Assembly (NCBI RefSeq): GCF_037975245.1
Contig: NC_092576.1
Span: 5,938,001-6,002,000, forward strand
Direction of reading: 5' to 3'
DNA from: Apostichopus japonicus
Taxonomy: Eukaryota > Echinodermata > Holothuroidea > Aspidochirotida > Stichopodidae
DNA: 64,000 bases
The notes under the pieces were generated by a model. It was not told the DNA's origin, did no database searches, and saw only the letters and a program-made list of their open reading frames with translations. Every line of letters begins with the position of its first letter. The first letter of the stretch is position 1. Below, in pieces: positions 1 through 64,000 of this stretch. A program made the position numbers and the translations under genes.

Positions 1-201
1 ATGCAAGTCATATTAGAAATGACTAAATATGATGAAGGAATGTTATATATGTTGGTACTGTACCTGAACAACTAATTAGCGAATTTGGAAAACTTTGGCA
101 ACGCTAGATGATGGCACTTTTAATCCTCCTCTGTCCTTGCGTCTTAGAATCAGTGAATACCTTTGAACATTCACAGCAGAATAGGGATGGTCTTTTGCAC
201 C

Positions 202-1504
202 CTAAGAAATGGATTTAAATATTGAGTTTGCACAGTCCATGCATTTAATATCTTGTCTCATTCTTCGAGAGACATAACCAGCAATATAGTAGAGGCAGTT
301 TTCTTGAATATCAGTTGGATAGTTCATGAACTGAACACCCAGTAATGTTCTGTTACCTGTTAGTCTTGGTAAAGTGGTGCCATTTCTCACCGGTGGTGCT
401 CGTCTCCTTTTGGTCTCCCGTTGAAAAATGAATTCTTGAAGGCTATCAAACATGAAACTGTTTTCTAGAAGAACTTGTTGAAATCAATGTTTTTATCAAA
501 ACACTTCTCAATGACCAAGAAAATCGTCGTGTTGTTGGATTATTGCTCCATCCACCACGTGCCTAACTTTATTGAAAAAATCTAAGTGCTCTTGTGAAAA
601 CTTGTGCGTTAAGCTATTATGAAGCTGGTTTGTAGACTTGGTTAGCAACGTCTTGCTGAAACTTTGAGTTGACATATTAGTTATGATGAATCCAACCACT
701 GTTGTTTTCTTTCTTGTGGAAGAAAGAGGGCATCCACTAACATATTTGAGACTTTCAAGAACTTTACAGCAGCCACTGAACCACTCAGTCCATTCTGCCA
801 TAGAATGTTTCCTCAAAGGGGCCTTTACACATTTTTCTGATTGTACCCTGGAGTTGAGTTTATCAAATAGTATATCAATTATTCGAATGAATTCAATGGT
901 CCCTTGACTACCATCAAATGTTGCGATCGTCATATCTTCTCGCAGAAAGTCAATTGCATCCGCAACTGAGGAACTCAATGTCTGTGCAAGCTTACATTCA
1001 ATTTGAGTTTTCTACATTACATGTACTTTGCAGTAATTTTGTTTGCTAAGAAAATTGTGTCCTTTTCCTCTATCTGAACTAATTCTTCAATGAATTGCCA
1101 CACAACTTTCTTATTTTCCCCTTGCTCATTTGTAAACTGAATGATTTTCATACCTGCAAATGAATTTCTCATCAATTTAAGCATGTGAAATGCATTAACA
1201 TTATGTACACATTTTCATTTGGGAGGGTAGGATGAGGAAAGATTGACTGCCAATCAGGGAATGAAAGGTTAGCTCCAAGAATCTTTGCTGTGGATTGATT
1301 GGTGTAGCAGCCTTCAAATGTGAGACACTGGACGCTCCTTTTATGTTCAGTTAGAATTCCAATACATTGGTTAATCAACTCGGCTTGAGCTTGAGCTGAG
1401 AGTTTGTTAATAATGAAGTAACCCACAACATGCTTCCAGCTAGGGCAAGTCCCTACAAACTTAAACACAAGACATTCTGTAGCAAGTTTCTCATGCCTCT
1501 GCAA
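202..1504 (-). pseudogene. Decayed P-element/THAP9-type transposase
   Basis: Three minus-strand reading segments (1504-1172, about 1171-979 with 978-508, then 453-202) line up in order with P-element-family transposases. The first holds the catalytic-core style block with GYFIINKLSAQAQAELI and CLTFEGCYTNQS. The middle keeps the MLKLMRN region and the SSSVADAIDFL, FIRIIDILFDKLNSR, TTVVGFIITNMS and HKFSQEHLDFF blocks. The last has YIAGYVSRRM and a C-x2-C pair. Frame changes and stops separate the segments, no N-terminal THAP zinc finger is visible, and no terminal repeats were found. It is a transposon relic, not a working gene. Family assignment is from recalled motif order. Confidence 0.8.
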
Positions 1505-2411
1505 TTATGCCTCCATAATAAAATAAAATAATAAAATAAAAAACAACCTTCATATTGAGGGTGCAAAAAGTTTGATGAATGTCTACAGTCGGTCACAGCC
1601 ATCAAAGGATGATATGTTAGCAGGAGTAGTAGCTTGAGTGTGTCGTTTGCAAATAGACAATAGAGTTCAGAACATATTTGGCTAGGCTGAGTAGGATTTG
1701 GCCTACCTCAAAACACAGCTTACTGCTTATGGCCTATTGTCACATTGTAGCGTTGGGAACATGTTACAAATGGAAGAGGTCTTTTAATATTGGGAACAAT
1801 TCTAGATACATTAATAGACTAAAAAGTTCTAGGCTGAAATTATGACCTAGGTTTCCTAATTTAGACCAAAGGCAAAGCTACGTACAAAGGCTTAAGTTAG
1901 GCTAAGCTTATTTTCCTATTACTGAATTGTTAGTGATAAGCTCAATACATCTAAACCGTCATCCAATGTTATTCTGGGATGTGGATCTATCGTTAAGGAT
2001 ACAGTTTTAAGTAAAATGAGGTGGTGAGAAGTTTTGTTATTAGGCTTTAGTCATATCGCACTGAAAGGGCAGCCGTAACCGGTTTAGGGGACTAGGCTAA
2101 CTATACTACACAGTAGCTGTTATTGTATTCATTTAATTGCTTCATATATCGCTTCGTAAGAATTACCAGTGAAACTGCAGTTCACTGGCATACTTTTGAC
2201 GATTTTGGCACCTAAATGCGGCCCACGATATCACAATTTTGAGTGATTAATGTCAACTTCATCACTTCAGTTACGTCAAAGACGTAGTGTTTGGATTACG
2301 CGCCCGTACTTTCTTGACGTAAAGCAAAGCTCCACCAGTTGGATAAGTGGCTTCAGTCCATGTCGCATAGCGTCATTCGTCCCACTTCTATTTCTACGAT
2401 ATGCAATATGC
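1505..2411. other. Intergenic, nothing recognised
   Basis: No coding, RNA or repeat structure could be supported between the transposase relic and the 5' flank of the copy A receptor gene. Confidence 0.5.
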
Positions 2412-2512
2412 CATGTGCATATCTTAATGTGAAGGGTTGCCCTCTAAAATATATGCTGACGAACGTTACACTATACATGTAAACCAGAGTAGCATATCTT
2501 TCTACAGCATAC
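2412..2512 (+). repeat. 5' flank of copy A shared with copy B
   Basis: This stretch matches 44020-44130, including GACGAACGTTACACTAT, GAGTAGCATATC and ACAGCATACAA, in the same order and strand. It shows that the duplication that made the two receptor genes reached at least 0.5 kb upstream of the first coding exon. The match fades after about 2512. Confidence 0.65.
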
Positions 2513-2953
2513 AAGTAAAGTATTATAAAGTATTTTAAAGCATTGCCTTTAGACCTAACTTATGGACTATAAGGTTACACTCCCCTACCCCAAAAGTCGA
2601 AGGATCCCCAACCCCACCATCACCTCTGAGTCTTCTGCGTGTCCCTGTTCTACCCATATGCATGTCCTTCAGTATATCCTTTTAAGGTTTATGTCCATAT
2701 GTAGCGTCACATTGCAAGTATAACATAAATGGTTTTTGTTTATCATTAATTTTTAGTCATAAATCAGACAGTAATCTAACCCGTATGTCATAGATTAGAA
2801 ACCGTTCCTATATTTATTCCACAGCAATCCGTGCCTACAGGTCTATGGAGAGAACCATTCTGAATACCAGGCCTGATTTCCATTCTTTCGTGATGTCCCA
2901 CGATCAATTTATGTCAGGAGTTCAATTAAGTGTCAGTTTTCTTCCATTTTCAG

Positions 2954-3008
2954 ATGTCTACCACAAACCTTTTTGTGATCTCTGCTATCCTTTGGTGCAT
3001 ATTAAGTG
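2954..3008 (+). CDS. Copy A exon 1: signal peptide
   Basis: The ATG at 2954 opens MSTTNLFVISAILWCILSG, a short hydrophobic secretion signal, and the exon ends at a GTAAGA donor in phase 1. It is nearly identical to 47381-47435 in copy B, which supports this start. Confidence 0.75.
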
Positions 3009-3504
3009 GTAAGATTCAGTACCGAATTTATCTTGGAGAGTGGGGGTGGGACTGCGTTGGTTTATAGAGTAAGTGAGAGGGAAGGGTTACATGTAGATAC
3101 AAGAAGTGAAATGAAAGACGTGTACTTCGGTATTAGGACTTGCTATGTCTGGATTAGTACTTACTCGATCACATCACATGAATACGCAATATTGGAAGGG
3201 ACGATTGGAAAGGTATGGGGGGTGGTGACATTCGCAAATGTGGTGAAAGGCTCTTGAATACTGATGGGAATGCAATATGAAGAATGCTACTCTGGATGAG
3301 CAGTGTGGTTGGGTTAGGGTGTCAATTGAATGGTACTTGTAAACAGTAGTTGAATGCAAGTCAAATTTAATTATGATTTCATATGGTGGTTCTATGTTAC
3401 TTTGACATGTACCAATTTATACATTTTGAACTCGGTGGATATGGATATACTACAACTTTCATTTGATATGAAACAAGGTTAACGTCTTTTTTCTTCATTT
3501 ACAG

Positions 3505-3834
3505 GCACGGTTTTTTCATCAGATGAGTGCCAGTCTCCGCAATATCTGCAATTAGGAAAGAAAGGTACGATATCCTGTTACTATCCTGGTGATTTATATG
3601 GAGTAGGTTGGTTTAATTCAACCAGTGTGACTAGCGACGATCGACCATTTATATCCCTCACAGAAGGTAGAATATCTGGGCCCGGATATGAGTCCAGAGA
3701 ATACCTAGTTCACCCCAATGGATCTCTTACAATCACCAAAGTTTCCATCAAACATAATCATGTTTTCAGAGTAACGACGTTGGCCACTATAGATGAAGAT
3801 CCTATCTTTGAAGATGTTCGTGTAGTTGTCTATG
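3505..3834 (+). CDS. Copy A exon 2: V-like Ig domain
   Basis: This 330-bp exon, phase 1 in and out, is bounded by TTTACAG and GTAAGT. The domain starts DECQSPQYLQLGKKG, with B-strand Cys in TISC and a C-strand Trp in VGWFN. The end of the domain, where a Y-x-C is expected, reads HNHVFRVTTLA and has no Cys. It is homologous to all four V exons of copy B. Confidence 0.8.
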
Positions 3835-5590
3835 GTAAGTCGATTTCTTTGATAACGACATTCATAGTTCATTTGCATAAGTTTATTGTGGTGGTTGTAT
3901 TTACAAATATCACAACGGAGAAGACAATACATTATCTTTAGGCTTTCATAAAGAAGAAATCTTGCAAATACAGATATATTCAGTTTATCCTCCATATAAC
4001 ATTTTACAATAATAAAAAGAACGTCTTAATTCCTCATACTTTATATGAGCCTTTCTCGGAGTCTAGCTTTCTACTTTTTAACATAAACCTTATACTTTGC
4101 TTATATAGCCATTGACAGGTGGTCGCTCTTCAGTGATTTTCTTACAAAGAAAAAATTGTTTCCTGTTTAAAATAAGGAAGTTATAAATAAGGATATTGCC
4201 GCATAAGACAATAACCTAATAACCAAGATGTTGTTAAATGTTGAAAGAAATCTGGCAAAAGTAGTAGTTTTGACACCTTACAAGAAATTAGAAGTGATTC
4301 TCAATCCGTCAAAGCATGTTTTTATGTCTCCTCAAATCTTCCACAGAAAGAATAGAAAGCAGTATCCTTTTATTGAGACGATAAAACAAATTTGCTACTA
4401 ACGTGTCGAAAATTCATTTATCTAAAACAGTTGATTGAAGTAGCATGGCGTGTAACCACGATTAAGCAGTGATCTATAAATGTTTCTTGAGCAGGAGGAG
4501 TCATAATTCAGTAGTTCAGTATTTTCCCATTTAAAAGAATTGTTTAATTTTTCAGCAATGAACGCATCGGAAATAAGTTTGAATTTCCAAAGACCCTGAC
4601 CAATACTCCGAAATTTTACTGAACATTTCTCTTGCTCCTGCAAATTATTCATTGTCAGGTCATCCTCCATTAAGAGAACAGACGAGATAATGACTGATTT
4701 TATGCCTACTGTTAGGAGATGATTTCTTCTCTGAAATCGTTCGTGCTTGTTGAGAAGAAAAGCATGATGTAAACTATATGACTTTAGTTTGCCCAATTAT
4801 TCCTCGATGATCTTCAAATTCTCTTTTCATATTACATTATCCCATGGTTCATACGTTGTTTCTCTTTTAACGTGAACTTTAACAAGCTGTCATTCATCAA
4901 TCCATTCATCCATACATTTGATCATCTACTCACTCAGTCATATTCATACGTTATCCATGTTGTTTAATGTTATCATACAAACGCTGAAACAGTTCAAACA
5001 AGTGAGAAACTGTCGGTGTACAACCATGCACATGATAAAGTAGTCTCACGTGAAAAGTAGCCTACTAATAGAGTTACAATGGTTCAACAGTGTAAAAAGT
5101 TACATTATTGAAATAGCACTTGTGCTGAAGCCAGCTGCATTGTGAGTATATATATCTAACGGTCGAGCCACACTGCAGCTAATTAATACCCTAAAATGAA
5201 GCAATTAATATGTTTGAATATCAAGCGGTGTCTGCGTGACGACTGGATGTCATTTGGTAATTACAGTTTTCAATATATATGCCTCAGTAAATAATCTAAA
5301 TAGAATTTATTTGTAAGGGGCAAGCTACAGTGTCAATTTCCTATTGAAATATAAATTATTCGCAAAGTATGATCTCCAAGATGAACAATAAATTAGCAGC
5401 TTAGTGTGAACTGCATTGAGTAGAAAAGATCTTTAACAAAGAAGACCGACTTCCTTGAGACCTTTAGTTGTTTGTGAACCCAACTAAATTTATAAAAATT
5501 ATCAATATATATATATATATATATATATAGGCCTAATGTTTTCTGGTTGGACAATATTACTTAATATGTCTTTCTTTCCACAATTTGCAG

Positions 5591-6225
5591 ACAAACCACA
5601 GGAACCGTACCCAACCATTGATGCTACTGGATGTGACCAGAAATCATTATGCTTTTCAGAATTAAACGCTGCTTCCAGTTTAAGTTGTAATGTTTTACGA
5701 GTAGGTGAAGTATTAGATGATTTGTCATGGAAGTTGAGAACTAGCAGTGGCGATGAACAGATCTCTTCTCAGTCGAAATCTGTAACAACCAGTGTCAATG
5801 AATTACAATCTTACCATACTGTTGTAGATATTTCGTTACAAACCTCTCTCTCATTACGTGTATTCGTCTGCGCAGCGAGAAGCGATGTGTCTGAGGTAGG
5901 TTACACGGAATCTACGATACTGGTTGAAAGCGGGACACTGGAAGCATCTAGCGAACCTCTGATTGTAACTCGTAATGAAAGAGTGGTTATGAACTGCGGG
6001 GAAGATGTGTCATTCTTTGTATGGAAAAAAGTGGGTCAAACGGAAGACATTATTGCATTTGGAACTAAAAGTATGAGTGAAGTTATGATCTCTGATGGAT
6101 TCACATTGCAAAATAGCTCTCTGGTCATAACGCGGTTGGAAATCCTACCTTGGGCACGTACACGTGTGTTTATAGCACTGACGGTGTAACAACGAAATTT
6201 ACATCAACTGATGTAACTTTTCAGG
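5591..6225 (+). CDS. Copy A exon 3: two Ig domains, with frameshift
   Basis: The first Ig domain (about 5591-5930) has Cys in SLSC and FVC. The second (about 5935-6225) has Cys in VVMNC and Trp in FVWKK. Compared with 52841-53476, one A is missing after CTGGTCATAA (6121-6130). The exon is 635 bp instead of 636, and the reading frame runs into a stop at 6187-6189. The original frame, with GTYTCVYSTDGV, resumes one base over and is open to the donor. Confidence 0.8.
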
Positions 6226-6607
6226 GTAAGAACTACATTAAAATGCAAGAACTTCCCCATAACTATTTTATGTGCAGGTTAAATTTTATGTGGTATGCCA
6301 GTAAACGTAGTAAACCTAAACTGATCGAATGCACTTGTTGTTTTGATTTGGAATTGAAGGAGAAGCGTTGCAAATAAAGGGACAGAGTTTAATAAAATCA
6401 ACGTGTAAGTAATGTACTTTTACTTTGTATGCGGTGTATAGTTCTTGATACCGATTTGACATACCGTTGTATATCATTCACATGCATGTTTGACACTATT
6501 ATGAACCAATTTAAGATAGCTGTGTTGATTTGTTATATGGAGATGATGTCAACTTGTATCTGGAGTTGTTGATGTTCATATTTTGACTATTTCTCTTGGC
6601 ATTTCAG

Positions 6608-6703
6608 AGGAGGAACGACAAACTGGTTGGATTGTTGTTGTTGTGATATTTGTGTTCTTAGTGGTATTGATTATCATCGGAGTCGTCCTCTACCGATGTA
6701 AAG
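6608..6703 (+). CDS. Copy A exon 4: transmembrane segment
   Basis: The exon runs from a CATTTCAG acceptor to a GTAATT donor and encodes EEERQTGW, about 22 hydrophobic residues rich in V, I, L and F, then YRCKG. This is a typical single-pass helix with a basic stop-transfer end. Confidence 0.78.
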
Positions 6704-8132
6704 GTAATTGACTGATTAATCCGTAAATATAAATATTACTCTAAAGTATCTAATAGACTTCTGTTTAATTGATTTGGTTCAGGTTTCTTTTTGGAATAAG
6801 ACTGTTGTCGAGGCTAACTTAGAAAACTCTAGACGGTGAAATCAGTATTCCCGATCAGGTATCTCTGTTTACTTTATTTATACTGAAAATACTTCGAAGC
6901 CATTGCAATCTGTGACACCTGGATATCTGGTTCAGCCTTTCCTTGCCCCACTAACAGCTATTCCATGTTCCCATTATTGATATGACGTTGTGTTAACTCC
7001 GCCTTTTAGCCTGAGGGGTGGGATCGGGGTCTTCCATTCCAATAATAGGGCATCCCATGCAGATTACATCCCCGGTCACTTTTGGTTGAGCCTCACCCAG
7101 ATGCTCTTTACGACTTCTCAACCCTTCTTGGTATAGAATTCTTGAAATGCTTTCCTGTGATTCCTGTGCCACCATGTGTGTGTGGAATCCTAGCCACAAA
7201 CCTGGTTAGCCCCTTACTATCTAGTGCATTTTTTTGTCGTGTTTCAATTAACTGTATCTGTAACGCAGCACTACACTTCATTGTTTCACTACAAATTAGA
7301 GCAGTTTTTGGAGCAGCCTTGGCGACAATTACCACAATCAGACTGAAACCACGTAAATGTAATGATGTAAGCCAAACGGACCCAGAATACGTTTAGAGGT
7401 CTTGGTGAAAGCAAACTGTTACAAGAACTACAGATTTCAAATCAAAATGTGGATACTCTAACCTTTTTATGCTGATTAAAATGTTTGTCACTCTCCACAC
7501 TTAATAACAATATATGGCAATATATCAGTTTAAGCAATATACTGATGTAAATTACCAGGGCACTATTCTTGTTACAATCAAGTGACTTGCCTTTCCGCAA
7601 GTATTCTGTGAGAAAGTAAGGATATGCTAAGAAACTGAATCATTAGATGAATGTAACTTGATTATAATATCCAGCAGAAATGTCAGCATAACTTATTCGT
7701 TGAAACAATGTACGTAAATGGATTAAATAGTTAAAAGTGTTATTTGAACGTTAACATACATGGTCATCCTGACATAAAATAGGTAATTAAAGATCAGATC
7801 CGTTTACTTCTAAAAGTATGTAAAGTCCCACTGATTGAGAAAAAGTCACGCTTTGGCTGTATTCTTATTATCAGCACTATGACAATGAGATGATCACTTT
7901 GTATATTTATGCATCATAAGCTTCACATAAATAGTGATGCAGGTCATTTCTTTAGATCAGAATTCAAGTTGTCCATGCAGTTCCCATGAAAACGTGTGAC
8001 TCATATTTCACAGATCTCAGGCGTCAAGTTATGTATATAACTATACATTATCTTACCTAACGTATTCAGAAGGTCCGTTGAAGCTTGTGTCTTTAATTAT
8101 TAATACTTTTATTTTCGCTGTTAGAACTACAG

Positions 8133-8300
8133 CTTACAATACTCAGATGAGAAATACAGTTTATATCTTATCCACAACAGAGAATAATTCCAAAGATCGA
8201 CAGAGTACAACAGCAGCAACACAACGACAACAGCAGCAACAGCGACAACAACAGCAACTACTCGTACCTACGACAAAGGTGACAGAAGAAGAATTAAAAG
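8133..8300 (+). CDS. Copy A exon 5: Gln-rich cytoplasmic tail
   Basis: The acceptor is AACTACAG. The exon encodes YNTQMRNTVYIL, a Gln/Arg-rich stretch, then KVTEEELKG. It is 36 bp longer than copy B exon 5 (55589-55720) because of the CAG/CAA-rich part. The ATG at 8078 upstream lies in the intron and is not a start. Confidence 0.65.
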
Positions 8301-8518
8301 GTATCGAAGCTATCTATATTAAATTCATTAATTAATGGATATTTACAGCTGCTTTCAATTACTGTGTACTTCATTTTGATGCAAGAAGCGATTAGTTCTC
8401 AGTTTGTATTATCAAGTTTGCACTTGCCTATAAATTTAAGTTATAGTGACCCATAACGAAATAGAATACAACTGTTAAGCTGCTACTAATGAATCGACCT
8501 TGTTCTTTCATTTTAAAG

Positions 8519-8610
8519 CCTTCTGTAAGAAAGTTATAATTTCGAAAGACCAAACTCGAGATACGCACGATGGGATAGTAAAGAGGTTGAAGGAAGCATC
8601 TGAAAGACAG
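8519..8610 (+). CDS. Copy A exon 6: tail segment
   Basis: Encodes CKKVIISKDQTRDTHDGIVK and onward, and leaves in phase 0 at CAG|GTGAAA. It aligns throughout with 57323-57414 in copy B. Confidence 0.65.
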
Positions 8611-9748
8611 GTGAAAAACTTTTTACAAGAATTACTAATATTACTTTACTTTCGATTCAGTGTGTATAAGAAATACATAAGTGATGTACCTAAGTTTGAT
8701 GTTATTTTGTCAAACCATAACAGGTGGTGGAAGGATCTGAAAATATTATACATTGAGAATATAGGTGACCGATCCGTATATATTTATCTTTGTTATATCA
8801 TTCTATTTTGTTTAAACTTTCAAAATAGAACATTCGCCACAATATCCACTGGGTTCATATATGCATTTAACAAGTGCTTGCCCAATATGTTAACCGTTCA
8901 TTCATGTCTTATTTAATGATGTTTCGATACATTGATCAATATTTCAAACAGCGACTTCTAAAAACTTGTTTCTGTTGAAGCAAATGATATTTGAAATGTT
9001 AAACAAAATTGCCTGCATCTAGTGTCCACTTCATTTTAGAAATGTTCAAACTCTACAGACGAAAACTGCAAAGAAGATTTATACTTTTGTAATAGATACA
9101 ATTTAACTGATTAATAATTAGGTAAAATAATGGACTTCGTAATCACACACGTGATGTTGAATAATTATAATGAAATATGTAATTTTTTTGCGTATTTGTG
9201 AAGAATAATTTGTAAACTTTTAATGCTTCAAGTAACGGCGATTAAGATATTAATATTACATAAATATGTTTACATTTACTATGTATTAAATGAAAGAAAA
9301 CGTTTTTTGTTGATGCAGAGAACCATTTTCCTTTGGCGCTGTCCATCTCCATTGCCAATTAGCAGTTTGCTTTCCACATCATGTTAAGGACTTACCTATC
9401 TCAACTTAAAACTACAGTCATTACTTAATTACAAAGAATCATGGAGCAACAAAAAAAAAGTATCGTCATATCAATATTATAAATATAAATTAACTAAGCT
9501 AATTTGTGACAACTGTCATGTTTCAATTTTCCATTTTCAATTTTCGATTTTGTTATGATTTATTTTACACGATATGTCAGACACACCTAATATTGATATA
9601 TCAATTGTAAACTTTATTCCTGTTAGCCAATCTTTGAAAAACATTGTGATCAATCACAGTTAGTCGATGATCTAGATGATGTTGATAATGTTTTGAGGTT
9701 CCTCATCATGTTTGCTTCAACTTATTATGTAGTTTACTTCTTGAATAG

Positions 9749-9960
9749 GTTGGCATTCAAAGGATTATACTGCGAGACAGCTTCACGTCAGTTGAAGATA
9801 ACGGTGGAGCTATTAATCTAAGCTCTGGAGCAGTTTTACCTCCGCTTAACACTTTGAAAAGATTGAGCTTTGAAAACGAAAAATGGCAACAATGGGACTT
9901 AATCAAATTGATAAGTATCCTGCAATATGCTTGTCACAGAAGTCCACCGACCGAAATCGA
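9749..9960 (+). CDS. Copy A exon 7: conserved tail domain
   Basis: This 212-bp exon follows TTGAATAG. It encodes a conserved block including INLSSGAVLPPLNTLK and a Trp-rich WQQWDL, and ends in phase 2. Copy B 58340-58551 is the same length and well conserved. The block has a leucine-rich-repeat feel, but I cannot assign a family. Confidence 0.68.
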
Positions 9961-10348
9961 GTAAGCGTTGTTATATTGTACAGTCGACTATTATTCATAT
10001 TGTCTGAGAAAGAATTACAGTTATTCAATTTACCTATTTGTTGGAATAATTACTGTTAGAGTATAACTATATGTGAAGACGTTTTAGCAACATGTCGAAC
10101 CATCTCGTGCTTACTGACACATAATATCACGTACAGAATATACCTCTGTTAGATAATTTATTGATTTATCTACCAAAGAAATTCGGTGGTTTGCTCCTTC
10201 GTTTGCGCAGGCATCAGATGTGAATGAAAAAAAAAAAAGATAAACAAACTTGCACCCGCATTTGGGGACTTCATAATAACGGTAATTAACACCTTTTAGT
10301 GTATATGATGATAACAAACTGACGAATTACTACAATTTCTTCTCATAG

Positions 10349-10416
10349 GATTGAAAGGATTCTGCTGCCGTTTGAATTTGAGAACAAGTTGAGCACGTTG
10401 CAGCAGAAGCCATTTG
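10349..10416 (+). CDS. Copy A exon 8: tail segment
   Basis: Encodes IERILLPFEFENKLSTLQQK and onward. Acceptor TCTCATAG and donor GTAATA are both intact. Same length as copy B 58934-59001. Confidence 0.66.
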
Positions 10417-11632
10417 GTAATAATGCAGTTTAATAAATGAATTTTTACAAATAAATTAATCTTTACAAGTAACTCTTTATGACGTGTAATGATTTAATGC
10501 AAATGAATGCTTCTACTCGATTACGAACCATGACTTATGCGATTATGATTATCCGTTGTACAACTGGTTCGAAATAATAGTGAAACACGACACAAAATGG
10601 AAATTTGTTCATGACTGTATCTAAACACTAAAGCTACTAATTTAACGACTGGACTCGTTATGCGTAATGTCAGTAACAGAGCGAATTTCTTACCGAAGCC
10701 AAATAGATTAATGCGATGGTAATTGCGCGTGAAGTTAGGTATATTTGTAGGATGCGGCCCATGCGGGTATGTGTGTGACGCTTTGGCTAAACACTTCAAT
10801 TCTAAAAGAACATCATGGTTTAATGTCATACAATTGTTGGTTATCATCAGTTGAAAAGAGTCTATTATATTTCAATTTACCTCTGGACTGTACACAGTAC
10901 AAGTCCAGTGTTTAATCCATAAGAGGTTTAGATCAATTAAATTGTTTCCATTTTAGTTCAATCGATATTTTCGTCGTATACTTTTTCAGCATCTAGTTAT
11001 GGTGTGAAAGTTATGTTTATTTCATTTTCCAGTAGTACTTTATATATAGGGTTGGATTTTCATATAATCCTGGGTGCATTAAACACTGTTTCCGGAGGTA
11101 GCAAGTTTTCACCGTTGCATCCATGATGGGACATGCTTACATGTGCGATATCTCGTCAGGGGCAATATGAATGGTCAACATATCCGAAGATATTTGGTTG
11201 TGCTTTTAGAAGGTGGGAAAACCTAGTTAAAAAATATTGATAATAACAACTCGGATGGATATCAGATCATTAACAGATTTTCAAAAACTGCGTTCTCCAA
11301 AGAGCAATGCATTTTCCATTGGCCTTTTTCTTCCTATTGTTAACATTAGGCAGTACACCGAGAGTTGACGACATACACAGTTCCATGTGAAAGGGTGTTT
11401 TTAGCAAATATGAGTTGTGAACAGGACACCAGTATAACGGGTACAAATACAGATGGCACAATTCATATGTAGAGTCGGGAATTACTAGGTTTATCTATTA
11501 CAGTCTTCAAAAGTTAAATAAATGTTATATGTCCGGATGTAGCTGACAAACCGGGATTGTACTAAATTGTTTACACGTTCAAGTTTCCATAGATACCAGA
11601 CTAAAGACAACTCTTTTTACGGTCTCTTTCAG

Positions 11633-11700
11633 TCCAGTGGGTAACTGGTGATGCATCTGCAGGAGTACTGCATTTGAATTACGATACTAATCAGTGGCAG
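11633..11700 (+). CDS. Copy A exon 9: tail segment
   Basis: Encodes VQWVTGDASAGVLHL and onward, between CTTTCAG and CAG|GTATGT. It is one codon longer than copy B 59720-59784. Confidence 0.6.
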
Positions 11701-11882
11701 GTATGTCCTGGTAACATGTGTTATATGAACATTTCATTTAAATTAGACTTATTTTTAAATATAATTTTTACATAGTACCAGAACTAACATAGTCAAAGTC
11801 ATGTTCTTGCTAAGGTCTTCTTGCATACACATCAAGGGAAGAAATGTTTACTAATCACTTTGTTATTTGTTTATTCACACAG

Positions 11883-11927
11883 AGTATTTGTCACGGCCCT
11901 CTGAACGAGTCTGTATATAACATGCTT
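11883..11927 (+). CDS. Copy A exon 10: tail segment with ITIM-consensus tyrosine
   Basis: Encodes SICHGPLNESVYNML and ends at CTT|GTAAGT. SVYNML fits the ITIM consensus (S/I/V/L)xYxx(I/V/L). Copy B has DEYEKI in the same place. A signalling role is inference. Confidence 0.58.
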
Positions 11928-12036
11928 GTAAGTAAACATAACTTAGTAAAATATACTTCAATACAGTGCAAACAAGAATGTGAACAGTAGAAGCCAACAA
12001 CACTTGGTTCCGTTCAACGACTCTCATATTTTTCAG

Positions 12037-12069
12037 GAGTGGCGCAATTACGTTTTACTTCTGGGGAGG
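12037..12069 (+). CDS. Copy A exon 11: tail segment with damaged donor
   Basis: Encodes EWRNYVLLLGR after TTTTTCAG. Where copy B has AAG|GTGAGG, copy A has AGG|GGGAGG inside a G-rich run. The GT donor is therefore gone, and the next GT is at 12081. Splicing here is doubtful. Confidence 0.5.
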
Positions 12070-12345
12070 GGGAGGAGGAGGTGGTTGCGCCACGGCTTTT
12101 CAGAAGATATATTAGACAGAACAGAAATGACCTGGATGTATCAGTATAATATTAAGAAGTAGAATTAATTGCCTATTCTTTCGTATTTATAAATGAAACT
12201 GCTTAAAATGTGTGTAGATTTTATTTTACTGTTTTATATAAATATCTTATAATTAGGCAAAGTCTACTAAAGTAATCATGAGTTTAGTGTTAGGATTACA
12301 TTGTGCCAAGAAGATCAGTGTATTACAATTAATATTCATCTATAT

Positions 12346-14302
12346 CAGTGGCGGAGAAACAGGGGGGTTGGTTTTTTTTAACCCCCCCACTTTTTGAAGA
12401 GGGGGGGGTTGGCCCACACAATCAACCCCCCCTAGTTTTTGCCAGTAATGTTCTGTTATAGCCTATGTTATGTGCTCCAAATGGCATAATAAATCAAATT
12501 ATTAAATTTGAAATTGTTAAAGTCATTTCAACCTTTTACCTGGTAGGCTACATCAACAATTAACGACCGAAAACCGAGTTAGAATTGACCCACACATTAT
12601 TTCTAGCCCCTTTCCCCCGCCTTGCGCATTGGAACTTGTAGCTCATAGCGCTAACTTCACCCCACAACAGACATACACAAAATAACGTTTTGTTGCTGTT
12701 GAATCGCGTTGGAACTGTATACACTTGCCAACTTCAACGAGGTGAAGGAAGGAAAAGAAAAAGAAGAAAGAGAGAAAAGGAGAAAAGGATGGAGTAGAAA
12801 ATACGGCAAGAAAACGGGAAGAGAAAGAGGAACAGTGACAAAATTATTCGAATTTGTAAAGCAAACAGCAGATATCACATCATATCAGTGAGCATGAAAA
12901 TGGCGTTCCACGATAAACAGCCTCCAAACCATGGGCGCAGATCCTGGTGAGGACAGCGGGACGCGTCCCCACCAACTTTTTCAGTAGTGGGGACATGATA
13001 TACCGTGTCCCCACCAATTTGTCTTGACCAATAGCTGCATTTCAAGTTCCCCTGTATTGAACTTTGGCGCAGTTTGATCCAGCATTGTGCAAATGACATG
13101 CAGCAGTTCTCATTTTATTGTATTTAATCCACAGTTGTTAAATATAGGACGGAAATCGCATTTGCGGCAGTCTATATTTGCTTTCTGGAAGAGGACCCCA
13201 GACCCATCGTATATACAAAAGTCTACTTGGATTATTTGTCCCCTGATTTTCTTTCTGCAGACGCCCATGTATTTCTCCAAACTAAATTTCTAAGCCATGG
13301 GATCTAAAACTTAAGGAGGTTTAGGAGCATCATTAGGTCTGGGAAGTGTTATTTCCGGCGATCTGGGAGGTATATTTGCCCAAAAAAATCGTACGCTACG
13401 CGCGAACCCATGGTCGCGCTCCGCTTAGATAGTGTCATGGAACAGACACGCGTCCCCACCATTATCCAAGACTGATCTGCGCCCATGCTCAAAACTGTCG
13501 ATGTGTGTAGTGTTCGGTTTCGGAAATATCTGGTATATTTTTATTTCCTTCAACGAAACTTTTTAGTAGCCGTCTGAATTTTCGAAAATTCCCTAACCAA
13601 CATTCTTCATCATACTTCATCATACTTCATCATACTCGTGCAATTTTACCCTCTGTTAGGGTTTGAAGGAGGTTTTTCTATATCGGTTGTCCATAGATGA
13701 TGTTTGTGCAACATTATGGGTATGTTTTGAAGTGAATTTATTCACGAGAATTGTGAATTTTCAAATTCTGAACAGTGGGGCTGACGGATATTGTGGGCCG
13801 CGATGAAGAATCACCTACAAAAGCAATGATCCACAGGATATGTGATGAAGTCGAACATGATGTGAGTCTGGTGACAATCTTCAAAAAGGTTATAGATGAG
13901 AAAAAAAGTATTTGGAAAAAACTTGGTTCTCAGGCAAAAGTGTACATATGGTTGGTCAGTTTCAAGCCCGAGAAGTGCCATTTCCGGTGATCTGGGGGTA
14001 CCAAAACCAGAAATTTGCTTATACGCTGCGCGCCAACCAATGGTGGCGCTCCGCTTATATAGTAATACGCCCCCCCCCCCCGTTAGAAAATCCTGCATAC
14101 GCCCCTGGGAACTTAAATGCAGCTTTTCAAGGCCTGGGCATCGCCATTTACTGCAATCTGGGAGGCAATATTTGCCAAAAATTGTGCACTTTGCGCCAAC
14201 TTATGGTGGCGCTCCACTTAGATAGTGAGCCAGCAGTTATGACTTTTTATTTCATCAATGGCCTGCAACCCCCCCACTTCTGACAAGAAATCTCCGCCAC
14301 TG
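12346..14302. mobile_element. hAT-type non-autonomous element in copy A intron 11
   Basis: The ends are inverted, CAGTGGCGGAGA at left and TCTCCGCCACTG at right, with a perfect 8-bp target duplication ATCTATAT at 12338-12345 and 14303-14310. TIR style and 8-bp duplication are hAT hallmarks. No transposase is visible. It carries a nested hAT (12930-13487) and two copies of a roughly 93-bp module. Copy B intron 11 lacks the element. Confidence 0.88.
12930..13487. mobile_element. Nested hAT-type MITE
   Basis: The termini CATGGGCGCAGATC and GATCTGCGCCCATG are inverted, and flanked by CTCCAAAC at left and CTCAAAAC at right (7 of 8 identical). It lies inside the larger hAT element. It carries one copy of the shared module at 13341-13434. 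Confidence 0.83.
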
Positions 14303-15127
14303 ATCTATATAGACAGATCATGTTGCTTTGTAGATGAGGAGATGTATCAGGCGTAGAAGGAACGAATAAAGGATTCATTGTTTGTGCAAACGTTACATTT
14401 CGTTTACATTTCCACTTCCGGTCGCTGTATGTACGTTATAGTAGCTGGTATGCTTGCCTACAAATTATGCTAACTGTAGACTAAGTTAGAAATGAACAGA
14501 GGAATGGATATTTTAGAAACTGGACAATGTTTGCATTTTAAAACAAAGAGCGATTAATTCCCATTATATTAATTGTATAACCATTGTGCAATTAAGCAGT
14601 AATTGGTGTATCATATTATGTTAAATTTGTATATTTAACTTAGTGACAATATTAAACTGTCGGCTGTTTCACATCTTGTTTTTCAGTGTACGAAGTTTGA
14701 GGTATGTTTTATTGCCATGCTGTAATAACTCTCCGCATTACCATGATTCCTAGCTTATAGCATCTTCTCTACAATCAAAGCTAAAATGGCGGTTAGAGGT
14801 TTATTATGAATGATTTATTACCTCTTGCAGAATTAATTATTAGTAGTACGCCACTTACAAACCCAAAGTATAGAGTACCCTTATAAACACATAACGTTTA
14901 AGTTCTGTTTTAAACTTTCATGTGGTTGTCGTTGGTAAACAGAGACTATGCAATTAGCTTCTTCTCAAGAAACAAAATGTAATAAAGTAAATAAATACAC
15001 AGAATAAGGTCATTTTCAATTTCAGGAGAAATATTTTTTCATTCACGTTTTCTTTCCGTGTTGGTTATGGATGTTTTGTTTATGTGAGTGATAATACTGA
15101 ACTTCATGTCTTACACTTGTATTACAG

Positions 15128-15151
15128 AAAGAGAAGGCAAATGAAGAAGTG
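15128..15151 (+). CDS. Copy A exon 12: 24-bp micro-exon
   Basis: Encodes KEKANEEV between ATTACAG and GTAAGT. Copy B has KERANKEV at 60418-60441 with identical splice sites. Conservation of such a small exon in both copies supports it. Confidence 0.62.
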
Positions 15152-16593
15152 GTAAGTAAACTGGTAAATTTAGTATCCCATTATAAGTAGAAATTATGCC
15201 TGTACTTTTCATCAGATTAAATTATCAAATTATTCTAGGAGCAGGAAAGGATTATATAGATATTGTGGTAAATTTGGTAAAATATTAAAGAAAACATTGT
15301 ACTTACGAGTAAAATGTCAGGATTTGTATGTGTTTATACAATTATGTGACCCATATGATTTGGATGGTACAAAATATGGGTTTTTAGTGTATCATCAACT
15401 TTTTGGCCTGTACTAAAACCTGTATTTGACAAACCAAAACATAGAGCAAAAATACTCTTCATAAACTAAAAACAACTGAAGTCGATGTTTTGAGATTAAA
15501 TTACGTCAGTTTGAGGAAATGGTTGAAAGTTTGAGGTATAGTAGTCGAAGGTTAGAGAATATAGAAATATATAAAAAAAAAAGAGGAAAAGTTGAAATTG
15601 TTAAATAACATCATTTTTTATTCTATGGGACGAAATCAAGCGAAGAGGTAAAAAAAGGTCGAAACGATCGAAATTTTGAGATAAGAAACTAAATTTAGGT
15701 ATTACAACTTAAAAACGAAAGTGGAATTTATATAAACAAAAGCTAGGTTAAGTGGGTGAAGCGGTCAAAATTTCGAGATAAAAAGTTTACCATCTGCACT
15801 GGCCCAACGAAGCATAAAAAAGTAAAATTCGTCTAGTAAAGATAGCCAAAGTGGCCACCGGTTACCATCCTATTGATAGCTCCTTGTGTACCTCGCTGCC
15901 CGTTGCTGTTGAGTTTGCCTTAGACGTCAGAGAGGACAAAGTTCGATAAATCTTAGTCATTGTGAAATGAGATCCCCCGTTCTTGGACTGCCGTGTAAGA
16001 GGAAGTAAATATGTTATGCCTTTTAACTGGTTATTGGCTATGTGTCACATGATTCCTTAAACATCACCTGTACAAATTGCAAAACAAATTAACTTGTTGC
16101 CACAAGGCACTCTAACTATGGACATTAATAAAATGTAAACGTACACGGGAAGGGAGGAGGAGCCGACTGGGGGACCAAGGGTATAACATGATTGGGGAAT
16201 ACCCTCATTGCCCTCCCCGCACCTTGGTTCCGCCACAACGGTCATGACTTAACTGTGTTCACAACAAGATAGTGTGGTTGCCATGGTGAATAACATGTGA
16301 TAACATGGTAGCACGTAGTTTATGAAGTCATGAAATCGAAACAATGTTAAAATGAAAGATCTTTAAGCTAAATGATTTTGGAATTCATTGTATAGGTGTA
16401 CTTTGAATGCAAAGTGAATGATGTAAACAACTGAATAATATAATAACTGGAATCAGATCACTATTCACAGTTTCAATTTGTTTAACCTTGTGTTTGCTAC
16501 ATAAAACATGGTTACTGTCTTTTCTTCTTGTTGATCATATTTTATATTTTAATGTTGTATGTTATAATATTCTTACTCATTTGTTGATTTCAG

Positions 16594-16610
16594 ACCGACC
16601 AAACGGAAGG
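16594..16610 (+). CDS. Copy A exon 13: 17-bp micro-exon
   Basis: Encodes TDQTEG between TTTCAG and GTAAGT. It is identical in copy B at 62362-62378, including both splice sites. Confidence 0.58.
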
Positions 16611-16669
16611 GTAAGTCTTAATACTGCGATTCCATATCTGAACTGATAAACCGTGTTCTAGATTCGTAG

Positions 16670-17215
16670 GTAACGAAATAATATATCATGTGTTGCAAAA
16701 ACTACTACAGTACTAATGTCATCATTTGTGTACAATCAATAAGCTACAGTAATAATGCCGTCATATGTGTACTAATGTCGTCATTTTTGTACAATCAGTA
16801 AGCTATACAGTACAATGTTGTCTTTTGTGTACAACCACTTAGCTAAAGTACTAATGTCATCATTTGTGCACAGTCAATAAGCTACAGTACTAATGTCGTC
16901 ATTTCTGCACAATCTCTAAGCTACAGTACTATTGTCGCCATTTCTGCACAATAAATAAGCTACAGTATTATAACGTCTTACTTTGTGTACAATCTCTAAG
17001 CTACTGTATCCTTGTCATCATTTGTGTACATTCTGTAAGCTACAGTACTAATGTCATCATTTGTGTACAATCTCTAAGCTACAGTACATATGTCTTACTT
17101 TGTGTACAATCGGTAAGCTACAGTACAAATGTCGTCATTTGTGTACAATAAGTACACTGCACGACACATGCCGTCCTTTACGCACACTCACTAAGCTAAT
17201 GTACAATATGTAGAG
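16670..17215. repeat. Minisatellite of about 40 bp in the last intron of copy A
   Basis: About a dozen imperfect units contain AGCTACAGTACTAATGTC and TTTGTGTACAATC. The same family occupies the matching position in copy B (62490-62790), so the array predates the gene duplication. Confidence 0.75.
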
Positions 17216-17320
17216 TTATTAATAATCACTGAGATAATATACAATGATTTAATGAGTATGGAAACATGCACCTATTCTGCTTGATTTATTAACATATATT
17301 TTTATATCTCAAATATTTAG

Positions 17321-17351
17321 AGCAAAGCTTTTGGAAGACGTGAAAGTTTGA
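17321..17351 (+). CDS. Copy A last coding exon
   Basis: After AAATATTTAG, reading in phase 2 gives AKLLEDVKV and a stop at 17349-17351. Another frame is open longer (SKAFGRRESLKFERQ), but exon 13 would then join out of phase. A possible poly(A) signal AATAAA lies near 18213. Confidence 0.45.
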
Positions 17352-20300
17352 AATTTGAAAGGCAGGTGGACGACGTCCGTATGATGCAACTGAATCATCT
17401 CTCGTTTTAACAGACAGAAGAAAGACTAAGAAATATCAGGAACAATGCAACTTTGCTCGTATACACACAGAGAATCTTCGATAAAATTAATACCCCATAT
17501 TGAATACAAAAAAATGCTATTGATTTTGAGAATGTTAAAGGTCATTTGAGGTCACTGGAGCTCAAAATGTGTAATCATAATAAACACAATATCTCAAGAG
17601 GGGAATCTCCAACAGATCTCATACTTTGCATATGGATGTATTATAGAGAAGAAGGTGCCTATTATTTTCTGAGGAGGTAAAATGTTATTTTGGGTCACCA
17701 AAAGGTCAAAGTTTAAAATAAAAACTTGGTTTGAGGACCAATGTGAATCTACGCGAAAGTAACGGAGTGTATGTATAACACCTCATACGAATTGTCTGTG
17801 TTTCAATTTATAATATGCATACTACATTTGGAACTATTTACTTAATTCTTAGCACTTTGTTCAAGATTGTTTATTATTACGTTTAGGGTTCTATTTTTTA
17901 TCGTTTAGTATTGGGTAATTATTACTATCTGTTTTATGCTTTTACAATTAATGAACTATAGTTTCTCATACTTATTCATATTGAATTATTGACTATTCTT
18001 TATTTTTTTTTGGTTTAAAGTATATGTTACATTAAATAATCTAGTATTTTCGTCATACCATTCTTCTTGCAAATATAATACTCAACATTTAAATGGTCAT
18101 GTAATTTTCAACAGATATTCACGTCTTATCCTACTGCCAGTTAACTTATATACATTAAATTTTATATTCACGTTTATGCCTTAAAGGCAATGAGTACTTG
18201 TCATGGTGACCAAATAAAGGTAGAATGAAGTAATAAAATGATGTAGTCGTTTCGTCATACCATTTACTTGCAATTATAATATTCAAATTCTTACTGGAAA
18301 TGTGGACTTAATAAAAAAAGAAAAAAATAACGTCCGAATAGTTTTAATTCCCTTTGCAAATATAACATTTGACATAGAGAATGAATAATAGGATGGGAGA
18401 TATCCATGAAATGAACCATTCTGTATGCAAATCTGAGTAACCTCAGACCACAATGTGTAACATACATAGAATCACTGAAAAGCAGAAATGGAAGTGACTT
18501 CTTTCTCGTTGCAAACGGTTTAGAAAGGGCCGTATCGGTAAGTTTCATTTCAAGAAGAATGTACACCAAGTCTTAGGCTATGAAAAACAGATAATTGAAA
18601 GACTGAAACTTTTTAATATGCGCACAGCCATAAATAAGGCAATAGAAACTGTCGTCCAAAATAAATTTCACTTCCTATAGTTCTTCACACCCGTGTAAAT
18701 AATCAATTCGGAACAAGCCAAGCAAATATGTCTGAGAAAATATTACAAAAATAGTTTTGAACCTGTCATTATCAAAGTTATCCATAATAGTAGGAATACA
18801 AGTAACATTTAAATTAAAGTGGAGAAAATGCTCGTGTGGATATAAAATGCTGTTACCTATAAAGTTCGTTTTTTCTGTGCATAACCCCAGATCTTATACA
18901 TGGCTGTCGGTTTCAGTGACAAACCCCTTTTTTTAATCAAATTCTTAATTCTCCCATTGGCAGTACTAAATAGATTTGGCCGCTATCTAAATCAGTCGAG
19001 CGAATGTTGTCATTTGAATCCATTTCCTCTCCACACCTTTGATATGCACGACACTGTGTATCAGTTACAAAATCAACTTTTCATTCCGTACATTGAAATG
19101 AGGCTACTTTCTAAATCAGTTTAGGAAAGTAAGAGCTCATGCATGCAAACAATTCTCGTGTCTGTTACATCGGACGTTGAAATTAGTTGTTTAATGTAAG
19201 CAATAGTTTCACTTTTTATAAGAGACGTACCACAAATGCCACGATTAGCCGAAGTTAAGTGACTGTTACTTTCAGTTCACGCTTTGAAATATCATTATTG
19301 CTTGTTTTTTTCCCATGTATCTTTTTTAACACAGAAGTTTCATTTTGAAAATATAAGAACAAATGAAAATTTGACTCTCTTCATGTTATGATAAAGGGTA
19401 TACTTTCACTCTTAAAATATCGCTCAACCATTTCCTATCCAGTATCACTAACCAAAGATGCTAGGATCAATCGTTTTGTCTTGATTTTTGCATACTTCTC
19501 TGTCCTTTGGGACGAGGGAGCGTTGTTCGCCACGTAGTCCGACTGGTAATTCATCAGCAGGAAGTCTCGCACTGATCCACAATCAACATACTCTTGGCAT
19601 ATATAGTATGTGACTAAACATTATAAAGAAAAGCAAAATTTCGATTTATCGTTTAATTAAAACGATAAACAAATACCAATATATTGTCTTCCTTTTGTAA
19701 AGATGGTCGGTTCCAGGTTTTTAAAAAAGTCTGGGTGAAGTGGGGTGAGGAGGTCATATCGTTGAAGAGAACATTACATTAAAGACTTAACAATATCAAT
19801 TCTGGGGGCGTTAAAGCTTTCACTAGGTCTATAAGTACGTAAATATGTCTCTAACCAATGTTGTGTTTATACCTACTTTTCAATTCCGACTCGCAAATAC
19901 CAACGACCCGAGAAAACGAATCTCGATAAGCGGTGAAAATCCGCCTCAGTTTGACGTTGCCATGGTAAAACGAGACAGTATTATACTTAATTTAAGTAGC
20001 ATAGTTCTTAAACCATTCATTACGTTGTATAAATTGTCCAACATTAACTAAGCAATGCTTCATTCATTTGCAGAGACATCACCATTTCTTTGCTAGGCAG
20101 AGTAATGTGACATCTCTAATCGTGCACCTGGCTTTTTGTTCTCTGAGCTGAGTTCCCGGTCTCCGGAAGTCATGTGACGCAACCCCGTACTGAATTAGTG
20201 CTTTTTCATGTTTGTGATTCCTGCGCCACCCATGTTAGGCAAGTAGGGTTATTTTTAATTTTGTTTTTATAAAAAAAAACTAATGCATGATCGGTAAGTT

Positions 20301-21229
20301 CAGTGCGAAAGTTTATATAAGTAAAATCTCTTCGTACTACCTATAGTCTACAGTACATTAATGTATTGTATTGCTATAGCACGTAACATTATAATTAGAG
20401 GATTACGCCTATATAACGTTGTTGTTGTTGGTCTACTGCTAATTTTTGCAGTATTAATTGACATTGATCATTTGCGCCGTGGACTTTGCAAACATATTTT
20501 CTTACAAAAGGTATATTGTATAATAAACCTAACAGAAGTAAACTTCTCTTCATGTAGTGTGAATCACAAATTGTTACAACTGAATATCACTCAACGGTTT
20601 TTTAGCTAAGAAATGACATTACATATAGTGACACCCATGAATATCAGGAAGACATTAATGAAACATCTATTCGAAACGTTAGATAAGCAATGTTCATGAT
20701 GATTGTAACAGAAGTGCGCATTTCGAATCATGAAAATATGCCCATACTTATACAAAAATACAAATTTTAAGTGTGATGTTCGACGCACCTAACATTTTCC
20801 ATTTCTCCACCTGTTTTAGGATTGGGATGTTAATATGTATTGTAAACTTTGCAGCGTGCGTTATAAGGAAACGAACTCTTGAAATGTAGTTTCCAACGTT
20901 TGTTTTCTGTTGTACTAATCGAAACTTGTTTGACCTACTCTGCTTTTAAGGGATTCATGTAAAGGACAAATCACACAATTTTATTTGTTGTTGATACGGC
21001 CGTGCTAGCTCTTCAGAAAACGCAACTGAATAACAAGTCCAGGTTTATATAAATTACTTTCCCTCAATTCACCATGTTTAAGCAAAAGTGAAAGTAACAA
21101 GGAAGAAAGCATTAGAACAGTAGAGTGTCACATAATTACCCGGCAGGATAATAACTCACTAGACGCTGTGCTTACTTGACTTGAGGAAGAAGTACATTGT
21201 ACAACGTAGCCAGATTTTCCTAGTGTGAA
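17352..21229. other. Intergenic or decayed gene remains
   Basis: The first kilobase is the likely 3' UTR of copy A. At about 17530-17720 there is one copy of the repeat that forms the 144-bp tandem array at 55985-57110. Two short related segments containing TCGTCATACCATT occur near 18048 and 18252. No Ig exon could be supported here, although the tail exon at 21905 implies an IgSF gene once stood upstream. Confidence 0.4.
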
Positions 21230-21800
21230 GTGTATTGCAGTTATAACTAATTAAACACCAAGTGTATATACAGCGTGTGTTAGTATATTATAGTTATATC
21301 TAATGAACTTCTAAGTGTATATGCTGTGTGCCATGGTGTATTTTAGTTATATAACTAATTAATCTAGGGAAAATGTGCGGTATAGTGTATTGTAGCTATA
21401 ACTCAATTAACCTTGAAGTGTATGTGATGTGTGCTCTAGTGTGTTGTAGTTATATCTTATGAACTACTTAGTGTATATGGTGTGTGTCATAGTTTATTGT
21501 AGTTATAACTAAGTAACCATCTAGTGTATATAGTATGCGGTATAGTGTATTGCAGCTATAACTACCTTAATCTTCAAGTGTATATGATGTGTGCTCAATT
21601 GTATTGTAGTTATAACTAAGTAACTATCAAGTGTATATGATGTATGTTTAAGTGCGTTTCAGTTATACCTAATTAGCCTTCAAGTGTATATGATGTATGT
21701 TCTTATGGATTGTAATTATAACTAACTGTGTGTTATAGTGATTTGTTGTTATAACTAAGTAACCATAGAGTATATATGGTGTGTATTATAGTGTATTGCA
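21230..21800. repeat. Tandem repeat of about 53 bp
   Basis: Roughly ten imperfect units share AAGTGTATATGATGTGTG and GTGTATTGTAGTTATAACTA. The array ends just before the orphan tail exon. Confidence 0.75.
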
Positions 21801-21904
21801 GAACAAAGAACGACGTTGGCACCATGACCAGGTTACCTCTGAAATCACGTTCACTTGCCTTTTCAGACGTGAAACGAATCATTCTATTTTTGTTAATTGG
21901 CAGG

Positions 21905-22024
21905 AATAATTCACGATGCTCGAGCACAGACATTTCCACGATCATCAATGGAATGCAATCACCGGGTCCATCGGCTCAAACAACTGAATATCCCAAAGCC
22001 ATCACAGAGCGCCTGCAATATTAG
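21905..22024 (+). pseudogene. Orphan cytoplasmic-tail exon of an IgSF gene
   Basis: After TTGGCAG, the reading frame NNSRCSSTDISTIINGMQ, PSAQTTEYPKAI and ERLQY ends at a TAG. It is homologous to 28132 onward (NTSRCSSTDVSTIN, PSAEMMTTEYHK), and the matching upstream intron sequence carries TTTTCAGACGTGA in both. Several differences are silent in this frame, and there is a 6-bp indel, which supports the frame. No upstream exons were found, so this is probably the end of a lost or decayed gene. Confidence 0.55.
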
Positions 22025-22169
22025 AATTTATAATCCTTAATTTATTAGATCTGTGAAGGATCTTAAAGTTTAGCATCATCTTATTTTGTCGATCCTAAAG
22101 GATTAGCAAAGCACTAACGATCGTTGATGGTTTACTGAAAGAGAGAACAGAAGCTGCTTGTGATTCAAT

Positions 22170-22488
22170 ATGGAGAGTATTTGGTTCACATTCTTATTGA
22201 TTTTCTTCGTTTCTGGTTCACGTGGATCTAAAGACCCAATAGTTGTCAGACTTGTTGAAAGAGATTCGGTGATCTTGAAATGTAATGGATCTGCGACAAG
22301 AGGAAACAAATGGTTTATTGACGATCGAGTCATCTTTGCAAATGAAATAAGTTTTGATTCTTTAGCGGGTGTCAGCTTATCGAATGACTACTCATTATCA
22401 ATATCAGACGTTACATTCAATCACCAAGGATTGTATAAATGCTATCGTAACAATATCCATGTTGTGAGCTACCAAGTGACAACAGTAG
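22170..22488 (+). CDS. Signal peptide plus canonical V-type Ig domain
   Basis: The ATG at 22170 opens MESIWFTFLLIFFVSGSRG, a clean secretion signal. The Ig domain has the B-strand Cys in ILKC, the Trp in KWFID, and the canonical F-strand motif HQGLYKCY. The exon ends ACAGTAG|GTAAGT in phase 1. Unlike the V exons of copies A and B, both core cysteines are present. Confidence 0.78.
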
Positions 22489-22523
22489 GTAAGTAATGTA
22501 ACAATATTTGTACTGCCATGTTT

Positions 22524-22525
<2 letters not shown>

Positions 22526-22574
<49 letters not shown>
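22526..22574. repeat. (AT)n microsatellite
   Basis: Uninterrupted AT dinucleotides in intron 1 of the third IgSF gene. Confidence 0.95.
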
Positions 22575-22578
<4 letters not shown>

Positions 22579-22622
22579 ATGAGTAATGAGTTGGAAAATC
22601 AAGAAGAGTGAAAAAACTTTCA

Positions 22623-22694
22623 GCCTCCACCGGGATTCGAACCACGGGCCTTCCACTCTGTACGCGGACACCCTAACCACTAGGCTATGGACGC
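22623..22694 (-). tRNA. tRNA-like sequence or SINE head (probably not a working tRNA)
   Basis: On the minus strand this 72-nt stretch has an A-box-like TAGCCTAGTGGTTAGGG, a B-box GGTTCGAATCC, an acceptor stem with 6 of 7 pairs, and a 5-bp anticodon stem around loop GTACAGA. The implied anticodon ACA is unusual for animals. T-arm pairing is imperfect. A tRNA-derived SINE head or tRNA pseudogene fits better than an active gene. Confidence 0.55.
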
Positions 22695-22892
22695 TGATTG
22701 TATGTCCAGAGGTTCGAAACCGGTAAGGAAGGTCGTAATTCCACTGTAGGCGTTTGTCACATGTATCGAACAATACTAGTTCTGTTTTTGGTGACATATT
22801 TTGCCTTACCCTAGAGATCAAACATGATGCTGACCAACTCGAAATCATTTGTGATTCCTAAAGCGGGATCTCGGGAGATACTTTGAACAATT

Positions 22893-23055
<163 letters not shown>

Positions 23056-23082
23056 CAATGTTCTGCGTAGCACTGAGAATTC

Positions 23083-23397
23083 TAGTAGAAAAATAGTAAA
23101 GTTTGCTAGTGCTAATGATAAAGAAAAGAAACACGACGTTTCGGGTATAAATCCTTTAACAAAGTGAGCAAAAAGACTACTAAAACTGTAAACAGCGAAC
23201 GCAGAAAGATAAAATGGTCTAATGCACACACATGAAAGAAGCGAAAAGTAGCAGGGTAAAAGGACTTACAACAAATCGAATTTAGAGTTTAAACCATAAG
23301 GGGATAAGGTGCCAAGTCGGAAAATTAGTCTATTTTCGGATTTAAGGCGATCGATATCAGTGCCTCTGGGGGACAGAGCACACGTAACTGAAAAGTC
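23083..23397 (-). mobile_element. Inverted arm of a Penelope-like element
   Basis: This is a close reverse complement of about 23630-23948. It contains the 3' end of the endonuclease reading frame and the trailing non-coding part. It ends near 23397, where the forward copy begins with AGACTGGCAGATCGTA, a 16-base string that recurs at 23529 in the forward arm. Confidence 0.82.
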
Positions 23398-23407
23398 AGT
23401 CGCTTGA

Positions 23408-23767
23408 AGACTGGCAGATCGTAAAAACTCTTTTATAATTAAACATCACTTTTCTTGTATTTCCACTAATGTAATTTATGTTATCATATGTAAACGTTGT
23501 AATTTACTTTACATAGGTGAAACCAAGCGTAGACTGGCAGATCGTATTACCGAACACTTACGCTCCATCAAATCCAAGTTTCCTGGTTACCCTGTCGCCT
23601 CTCACTTCAATTCCCCCTCCCCCTGTAAGATCAATGACTTTTCTGTTACGTGTGCTCTGTCTTCCAGAGGCACTGATATCGATCGTCTTAAATCCGAAAA
23701 TAGACTAATTTTCCGACTTGGCACTTTATCCCCTTATGGTTTAAACTCTAAATTCGATTTGTTGTAA
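23408..23767 (+). CDS. C-terminal GIY-YIG endonuclease of a Penelope-like element
   Basis: The frame is open from 23408 to the TAA at 23765-23767. It shows FSCISTNVIYVIICKRC, then LLYIGETKRRLADRITEHL, then YPVASHF. This is the Cys-containing linker and GIY-YIG signature at the end of Penelope-like retroelement proteins. The reverse transcriptase part is missing, because the sequence switches to the inverted arm just upstream. It is a dead 5'-truncated fragment in an intron. Confidence 0.85.
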   Translation, partial: RLADRKNSFIIKHHFSCISTNVIYVIICKRCNLLYIGETKRRLADRITEHLRSIKSKFPGYPVASHFNSPSPCKINDFSVTCALSSRGTDIDRLKSENRLIFRLGTLSPYGLNSKFDLL

Positions 23768-23945
23768 GTCCTTTTACCCTGCTACTTTTCGCTTCTTTCA
23801 TGTGTGTGCATTGGACCATTTTATCTTTCTTCGTTCGCTGTTTACAGTTTTAGTAGTCTTTTTGCTCACTTTGTTAAAGGGTTTATACCCGAAACGTCGT
23901 GTTAGTTTTCTTTATCATTAGCACTAGCAAACTTTACTATTTTTC

Positions 23946-23948
<3 letters not shown>

Positions 23949-23987
<39 letters not shown>
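23949..23987. repeat. (AT)n microsatellite
   Basis: The AT tract directly follows the right arm of the Penelope-like palindrome. Confidence 0.93.
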
Positions 23988-23989
<2 letters not shown>

Positions 23990-24018
23990 ATACTAGTTGA
24001 GACTAGGGGAACACTAGT

Positions 24019-24064
24019 AGTTGTAACTCGGGGTTTCACGCGTTAGAGCGATCGTCAGACAACT
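24019..24064 (-). ncRNA. Hammerhead-ribozyme-like motif
   Basis: Read on the minus strand: stem I strand AGUUGU, core CUGACGA (fits CUGANGA), a 3-bp stem II (CGC/GCG) beside a U-U mismatch, GAAA, a very short and imperfect stem III, cleavage triplet GUU, then ACAACU, which pairs fully with the first strand. Minimal hammerheads with tiny stem III are known from Penelope-like elements, and one lies next door. Mismatches suggest a decayed copy. Confidence 0.55.
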
Positions 24065-24143
24065 TGTTGTCTGACGAACATATATTCCGCTCTGTCCACC
24101 GGACATAGAGCACTCTGCGCCAAGATAGACGCCTACCAACCAA

Positions 24144-24349
<206 letters not shown>

Positions 24350-24678
24350 GTTTTTGTAGTATTAGGCTATATTATCTGTGTTGCAATAATTCAAAATAAA
24401 CATAAACCATGGTGTGAAGTAAGATTTCTTAAGAGATCTATTTCAAATAGATCCAAATAATGTAACTCATGGCGTGACGATTTTAAAGCATGTACCCTAC
24501 AATTACATGACATTAGAACGAAGCTGCAATTGGAGAGCAAATGTATCAATAAAATTGCGGCCACTTATCACAGTATTTGTGGTTATCTTACAATTTATTG
24601 AGAATTATAGAGCTGTATAAACAAGAAATACAAATAATAGACCACACTTCAGTCTTGCTTTCATGTTAGAATTATCTT

Positions 24679-24706
24679 GTATGTATGTATGTATGTATGT
24701 ATGTAT
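24679..24706. repeat. (TGTA)n microsatellite
   Basis: About seven TGTA units in the same intron. Confidence 0.9.
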
Positions 24707-25214
24707 TTTAGATCCTCATGCAAGCAGGAACTCGCGAAGAAGCCTTATTGGCCTATTAAAGCCACAAGCTGACCAAAGTCAGTCTCTTAAATTCATGTTT
24801 AACGTCCATGATTATGAATGTCGAGAGTCAACAACTCTGTAACTAGACGTCATACATTAATCTTGGAGCGAATCGAACCGGGGACCTGTAATTGTGTAAT
24901 TATTCATTACTGTGTGTTGTATGTTGTGTTCATATTTTGTCATAAGTAAGTACTTATTACCTGATTTATTGATTGAGTGCGCGTAAATGTTCCTATTTAA
25001 TTTATAGATCACTAACATATCTCTTTCAAAGTTCTCGCTACCCCTCCCCTCCCTCGCGAAGGGCTAAGTAACTTAGTGTTAATATAATCTTTTGAGGGCA
25101 GGGCAAATGAAAGTTCCTGAACAGATGTATTTAACATGATGTCCGACTATTTATAATAGTTGAAACAAATATTATTGCAGTCTTAAAATATCTTACATTA
25201 TTATCTTTCTCCAG

Positions 25215-25282
25215 TGATTCCAGAGCTTATATTGTCATTTGATCAACGCACGGACGGCAAACCGACACGTTTATATGATTAC
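25215..25282 (+). CDS. 5' half of the second Ig exon, third IgSF gene
   Basis: The exon follows TTTCTCCAG in phase 1 and opens VIPELILSFDQRTDGKPTR. It stops abruptly at a transposon. The target duplication TTA at 25283-25285 is a codon in frame. Confidence 0.6.
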
Positions 25283-25952
25283 TTATGCAGCATTTACACT
25301 AGGCCACGTTCTCCACGATTCCCACAATTTGAGAGAATCGTGAGGAGCGTGGGAGGTCGTGTGACAGAATCGTGGTGGTCTTGAGGGAACTTCGTTGAAT
25401 CGTTCAGATCGTCATGAACGTGACAACATTTTTGACAATCAAAAAGTTTCCCACGATTGTCCCGATCTGAGACCAAACCGTGAAAGCGGGTGAAAGAACG
25501 TGGGAATCGTAGTACAGCTGAACTGAGCATAACAGAGCGAAACAGACCTTGGTGCACTATCGCAGGGGATCTTGCTGGATTTTGAAACACGATTTCCTCA
25601 AGTTTCACTACGATCCACTTCGTGAGAAACACGCTCTACTACGATTCGTCAAGATGCTTTGAGAAGCGTGAGTAATTTATTCACGCTCTGTTACGATCTG
25701 CTGCGGTCGCCGCGTTTGGCTCCCACGATCTGACACGTTAGGTTAGGTCCCCGCACGATTCCGATTTTGCATATGAAAGGGCCCCCACGCTCTCCAAGAT
25801 TCATTGCCATTTGAGCGCTTCACACGAAAACATCTGACCTTTGAGACCAGCTATAGCCTAGTTTCTTTTATTTGTCTTGTGTTTTAGGACCCAGGTTGTG
25901 TTAAGAAGTTGAGAATGGTGCCCCAACTGGTTCCTTCTTTCTGCACTTAACC

Positions 25953-27036
25953 CAGTGGCGGCGGAACCGGGGGGGGGGGGCTTGGGGGGCTCAGCCCCCA
26001 GTGAAAAAGTTGAGGGGGCAAATGCATGATAAGCCCCCCGAATATTTACCAAGGCTCCGAAACGTGCATCTGCCCATTTTTCAATGCATACTTGTCGATC
26101 TGTCCGATGCACACGTATAATATATAGGTGTAATCATTTTAGTAATTGCTGGGGGACCCTCGGCCCGTCCCCTGGCTATAGACCACATTGTCACCCCAAC
26201 CGCGTCTTCACGCCCCGTGAAAAGTGGAAGCAGTGAGGGTGAGTACCGGTAAGCGTAACACAACTTCGTCTTAGGCCAATGACTTGCCTCATTTCAGCCA
26301 GTTCTCCAACATCCCCTTCCTTAGTGGCGGAGCGTCCATATATACAGTCAGGGGCGGATGCCCCCCCCCCCTGACGGACTCAAATGGACTGCAGGCGCCC
26401 TTTTCAGCTTTTCACTACTTTTTACTTATTCGCGATTTTTGACCATTTTATTGCGCACTCATATACCTATTGACATTTGTCATATTCTGTTGGTGTAATT
26501 TTCCGACAAAATGGCGACGACACCTATTTATTCTCCGTTTATCTGCAAATTAGCATGGCCCGGAAAGGGTCATTTCCTGCAATCTAGGGAGTATCTTTAC
26601 TCAAAAAATTTCTGTACGCTCCGTGCCAACCTGTGGTGACGCTCCGCTTAGATAGTGTCCAAAGCGCCCCTACAGACCATTCTTGCCCCCCCCGACCAAT
26701 ACCCCTAGCTCCGCCACTGCCCTTACTACACTCAAAAACGTCTTTGCGAGTACACTACGAGTAATAGCTACTCTCTTAAAACACCATCGAATATACAAAT
26801 TACAATGTTTTTACAGACTTTTACGTGCACTCTGAGAAATTTCAGGCTTGAGACCCATATTTTAGGGCTAGGTATTCGCAGCATAGAGCACTCGGGAAGT
26901 GCCGTTTCCGGCCATCTGGGGGTTTGAAAAAACCCAAAATTTTCTTGTACGCTCCGCGCCAGCCGCTGGTGGCGCTCCGCTTAGATAGTCTCCACACATT
27001 AGCCCCCCCAATAATTTTTCCGTTCCGCCGCGCCTG
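25953..27036. mobile_element. hAT-type element inside the Harbinger element
   Basis: It starts CAGTGGCGGCGGAACC, ends GGTTCCGCC-like (CGTTCCGCCGCGCCTG), and has a perfect 8-bp duplication ACTTAACC at 25945-25952 and 27037-27044. It holds a second hAT at 26322-26719. No transposase is visible. It carries one shared module at 26894-26989. Confidence 0.87.
26322..26719. mobile_element. Third-level nested hAT-type MITE
   Basis: The ends TAGTGGCGGAGC and GCTCCGCCACTG are flanked by CCCTTCCT and CCCTTACT (7 of 8 identical). It carries one shared module at 26562-26656. It is only 398 bp long and has no coding capacity. Confidence 0.83.
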
Positions 27037-27631
27037 ACTTAACCACCGTCTCACCCAACACCTTCTAGGTCTTCTCCTTGGCCTCCTCAGCCTTCCACTC
27101 TTTTCCACCCTGCTCCGTTCTGCCTCTTCTTCTTGCCGCTGCCTTCTTTTTTTAGCGACAATATAAGCATAAACCAGAATTGCCAATTCAATATCTTCTT
27201 CATCTCTTGGAAGCATGCTTCCTCATTGTTTCTCTGGAACGAATGAGAGAGTGGCCCCGGCCTCCTCTTTATACCCCAATCGGGATTCAAGCGTGGTAAT
27301 TTTAGTCAAATCGTGTACATAAATCTTAGGAGATCTTTACAGAACTTGATGAACCTGAGGGACCTCAACAGAACATAGCAGAACATGGCAGAACGCGAGA
27401 GCTTATCGTGGTGATCGTAAGATAACTTGAGGGAACGTAATGAAAATCGTCGCAGGCCTTGACCGGAAGGCACTGGTTTCCTAGCAAAGCGTTATAAGTC
27501 GTAACAAAACGTTTGAAAGGGTCTGAAAGCGTGGAAAAAAGAAAAAAAACATTAATATATCGTGGAGCTCCACGCTTTTTGAAAAATCGTGGCGATCGTG
27601 GGAATCGTGGTCTAGTGTAAATGCAGCATGA

Positions 27632-27877
27632 GTACAGGATCGAAGCAACGCTCTAAAGGTTAGATGTATTGCTATAAGTTCAAGACCTCCTTCTAGCCTA
27701 ACGTGGGTTGTGAATGGTGAAGATGTAGAGGCATTCAATGTACACAATGTACTATACAAACCAAACAAGGAGGGGATAAGCACCACAGACTCACAATCTA
27801 CATTACATCTACCACCAACTGGAACTCACGTCAAAATTTTATGTCACAAATTTTTGTCACTAACTTTTTTCTATTAG
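27632..27877 (+). CDS. 3' half of the second Ig exon, third IgSF gene
   Basis: Encodes ALKVRCIAISSRPPSSLTWV and onward, with the Ig B-strand Cys, C-strand Trp, STLHLPPTGTHVKILC and then a TAG at 27875-27877. It resumes exactly in frame with 25215-25285. No convincing donor precedes the stop. Confidence 0.6.
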   Translation, partial: VQDRSNALKVRCIAISSRPPSSLTWVVNGEDVEAFNVHNVLYKPNKEGISTTDSQSTLHLPPTGTHVKILCHKFLSLTFFY

Positions 27878-28131
27878 GGTTGTGAATGAGTGGTGTGAAT
27901 GGGATTAAGAATGATTTGGACAAGCACTTGAAGCATTGTAATCGGGTCTGAGTGTTTGTTTTATTTTATATGAAGACTTCAGTGTCCCTCCTGATCCTTT
28001 TTTTCTACTAAACTAAACTATCTCACACAGAACGAAGAACGGCGTTGCACCATTACCGAGGTGGCCTGTAAAATAATCTTTTCTAGCTTTTTCAGACGTG
28101 ATATTAATAATGATATTATTATTACTTCGCA

Positions 28132-28463
28132 GAAATACTTCACGATGCTCGAGTACAGACGTTTCCACGATCAACCATGAACCGCAATCATTGAGTCCAT
28201 CAGCTGAAATGATGACAACTGAATATCACAAAGACGTAACACATGGTTATTTTAGAGATCATGTGACAGCACCTAACGACATTCCCGAGTATCAGGAGAT
28301 TGAACAGCCCAATGAAAACTACAACAAGCAGATATACAGAGAGAATCAGATATTACAAAAAGATTTCATCATAACCAAGATAATCAATTACATATGCAAA
28401 AATAAGAATATAAACTTTTGTTGTAGCAATTTGATACTATTTCCCAATTGCAATGTGTCATGA
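28132..28463 (+). CDS. Cytoplasmic-tail exon, third IgSF gene
   Basis: After CTTCGCAG, it reads NTSRCSSTDVSTIN, PSAEMMTTEYHK, PEYQEIEQPNENYNKQIY, and ends at about 28463. It has several tyrosines in a Glu/Asn-rich context, but none fits the strict ITIM consensus. It is the homologue of the orphan exon at 21905, but extends further. Confidence 0.55.
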
Positions 28464-29274
28464 CATAGCTGATATGTTGAAACCATCTTCAGACAATACA
28501 GTTTGCAATAAGATAAACATAAAACTTTCATTCCTTGTCATGCATGTGTCTAAGCTGTGTAAACATGTTCGTTTCAATATAAATCAGCTTAGATATTTGT
28601 TAGCTGACAGTGTTTTGTTTTTGGAATTGAGGAAAAGAAAGCGTAACTACAGAACATAAAAAACAGAGAAATGACCCCCATAGAAATGAAAGAGCTAACT
28701 GAAAACCAAGGAAGGAAGATGAATAGAAACAAAAACAGAACTGTTTATATGCTATAAGAACATGACACTTGTGGGACAATGGATAATTACTGAACACTTC
28801 AACAAAAGTCATATATAGATATATAAAATATTTATAAATACTCACTAATATAATACTTTAAATTATTGTACATCTATTTATCGTTAATCTTAGTCACTGT
28901 TTATATTTCAATTTCATTTTCTATCTAGTCTAGTGATAAAGTTCAGCTCTTCATAAATTAGTTTCCTCGTTCTTTTGCGTTTAGGCCATGGGCCATGGCA
29001 AATTGAGAAGCACTTTTGTTCACATGGTCAGTGGGGAAAGTTAATTTCTCTGAAATAGTTAGTATAAATATGTACTGAATCAAGATTGACTTGTTCTTTT
29101 TGGTTCTACTGGCACAAACAGTCAGAATTTAAGAAAAACTAACAAAAGAAATTATCCATTGCTCTTAAAAGAGCTTATCTAATTGGTCAGTATTTCCAGG
29201 TCAAACCTTAATTGACCAATCACAGCTGTTGATCTGTGGTCTGGTTACACCATGGTTACACTAACTGCACAAAC

Positions 29275-31352
29275 ATGGCTGCTCCCACACTCAAATGTTG
29301 TATGCATGTGTGTGCAAAGACAAAAACGAATATTTCATCCTTTTCTGACAGCTCTTTTGCCAAATTCAAGGTTTGTGTTTTAAGGTGGATTGTTTTACCA
29401 GGTATTTATGGTGCATTAGCTAGATATGTCACTTCAAAATACTGTATAGAGAGCTCAAAATCTTTAGCTGATTTTCAAGATCATGAGCATGGTGAGTCGT
29501 GCATTGGCTATCATCGTGATTGCTACAATACCAGAGATTCACAGATGAATAAACTCAACAAGACTGAAGAAAGGCTTGCTAAAAATCCGCCCAAAGATGG
29601 TAAGCAAACATTTAAATAATATTATGAGTATGAACCCATTTTCCAACTGAAATTAGAAATGTCAATCTGACATTTTGTGGAATGTGGTTGTGCTTTTATT
29701 TAAGTTTTTACATTCGTTCTTGACGGTTTGTTATTGTATTGTAACCTAGTCCTGCTGTCATTTTGTTGTGCAAAATGCATCAACCTGATGTAATCGTGAA
29801 TTTATTTGGGTTAGGGTTAGATATGTACAAACAACAGGGATACATTTACATTTACAATTAAAATCTCTATTTAGTGTGTGTTAAGTTAAATTTGGCATGT
29901 GTTCAACAAATAGAAGTACCTGTCATGGGGGGGGGGGGGAGTTTGATATTTAACTTTTAGACTTTCTTCAGTAGTTGCTCTATGATTTTATAAAATGAGA
30001 CGAGGGCCCCAAACCCACGCCCAATTTTCCATTTGCGCTTAGTTGATTTTTTTTTTATATGGGTGGACTGGAGATCAATATTTCATTATTGCTCTGTGAG
30101 GTTTATAAAATAAGACGAGGGCCCCAAACCCACGCCCAATTTTTCATTTGTACAAATACTTGGTTGATTTTTTTATATGGGTGGAGGTCGATATTTCATA
30201 ATTGCTCAATGATTTGATAAAATGAGACAAGGGCCCCAAACCCACGCCCAATTTTACATTTGTACAAATACTTGGTTGATTTTTTATATGGGTGGAGGTT
30301 GATATCAATGATTTGATAAAATAAGACAAGGGCCCCAAATCTATGCCCAAATTTTCATTTGTAAAGAAAAGTTATTCATTATAACAAGTTTAGATAAACT
30401 GAGCTAGGTTTGTCAATTCAAGTTGTAAAATGGTGTAGGTTAATGAATTCAGAGCAAATTTTTTAAACTTTTTTAAAGTTGTATTTAATATGTATCTTTC
30501 TCTTGTTTGAATGTTACAGATGATTCCACTGATGATGGCAACGACGATGTTGAGCCTGACTGTAAGAAGCGAACACTAAGATCAAACGTAGCTGGACCAT
30601 CTTCTTCAGGCAGACCACACATACTTCCAGTGTCGTGCATCATTTGTCACACTGATCACTGGATAAGGGACAAGGTGACCTGTAAGAGACGAAGAGAGCC
30701 CCTGACTCGTTACGGGACAATAGATGCTGGGAAACTCAGAAAGGCTGCTGAGCTGACATGTAACGAATCCCTTCTTTTGCAAATGCGTGGCAGAGACCTT
30801 GTTGATTCCGAGGCAAGATACCATCCGAGTTGTTTTCGTAATGCAACCAGATTTCTCACTCGGAAGTGGCCAAAAGAAACAACAGATATTCTATATGCAG
30901 AGTCTTATGCAAAGTTTTGCCACAATGTCATTGATGAACAGATTCTTAAACAACAGGGTGCGATCAGGATGACAAAACTCACAGCCCAGTTCATCAATAT
31001 GGTATAAGAAGTTCAAGGGATTGGGGCCCCAAGTTACAGATCCTACAACTTAAAAAAGCGTCTCCACGGCTCCTATCCACAACTTCATTTTTTGCGACCA
31101 ACGCGACGCTATGAAAGTGAAGTTGTAATTTCCAGAACTGTAGAAGCTCAGGATCTAGCAGTAAACCTGGTTAATCTACAAGATGATACAAAGTCAAGTA
31201 ACGAGTTAGACACTTCAAGTGGTAGTGAATCTGATTTGCAGCATGAACAAAAAGGTTTGTGTAGAAGTCAAGGCATTTCATCGAGTGACATGTACTTTAC
31301 AGCTAGACAGCTTAGAATTGCTGTCCAAGAGGTACATGTGGACACAGCATGA
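29275..31352 (+). pseudogene. Cys/His-rich protein of unknown function, one in-frame stop
   Basis: Exon 1 (29275-29599) starts MAAPTLKCCMHVCAKTKTN and ends at GAT-G|GTAAGC in phase 1. Exon 2 starts at 30520 after TGTTACAG in the matching phase. It contains CIICHTDHW, a Leu/Ala-rich helix region, and EARYHPSCF, a putative zinc-binding arrangement that I recall from repetitive invertebrate proteins of unknown function. A TAA at 31005-31007 interrupts the frame, which otherwise continues (KKRLHGSYPQLHFLRPTRRY) to 31350-31352. The stop suggests a single recent nonsense change. Confidence 0.6.
29980..30360. repeat. Tandem repeat of about 100-115 bp, four copies
   Basis: Units share AGGGCCCCAAACCCACGCCC and a TTTTATATGGGTGGA segment. 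Spacings are about 115, 112 and 99 bp. It lies in the intron of the unknown gene. Confidence 0.85.
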
Positions 31353-33860
31353 CATCAGACATCAATTGGACTTTGGAGTAATATTTCAAAATCTAGCATT
31401 TTTAAAATGTGAACTCAAAAATTGTGATTGTTAGATGTGTAAATACATGCAGGAATATGTGAACTAAATATAGTGCATCATTAGTTACATGTTCAAATAA
31501 TGTGTAAGGAAATAGAGGGATCTGTAGGACAAACATGAAGAAAACAAATTCAGTAGTGTCAAGAGTTGGGGCTATGCATTTAGTTTGAAAAAAAAAAAAT
31601 CAAATTGTACTCTGTTGTAACTTTCAGTATCAGTTGGAAAAGGTGTAGGACTATAATGTGATTCGAAATGGTCCGATGAAGTAATATCTCACGTTATTGT
31701 TTATTCAATTTGATGCAAATTTCCACACAAATTGTTGTTTTATTTCATGTTAGTTTAATCGTGGCTAACACCAGTCTCCAGAACACCATTTCATAATGGA
31801 ATTTAACATACAATAATCAAAGACATAGTCAGTGCACCACACCCTATTGAATATTGATTATGCGATCACTCAAACACCCCCCCCCCCTCCACCCGCCAAA
31901 AAAAAACAAAACAAACAAAACGAGGCTCGATTTTGTGGATGGGTCCTGTGTGTACAGTCGTTTAACTTGTTGTTGACGAGTAAGTGCCACCCATTCACCA
32001 TGGGTATTCATAAGAGTAAAACTTACTGATACTATCTACAGAAGTTTCATGTGCAATGTTATGATCAACAAACAGTTTTAATGCATATTACAAATGAGAT
32101 TTAAAGTTTTTTTGTTAAGGTAGTTAGGTGAAGCGCTGCTTGTAACAAAACATTGTACATGTAGAAGTCTGTTGTGAACTTTGGTGTTCTAAACATGTTG
32201 AAAAGATTTGCAGTTGATAAATAAAAGAAGAACATATCTGAGTTTGTCACTTTTTTAGGGCTGTTTAGACATACTTTGTTTGTTAAAAAAGTCTATCGGA
32301 ATGTCCAGTTTGATTATAATGAATATGAAATAGTGTGCTTATTTATTCACCAAGAATGACCCCCTCCTCAATCATGTTATGTATACATGCTGGCCTACTC
32401 CTTGGTCTCATTTGTTATTACTGGATCATTAATTGCCTAGAAATAGTGTATTTCAACAATTTAACAATGAACAAACTGGCCTATCCCTACCACAAATAAA
32501 CACCAAGTACAGTTGAAAAAAATTATTCCAATAGCCATATATGCCTATACAAACTTTTAGAAATGTTGTGCCATACATAATCTTTACAATTATAAAGGTT
32601 TCCACATCAAAATGTGAATTTTTGGGGGGTAAACTGTTTCTATCTGGAGACAGACTAAGTATTTTTGATCAAGTGAGGGCGCTGTTTTTCTTATGTTTTT
32701 CTTTATGTTGGAAAATTTGACATTTTATCTGTGAATTACATATTAATGTGCCACTTTTGAGCAAAAGAACAACTTGATTCTTTATTAAGGACATATTATC
32801 TATAACTCAGACTATATTTCATGTAATACCACTCCGGACGTAACAAGAATCATTTTCTGGAAGGAATTCAGAGCCACGGCCCATGGCCTAGTTCTAGATA
32901 GAGTACTACCGTATATTGTATTAGAATTCAACTTTGGCTGATTCTCATTAATAGGCATCGTTCAATTGTGATTACTTGATCTGACAATAGCTGGCCAAGA
33001 CACAGCATGCCTTGCTGCAGGTAAGTAGCGTTCGTTATTTAAAAATTCATGCAATGAAATTAAACGACTGTTAGCGCAGTACTGATATGACATCTCGACA
33101 TGACATCTCGACTATTAATCCAATCAAGGATTTATCTCTCAGGAACTAAGTATCCTAATTTCATTTTGATTGTCAGCAGTATGATATGCTTATTTATTAA
33201 CTTTTGTCAGTCTAGCAAGCCATTACATGGTATGATTGTGTTAAGAGCTTGGTGCAAATATTATGCATATCAATTTTCCTTATATTTGTGTACAACCATG
33301 ACTAACGAATCACGGAAATAATGTTCGAACTTGAGGAAATATGTCGCATTCACATTGCATTGGAAAATGAAACCAAGTGAATTTTCAAAACGGCCTTCAA
33401 CTACTCCTAAATCATCGCGGAACAAGATAATTCACTAACTGTAGATCCCCAAAACAGTTATTTATTCAAGGCAGGTAGCTAACGAAGAGGGGGGATTCCG
33501 GTAGTCCAAACTCCATCTGGGCTTGACATAAGAAGTCTTTGTTCCAGATTTAGTTCAGTCTTTGCTAGCGCTAGTCGTGGTACCTCGGTGGTGGTCTGGT
33601 GACTTGCTGACAGATATCAATTGAAAATAGAGATTTTCTGGCCAACCTTTCGTTTTTCGTCACAAACAAAGTATTTGTAAACATTTACGTCTATATCTAC
33701 AGCCTTCACAGCCAACGATGACCTCCAACGCTGCGGACTTTTTCCAATCTTTTACGGGGATGTTTACATTTCTGGCTGGTGCGTAACTTAAAGGGACAGT
33801 CTATCTAGTTTTAGCTGTTTTTCTCCAGAGCCGAGATGTGTGGTACAGCTAAACAATCAA
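31353..33860. other. Non-coding; right part of the candidate element, then unassigned
   Basis: No gene supported. There is a C-rich and A-rich simple run near 31876-31920. The right TIR of the candidate element ends at 32890. From 32891 to 33860 I see nothing recognisable. Confidence 0.45.
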
Positions 33861-34195
33861 CTATTTGAGTTCTTCTATGGAATAAACAATCTGCTTCTTC
33901 CGGACCAGTACAACTGGCGATGCCCATGGGCTTGATGAAGGTTCAATGATGCCCTGGTCTAGCATTCTTTCTACCTCTTTCTCGGCCTCTTCCTTGCGGT
34001 GTATCGGGAGGCGACGCGGGGCCTGTCGAATTGGCCTAGAAGTTCCGGTGTCGATTGCATGTTGGACCAAGTCAGTGCGCCAAGGTCCCTTTTACATCGA
34101 GCAAAGACGTCTGCATTATCGGCCAGAAGTTTTATCAGCAATATCGCTTCCGCGTCACCAAGGTAGGCAGAGCTCTGCTCTGCTAGCTTATGCAA
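33861..34195 (-). pseudogene. Ty3-type pol: start of reverse transcriptase, frameshifted
   Basis: The linker (ADNADVFARCKRDLGALTW) and the conserved entry block (RQAPRRLP, then EEAEKEVERMLDQGIIEPS, SPWASPVVLVRKK) are present in two frames. The reading then ends, before any catalytic YxDD region, so the polymerase is missing. Confidence 0.8.
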
Positions 34196-34230
34196 ATGTT
34201 CGTCCAGAGTTGCATATTTCTCCTTGCATT

Positions 34231-34947
34231 CTACAACGCTTCTCTCCCTGGTCTTACGACGGGCAACTGTTTTTTTTCAATGCCTTTTTCTTCTGCAGAA
34301 AGACATTCACCCACAGTAGTGCCTTCGTAAAGTGGTAGGGGTCTGCTCGTCGGATTCATTAGTCTTAAAGGTATGGTCTCCCTATTGGGGTCCACAATGG
34401 CCCTAGCGATCATCTCGGGGTGCTTCTCGAGAAACTTCTCGCTGCACTCCACAATAGCAGATTCTCCTTGCATTTTCCAGCCTGGGACTCGGGCCGTCGC
34501 CATCCCTTCGCTCGAGGCAGGAACAACCACCGTCCTTGCTGACACAACTCTGCACCTATCAAGCTTTTCCTCAACGGTACTCTGTTGTAGTCCACCAATG
34601 GTCATATCCTCCTTTCCAGTGGCTATCGTGCAATCGAATCTCTGTTTGAAGTCGCACCCAAGAAGTGCATCAGCGTCTATATCTGCCACCCAAATATCAT
34701 GCATCGCTTCTAGTTGCCCCACTTTAATCAGGAATCTACCACGTCCCATACTGTGCAGTGGTCTACCGTCCGCTACCGCCAAATTCTCTGCAACGTCGGC
34801 AAGGACCTTATCCCTCTTCGCGCACAGTCGCTCAAAGAACTTCGTTTGCATAACAGTGAACTCAGACCCGGTGTCGATAAAGAAAGTCACATCGACCCCT
34901 TCCAGCTGCCCCTTCGAGTACAAACCACGGGTACCAACGGACCGCAC
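34231..34947 (-). CDS. Ty3-type retropepsin domain
   Basis: The 238-residue frame contains the aspartic-protease active-site motif FIDTGSEFTVM and the later ADALLGCDF segment, followed by a linker to pol. It follows Gag directly in the minus-strand order. In an intact element it would be made as part of a Gag-Pol polyprotein. Here it is in a truncated copy. Confidence 0.8.
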   Translation of the reverse strand: MRSVGTRGLYSKGQLEGVDVTFFIDTGSEFTVMQTKFFERLCAKRDKVLADVAENLAVADGRPLHSMGRGRFLIKVGQLEAMHDIWVADIDADALLGCDFKQRFDCTIATGKEDMTIGGLQQSTVEEKLDRCRVVSARTVVVPASSEGMATARVPGWKMQGESAIVECSEKFLEKHPEMIARAIVDPNRETIPLRLMNPTSRPLPLYEGTTVGECLSAEEKGIEKKQLPVVRPGREAL

Positions 34948-35003
34948 TCTACTCCTAAAAAGTAGTATTGCGGGCTCACCTAGCGGAAAAGTCGGACTCC
35001 GCC

Positions 35004-35609
35004 CTACGAATCCGACTTCTGCTTGTTTTCCGTCTTCTTTACGCCATCCGGTCGGCTCTCGTATTTCTTATGCATAGGGCAATTCCTTCGGAAGTGGCCT
35101 GTTTCTCCACAGTTCCAACACTTGATCGATTTTAACCAATGCAATCTTTCGTCATTTCTGCTCTTTGTCTTGTCCTTCTGTGAAAGGGCGGTCAAATGAG
35201 TTCCCCAATTCGGTCGATGGATGGGATCTCCCCTCGGCCTACCATCATTCATCCACATGGTCCGGGGGCTTCTCCACTCTCGCTCTTGGGCAGTTAAGTC
35301 CTCTGGAGCTTGGATACTGGACCTATCTGGTTGACGCGTGGAGGGTTGTCCGACGGATTGCTGTATCGTGTCTTGCGCCTCTCTTCTCACTTGTGCGGTG
35401 GTGGGCTCTTCAGTCAGTAAATTTCGACTCGTCATCTCGTCGTGCCGTCTATATCTAGTTCGGTCACGGCTTCCCTCTTCTGCATGAGTCACTGGTCCCT
35501 CTCCCAGTAACGGGTCGAACTCAGCCACCTCAGATCGGTGAATATCGGGGAGCGACCATGCACGCTGCTCATTCGTCAAATCATCTGCAAACGGGTTGGT
35601 GTCCGACAT
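35004..35609 (-). CDS. Ty3-type Gag, short, with CCHC zinc knuckle
   Basis: The chosen start MSDTNPFADDLTNEQRAW lies at 35607-35609, just after the LTR and leader. The C-terminus has CWNCGETGHFRRNC, a C-x2-C-x4-H-x4-C knuckle, followed by a basic tail. At about 200 residues it is short for Gag, and no capsid-like central region is obvious, so an internal deletion is likely. Confidence 0.75.
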   Translation of the reverse strand: MSDTNPFADDLTNEQRAWSLPDIHRSEVAEFDPLLGEGPVTHAEEGSRDRTRYRRHDEMTSRNLLTEEPTTAQVRREAQDTIQQSVGQPSTRQPDRSSIQAPEDLTAQEREWRSPRTMWMNDGRPRGDPIHRPNWGTHLTALSQKDKTKSRNDERLHWLKSIKCWNCGETGHFRRNCPMHKKYESRPDGVKKTENKQKSDS

Positions 35610-35662
35610 CTTACTTCGCTCTAACCAAAACGAACACACTGGAATCCCACCGCTGCCACCAA

Positions 35663-36749
35663 TGTAACGCGCCGTCCTCGGTGGTGTGCGCAAGGAAGAG
35701 TGGGAATGCGGGAACACAGGAATGAGGCTGTCGACATGAGATATTAAAGTTTACCCGTTTATTTACGATCTATATACATGTCAAGATGGTGCACAGTGGT
35801 CGTGCATTACAGAGGCAATTATTAAATATGAAACCAGGTTTAAACACGTGCTCAGAAGTCGATGAAGTTAAATACAACACAGTACATTACTAATTGCTTG
35901 TCTCGGCGCGGAGGGCAGAACGATAGACGTCGGCGCTGAAGATTGGGCTATGGGGAACGGCGGCGCAGTTGGCGGAATGGTGAACGGCGGCGCAGTTGAC
36001 TGAATGGTGAACGGCGGCGCAGATGGCGGGATGGTGAATGGCGGCGCAGATGGCGGGATGGTGAACGGCGGCGCAGTTGGCGGAATGGTGAACGGCGGCG
36101 CAGATGGCGGGATGGTGAACGGCGGCGAAGTTGGCGGGATGGTGAACGGCGGCGGAGTTGAACCGAAGGAATGTAGAACCTGGTCTTCTAGGTTATTTTA
36201 CTCGTCGTCCGATCCGACCTCCTGCGATGGTCCACCGCTGTTTGCGCCAATAGATGACTCGTTCGTCTCCTAACTCATGGTCAGGATCTTTCTCCCCGTC
36301 CTAGTCCGGGCAGGGAACCAACCCTCTGGTACGAGCCAGCAGTTGCTTTTAAACAGAAACAACTTCCTATGCCTACAATGTGTGAACCTACACTTAACTC
36401 TATTAGAAACATAAACCACGCCCAGTCTACAACCACCAACCTATAAAACACGATAAAATACGACATGCGTGCTGGTTAAGATTTACCCAGACCTAACATT
36501 TTTGGTCCCTGGAAAACGTGACCTAGACGTCCTACTCAGTGACCTCCAAAATCGGGCAACATGAGAGAGTTCCCCCTTAACGTTGTTCATAACTCAAGCA
36601 AGTGACACCCCTTATAAGATTTTATCTAACAAACAATTCCCGTAAAGCGTCTAATATAATGTAAAGAATCAACCCAAGTTAAAACATTTGATTGGAGAAA
36701 ATACTTGTTAACGCTAACGACAAACAAGGAGCTTTGACGTGTCGTTACA
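35663..36749 (-). repeat. LTR of the Ty3-type element
   Basis: On the minus strand it starts TGTAACGACACG and ends GGCGCGTTACA, giving TGTAA...TTACA ends over 1087 bp. It contains a G-rich 27-bp minisatellite. The LTR side away from gag is intact, while the matching 3' LTR is absent. Confidence 0.78.
35945..36165. repeat. 27-bp minisatellite inside the LTR
   Basis: About eight units of GGTGAACGGCGGCGCAGATG plus GCGGGAT, alternating GATGGCGGG and GTTGGCGGA variants. Because 27 is a multiple of three, it gives a spurious repeat peptide with period nine (MVNGGADGG). Confidence 0.9.
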
Positions 36750-38104
36750 TCATCGTATTGTATTATAGCAACAATAGTACCTGCGCATATGCTATATCCT
36801 ATTGATAGATAGGAAAGTAAACTTCAACTCAAGTAACGGTGATAACAATGTTGTTGTGACTGAGATGAAAGTCTGCTCTTGCTGTTTGCACATATATTCC
36901 TATAACCGCTATTTAAGAAGATTGAAATGCAACACGACAGAGGCCTTGTTGCAAATGACGTAGTGAATAAATGTTTGTGGTAAAAATATGTATCCTTGTT
37001 GAGGTTATGAAGGGATAAATTGTATTTCATGACAAACTTAAAGTATGAACGTGTGAGTCATCATACATTACCGAAGGCATCTGGGAGTTACAAAAAATGG
37101 AGATTCCTTTAAAAATTAAAACAATATAATATAATCGAAGAAAAAACAGACTACTTGTAAGTAAACAACAATGTACTGCAACAGACTGCTCAAATTGCTG
37201 CAATACTTTTATATGCCTACGTCTATGATGGTGGCTTGTTCCATATGAACTTCAATATTCTTTAGTAAAGGAAACAAAAATGGGGCGCTAAGCACCAAAA
37301 CACATGGGCGGCTCATTTCAATATAGCTGGTCCTAGTAAACAAAACATCCTGAGCTAATAAATGGCACACAAGCTCAAACAAGCGAGTTCAGAGTTACGA
37401 GTGCGCATGCCCGATTCTCACTTGGGGTCAGGTCAACTGAGAATTGAATCCTCGGAAAACGTAAACAATGACAGCTTTTCATAACGATAATCGCACTAAG
37501 AATGGGTTACTGCGACATTCGGAATTTATTTCTAGTGCATATTTCGGTGTGTTTACGACTTAAAAACGTGTATAAATTGACTGAAACTACTTCATAATAA
37601 TATTGAATATAATGGAACACAGGTCCGTATCGCACGTGAAATAGTTAGTCTGATATAGGCCTACGAACGGGAAAAAGGAGTATATGTGACTGTATCCTTC
37701 GTATGGGTTACGCGACCTTACGTGGTTGCGGGTGTCTTAATGCTTCGCGGAAGTTCTAACTGATAATTTTCGGAAATGAATTTAAAATATAGCATGGAAC
37801 AAACTATTTTGCCCTTTTGTTTGTCATTATGAGCCTGAACTGTTTTTTAGAGAATATCGTTTCGTAAGCAACTCGAGTCTAAAATACTAACAGTGACACT
37901 GACAGAACTGTAGATCTAAATAGGCCTACATAACCTATCCTCATACTCGTTGCTTTTACGTCCATCAACGAACACTGCATAGTAGAGGCATTGGTATATT
38001 GTAGTTGCAACTACATGGTTTTTCATGTTAAGAAATATTAGTTCTCTTCATTTTTATGCGTGATTTAAAATAAGCTTAGTCTTATTCTTGGCATATTCCT
38101 ACTA
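36750..38104. other. Unassigned intergenic DNA
   Basis: No reading frame, terminal repeat or RNA signal that I can support. Confidence 0.45.
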
Positions 38105-38113
38105 CTTATAGGG

Positions 38114-38685
38114 GGATGTTACTGAAACGAATGACAATTGCGTTACACATAACGAATGACAATATGTTGTACACACTAAAAAATTGCGTTGACTAAAACG
38201 AATGAAAGTAAATGACAGCACAGACATTTGCTTCAACTGGATATCACAGTTCAGACTTTGCGGGTATATTAAAGCCACGCAAAAAAATCGGAAAATTGGG
38301 GTTTAAATCGCAAAAATTTGAGTTGACATTTTGCGACTGTGACCGGTGTTTTCGGTAAATTCTTGAGCAAGATGTTTGACTTGTCCTGTGGGATTTTACC
38401 CCGTGAACTTAGGGGAATTGAAAAAAAAAATTGTTGCTGTATAAACATTATTGTTTTTATTACCCCCCCCCCCAGGGCAAGGGGACGGTCGCCTCCCTGG
38501 CGGAGGTTCTTTTCCCAGACTGATCATAAAGGTGGGACCTCTTCTCTCTTATCCCTCTTATATCCACTCACCACCGTCCTTCGTTGTTATTCGTTGTCAT
38601 TCGCTGTCATTTGCGAATGATAATTAACCCTGTACAAAGTCAATTGTCATTCGGTCATTCGCTGTCATTCGTTTTTGTTTGTCCT
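38114..38685. mobile_element. MITE with 9-bp target duplication
   Basis: The direct repeat CTTATAGGG occurs at 38105-38113 and 38686-38694. The inner ends are inverted: GGATGTTACTGAAACGAATG and, in reverse complement of the right end, AGGACAAACAAAAACGAATG. Many inverted AACGAATGACA units lie subterminally. A 9-bp duplication recalls Mutator-like elements, but that assignment is inference. Confidence 0.65.
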
Positions 38686-38753
38686 CTTATAGGGTGGGTT
38701 CAATTTGTTCGAAAAGAATAAATAAAAATATTTATTTTATTTGGAGAAGAACA

Positions 38754-39302
38754 TTATAAAAAATAATAGTGGGTGGGGGATTTCCAGGGGTTATTCCAAG
38801 GAATATTATTAATACGCTGCGATGGTGTACACTCTGCCTTTAGAAAGCACAACCTTGACTCGGCAGAAATGGCATTGTAAAATATTTCCCTGAGCCACCC
38901 AGACTCTAAATAGCTGAAGACTTTACCATCTTTATAGTCCGTCATCAGTCTTTGCTTCAGTTCAATTTTATCAATACTGGTAAAATAATGCGCAATATCA
39001 ATGTACATGCAAGGCGGCAATTTTTTCATTTCAATTTCGCCTTCCCATGCAAGTGGTAAATCCGAAAGAGGATCGGGCATGGTCTTTCCTTCAACCTGAA
39101 GTACCGATGCGTAGTCATCTGCCTTTTCATTTCGCGCATCTGCTTTATTAACTTCAGCAATGTTCATCTGAACGGCAGCATACGCTAAAGCAACCAACTC
39201 TTCTTTCCGGCCATTCATCTTCAACTTTCGTTTCTTTAAAAATTCCTTCAGTCTGTCAACTTTCCAAAGTTTAAACTCTTCCAAACTTGTAGGAATATCC
39301 AT
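38754..39302 (-). CDS. SAP-domain protein, probably a truncated repetitive-family gene
   Basis: The frame begins MDIPTSLEEFKLWKVDRLKE, and residues 6-42 look like a SAP DNA-binding helix pair (LKEFLKKRKLKMNGRKEELV). Further on, ESGWLREIFYNA and FLKAECTPSQR resemble the region found before SWIM or YqaJ-type modules in repetitive invertebrate proteins. The frame ends shortly after CTPSQR with non-matching residues, so the gene is cut short or the exon ends there. Function unknown; nucleic-acid binding is inferred. Confidence 0.55.
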   Translation of the reverse strand: MDIPTSLEEFKLWKVDRLKEFLKKRKLKMNGRKEELVALAYAAVQMNIAEVNKADARNEKADDYASVLQVEGKTMPDPLSDLPLAWEGEIEMKKLPPCMYIDIAHYFTSIDKIELKQRLMTDYKDGKVFSYLESGWLREIFYNAISAESRLCFLKAECTPSQRINNIPWNNPWKSPTHYYFL

Positions 39303-40856
39303 CCCAAAGCGAAAAAAACAGTGTAAATTTAGACGTAAATTATGCGATTTCTAATGTTTACTGTAAGTGCTCGTTAAGTTAACGTGGGTACGCGAGCATA
39401 GGCTATAACTCTCGTCGCAACGAGAGTATTCTTATTTGACCTCTTGACCTCCATTGCGCAATGCAAACTCTGAACTCTCTTACTCAAAGGCTCCTAAAAG
39501 CTGTGTGGTAACTTTGGAGGACACCACAACTACGATAAATGTCCAGCATATGGTAAACCAGTGCAACAATTGCGACAAGATGTACCATTATGCAACGTGT
39601 TGTAATCAAAGAAAACAAATGACAACTTAGTGGATATCAGCACCCATGACAAAGAAGCATTCTTTATTGACGATATCTCAAAGAATGGACTCTGCTGTTT
39701 AAGTTCAGTCGCACAGACATCGGGTTCAGACTTGACCCAGATGTTCAAGTAAACAGTTTACCTGTTGCATAGCACAAATACATAACATAGATACACCAAT
39801 GACCGTAAGGTAGATTAATGATCAATGTTCTAAATTTTGCCAAAGCTTGACATAACTTTTAACAAAGATATTTACCCATCAAGTGACATATTAGGGCGGC
39901 AACATTTTAAATTTAATTCAGCTAAACGGTAAGCGCATATATCCCAAAAAGGAATAACGAAGCGTTTAATGATTATAGTTCAAAGAAACTTGTTTTGGAA
40001 TCATTTCGTAGTTACAGCTTATTAGCAACTCTTGTTTTGGGTAGTAGTGACTCCAATTTGGAATAGTAGCACCTTCCGGTTAGGGTAGTAGTAGTAACGC
40101 CGCAAAGTTATAGTAGCATCGCCGCCTGAAGTTGAAGTAGCGTCGTCTGTTGAAAATAGTAGCAGAGCCACCTTTTTACAGAATCATCTTCAGTCAGGAG
40201 TAGTAGCACGATCTGTTAAGGGTTGTAGCAAGGAGGTTCCTGGCAGAATCTCCTTGGTTGTATAGCACATCTTGTTTTGGGTAGCTTCAGATCCTGTGAT
40301 ATTTCGGCGTTCCATACGAATGATCTGTGCAACGCGTACTGTATCATTGTTTAGACTTTGTACGGTACCTAGTCCATAACTATCTCGTGATTTCTATCCG
40401 GTAATGCTGGTTCTAGTTTGTGAGGGCGATACTGTCTAGACCCAGTACACAAAGAGACGTAGCCTAGCTTACAACAGAATTGGATTTTTTAAAGTACGGA
40501 ATTGAAGTTACTATGGATTCACATTTGGCAACCTTGTGTTAAACGCTGTCGCTTTTGGAAATAGATGGTAAGTTGTAGGTTAGTGTCAGTAGGCTAGCTC
40601 TAAGTTTCGTTTTTACATAGCCTAGGCGTATGCTGCATTAGGTTGTAACGAAGTCATAGTACAGTAAGCTTGTGTACTCGCTAGTCTAACCGATCTACGA
40701 CTGGAGTAAAGGTCTGTTGTGTGCTACGTGTAATTTGGTAATCCTTGTGCAGCTTTGATATGGTATGTTTATTTCATTTATATGGCTCATAAATTGGCAA
40801 TATGAACAGTAGCTATGGTTGTATTATCGTGAATTTCATATGTAATTCCTCATAGC
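39303..40856. other. Unassigned; weak GTAGTAGC-rich stretch
   Basis: Near 40040-40250 there is an irregular series of GTAGTAGTAGTAACGCC-like units. Otherwise nothing supportable. Confidence 0.4.
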
Positions 40857-40859
40857 TTA

Positions 40860-42092
40860 AAGCCCAGTCACATCTCACCGGATTGCAATAACGGAGAGGG
40901 AACGAAGACAAAAAATGGCACTCCGTTGATGTACGTTAGTGTCCGTTTAGTATGCTGTTCTTCTCCGTCCGTCTACGTTTCATTACCGGGAGAGTCCGGT
41001 TTGTCCGGTGTCGATTTTGAACATGCATAAAACTTGGAACGGACATCCACCGAAAAATGTCTCCGTTATTTATTCGTTACTAATCCGTTAAGCTTCCGTT
41101 TAATCAGTTTCTCATGCGTTTTGTTCGTTCTGTATGCGTTTGGCATACTGTATATCTCCGTTCGTCTCTGGTTATTGCTATTGCTCACCGGATCATTAAC
41201 GGACAAAGAACGGATGAAACGTAGAAGTACAATACCAATACCGTATATTCGACGGACGCTAACGTAGAAATAACGGAAGTGCAAAGGAATAGAACTGACA
41301 ATGAACGGATAGGTAACGGACGTTACACGGAAGAAACGGAAGAACTCAGGCCAGGAAAGTATAACAGACGGACATAGAACGGAGATGCAGCGTACCTCCA
41401 CCTTGTCCACTCCAAGCGTCCCACGCCTCATTCTGCTCCTATAACCTCTACCGTCAACACCTACATCATGGACCCTTCAGAAAGATTCAAGCTTCAGAAC
41501 ACACTGTCAGCTTTATAAACACAGATGCTTATCATTGAAGCCAACATCAAGACCAATGAATAAGTCAAGAAGAGAAGGAATTAAGAGACGTGCTCGGCTT
41601 AAATGCTGGTCTAGGGCCTTGCTAGGTTCACAGAGAAGACGGCAGTTTAGTCTTTATGGCCAACTAATGCAGGAGTTGCGAATGGAAGACCAAAATCTTT
41701 CATCAACTTCATGAGGATGCCCCCTGATTTTGAGGCACTCCGGAGGCCCAGGTTTTAGACCGTTTCTTCTCCGTTGCTAGTCCGGTATGTCCGTTACTTT
41801 TCCGGTACTCCTACGTTTTGTATGTTCTTTATCCGTTAATTGTCCGTTGTAAATTCGTTACTATCCGTTGGTGTTCGTTAGTTCGTTCGTTGTTATTCCG
41901 TTGTTCATCCGTTGTTCGTCCGTTGCTGTCCGTCCCTCGTACGTTTGTAATCCGTTTTCACCGTTGAACGTCCGGTACGTTGCAACCCCCAGATGCATGC
42001 GCGACAACTTTTACCAACGGAAATAACCGGATGACTGTTTTTCGCGCGTACTCTTGTCCGTTCGTGCAATCCGGTGAGATGTGACTGGGCCT
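40860..42092 (+). mobile_element. Non-autonomous PIF/Harbinger element
   Basis: The ends AAGCCCAGTCACATCTCACC and, in reverse complement of the right end, AGGCCCAGTCACATCTCACC sit inside a TTA target duplication (40857-40859 and 42093-42095). The interior carries dozens of CCGTT/AACGG motifs and a decayed transposase N-terminus at 41556-41758. TIR, duplication and protein remnant agree. Confidence 0.82.
41556..41758 (+). pseudogene. Remnant of Harbinger transposase N-terminus
   Basis: The frame MNKSRREGIKRRARLKCWSR, LYGQLMQELRMEDQN ends at a TGA. A neighbouring frame continues INFMRMPPDFEALRRP. This is the conserved Trp/Arg block followed by the RMPPDF block, joined by a frameshift. The catalytic domain is absent. 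Confidence 0.7.
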
Positions 42093-42567
42093 TTAGTAAT
42101 ATTGATTCTAGCTTTTTTTTGCACTCAAATGAATGACCGTACTGAAATTTGATGTTCAACAGTGTTTTGCTTTATAGTAAATTTGTAGAGATTAAGTCCA
42201 TTTCTCTCTAGTTTCCACCATTCAACCCTTTGAAGTGTGTTGCATACCAGTACATTCATGTCATAGTAATTAATTAGTGACATGTGCAGTACTTACCAGT
42301 AGACACATACCTTGCATATATATTCTATTTTTAGTATATAGTGTCATTGTTACTTACCTGTTAGTAAATACCTAAAAAGTCTTATGTAAGTGTTTTAGGG
42401 GCCTGACTTTAGAATCTGTACCATCTGAATGTGCAAGCTTACTTCGAATCGGCCGAAGAACAACTGTATAATCCGGCTGAACGTGTGTGCTCGCACCGGC
42501 TTGGTTCAATAGAATAACAGTCGGTGAATAGGTGCGTCGCGTGAATGATTCACTTGAATGAGTTAAA

Positions 42568-42780
42568 GCGGTATAGGGTTAGGAAATAGGGAAATAGGGA
42601 ATAGTTAAATCCATCGATGTACGTGACGAGAGATACGTGAAGAGGGTTAGGAAATATGGTTAGGAAATAGGGTTAGGAAATAGGGTTAGGAAGTAGGGAA
42701 TAGGGTTAGGGGTTAGGAAATAGGGTTAGGAAATAGGGCTTGGAATTAGGGGTATGAAGTAGGGAATAGTGTTAGGAGAT
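42568..42780. repeat. Telomere-like minisatellite, GTTAGGAAATAGG
   Basis: Irregular 13-bp units GTTAGGAAATAGG, with GGGTTAGG variants. It resembles decayed TTAGGG sequence with an A-rich spacer. Confidence 0.8.
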
Positions 42781-43254
42781 AGAAGAACGGGAGGTGGAGA
42801 TACGGAGTGTTGACATGAATGTGGGAGAGAAATAGTAAGCTGGCTATGGATTAACAGAAATAACTATCTAGGGTGACATTATCTCGCTGGAATTAAGATA
42901 ATAAGAACGTAGTGAAGACAAATTGTTATTAAATGTAGCCTTTCATAAACACTCCCTTGGACATTTACCAAGCTAAAGTCGTCAGCTTCTCCTTCGTGGA
43001 GTCTGTCATATCTCATTGGCTTGGTTGTACAGTATTTGCTATTGAACGACTATAACTTGGATTCCAAGAGGGCATGGAACTTAACCCATTTTATTAGTTA
43101 GGAACTTAGCTACACATTTAACACTAAGGTGTGTCTTTAAACAGCTTGCATATTCATTATTTTGCTTTTGTTATATGGTAATGAATATTCAAATATGGTA
43201 ATAAAGGAAAAGTTAAGGTTACTATTTTTCTTCCAAACGCCAAATCTTCATCCG

Positions 43255-43335
43255 GCTCACAGCCTGATCGGTTAGGAGTATGCGCTATTATTAATTCGCA
43301 TACTAACATCCTGGGTTCGATTACTGCTATGTGTT
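43255..43335 (+). repeat. Degenerate tRNA-derived sequence, SINE-like
   Basis: AGCCTGATCGGTTAGGAG looks like an A box and D arm, and GGGTTCGATTACTGC like a B box. Between them a 6-bp stem TATGCG/CGCATA is in the anticodon position. Too degenerate to call a tRNA gene. Confidence 0.35.
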
Positions 43336-44019
43336 ACTCATGTTATTAATTATGTTTTCTCCTCTCTTCTCTTCATAGATATGTAGGTCTCATCCGAGAA
43401 AACGATTGAGGAAGACAGAAAGAATAGAGAGAACTACGGTTGAAGGTATGGGGGATGTGAAATGGGTACAATGAAGGGACATAAGCGCTGAAGCGAGTTT
43501 ACTATGTTCATGAAAACCGCCAAACTCTTTTAGTCCCCCAAAAATATCCAAGCCCCATTTTAAAACGCTCACCCCATCAAAAAGAGCGCCCTCTTTTAGC
43601 CTGTCGGATATCGGATGGTACGGATTCTAAATTAGTACCGTTTTAGGTACTGTTTTCTTTATAGTTGTTTCTGGGGTGGACCTTCCTGCATTTAAAGAAA
43701 TACTATGTCTTGATTGGATACTGTTTTGTATTATCATTTTGATTGGTTGAAACACTGATGACCAGCCAGGGTCAGACTGGTCATCAGGTTCTTGTAAATA
43801 GTGTTTTAGAATATAAAGCAGAGTTGCACAAAACTCCAGAGTGTGTAGGTGTCTTTTTTAATCTTTGAGTTTTCCCACTCGGTCTCTAAAAATTGTTAAT
43901 GTCAGATCGAGTTGAACAGCAACCCTAAAACAGTATATATTTAACTGTAGTAAGAAGGAAGTGCTAACGCTACCAAGCGGAATATGTGAAATTGCTCGAA
44001 TGTATGTGTAGCACTATGT
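43336..44019. other. Unassigned
   Basis: An AATATAAAGC at about 43809 could be a TATA-type box, but no gene follows that I can support. Confidence 0.35.
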
Positions 44020-44130
44020 CATGTACATATCTTATTGTGAAAGGTTACAGTACCTCTAAAAAGTACGGTGACGAACGTTACACTATGCATGCAAACCCGA
44101 GTAGCATATCGTTTTACAGCATACAATCAG
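44020..44130 (+). repeat. 5' flank of copy B shared with copy A
   Basis: Matches 2412-2512. Here it lies 3.3 kb from the first exon instead of 0.5 kb, because the foldback element and other repeats intervene. Confidence 0.65.
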
Positions 44131-44519
44131 CTTACATTCAGCATACGATCGCTTCACAAACTCTTCCTCAAAGTTCATGAACTAGCCTATGCCTATTAAG
44201 TATATATAGAATTAACTGGATGTACTCCAACTATTGCACTATAAATAACTATTGCAAACGCCGTTTAAATGGATAACATTGAGGGAACATTATATAACTG
44301 AGTTAAATTTATTGTGAAATCTTGGAATGGTTAGCCCATTTGTGAAGGAACCAAAGTATGATCAACATAGGAAGTTTGGAAAATGACAAGTTTCATTGTA
44401 AATGGTGTCTCCTACCAAACAATAGCGCGGGTTTACGTTAAAGAGACACGTTGCTATACCTAGTAAGTAAGATGGGCATCAGTGCATATCTGTTGACTTA
44501 GTAAGGACTAAAAGCTTGT

Positions 44520-46783
44520 TGGGCCATTCCGTGTCAAATCACGGATGGCTGTTGCTGCACCCTCTCCAAAAATTCCCAAATTTTTTGTATGATTGGACCA
44601 CCATGACATAAGCATATTCTGAAAATTTCAGTTGCATTGCTTTATAATTGGCCGATTTATCACACTTTGAAATTCCGCAATTTATCACCTCCATGGCATT
44701 TTGGCATTTTCTTGACTTTTGAGGTCTCATTTCTCAGCAATTAAACATTCTACTACCTTTCTATTACAGATGCCTATAGAGTCTAACCCATAGAACAGGA
44801 AAATAAAAAATTAGGCTACAAAAATATTGTCTTGTGGAGTTAGGTCAACTTAAAAGTGTCAAAATATTTAATTTTTGTACTTTTCACTAAAAAATGTGCT
44901 ATTTTGAGTGATGAATTGCTCCTAAACCATTGCTTCAGGGTACTTGATTCTTTCAGAGGTTATTATGTCTAGTACAAACATTACAAAATAATGATTACAA
45001 TGCTTTCCTAGAATATTTTTGCAAGTTGTGCAACTCTAAAGTTGCTATTTCATGCTGCGATTCAGCATGAGGTAGGGGTTTTGATGCCAATTTTTTACCA
45101 AAGTAACCATGTTAGAGGTGTCAGGGTTTATACTTTATTAATAAGTATAAAGTTCTTACACATTAACAAATTTCAGGGTTCTAGCTGTTCTCAATATTAA
45201 TTTATGAAGTTGTTAAGTTGCTCCGATGTACAAAAGAGGTCGTTTTTGACGGCCAATAACTCAAAACGCGTCAAATTAAAAAAAAATTGATAATTTTTTC
45301 TGGAAGAGATACAGTACCACCCTGTTTGTACAAAAAATTTCAGGAGGGTGTTTTGCCTTATTTTGAAATGAAAAATCCTCAAAGTTTGGGATTTTTACAA
45401 AAAAACGTTTTTGCCTGTTTTGATGTTCCATGAGTTTTGAGCCTGGGTATTGTACTGTACTTCAAGGTCATTCAGTTCAATGCTGTGCAGTTTTTAATTT
45501 CATATAACAAAATACTATTTGCAATGTACTTGTCTGCTCCTGGTTGAATTCATTTAATTAGAAGACTTATAAAATGAATTTCAACCAGTACACACATATG
45601 TATATACAGTGTGCATAGTACATACACTGTACTGAGTGTATATGTACGGAGTGCCATGAGTGCCAGAAGACTTTGTTAAAACAACACTAACACACTGTAC
45701 ATGTACACCCAGTACAGTTTTGTACTGTACATACATCTATGTACTGGTTGGAATTAATTTTATAGTAAAGTCTTCTAATTCAACCAATTGTATATGTGCA
45801 GTGTGTATATTAGTGTTAGTTTAAACATAGTCTTCTGGCACTCATGGCACTCCGTACATATACACTCAGTAGAGTGTATGTACTGTACAGGCAAAAACGT
45901 TTTTTGTAAAAATCCCAAACTTTGAGGATTTTTCATTTCAAAATAAGGCAAAACACCCTCCTGAATTTTTTTGTACAAACAGGGTGGTACTGTATCTCTT
46001 CCAGAAAAAATTATCAATTTTTTTTAATTTGACGCGTTTTGAGTTATTGGCCATCAAAAACGACCTCTTTTGTACATCGGAGCAACTTAACAACTTCATA
46101 AATTAATATTGAGAACAGCTAGAACCCTGAAATTTGTTAATGTGTAAGAACTTTATACTTATTAATAAAGTATAAACCCTGACACCTCTAACATGGTTAC
46201 TTTGGTAAAAAATTGGCATCAAAACCCCTACCTCATGCTGAATCGCAGCATGAAATAGCAACTTTAGAGTTGCACAACTTGCAAAAATATTCTAGGAAAG
46301 CATTGTAATCATTATTTTGTAATATTCGTAGTAGACATAATAACCTCTGAAAGAATCAAATACCCTGAAGCAATGGTTTAGGAACAATTCATCACTAAAA
46401 ATAGCACATTTTTTAGTGAAAAGTACAAAAATCAAATATTTTGACACTTTTAAGTTGACCTAACTCCACAAGACAATATTTTTGTAGCCTAATTTTTTAT
46501 TTCCCTGTTCTATGGGTTAGACTCTTTAGGCATCTGTAATAGAAAGGTAGTAGAATGTTCAATTACTGAGAAATGAGACCTCAAAAGTCAAGAAAATGCC
46601 AAAATGTCATGGTGGCGACAAATTGCGGAATTTCAAAGTGTGATAAATCGGCCAATTGTAAAGCAATGCAACTGAAATTTTCAGAATATGCTTATTTTAT
46701 GGTGGTCCAATCATACAATAAATTTGGGAATTTTTGGAAAGGGTGCAGCAACAGCCATCCGTGATTTGACACGGAATGACCCA
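44520..46783. mobile_element. 2.26-kb foldback palindrome
   Basis: Arms of about 900 bp (44520-45420 and 45883-46783) are near-perfect inverted copies with no net length change: each position x matches 91303-x. Outer ends are TGGGCCATTCCGTGTC and its inverse, and each end holds a small hairpin CCGTG-TCAAAT-CACGG. The 460-bp centre holds its own shorter inverted repeats. No transposase and no clear target duplication. Mirror reading frames in the arms are by-products of the palindrome. Confidence 0.85.
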
Positions 46784-47260
46784 TTAATGAGGTCACAGGT
46801 CAAACGTGAAAAACTCCCAAGTTGCAATAACTTAGCTACTATTTATTGGAATTTCGTCAAACTTGGTATGATGATATTGGTCGATAGTCTCCACACACTG
46901 ATGTGTGTTGCAATTGATATCATGCATGTTTATAAGGGGGGGGGGGGGGGGTAGCATTATTTCGTTATGAAAAGTTTGTATGCACAATAACTCAACAAGG
47001 GAATGACCAATCATTACCATACTTGGTGAGTGGGTGGCCCATAGTAAGTAGATTATCCCTGTTGATGTTGGTGCTCATTTCATGAATATTAATGAGGTCA
47101 TGGGGTCAAACGTGAAATACTCCAAATTGCAATTACTTGGCTACTATTACTAGTCGGAATTTCGTCAAACTTGGTATGATGATAATAGTAGATAGTCTTC
47201 ACACACTGATGTATGTTGCAATTGATATCAGGGCTTAGCATTACTTTGGCAACAAAAGTT
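46784..47260. repeat. Two tandem units of about 307 bp
   Basis: Both start near TTAATGAGGTCA and share GGAATTTCGTCAAACTTGGT and CACACACTGATGT. They abut the foldback right end. A G run at 46937-46950 interrupts the first unit. Confidence 0.75.
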
Positions 47261-47380
47261 TGTGAGCATAAATTACTGTTGTTGTATTAGGGCTTTGTTA
47301 GAAATTTCCCTATGAATGGAACTAATGAACAGCAGCAAGGAACCATGAAATGTTTTCATTCTGGTTTTTTTCTTTCTCAG

Positions 47381-47435
47381 ATGTCTACAACAAACCTTTT
47401 TGTGATCCCTGCTATCCTTTGGTGCATTTTAAGTG
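47381..47435 (+). CDS. Copy B exon 1: signal peptide
   Basis: MSTTNLFVIPAILWCILSG, ending at a GTAAGA donor in phase 1. It is the only signal exon for the four V exons, which argues for exon duplication within one gene rather than four genes. Confidence 0.77.
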
Positions 47436-50400
47436 GTAAGATCCAGTACCGGGTACCGGATTTATCTTGGAGACTGGGGGGGGGGGGGACTGCGGTGGGT
47501 TATATATGTATGGGAGAAGGAAGATTACATGTTATCATAAAGATACAAGAAGTGAAATAAAATACCTGCACTCCAGTATTAAGACTTCCTCTGTCTGGAG
47601 AAGTACTAACTCAATCACATCACATGCATACGCCCAGCATTGGGAGGATGGAATTGTCAGGTAAGGGTTGGGGGTGGTGACCTTTGTAAATGTGGTGAAT
47701 GTGTCTGGCAAACTGATGAAAATGCAATGTGGAGGATGCTATTCTGTTTGGGTAAGGATGCCAATGGAATGGTATTTTTAAAATTGTAGTTGAATGCAAG
47801 GCAAAATTCATTACAATTTCATATGATGGTTCTATGTTCCTTAGAATTAACAATTTAAATACATTTTGGACTGGAGAATGGAACTCGGTCTAAGGGAAAA
47901 ATATACTACAACTTTCATTTGATAAGAAACAAGATAAACGTCTTTTTTCTTAAATTACAGGCACGGTTGTCTCATCAGATAAGTGCCAGACTCCGCAATA
48001 TCTGCAATTGGGAAAGAAAGGTAGGATATCCTGCAACTTTCCTGGTGGTTCATATGGAACATGTTGGTACAACTCGTCCAATTTGACTAGCGAAGATCGA
48101 CAATTAATTTGCCACAGAGAAGGTATTGTATTTGGACCCGGATACGAGTCCGGAGAATACAGTGTTCAACCTGATGGATCTCTTGTTATCAACAAAGTTT
48201 CCACCAAACATAATACTTCTTTCGGTGTATTGACATTGGCGACTACAGAAGAAGATCCAATCATTGAATATGTCCGTGTACAGTAGTTGTCTACGGTAAG
48301 TCGATTTCTTTGATAACAACATGCATATCTGTCGAAACATTGGAGCGAAGAGATAGAGCACAATGCAACGTGGAATCCACAGAAAAAAAAAAATAAGAGG
48401 TTCAACATTTCGACTGGCACTTGATAGAGCCCGACGAAACACGTCATAAGCATAACTCAGGTAGATTCCTTCCATAAGTTTTAGATACGCGCCTGTTCGT
48501 TAGATCTCCGAACCCTTTTCTGTACATTTCTCTAGCTCATGTAAATATTTTCAACCTCAAGTTATCCTCCAATAAGAGAACAATCGAGCCAATGACCAAT
48601 TTTACGCCTATTGTTTGGAGATTTCTTCTCAGAAATCGTTCGCGTTTATCACGAATAAAAGCTTGGTAAAGGATTCCTTGATGATCATCACATTCTCCTA
48701 TCATATCTCGTTATCATGTTTCAGACATTGCCTTCCTAGTTTAGCTGACAATAAAAGAAGTCAATCGGGGATTTGTTCATTCATCAATCTATCCATTTAT
48801 TCATCTACTCACTCACTCATATGTTTATAATGCAAACGATGAAAAAAGAGACCGGGGACTGCGGTGGGTTATACAGTATATGTAAGGGAGAAGGAAGGGT
48901 TACAGGTTTACATAAAGATACAAGAAGTAAAATGAAAGACCTGCCTTCCGGTATTAAGACTTCCTATATGTCTGGTGAAGTACTTACTCAATCACATCAC
49001 ATGCATACGCCCAGCATTGGGAGGGAAGAATTGTAAGGTATGGGTTAGGGGTGGTGACCTTTGTAAATGGGGTGAATGTGTCTGGCAAACTGATGGAAAT
49101 GCAATGTGGAGGATGCTATTCTGTTTGGGTAAGGATGCCAATGGAATGGTATTTTTAAATTGTAGTTGAATGCAAGGCAAAATTCATTACAATTTCATAT
49201 GATGGTTCTATGTCCCTTAGACTTAACAATTTATACATTTTGGACTGGAGAATGGAACTCGGTCTAAGGGAAAAATATACTACAACTTTCATTTGATATG
49301 AAACAAGATAAACGTCTTTTTTCTTCAATTACAGGCACGGTTGTCTCATCAGATAAGTGCCAGACTCCGCAATATCTGCAATTGGGAAAGAAAGGTATAA
49401 TATCATGCAACTTTCCTGGTGATTTATATGGAACAGTTTGGTACAACTCGTCCAATTTGACTAGTGAAGATCGACAATTAATTTCCAACATAGAAAGTTT
49501 TGTATTTGGACCCGGATACGAGTCCGGAGAATACCGTGTTCAACCTGATGGATCTCTTATAATCAACAAAGTTTCCACCAAACATAATACTTCTTTCAGT
49601 GTATCGACATTGGCGACTACAGAAGATGATCCAATCGTTGAATATGTCCGTGTAGTTGTCTACGGTAAGTCGTTTTCTTTGATAACAACATGCATATCTG
49701 TCGAAACACTGAACCGAGTTCAGAGTTTGGAACGAAGAGGTAGAGCACAATGCAACGTTGAATACACAGAAAAAAAAATAAGCGGTTCAACATTTCGACT
49801 GGCGCTTGATAGAGCCCGACGAAACACGTCATCAGCATAACTCAGGTAGATTCCTTCCATAAGTTTTAGATACGCGCCTGTTCGTTAGATCTCCGAACCC
49901 TTTTCTGTACATCTCTCTAGCTCATGTAAATATTCAACCTCAAGTCATCCTCCGATAAGAGAACAATCCAGCCAATGACCAATTTTACCCCTACTATTTG
50001 GAGATTTCTTCTCAGAAATCGTTTGCGTTTATAACGAATAAAAGCTTGGTAAATCACATGCATATGCCCAGCATTGGGAGGGACTAATTGTCAGGTAAGG
50101 GTTGGGGGTGGTGACCTTTGTAAATGTGGTGAATGTGTCTGGCAAACTGATGGAAATGCAATGTGGAGATGCTATTCTGTTTGGGTAAGGATGTTGTTTT
50201 AACTGTAGTTGAATGCAAGGCAAAATTCATTACAATTTCATATGATGGTTCTATGTTCCTTAGACTTAACAATTTATACATTTTGGACTGGAGAATGGAA
50301 CTTGGTCTGAGGGAAAAATATACTACAACTTTCATTTGACATGGAACAAGGTAAATGTCTTTTTTTCTTCAATTACAGATACGGTTGTCTCATCAGATAA

Positions 50401-53400
50401 GTGCCAGACTCCGCAATATCTGCAATTGGGAAAGAAAGGTTTAATATCATGCAACTTTCCTGGTGGTTTATATGGAACAGTTTGGTACAACTCGTCCAAT
50501 TTGACTAGCGAAGATCGACAACTAATTTCCAACAGAGAAAGTTTTGTATTTGAACCCGGATACGAGTCCGGAGAATACAGTGTTCAACCTGATGGATCTC
50601 TTGTTATCAACAAAGTTTCCACCAAACATAATACTTATTTCGTTGTATCAACATTGGCGACTACAGAAGATGATCCAATCGTTGAATATGTCCGTGTAGT
50701 TGTCTACGGTAAGTCGTTTCTTTGATAACAACATGCATATCTGTCGAAACACTGAACCGAGTTCAGAGTTTGGAACGAAGAGGTAGAGCACAATGCAACG
50801 TTGAATACACAGAAAAAAAAAATAAGAGGTTCAACATTTCGACTGGCGCTTGATAGAGCCCGACGAAACACGTCATAAGCATAACTCAGGTAGATTCCTT
50901 CCATAAGTTTTAGATACGCGCCTGTTCGTTAGATCTCCGAACCCTTTTCTGTACATCTCTCTAGCTCATGCAAATATTCAACCTCAAGTCATCCTCTGAT
51001 AAGAGAACAATCCAGCCAATGACCAATTTTACCCCTACTATTTGGAGATTTCTTCTCAGAAATCGTTTGCGTTTATAACGAATAAAAGCTTGGTAAATCA
51101 CATGCATATGCCCAGCATTGGGAGGGACTAATTGTCAGGTAAGGGTTGGGGGTGGTGACCTTTGTAAATGTGGTGAATGTGTCTGGCAAACTGATGGAAA
51201 TGCAATGTGGAGATGCTATTCTGTTTGGGTAAGGATGTCAATTGCATGGTATTGTTTTAACTGTAGTTGAATGCAAGGCAAAATTCATTACAATTTAATA
51301 TGATGGTTCTATGTTCCTTAGACTTAACAATTTATACATTTTGGACTGGAGAATGGAACTTGGTCTGAGGGAAAAATATACTACAACTTTCATTTGACAT
51401 GGAACAAGGTAAATGTCTTTTTTTCTTCAATTACAGACACGGTTGTCTCATCAGATACTGTAAGTGCCAGACTCCGCAATATCTGCAATTGGGAAAGAAA
51501 GGTATAATATCATGCAACTTTCCTGGTGGTTTATATGGAACAGTTTGGTACAACTCGTCCAATTTGACTAGCGAAGATCGACAACTAATTTCCAACAGAG
51601 AAAGTTTTGTATTTGAACCCGGATACGAGTCCGGAGAATACAGTGTTCAACCTGATGGATCTCTTGTTATCAACAAAGTTTCCACCAAACATAATACTTA
51701 TTTCGTTGTATCAACATTGGCGACTACAGAAGATGATCCAATCGTTGAATATGTCCGTGTAGTTGTCTACGGTAAGTCGTTTTCTTTGACAGCAACATGC
51801 ATATCTGTCGAAACACTGAACCGAGTTCAGAGTTTGGAGCGAAGAGATAGAGCACAATGCAACGTGGAATCCACAGAAAAAAAAAAACAATAACAGGTTC
51901 AGCATTTCGACTGGCGCTTGATAGAGCCCAACGAAACATGTCATAAGCATAACTCAGGTAAATCCCTCGCATAAGTTTTAGATACACGCCTGTTCGTTTG
52001 ATCTCCGAACCCTTTTCTGTTAACTTCTCTAGCTCATGTAAATATTCAACCTCAAGTCATCCTCCGATAAGAGAACAATCCAGCCAATGACCAATTTTAC
52101 GCCTACTATTTGGAGATTTCTTCTCAGAAATCGTTTGCGTTTATAACGAATAAAAGCTTGGTAAAGGATTCCTCGATGATCATCACATTCTCCTATCATA
52201 TCTCGTTATCATGTTTCAGACATGTCTCCCTTTAGCTGACAATAAAAGAAGTCATCGGTGTTTTTTTTTCATTCATCAATCCATCCCTTTATTCATCTAC
52301 TCACTCACTCATATGTTATTAAACAAACGATGAAAAAAAGAGAAAAGTGAGACTCTGTCCGCATAAAAACCATACACAAGATCAAATATTCTCATGTGAT
52401 TAGTAGCTTACTTTAATAGAGTTGCAATGGTTCAACAGTGTAAAAAGTTACATTACTGAAATACCATTAGCACTGAAGCCACTTTCATAGTGAGAATATA
52501 TATCTAACCGTCTAACTACACTGCATCACATTAAGACCCTATAATGAAGCTACGAATAAATATAAATAACATGCAGTGTCCACCTGACAACTGGATGTCA
52601 TTTGGTAATTACAGTCGTTAACATACTGTTTTCAGTTAATCATCTAACTATAATATCTTTGTGAGGAACAAGCTAAAGCTTACATTTCCTATTGAAATAT
52701 TTAACAAAGAGTACCGACTTCCTTGCGCCCTTTAATTGTTAGTAAACCCAACACAATTAATAGTAGACCATATAAACATGCCTAATACTTTTTGGCTGGA
52801 CACTATTATTGTAATACGTCTTTCTTTTCACAATTTGCAGATAAACCACCTGAACCGTACCCAACCATTGATGCTACTGGATGTTACCAGAAATCATTAT
52901 GCTTTTTAGAACTAAACGCTGCTTCAAGTTTAAGTTGTAATGTTTTACGAGTAGGTGAAGTATTAGATGATTTGTCATGGAAGTTAAGAACTTACACTGG
53001 GGATGGACAGATCTCTTCTCAGTCGAAAGCTGTAACAACCAGTGTCAATGAATTACAATCTTACTATACTGTTGTAGATATTTCGTTACCAACCTCTCTC
53101 TCATTACGTTTATTCGTCTGCGCAGCGAGAAGCAATGTGTCTGAAGTAGGTAACAATGAATCTACGATACTGGTTGAAAGCGGGACACTGGAAGCATCTA
53201 GCGAACCTCTGCTTGTAACTCTTAATGAAAGAGTGGTTATGAACTGCGGGGAAGATGTGTTATTCTTTGTATGGAAAAAAGTGGGTCAAACGGAAGAAAT
53301 TATTGCATTTGGAACTAAAATTAGGAGTGAAGTTATGATGCCTGATGGATTCACATTGCAAAGTAGCTCTCTGGTCATAAACACGGTTAAAAATCCTACC

Positions 53401-56400
53401 TTGGGCACGTACACGTGTGTTTACAGCACTGACGGTGTTACAACAAAATTTACATCAACTGATGTAACTTTTCAAGGTAAGATCTAAGGTAAAGTGCAAA
53501 CCTTCCCAATTACTATTTATTTGCAGGTTAAATTATAAGTGGTGTGCCAGTTCACTTAGTAAACCTGAACTTATAGAATGTTTTTCTTGTTTTGATTTGG
53601 AATTGAAGGAGAAGTGTTGCTGAGAAAGTGTTATAGTGTTAAAAAAATAACTAATATGTACTTTAACTTTTATACGGTGTATAGTTGTAAAGTCGTGTGA
53701 GGAGGCATTAGCCTCATACAAGACTGTAAGACTGTAAACCTTAAACTATAAACTTTAGTTCATGATACCGATTTGATATACCCCTATAAATCATTCACAT
53801 GCATGTTTGGGCTACCATGAACCTATTAAACATAGCTGTGTTGATATGTTATCTGGAGATGATGTCAACTTGTATTTGGAATTGTTGATGTTCATGTTTG
53901 ACCATTTCTCTTGGCATTTCAGAGGAGGAAGGACGAACTGGTAGGATTGGTGTTGTTGTGTTCTTTGTGCTCTTTGTGTTCTTGTTATTGAATTTCATCG
54001 GAGTCTTCTATCGACGTAAAGGTAATTGACTGATTAATCAGTAAATATCAAGCTTACTCTGAAGTATCTAATAGACTCCTGTTTAATTGACTGATTGATT
54101 TTCGGTTATGATTTCTTTTGCAATCAGACTGTTGTCGAGGCTTACTTAGATAACTCTAGACTGTGAAATCAGTTTTCCCCGATCAGGTATCTCTGCTTAA
54201 TTAATTTATATTTACATACTTCGAAGCCATTGCAATATGTGATTCCTGTATATCTGGTTCAGCCTTTCCTTGCCCCTCTAACAGCTATTCCATGTTCCCA
54301 TCATTGATACGGCATTGTGTTAACTCCGACTTGTAGCTTGAGGGGTGGGATGGGGGCCTTCCATTGCAATAAAAGGGCATCCCATGCAGATTACACCCCC
54401 TCCCCCCGTAAACTATAATGAGGAAGGTCTTCCATTGCTAGGGCATCCCCTGCAGATTGTATCCCCCCCCCCCGTACACTAGCTTGAGGGGTGGGATGAG
54501 GGTCTTCCAAAGCAATAATAGGGCATCTCTCACATATTACATCCCCCATATACGTTTGATTAATACCCTCCCAGATGTTCTTTATGACCTCTTAATCCTT
54601 CCTGGTATAGAATTCTGGAAATGTTTTCCTGCGATTCATGTTTATCACGTGATAATTAGATGTAATAGCATCATTTTTTTTTAAGCTGTTGACTAGAAAA
54701 ATGCATGCATAACTTATTCGTTAAGACACACAGTCCAAAATCAGAGTTTAGTCAACGAGGTATACGATATCAACATGAACGATTTAAATATGAAATAGCC
54801 TAAATTGGTGAAATAGCATAAATAGATGAAATAGCCAAAAAGATGAAATAATATATATAGCATATATAGATGAACAGATGAAATAGATTAAACGGATGAT
54901 TAAACGGAAAATTAAACGGATAAACAGATGAAATGAATGAAATAGATATTAAATAGATGAAAAAGATGCAATAGGTGAAAAAGATGCAATAGGAGAAAAA
55001 ATGCAATAGGTGAAAAAGATGAACTAGATAAAATAGATGAAATAGATCAGAAAGATGAAATAGATCGAATAGATTAAATATATGAAATAGATCCGATAAA
55101 TTGGATAGATTGGATAGATTTGATAGGTTAGTTTGATTAGAGAAATTATAAAAATATAGAGAGATTAGAAATATTAGGTATATTGAAAAGATTAAATTGA
55201 TTGTGCTATTTAAACGTTACTATACATGAACATGCTGACATAAAACTAGGCAATTAACAGAGCAGATTCGTTTACAGAGTATTTTAAGTCTCACCGACTG
55301 AGAACAAGTCGTGCTTTGGGTGTGTTCCTATCATCAGCACTATAACAATGAGATGATCACTTTGTATATTTATGCATCACTAGATTCACATATAGAGTGG
55401 TACACGTCATTTCTTTAGATCAGAGTTCAAGTTGTCAATGCAGTTTCCGTGAAAACGAGTGACTCACATCCCACAAATCTCAGGCGTCAAGTTATGTACA
55501 TAACTATATATTATCTTACCTAACGTATGACGTTTGAAGCTTGTGTCCTTTAGTATTAATACTTTTATTTTCGCTGTTAGAACTACAGCTTGCATTACTC
55601 AGATGAGTAATACAGTTTATATCTTATCTGCACTAGAGCATTATTGCAGACGACTACTGAGTATAACACACAAGCAAAAACTCAATCCTAGGGAAAAGGT
55701 GACAGAAGAAGAATTAAAAGGTATCTAAGCTATCTATATTTAGTTGATTAATTCATAGATTATTTAAAACTTTCAATAACTGTGTATTTAATTTTGATGT
55801 AAAATAGCGATGCTTTCTCAGTTTGGATTCACAAGGTTTTCTGTACTGCACCTGCATATAAGTTTAATTTAAAGTTACCCAGAATGACATAGAATACGAG
55901 CATTATGTTGCTACTCATAAATCGATTTTTGGTTTCGATAAATATCGTAACCTTTGCAGTCATGATGGCGTGCGTATGTATGCGTTTGCGACGCCCAGCT
56001 TGTAAACATGATATCTCACGAAGGGAAAGTTGGACCAACTTCATGTTTGGTGTGTAGATGTACCACATTGAGTACAAGAAGCCTATTGTTTTCTGTGCAG
56101 GTCAAGGTCATTTGGGGTAACCAGGGGTCAAAACGGGGAAACCTTGTAAACACAATATCTCAAGAAGGGAAGCTTGGGCAGACCTCATATTTGGTGTGTA
56201 AACGTACCACATGGAGCACAAGAAGCCTATTGTTTTCTGTGGAGGTCAAAGTTGATTAGGGTCACTAGGGGTCAAATTGTAAAAACATTGTTAACACCAT
56301 AGCTCATGAAAGAAAGATTGGGCAAACCTCATATTCAATGTGTAGAAGTACCACATTGAGCACAAGAAGCCTTTCGTTTTATGTGGACGTCAAAGGTCAT

Positions 56401-59400
56401 TTCGGGTCACCGAGGTCAAATTGTGAATACATTGTAAACACACTAGCTCAAGAAAGGAAGCTTGGGCAGACCTCATATTTAATATGTAGAAGTACCACAT
56501 TCAGTACAGGAAGCCTATTGTTTTCTGTGGAGGTCAAAGGTCATTTAGGGTCGCTAGGGGTCAAATTGTCAAAAACTTGTAAACACGATATCTCAAGAAG
56601 AGAAGGTCGGACCAATTCATATTTGGTGTGCAGACGTACCACATTGAGTTCGAAAAGCCTAAAGTTTTTGGTGTAGATCAAAGGTCATTTGGGGACAACA
56701 GGTCAAATCGTGACAACCTTGTAAACATGATATTGCAAGAAAGGACAGATTTCATATTTGGTTTGTAGATGTACCATAGTAAATTTAAGGAGCCTTTTAT
56801 GGCTATTGGTGGAGGTCATTTGAAGTCAGCAAATGCCAAACATTTACTTCACTACCCTCTTACCTCTCTTTCCACACTAACACATCTTCCTAAACATAAT
56901 ATCGTAGGGAAGCTTGGACAGATCGCATATTTGGTATGTAATTGTACCACATTGAGTACAAGAAGCCTTCATGTTGTGGGCGGAGGTCAATGGTCGTTTG
57001 AGTTCACCAGGGTCATATTGTGAACCCACATTTTATACAATATTTCAACAAGGACTGATGTCATATTTAGTATGTTGATGTATCTATTACATTCACTACA
57101 AGAAGCTTGTTGTTTAGCTCAATGGTCATTTCAGGACAGCCTGTGTCATTGTGAATGTATTGTTTGTCACACCACACTGCTTTTCACTGTATTACTAATA
57201 TCAAGTATGTTGTACACCCTCACTATACGTCATTACATCAGATTCATGCAGAAAATAGCTGAATGTAACATCATCGAAACCACTACGCATTTTCGCATTC
57301 TGGTTATTCTTTCATTTTAAAGAGTGGTGTAAGAAAGTTCTAATTTCGAAAGACGAAACTCAAGATACACATGATGGTATAGTGGAGAGGTTGAAGAAAA
57401 CATCCAATGAACAGGTGAAAAACATTATAAAAGAATTACTGAGTAATTACCTTACTTTCGATTCAGTTTGAAAAAGCAATATAGAAATGATGTGTCTATG
57501 CTTGATGTTCTTTTTTTCAAACCATGATAGGTGTGATGGAAGGGTCTGAAAATAAGAGGCTTTGAAAATAAAGGTGACCGATACGTAGAGAGTTACATTC
57601 ATTATTTCATTTTATCTTGTTATGATTTCAAAATAAAACATTAGCCACACTATACACTAAGTTCATATGTACACCTAACAAGTGATTGTCCAATATGTTA
57701 ACCGTTTTAACATGTCGTCTTAATTCATGATGTTTCGATACATTGGGTAAAATGATGGACTTCGTAAACGCACACGTGATGTTGAATAACTCATGAAATA
57801 TGTAAATTTTTTGCATATTTGTGAATAATAATTTGTAACATTCAAATGCTAAAGTTTAAAGCGGTTAAGATGTGAATAAGATGTATATAGAACAAATGTG
57901 TTAAATAAAAGAAACTTTTTTTGTGGCACAGAGGTGAGCCATTTTCCTTTGGTTGCCGTTCATCTCCATTGCCATTTAGCCTGTTACTTTCCGATCCACA
58001 AGTTGTTTGGGGCATACTTATCTAGAACTAAACGTACAGGCATTACTTAATTAAAGAGAACCATGGAGCCAAGAACACCAGGATTGTAATATCAATATCA
58101 TAAACATAAAAAACATCTAATTTAAGACAACTGTCTTGTTGCAATTTTTAATTTTCATGTTAGGATTCATTTTACACGATAAGATACACCTTAGATTGCT
58201 ATAGCAATTGTAAACTATATTCCTGTTGGTCAGTCCTTGAATTACTTTGTAAACCATTCTGATAACTAATGCTGATAGTTTTTTTGAGGTTCCTCATTCA
58301 TGATTCTCAAAGTTATTATGTAGTTAATTTCTTGAATAGGTTGACATTGAATGGATTATACTGCAAGACAGCTTTACGTCAGTTCAAGAACAAGGTGACG
58401 CTATCAATCTTAGCTCTGGAGCAGTTTTACCTCCGCTTAACACTTTGAAAACATTGGACATTGTAAACAAGAAATGGCAGCAATTGGACTTAACCGAATG
58501 GATAAATATCCTGAAATATGCCTGTCACGGACATAAACCAACCAAGATCAAGTAAGCATGTTATATTGAACAGTCGACTATTATTCAGATGGTCTGAGAA
58601 AGAATTACATTTATTTAATTTACCAACTTATTGAAATGATTCCTGTTAGAGTATATTTATATGTGAAGACGTTTCAGCAACATGTCGCACCATATCGTGC
58701 TGACTTACACATAATATATATATTTAGCGAATTGATTGATTTATCTACCAAAGAAATTACAGTGGTGTGCTCCTCCATTTGAGCAGGCTGAATGTGTGAA
58801 ATGGAAACAAAAATGATATTAAAAACAAGAATACTTGAAAAACCTCTTTGGGGGGCTTATAATAAGATTAATGGACCTTTTTAGTGTATCTAATTACAAC
58901 AAACTGACGAACTACTACCATTACTTCTCACAGGATTGAAAGAATTCTGCTGCCCTTTAACTTTGAGAACAAGTTGAGCACGTTACAAAAGAAGCCACGT
59001 GGTAAGAATGCAGTTTAACAAATTAATCTTTACAAATAAATTTATCTTTACAAATAACTGTTGATGAGGTGAAATACTATGGTGTTAATGATTGGAACTA
59101 CACGATTAAGTACAAAGACTAATGCGATTATCGCTATCGTGTGTTCAACAGGTTCGAGAAAAATGGAGATTTGTTCACGACTTTATCGAAAATCCTAAAA
59201 GCTACTTATTTAACGACTGGTAGAGGAGCGAGTCATTTGAGATTAACAATCAGTTTAACAGATTGTATTAACATTTCTATTGACCTCATAACTGGACAAA
59301 TAGTGTCCCAGTCCATTGTTTAATCCTATATGTCGCAACCAAGCAAATTGCTATCATATTTGTTCAGTTGATATTTTCGTCATACAATTTTTCAGGTGTT

Positions 59401-62378
59401 AGTTATGCGTTAAAAAAAAAAATTCAAGCTCTAGTAGTACTTTTAAGATAAGTTCTCCCAAGATCAATGCATCTTCTATTGGCTTCTTCTCTTCCTGTTG
59501 TTAGCATATAGGCAGTACACCTACAGTTGACGACATGCACAGTCCCATGTGAAAGGGAGTTTTAACAAATATGAGTTGTGAACAGGACGCCAGTAAATTT
59601 AGGGGGTAATAAAGGAGTCCGAATGCAGTATAGACAAAACGATCTTTTACTAAATGTTTTACATGTTCAAGTTTTCATAGATACCAGACTAAAGAAACTC
59701 TTTTTACGGTCTCTTTCAGTTGAGTGGCAAACTGGTGTTATATCTGCAGTACTGAGAATGATTTACGAAAATGAACGGTGGGAGGTATGTCCTGGTAACA
59801 TTATGTTATATGAAGATATCAATTTTAAACACACTTTTACATAGTGGAAGAAAAATAACATGGTCAAATTCAAGTTCTTACGAAGGTCTTCTTGCATACA
59901 TATCAAGCTAAATAATATGGACTAATCATAAGTTATTTGTTTATTCACACAGAGTACTGGATCACGTCCACTGAAATATGATGAATATGAAAAGATCGTA
60001 AGTAAACATTACTTAATCGAATATCTTTCAACCCAGTGCAAAAAAGAATGTGAACAGTAGAAGTCAACAACAACATATTACATTCAACAAATCTCACATT
60101 TTTCAGGATTGGTCAAATCTTGTTTTACCTCTGGGAAAGGTGAGGGCGGTTGCATCACAGCTTTTCAGAAGATATATTATACAGAACAGCAATATGAAGA
60201 CATAACGTTACGTTCTGTATTAAACTTTTGTGTGATTGCCGTTGACTAACAGATACTGTACAATTAGCTTATTCACAAAATACGAGATGTAAAAAGTAAG
60301 TTCATTTCCAATTTCGGGAGAAAAAAAATCATTCACGTTTTCTCTCCGTGCTAGGTTTGCACGATGTGTGTATTTGGGTTATAATATTGAACTTCATGCC
60401 TTACACTTGTATTACAGAAAGAGAGGGCAAATAAAGAAGTGGTAAGTAAAAAGGAAAAAGGTAGATTTATTATTCCATTATATCTTCCATCATTTTATAT
60501 AAGGATAAGGCAATGATTCAATATATGTTGTGGTAAACTTGCTTATTATCAAACAAAAGATTGAACGTAAGAGTTAAATGTAAAGATTTGGATATGTTTA
60601 TACAATTGGAAATGTGTATACCACTTTCTGCTATTCAATAATGTGATCCATAATATTTTGGTGGGACGAGATATGGGTTTTTAGTGTAAAATCAAAACAC
60701 TCTTGCCGCCCTCTCGTTTTTCCTTTCCACCACAATAGGTTAGGACAAATATTTACCTTAATGACCATAGGGATAGCAGTTGCATGGTGGGCTGGCGGGA
60801 TGTAGTCCTCCTCCCCCCCCCCCCTTTCGGCACTGCTAAAATACGGTTCGAAAAAATAATAATCGAGCAAAAATCTTCAGAAAAAATTGGCTTAAACCAA
60901 TCAATATTTGATCAGGCTTATATTTACTCAAGAAGCATAGCTGCATCGGTATTGTCTTAAAATAAATACCCGTTTTAAAACCGTACTTGGAAATGAAAAA
61001 TAATCTTCGAATGATCTGTTTTGTTACACACGCGTACTCCAAAATATATTATTTTTTTCAAAATTACACGGCTACACTACTACACTTAGTACCACCCTGT
61101 CATACTTAATGCCAGCCTTATTGTACGTTAAATTTAAAACCTTAACTAATAGACTTCCGAGAATTTTTTTTTTAAAACCTTAACCATAGTCAAGCGATTA
61201 TTTGCTTGTTACACATACCCCATAAGTCATAATGTTGGAGGAGATAGTAGATATTTTGAAATAACCAAACGTCGTACTATAAAGTCGACGGTTTGAAAAT
61301 TATAGGACGTACTTTTGAGGAAATGTTTGATAGTTTCAGGTAAAGTCGTTTAAATTTACAGGGAAAAAAACAGTCAAAAGTTTTAGAATATAGAAGTTTG
61401 ATATAAAATAGTCGAAATTTTTAAATATAACTTGAGACATAATTTCTTATTCTTTGGTAAGAAATCAAACAGGAGGTAAAAAAAGTCGATGAGATCGTCA
61501 TTTTGAGAAAAACAGAAATGTTGGGTATTACAACTGAACTCCCGAGAAAAAAGCTGAAATGATATGAACAAAAGCGAAATTTAGGGGGTAAAGCAGTCAC
61601 AATTTAAAAGATAAAATGTTGAAGTATACCATCTGAAGTGGCCTAACGAAGCATCAACAAAAGTAAACTTAGTCTAGCAACGATACCCAAACTGGCAACT
61701 GATTATGATTCTCCCCTCCAACTGCCCGTCCTTTTGATAGCGCCCCTATACGTACCTCACTGTCCGTTGCTCTTACGTTTGCCTTTGACTTGGTAAAGTT
61801 GGTTAAGATGTAAATTGCTGTGTAGGCAAGCAATAAATACCTGCTATGTATTTGCTATGTGGGGGTGGGGGTGGTTACAAATTATGACTTTAACAACTGA
61901 TTTGTATTGACTATACACGTAGACGAGATGGGAGCCGACTGAGGCCTGGGTGCAAACATGATTGGGAATGCCCTCATTGCCCTCCCCAACCCCCATGCCC
62001 CCCCTTGATGCCGCCACCGCGGTTATGACTTTAAATGGTAGATATGTTCACAACAAGGTAGTGTGGTTACCACGGTGAATTTTATATGATAACATGGTAG
62101 AACACCGATCCTAAACTCATTCGATTACAACATTGTTAAGTTGAAAGTTAAGTAAGATAATTTTATAATTCATTGTATGTGTTGACTTTAAATGCAGTGT
62201 GAATTATAGAATAACTCAAATCAGATCGTTACACACGGTTTCAATGTTTATAATGTTGTGTTTTGCTACATGAACCAAGCTAAGTGTCTTTATTCATGTT
62301 GATCATATTCCATATTTTAATGTTGTTTGTAATAATATTCTTACCCATTTGTTGCTTTCAGACCGACCAAACGGAAGG
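47381..62378 (+). CDS. IgSF transmembrane receptor, copy B, with four V exons
   Basis: Exons: 47381-47435; V1 47961-48295, V2 49335-49664, V3 50379-50708, V4 51437-51771; 52841-53476; 53923-54021; 55589-55720; 57323-57414; 58340-58551; 58934-59001; 59720-59784; 59953-59997; 60107-60139; 60418-60441; 62362-62378; the last exon is not seen. All V exons enter and leave in phase 1, so any number can be spliced in or skipped. V2 and V3 are intact, while V1 and V4 carry 5-bp insertions. There is one signal exon and one transmembrane exon for the array. With V2 or V3 the reading frame is open throughout the visible exons. Recognition by the V domain and signalling by the tail are inferred from architecture. 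Confidence 0.75.
47961..48295 (+). pseudogene. V exon 1, frameshifted by a 5-bp insertion
   Basis: The domain reads DKCQTPQYLQLGKKGRISC and has two extra cysteines (GTCWYN and LICHRE). Near the 3' end it has CGTGTACAGTAGTTG where V2-V4 have CGTGTAGTTG. The extra CAGTA after TA makes a stop at once (YVRVQ then TAG). The length is 335 bp instead of 330. Confidence 0.8.
49335..49664 (+). CDS. V exon 2, intact
   Basis: 330 bp, with acceptor CAATTACAG and donor GTAAGT. Cys in DKCQ and IISC, Trp in TVWYN, then YRVQPDGSLIINKVSTKH. The F-strand position reads HNTSFSVSTLA, without Cys. Open in the correct phase throughout. Confidence 0.82.
50379..50708 (+). CDS. V exon 3, intact
   Basis: 330 bp, near-identical to V4 apart from V4's insertion and a few bases. 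Starts DTVVSSDKCQTPQYLQL and ends VEYVRVVVYG. The repeat unit around it (about 1050 bp) matches that of V4 on both sides, so the V3/V4 duplication is recent. Confidence 0.82.
51437..51771 (+). pseudogene. V exon 4, frameshifted by a 5-bp insertion
   Basis: Near the 5' end it reads TCAGATACTGTAAGTGCC where V1-V3 have TCAGATAAGTGCC. The extra CTGTA after TA shifts the frame and leads to an early stop. It also creates CTGTAAGT, a donor-like string. The rest of the domain matches V3. Confidence 0.82.
52841..53476 (+). CDS. Copy B exon 3: two Ig domains
   Basis: 636 bp, phase 1 in and out. Domain one has SLSC, DDLSWKL and LFVCAARS. Domain two has VVMNC, FFVWKK and the canonical GTYTCVYSTDG. Fully open, and a guide to the one-base loss in copy A. 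Confidence 0.85.
53923..54021 (+). CDS. Copy B exon 4: transmembrane segment
   Basis: EEEGRTGR, then a hydrophobic stretch of about 21 residues rich in V, F and L, then YRRKG. One codon longer than in copy A. Confidence 0.78.
54337..54545. repeat. Three tandem units in copy B intron 4
   Basis: Units share AGGGGTGGGATG, CTTCCA and AGGGCATC, followed by C-rich runs. Copy A has a single unit near 7010-7080. Confidence 0.65.
54788..55200. repeat. AGATGAAATAGAT-type minisatellite in copy B intron 4
   Basis: Irregular units built from GATGAAATA and GATTAAACG. Not seen in copy A. Confidence 0.75.
55589..55720 (+). CDS. Copy B exon 5: tail segment
   Basis: Reads CITQMSNTVYILSALEHYC and so on to KVTEEELKG, between AACTACAG and GTATCT. 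It lacks the Gln-rich expansion of copy A. Confidence 0.65.
55985..57110. repeat. 144-bp tandem array in copy B intron 5
   Basis: Eight units share CAAGAAGCCTATTG, AGGTCAAAGGTCATTT and ATATCTCAAGAAGGGAAGC. The GCC landmark recurs at 56081, 56225, 56369, 56513 and 56657, exactly 144 bp each, then at 56792, 56964 and 57105 with drift. A single diverged unit lies at 17530-17720. Confidence 0.88.
57323..57414 (+). CDS. Copy B exon 6: tail segment
   Basis: Reads WCKKVLISKDETQDTHDGIV and onward. Same length and phases as copy A 8519-8610. Confidence 0.66.
58340..58551 (+). CDS. Copy B exon 7: conserved tail domain
   Basis: Includes INLSSGAVLPPLNTLKTLDI and WINILKYACHG. 212 bp, as in copy A. Family not recognised. 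Confidence 0.68.
58934..59001 (+). CDS. Copy B exon 8: tail segment
   Basis: Reads IERILLPFNFENKLSTLQKK and onward, with intact splice sites. Confidence 0.67.
59720..59784 (+). CDS. Copy B exon 9: tail segment
   Basis: Reads VEWQTGVISAVLRMIY and so on to RWE. More changed from copy A than the neighbouring exons. Confidence 0.6.
59953..59997 (+). CDS. Copy B exon 10: tail segment with paired tyrosines
   Basis: Reads STGSRPLKYDEYEKI. YEKI fits a YxxΦ sorting or SH2-type motif. Copy A has SVYNML here. Confidence 0.58.
60107..60139 (+). CDS. Copy B exon 11: tail segment
   Basis: DWSNLVLPLGK, with an intact AAG|GTGAGG donor, in contrast to copy A. Confidence 0.58.
60418..60441 (+). CDS. Copy B exon 12: micro-exon
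   Basis: KERANKEV between ATTACAG and GTAAGT, the partner of copy A 15128-15151. Confidence 0.6.
62362..62378 (+). CDS. Copy B exon 13: micro-exon
   Basis: TDQTEG, identical to copy A including splice sites. The following exon is not seen before the end of the window. Confidence 0.57.
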
Positions 62379-62489
62379 GTAAGTCTTTAAACTGAGGTTC
62401 AATTATGTACCTTATCTGAACTAATGAACCGTGCTCTAGATTCAGAGGTCACAACATCATTTATTATGTGTTGTAAACAATTTCTAACA

Positions 62490-62790
62490 ATTACAAGTAT
62501 ACCTCAATACAACTGTCGTCATCTGTTCACAAACAATAAGCTACAGTACAATTGTCGTATGTGTACAATCAGTAAGCTATACAGTACTAATGTCGTTATT
62601 TGTGTACAATCATTTAGCTACAATACAATTGTCGTCTGTGTGCAATCAGTGAGCTAAACAGTACTAATGTGGTTATGAGTGTACAATCATTTAGCTACAA
62701 TACAATTGTCGTCTGTGTACAATCAGTAAGCTTTATGGTACTAATGGCGTCATTTGTGTACAATCAGTTAGCTACAATACAATTCGTCCC
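62490..62790. repeat. Minisatellite in the last visible intron of copy B
   Basis: Same family as 16670-17215 (AGCTACAATACAATTGTCG, GTGTACAATCAGTAAGCT), here as alternating unit types. Confidence 0.75.
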
Positions 62791-62797
62791 CGTTTTG

Positions 62798-63116
62798 GCG
62801 TAGTGACGAATGTGCAAAAAGTGAGTTTTGAGTAAACGCGCTCTAAAGATTTCAACATTTTGACTTTAGTATATCGTAATTAATAAGGGATCTTTTGTAA
62901 TAAAAGTTGTCAATGTATTTAATATAACAAATAGAACTTTGAGTTCTCATATTAATTGCTGATCGGAAACTTTCTTACAAAGTAATAATTTTATTGCAAA
63001 CATATTCGTCGTTATGTCATGTCATTTTTCAGTTAATGTATGACATTCGTCACACATTCGTCACACATTCGTCACACATTCGTCACACATTCGTCACACA
63101 TTCGTCACTATGCTAG
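62798..63116. mobile_element. Possible small MITE with ATTCGTCAC repeats
   Basis: GCGTAGTGACGAATGTG at the left is inverted as CACATTCGTCACTATGC at the right. Inside the right end are about six ACATTCGTCAC units (63046-63110). No target duplication was identified. Confidence 0.4.
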
Positions 63117-63209
63117 AACTAAATTTTGTTTTTAAAGTTTCGTCCTGTCACATACTCATATTCATCACTATAGTGTGTTGTAGCCATAGGGTACACCGTT
63201 AATTTGCAC

Positions 63210-63830
63210 TGTGACGTGGGGAGAGGTGGGGGAGGGGGTATGGTGGAATAACCTAAGATAGAAGAAAATAATCAAAGGGGTGGTACTTTGGTCTTATTTA
63301 TATTAAAAAGAACGCCCAAGGTTTACTACAATGTATTACATAAACACGGAATGTTTATACGCAGGTATCAACATACGTATTTTAGTATGTTTCTCTTGGG
63401 TGACATGGATGGGGTCGGATAGGGTGAGGGGAGGGGTAGACAGGTCAAGGAGAGCCGGCTGCTGAAAGGGTGGTATATGGGTCGTATTAATTATTAAAAG
63501 AACGCCCACGTTTTGTTACAATGTATAAAATATACAAGGAATTTGTATGGGTAATGCGCGGATATAAGTTTTTTAGTATGTTGCGTCGGAAAGGGGGATA
63601 GTGGGGTAGGGAGGGCATGGAGAGCCGGCTGCTGAAAGGGGTAGTACATTGGTCTTATTTATCTTAAGAAGAACCCCCAAGATTTTCTACAATCTATAAA
63701 ATATACAAGGGATTTGCATAGGTTACCAAGATATATCAACATATGTGTCTTAGTATGTTTTACTTGGGTGGCATGGAGGGGGTTGGATAGGGTGAGGGGA
63801 GAGGTTAGAGAGTGCAAGGAGTGCCTGATG
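63210..63830. repeat. Three tandem units of about 170-190 bp
   Basis: Units share AGAACGCCCA or AGAACCCCCA, TTTTAGTATGTT, a G-rich GGGGAGGGGTAG stretch and AGAGCCGGCTGCTGAAAGGG (63451 and 63621). Confidence 0.8.
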
Positions 63831-64000
63831 CTGACAAATAAATGAAGTTGAATAACATGGATTTAATTTAGATATCATGTTGTTCGTGTTAATTTAATGT
63901 CGTTGTGAAATTCAGTTAGGGCTATACTTATTTCAACCATCCTCTAACATCTTAAAAAGAACTTCAGTACTGTATCATTGAAAAGAACTATACAGGAATA

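Follow-up and report, generated by a model that had tools for sequence, protein, structure and literature searches.

Two of the four V exons of an immune-receptor-like gene in Apostichopus japonicus carry exact 5-bp insertions, TACAGTA in V1 and TACTGTA in V4, at positions where their sister exons have a single TA. The insertions are very probably excision footprints of a Tc1/mariner element resembling Sleeping Beauty or Frog Prince, with 5'-CAG termini. They are derived, exact and young, and comparable events occur in the same array, in paralogous arrays and on at least one other contig.

The V-exon array and its insertions

The window, the whole stretch of 64,000 nucleotides that was analysed, contains an immune-receptor-like gene with a tandem array of four V exons, designated V1 to V4, as read from the window sequence. 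The features of the gene and one outgroup exon were as follows.

3505..3834, + strand: single V exon belonging to a paralogous gene at the window's left end; lacks the 5 bp at both sites; outgroup
47381..47435, + strand: leader exon for signal peptide MSTTNLFVIPAILWCILS plus the initial base of the following codon, donor GTAAGA (read from the sequence)
47961..48295, + strand: V exon 1, 335 nt, interrupted by putative footprint S1, with an in-frame TAG following ...YVRVQ
48279..48285, + strand: putative footprint S1, TACAGTA (inserted CAGTA, 48281-48285); TA in the sister exons
48872..48878, + strand: putative footprint S3, TACAGTA, located in a duplicated leader-intron segment within the intron preceding V2
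49335..49664, + strand: V exon 2, 330 nt, intact
50379..50708, + strand: V exon 3, 330 nt, intact
51437..51771, + strand: V exon 4, 335 nt, frame disrupted by putative footprint S4 close to the 5' end
51456..51462, + strand: putative footprint S4, TACTGTA (inserted CTGTA, 51458-51462); TA in the sister exons
52841..53476, + strand: exon for two more Ig-like domains, counted by reading the sequence (Ig_3 match at E 0.0014, short of the curated cut-off)
53923..54021, + strand: transmembrane exon (...GRTGRIGVVVFFVLFVFLLLNFIGVFYRRK), read from the sequence

In V1 the insertion lies in the context ...CCGTGTA-CAGTA-GTTGTC..., where V2, V3 and V4 have CCGTGTAGTTGTC, while in V4 the context is ...CAGATA-CTGTA-AGTGCC..., where V1, V2 and V3 have CAGATAAGTGCC. 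Each site has gained 5 bp, the two are 3.2 kb apart, and at both the TA is duplicated with CAG or CTG in between, the form of a Sleeping Beauty-type footprint. An earlier, sequence-only reading of the window had reported both insertions and had held that both break the frame within one four-exon array. The analysis confirmed these points; V1 and V4 measure 335 nt against 330 nt for V2 and V3. Among the 23 of 33 V exons that gave a usable length (10 did not), 20 are 330 nt long, V1 and V4 are 335 nt and one, L021, is 329 nt. The effect of the insertions is an in-frame stop in V1 after the last strand and a frameshift in V4. The insertion at S4 also creates a splice-donor-like string, GTAAGT, which may be used as a donor. 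V2 and V3 are probably still usable, because the 330-nt V exons are phase-matched and skipping the broken exons would keep the receptor frame.

The same reading had counted two footprints in the array. Both are real, but the number is three, since S3 at 48872 had been overlooked. The leader segment of the gene is also found in paralogs, and the 5 bp of S3 were lacking in 17 of the 20 genotyped leader copies (15 read TTATATATG and two, L022 and L023, read TTACATATG); the three copies that have them are those of the window array, L009 and L010. This count comprises the 20 copies matching the search pattern after removal of one spurious hit, L016; further, diverged copies of the leader lie outside it.

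Candidate source elements

The inserted letters agree with the Sleeping Beauty footprint, TAC(A/T)GTA, given in the footprint passages of PMC3432063 and with C(A/T)GTA, listed for both Sleeping Beauty and Frog Prince in a table of PMC3878927. The likeness lies in an identical 5-bp insertion at TA, in both the CAG and the CTG form. The footprints in those passages of PMC3432063 were recovered from HeLa cells with an engineered vector, whereas those described here are natural and the element is unseen.

We infer that the source was a cut-and-paste transposon of the Tc1/mariner superfamily. Like Sleeping Beauty and Frog Prince, it would have had 5'-CAG termini and made a 3-nt staggered cut. It would have entered V1 at one TA and V4 at another, and would later have been excised, presumably in the germline. 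The three-base overhangs would then have been joined by end joining to give TA-CAG-TA in V1 and TA-CTG-TA in V4. A Tc1/mariner excision origin, as the earlier reading had proposed, is well supported by the published letters, the paralogs with a clean TA and the like events elsewhere.

The genome does contain transposase domains of this superfamily, with at least 45 matches to PF13358, at least 25 to PF01498 and at least 33 to PF03184 (DDE_1), and some of its transposase frames are open. A profile search of the genome with PF01359 gave no matches, a result that does not prove absence because the search was equally silent in its control genomes.

It is possible, though unlikely, that the footprints were left not by a Sleeping Beauty/Tc1-like transposon but by a pogo/Tigger-type element, TA-targeting and CAG-ended, or by a MITE moved by one. 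Pogo elements frequently start with CAG, some of the PF03184 matches have long open frames, and the pogo-group transposon Passer leaves 0-4 bp footprints described as similar to those of Tc1/mariner elements. However, L062 and three more copies of this pogo-type locus, 97-98% identical over 4.5 kb, had no CAG terminal repeat in a stretch beyond which their ends lie, and the exact published match is to Sleeping Beauty and Frog Prince in the parts of PMC3432063 and PMC3878927 cited above.

The ends expected of a Sleeping Beauty/Frog Prince-like element, TA/CAG terminal repeats, were not found in the scanned stretches of 33 transposase loci (L032-L061 and L063-L065) or of L062. Thirteen of the L032-L061 loci were rescanned with looser settings, and the L032-34, L036/37 and L062 families extend beyond the stretches scanned, so that the scan stops short of the family ends. 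L063-L065 are copies of the L045 family, and their repeats are direct, not inverted. A scan of 357 kb of partly overlapping sequence for TACAG...CTGTA pairs with at least 15/20 TIR matches gave five matches, all in the window, two of them within a palindrome at 44520-46783 and three weak. This yield is at chance level, since the counts for five control motif pairs were 0, 4, 5, 0 and 0. The TACAGTA strings of the palindrome lie inside it and not at its boundaries.

None of the large insertions between paralogs, in the part examined for TA/CAG ends, fitted, and among the paralogous arrays compared no element was still sitting at the S1 or S4 TA. A Tc1 terminal motif, TACAGTNNNNTGCNAAAGT, had 17 matches against 11 for its reversed control, and a narrower one, TACAGTACYDTGCRAAAGT, had 19 against 7 with one mismatch allowed. 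Neither gave an inverted pair, and the hits were not counted as evidence of a family.

Ancestral state, age and recurrence

Of the 33 V exons aligned, 32 have a clean TA at the S4 site. The S1 site is covered by the matches of 32 exons (L024 falls short of it), and 31 of these have a clean TA, a count taken from match lengths. Consequently, the S1 and S4 insertions are derived. The earlier reading had asked whether the 5 bp might be ancestral in an outgroup; judged by these paralogs, all of one species, the ancestral state is the clean single TA. The closest paralogous array lies 115 kb upstream and matches this one at 99.43% identity over 5.6 kb (5595/5627 aligned bases), with 32 substitutions (0.57% divergence). 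The only internal indels between the two arrays are S1, S4 and six 1-2 base homopolymer changes. The scars are thus younger than the last exchange between the arrays, and on this sequence comparison V1 and V4 were broken recently.

The same letters turn up at several unrelated TA sites. When 21 V units were aligned and compared, excluding the first 60 and the final 120 columns, all three single-unit insertions of exactly 5 bp were TACWGTA. Paralog alignments yielded 11 distinct TA-NNN-TA insertion contexts, eight with CAG or CTG as NNN; alignments below 120 bases or 75% identity, and gaps beside other gaps or within poorly matching flanks, were excluded. After deduplication, six of the nine such insertions in the cluster had CAG or CTG, compared with 2.1% expected from base composition (P about 7e-9). 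The six events, three in the window (48279, 48872 and 51456) and three of the same form in paralogous arrays (L015 2590, L010 194 and L019 2135), have unrelated flanks and share only TA-CWG-TA. A hAT- or RAG-type footprint was rejected on these shared letters. One event, L009 9118/L014 8226, was excluded from the count of nine; it fits a tandem GTACA duplication equally well.

Beyond the cluster, three cases were found on other contigs, one of them clear and two weaker. The clear case, L042 1862, has TACAGTA against TA in three sister copies and lies in an unrelated repeat. TACWGTA insertions outside the cluster were confined to one repeat family (L032-34/L042) and were absent from the others compared, including the L045-L060 unit with its 16 copies. 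Three putative footprints lie in the array of the window, but the L042 event shows that the process is not peculiar to it. Special targeting of the V array was rejected as unsupported.

It is very improbable that ordinary microinsertions produced by slippage, templated insertion or repair errors resemble footprints by chance. Two of the three outside events are at short inverted repeats, and within 30 bp there is an inverted TACAG at S4, at the splice acceptor, and a direct TACAG at S3, as such an origin might leave. At V1, L015, L010, L019 and L042, however, the inserted 5-mer has no copy within 30 bp in either direct or inverted orientation (two rotations tested). The excess of CAG and CTG and the lack of any other non-homopolymer indel in 5.6 kb also argue against it.

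An assembly artefact, in which the two arrays would represent two haplotypes of a single locus or the extra 5 bp would stem from sequencing error, is scarcely credible: the 0.57% divergence is small enough for alleles, but 1) right of 53686 the loci match only piecewise at 79-93% identity, 2) left of 46783 they are unalignable except for a dispersed repeat, 3) the assembly was built from HiFi reads and 4) errors would not give footprint letters at unrelated loci. Haplotig duplication was rejected on the flank mismatch, and since the flanks differ, the arrays are paralogs with a shared core.

Consequences and comparison with known systems

With two scars against 32 substitutions in 5.6 kb, cut-and-paste transposition would have produced frame-breaking change here at a level comparable to that of ordinary mutation. 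Paralog arrays that have been homogenised serve as natural traps that record past excisions, and the scars allow a test of whether individuals differ in V-exon usability through transposition in this receptor cluster. Should the source be found and prove still active, an echinoderm would have an active Tc1/mariner-type element of its own. A bolder proposal, which we consider doubtful, is that a hyperactive CAG-ended Tc1/mariner-type family was germline-mobile until very recently while keeping its copy number so low that scars exceed copies. In the receptor cluster, with its continuing exchange between paralogs, these scars would edit V exons in an on/off manner, the usable set differing among individuals.

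Stowaway, a Tc1/mariner MITE of the Triticeae, is similar in that its natural footprints were recognised by aligning related genes, where losses and gains had occurred repeatedly. In the beta-amylase material of PMC1925063, however, the footprints are intronic and have other letters (TA...GTA, TACT...AGTA and the like), and some sequences still carry the element.

The best solved-structure matches of the V-domain profile were PDB 5vst (Biliary glycoprotein, E 1.5e-5) and 4y89 (CEACAM7, E 9.1e-5). The likeness to CEACAM-type IgV domains is a distant sequence match that carries no claim of CEACAM-family membership, and the gene described here, in contrast, is built on a tandem V-exon array.

Frame-breaking insertions in the V1 and V4 exons

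The segment at 47381-54021 of the window (C16:5938001-6002000) reads, from its sequence, as a receptor gene (gene B) with, in order, a leader exon, four tandem V exons (V1-V4), an exon whose sequence is Ig-like and a transmembrane exon. The sequence-only reading had reported exact 5-bp insertions in V1 and V4, giving TACAGTA and TACTGTA where the sister exons have TA, and held that both broke the frame. Both statements were confirmed, but its count for the array was too low, as a third TACAGTA at 48872 had been overlooked.

TACWGTA insertions in the array and its paralogs on contig C16 (L010, L015, L019)
48279-48285, forward strand: V1 footprint, TACAGTA, as TGTA-CAGTA-GTTG; sister exons have TA only
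51456-51462, forward strand: V4 footprint, TACTGTA, as GATA-CTGTA-AGTG; sister exons have TA only
48872, forward strand: third array footprint, TACAGTA, in the intron that precedes V2
L015 2590: insertion-free in ten comparisons
L010 194: clean TA in paralog L014
L019 2135: one comparison, with paralog L018

The V1 and V4 footprints are reverse complements of one another. The first creates an in-frame TAG after ...YVRVQ, while the second shifts the frame close to the exon start. Among 23 V exons measured, 20 were 330 nt long, V1 and V4 were 335 nt and one, in paralog L021, was 329 nt.

The ancestral state was read from paralogs found by searching the assembly (671,581,487 bases, 35 contigs) with 761 bases of the array. 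Forty of the 69 candidates were scored, all located on C16 at 4.76-6.06 Mb, and 20 candidate stretches plus the window gave 33 V-exon matches. The V4 site was without the insertion in 32 of the 33. At the V1 site, 31 matches ran through uninterrupted, V1 alone had the 5 bp, and the match in L024 stopped short. Both sites also lacked the 5 bp in the paralogous gene at the left window end. Because the paralogs were clean, the insertions are derived at both sites as far as paralogs can tell; an outgroup with ancestral 5 bp had been named as one result that would overturn the excision reading, and in this test, run on paralogs, clean TA was ancestral. In L024 (1762-2543) the V exon match stops near its end, and the final 43 bp lie downstream, inverted.

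Ig models matched the V domain weakly (V-set in three of six members, best E 0.023, below significance); the best solved-structure match to a profile of six V domains was to CEACAM-type chains (E 1.5e-5). The six aligned domains (49335-49664 and paralogs) had no cysteines in common beyond those at positions 8 and 24, and the usual second cysteine near the domain end was missing; CEACAM N domains are not known to have that disulfide either. The two window ends, 2403-17150 and 44011-62784, match in order in pieces of about 67-88% identity and look like an old segmental duplication; gene A, at the left end, has one V exon and gene B four.

Age and recurrence of the footprints

The array 115 kb upstream (L009) was identical to 47362-53000 at 5595 of 5627 aligned bases. 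The internal indels were the two footprints and six homopolymer changes of one or two bases, with a further 6-base gap at the extreme edge of the comparison. The common stretch extended over 46783-53686 (98.3% over 6.9 kb). To its right the match was only piecewise, at 79-93% identity, and to its left nothing aligned except a dispersed repeat; two haplotypes of one locus were therefore rejected, and the arrays are paralogs with a recently shared core. By this alignment the V1 and V4 scars are younger than the sharing of the core, since which 2 footprints have arisen vs 32 substitutions. The footprint at 48872 was also present in L009 and L010 and is thus older; its 5 bp were missing from 17 of the 20 genotyped copies of the leader, of which 15 read TTATATATG and two TTACATATG.

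All three single-unit insertions of exactly 5 bp in a 21-V-unit alignment were TACWGTA, and a fourth 5-bp gap was a deletion in one unit. In the paralog alignments, 11 of 95 distinct 5-bp insertion contexts were TA-NNN-TA, with CAG or CTG in eight. After deduplication, in which a shared event was merged and an ambiguous L009/L014 event left out, CAG or CTG occurred in six of nine events (P about 7e-9 at local base composition). At other insertion sizes (3, 4 and 6-12 bp) the recurrent TA-core-TA cores were T (5 contexts) and CCGGG (2), together with TA and AT (8 and 3), which represent TA-repeat slippage.

Several other structures were observed. A 2.26-kb near-perfect palindrome (44520-46783), whose 779-nt arms are 96% complementary and which has additional inner arms, lies upstream of the array, and its right edge is the start of the stretch common with L009. 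A 74-bp insertion (53687-53756) in the intron preceding the transmembrane exon, on which TA/CAG ends were not found, was missing from 11 other copies listed. Paralog L016 contains a 364-bp insertion (602-959; reverse complement 5043-5400) with inverted termini CAGGGTTGTCCAACC; it is hAT-like and is missing from nine of the other listed copies, in one of which the ends differ slightly.

Mechanism and footprints on other contigs

The assignment of TACAGTA and TACTGTA to Sleeping Beauty (SB)-type excision agreed with the published forms. One source gives TAC(A/T)GTA as the typical SB footprint (PMC3432063), and a table in another lists C(A/T)GTA for SB and Frog Prince alike (PMC3878927), the same letters as those inserted in V1 and V4. 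Cutting by the transposase would leave the element's CAG ends as overhangs, one of which would be retained between the duplicated TAs on end joining. The latter paper (PMC3878927) also describes local hopping for SB and Tc1, which could link the V1 and V4 sites.

As a control, transposase-bearing loci on other contigs were compared with one another, and TACWGTA accounted for three of 17 distinct 5-bp insertion contexts. In L042 on contig C9 (1856-1875), TACAGTA at 1862 splits the conserved PDLNPI motif of a Tc1-like transposase gene, where three sister copies have TA. For the other two (L032 2684 and L032-34 957), which are found at short inverted repeats, templating is a possible origin. All three belong to one repeat family, and none was found in the remaining families of the comparison, which covered 16 copies of the L045-L060 unit. 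A like scar on another contig indicates that the process was not confined to the receptor array, and against these control loci there was no sign that the array was a special target.

The footprint type itself is textbook, and natural footprints have already been read from gene alignments in grasses (PMC1925063). In the titles and abstract openings of the open-licence literature, the present case was not reported under footprints in families of paralogous genes, naturally occurring transposon footprints within exons, or Tc1/mariner with Apostichopus japonicus, nor, among the matches listed, under Tc1 footprints with immune receptors. What is new is the presence of two young, frame-breaking scars within one receptor array and the evidence of the same process elsewhere in the genome.

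Search for the source element

Transposase domains were matched in the genome at least 45 (PF13358), 25 (PF01498) and 33 (PF03184) times; PF01359 had no matches, and the same search was also without a match in its control genomes. Several transposase ORFs were open, with DD34E spacing by our own count. TA/CAG terminal repeats were not found in the transposase-locus stretches scanned, past which the longer families extend, and CAG-ended TIR elements were no commoner than control motifs across 357 kb of sequence with some overlap. The source element either is scarce and highly mobile or has its ends beyond the stretches read.

On C9 (L044-L058; C9:37374000-37464776), units mostly of about 5.7 kb are tandemly arrayed up to the contig end. 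The unit, in which inverted repeats were not found, has 325-nt direct repeats, and 13 of the 15 units in L044-L058 carry a 384-aa Tc1-like transposase ORF.
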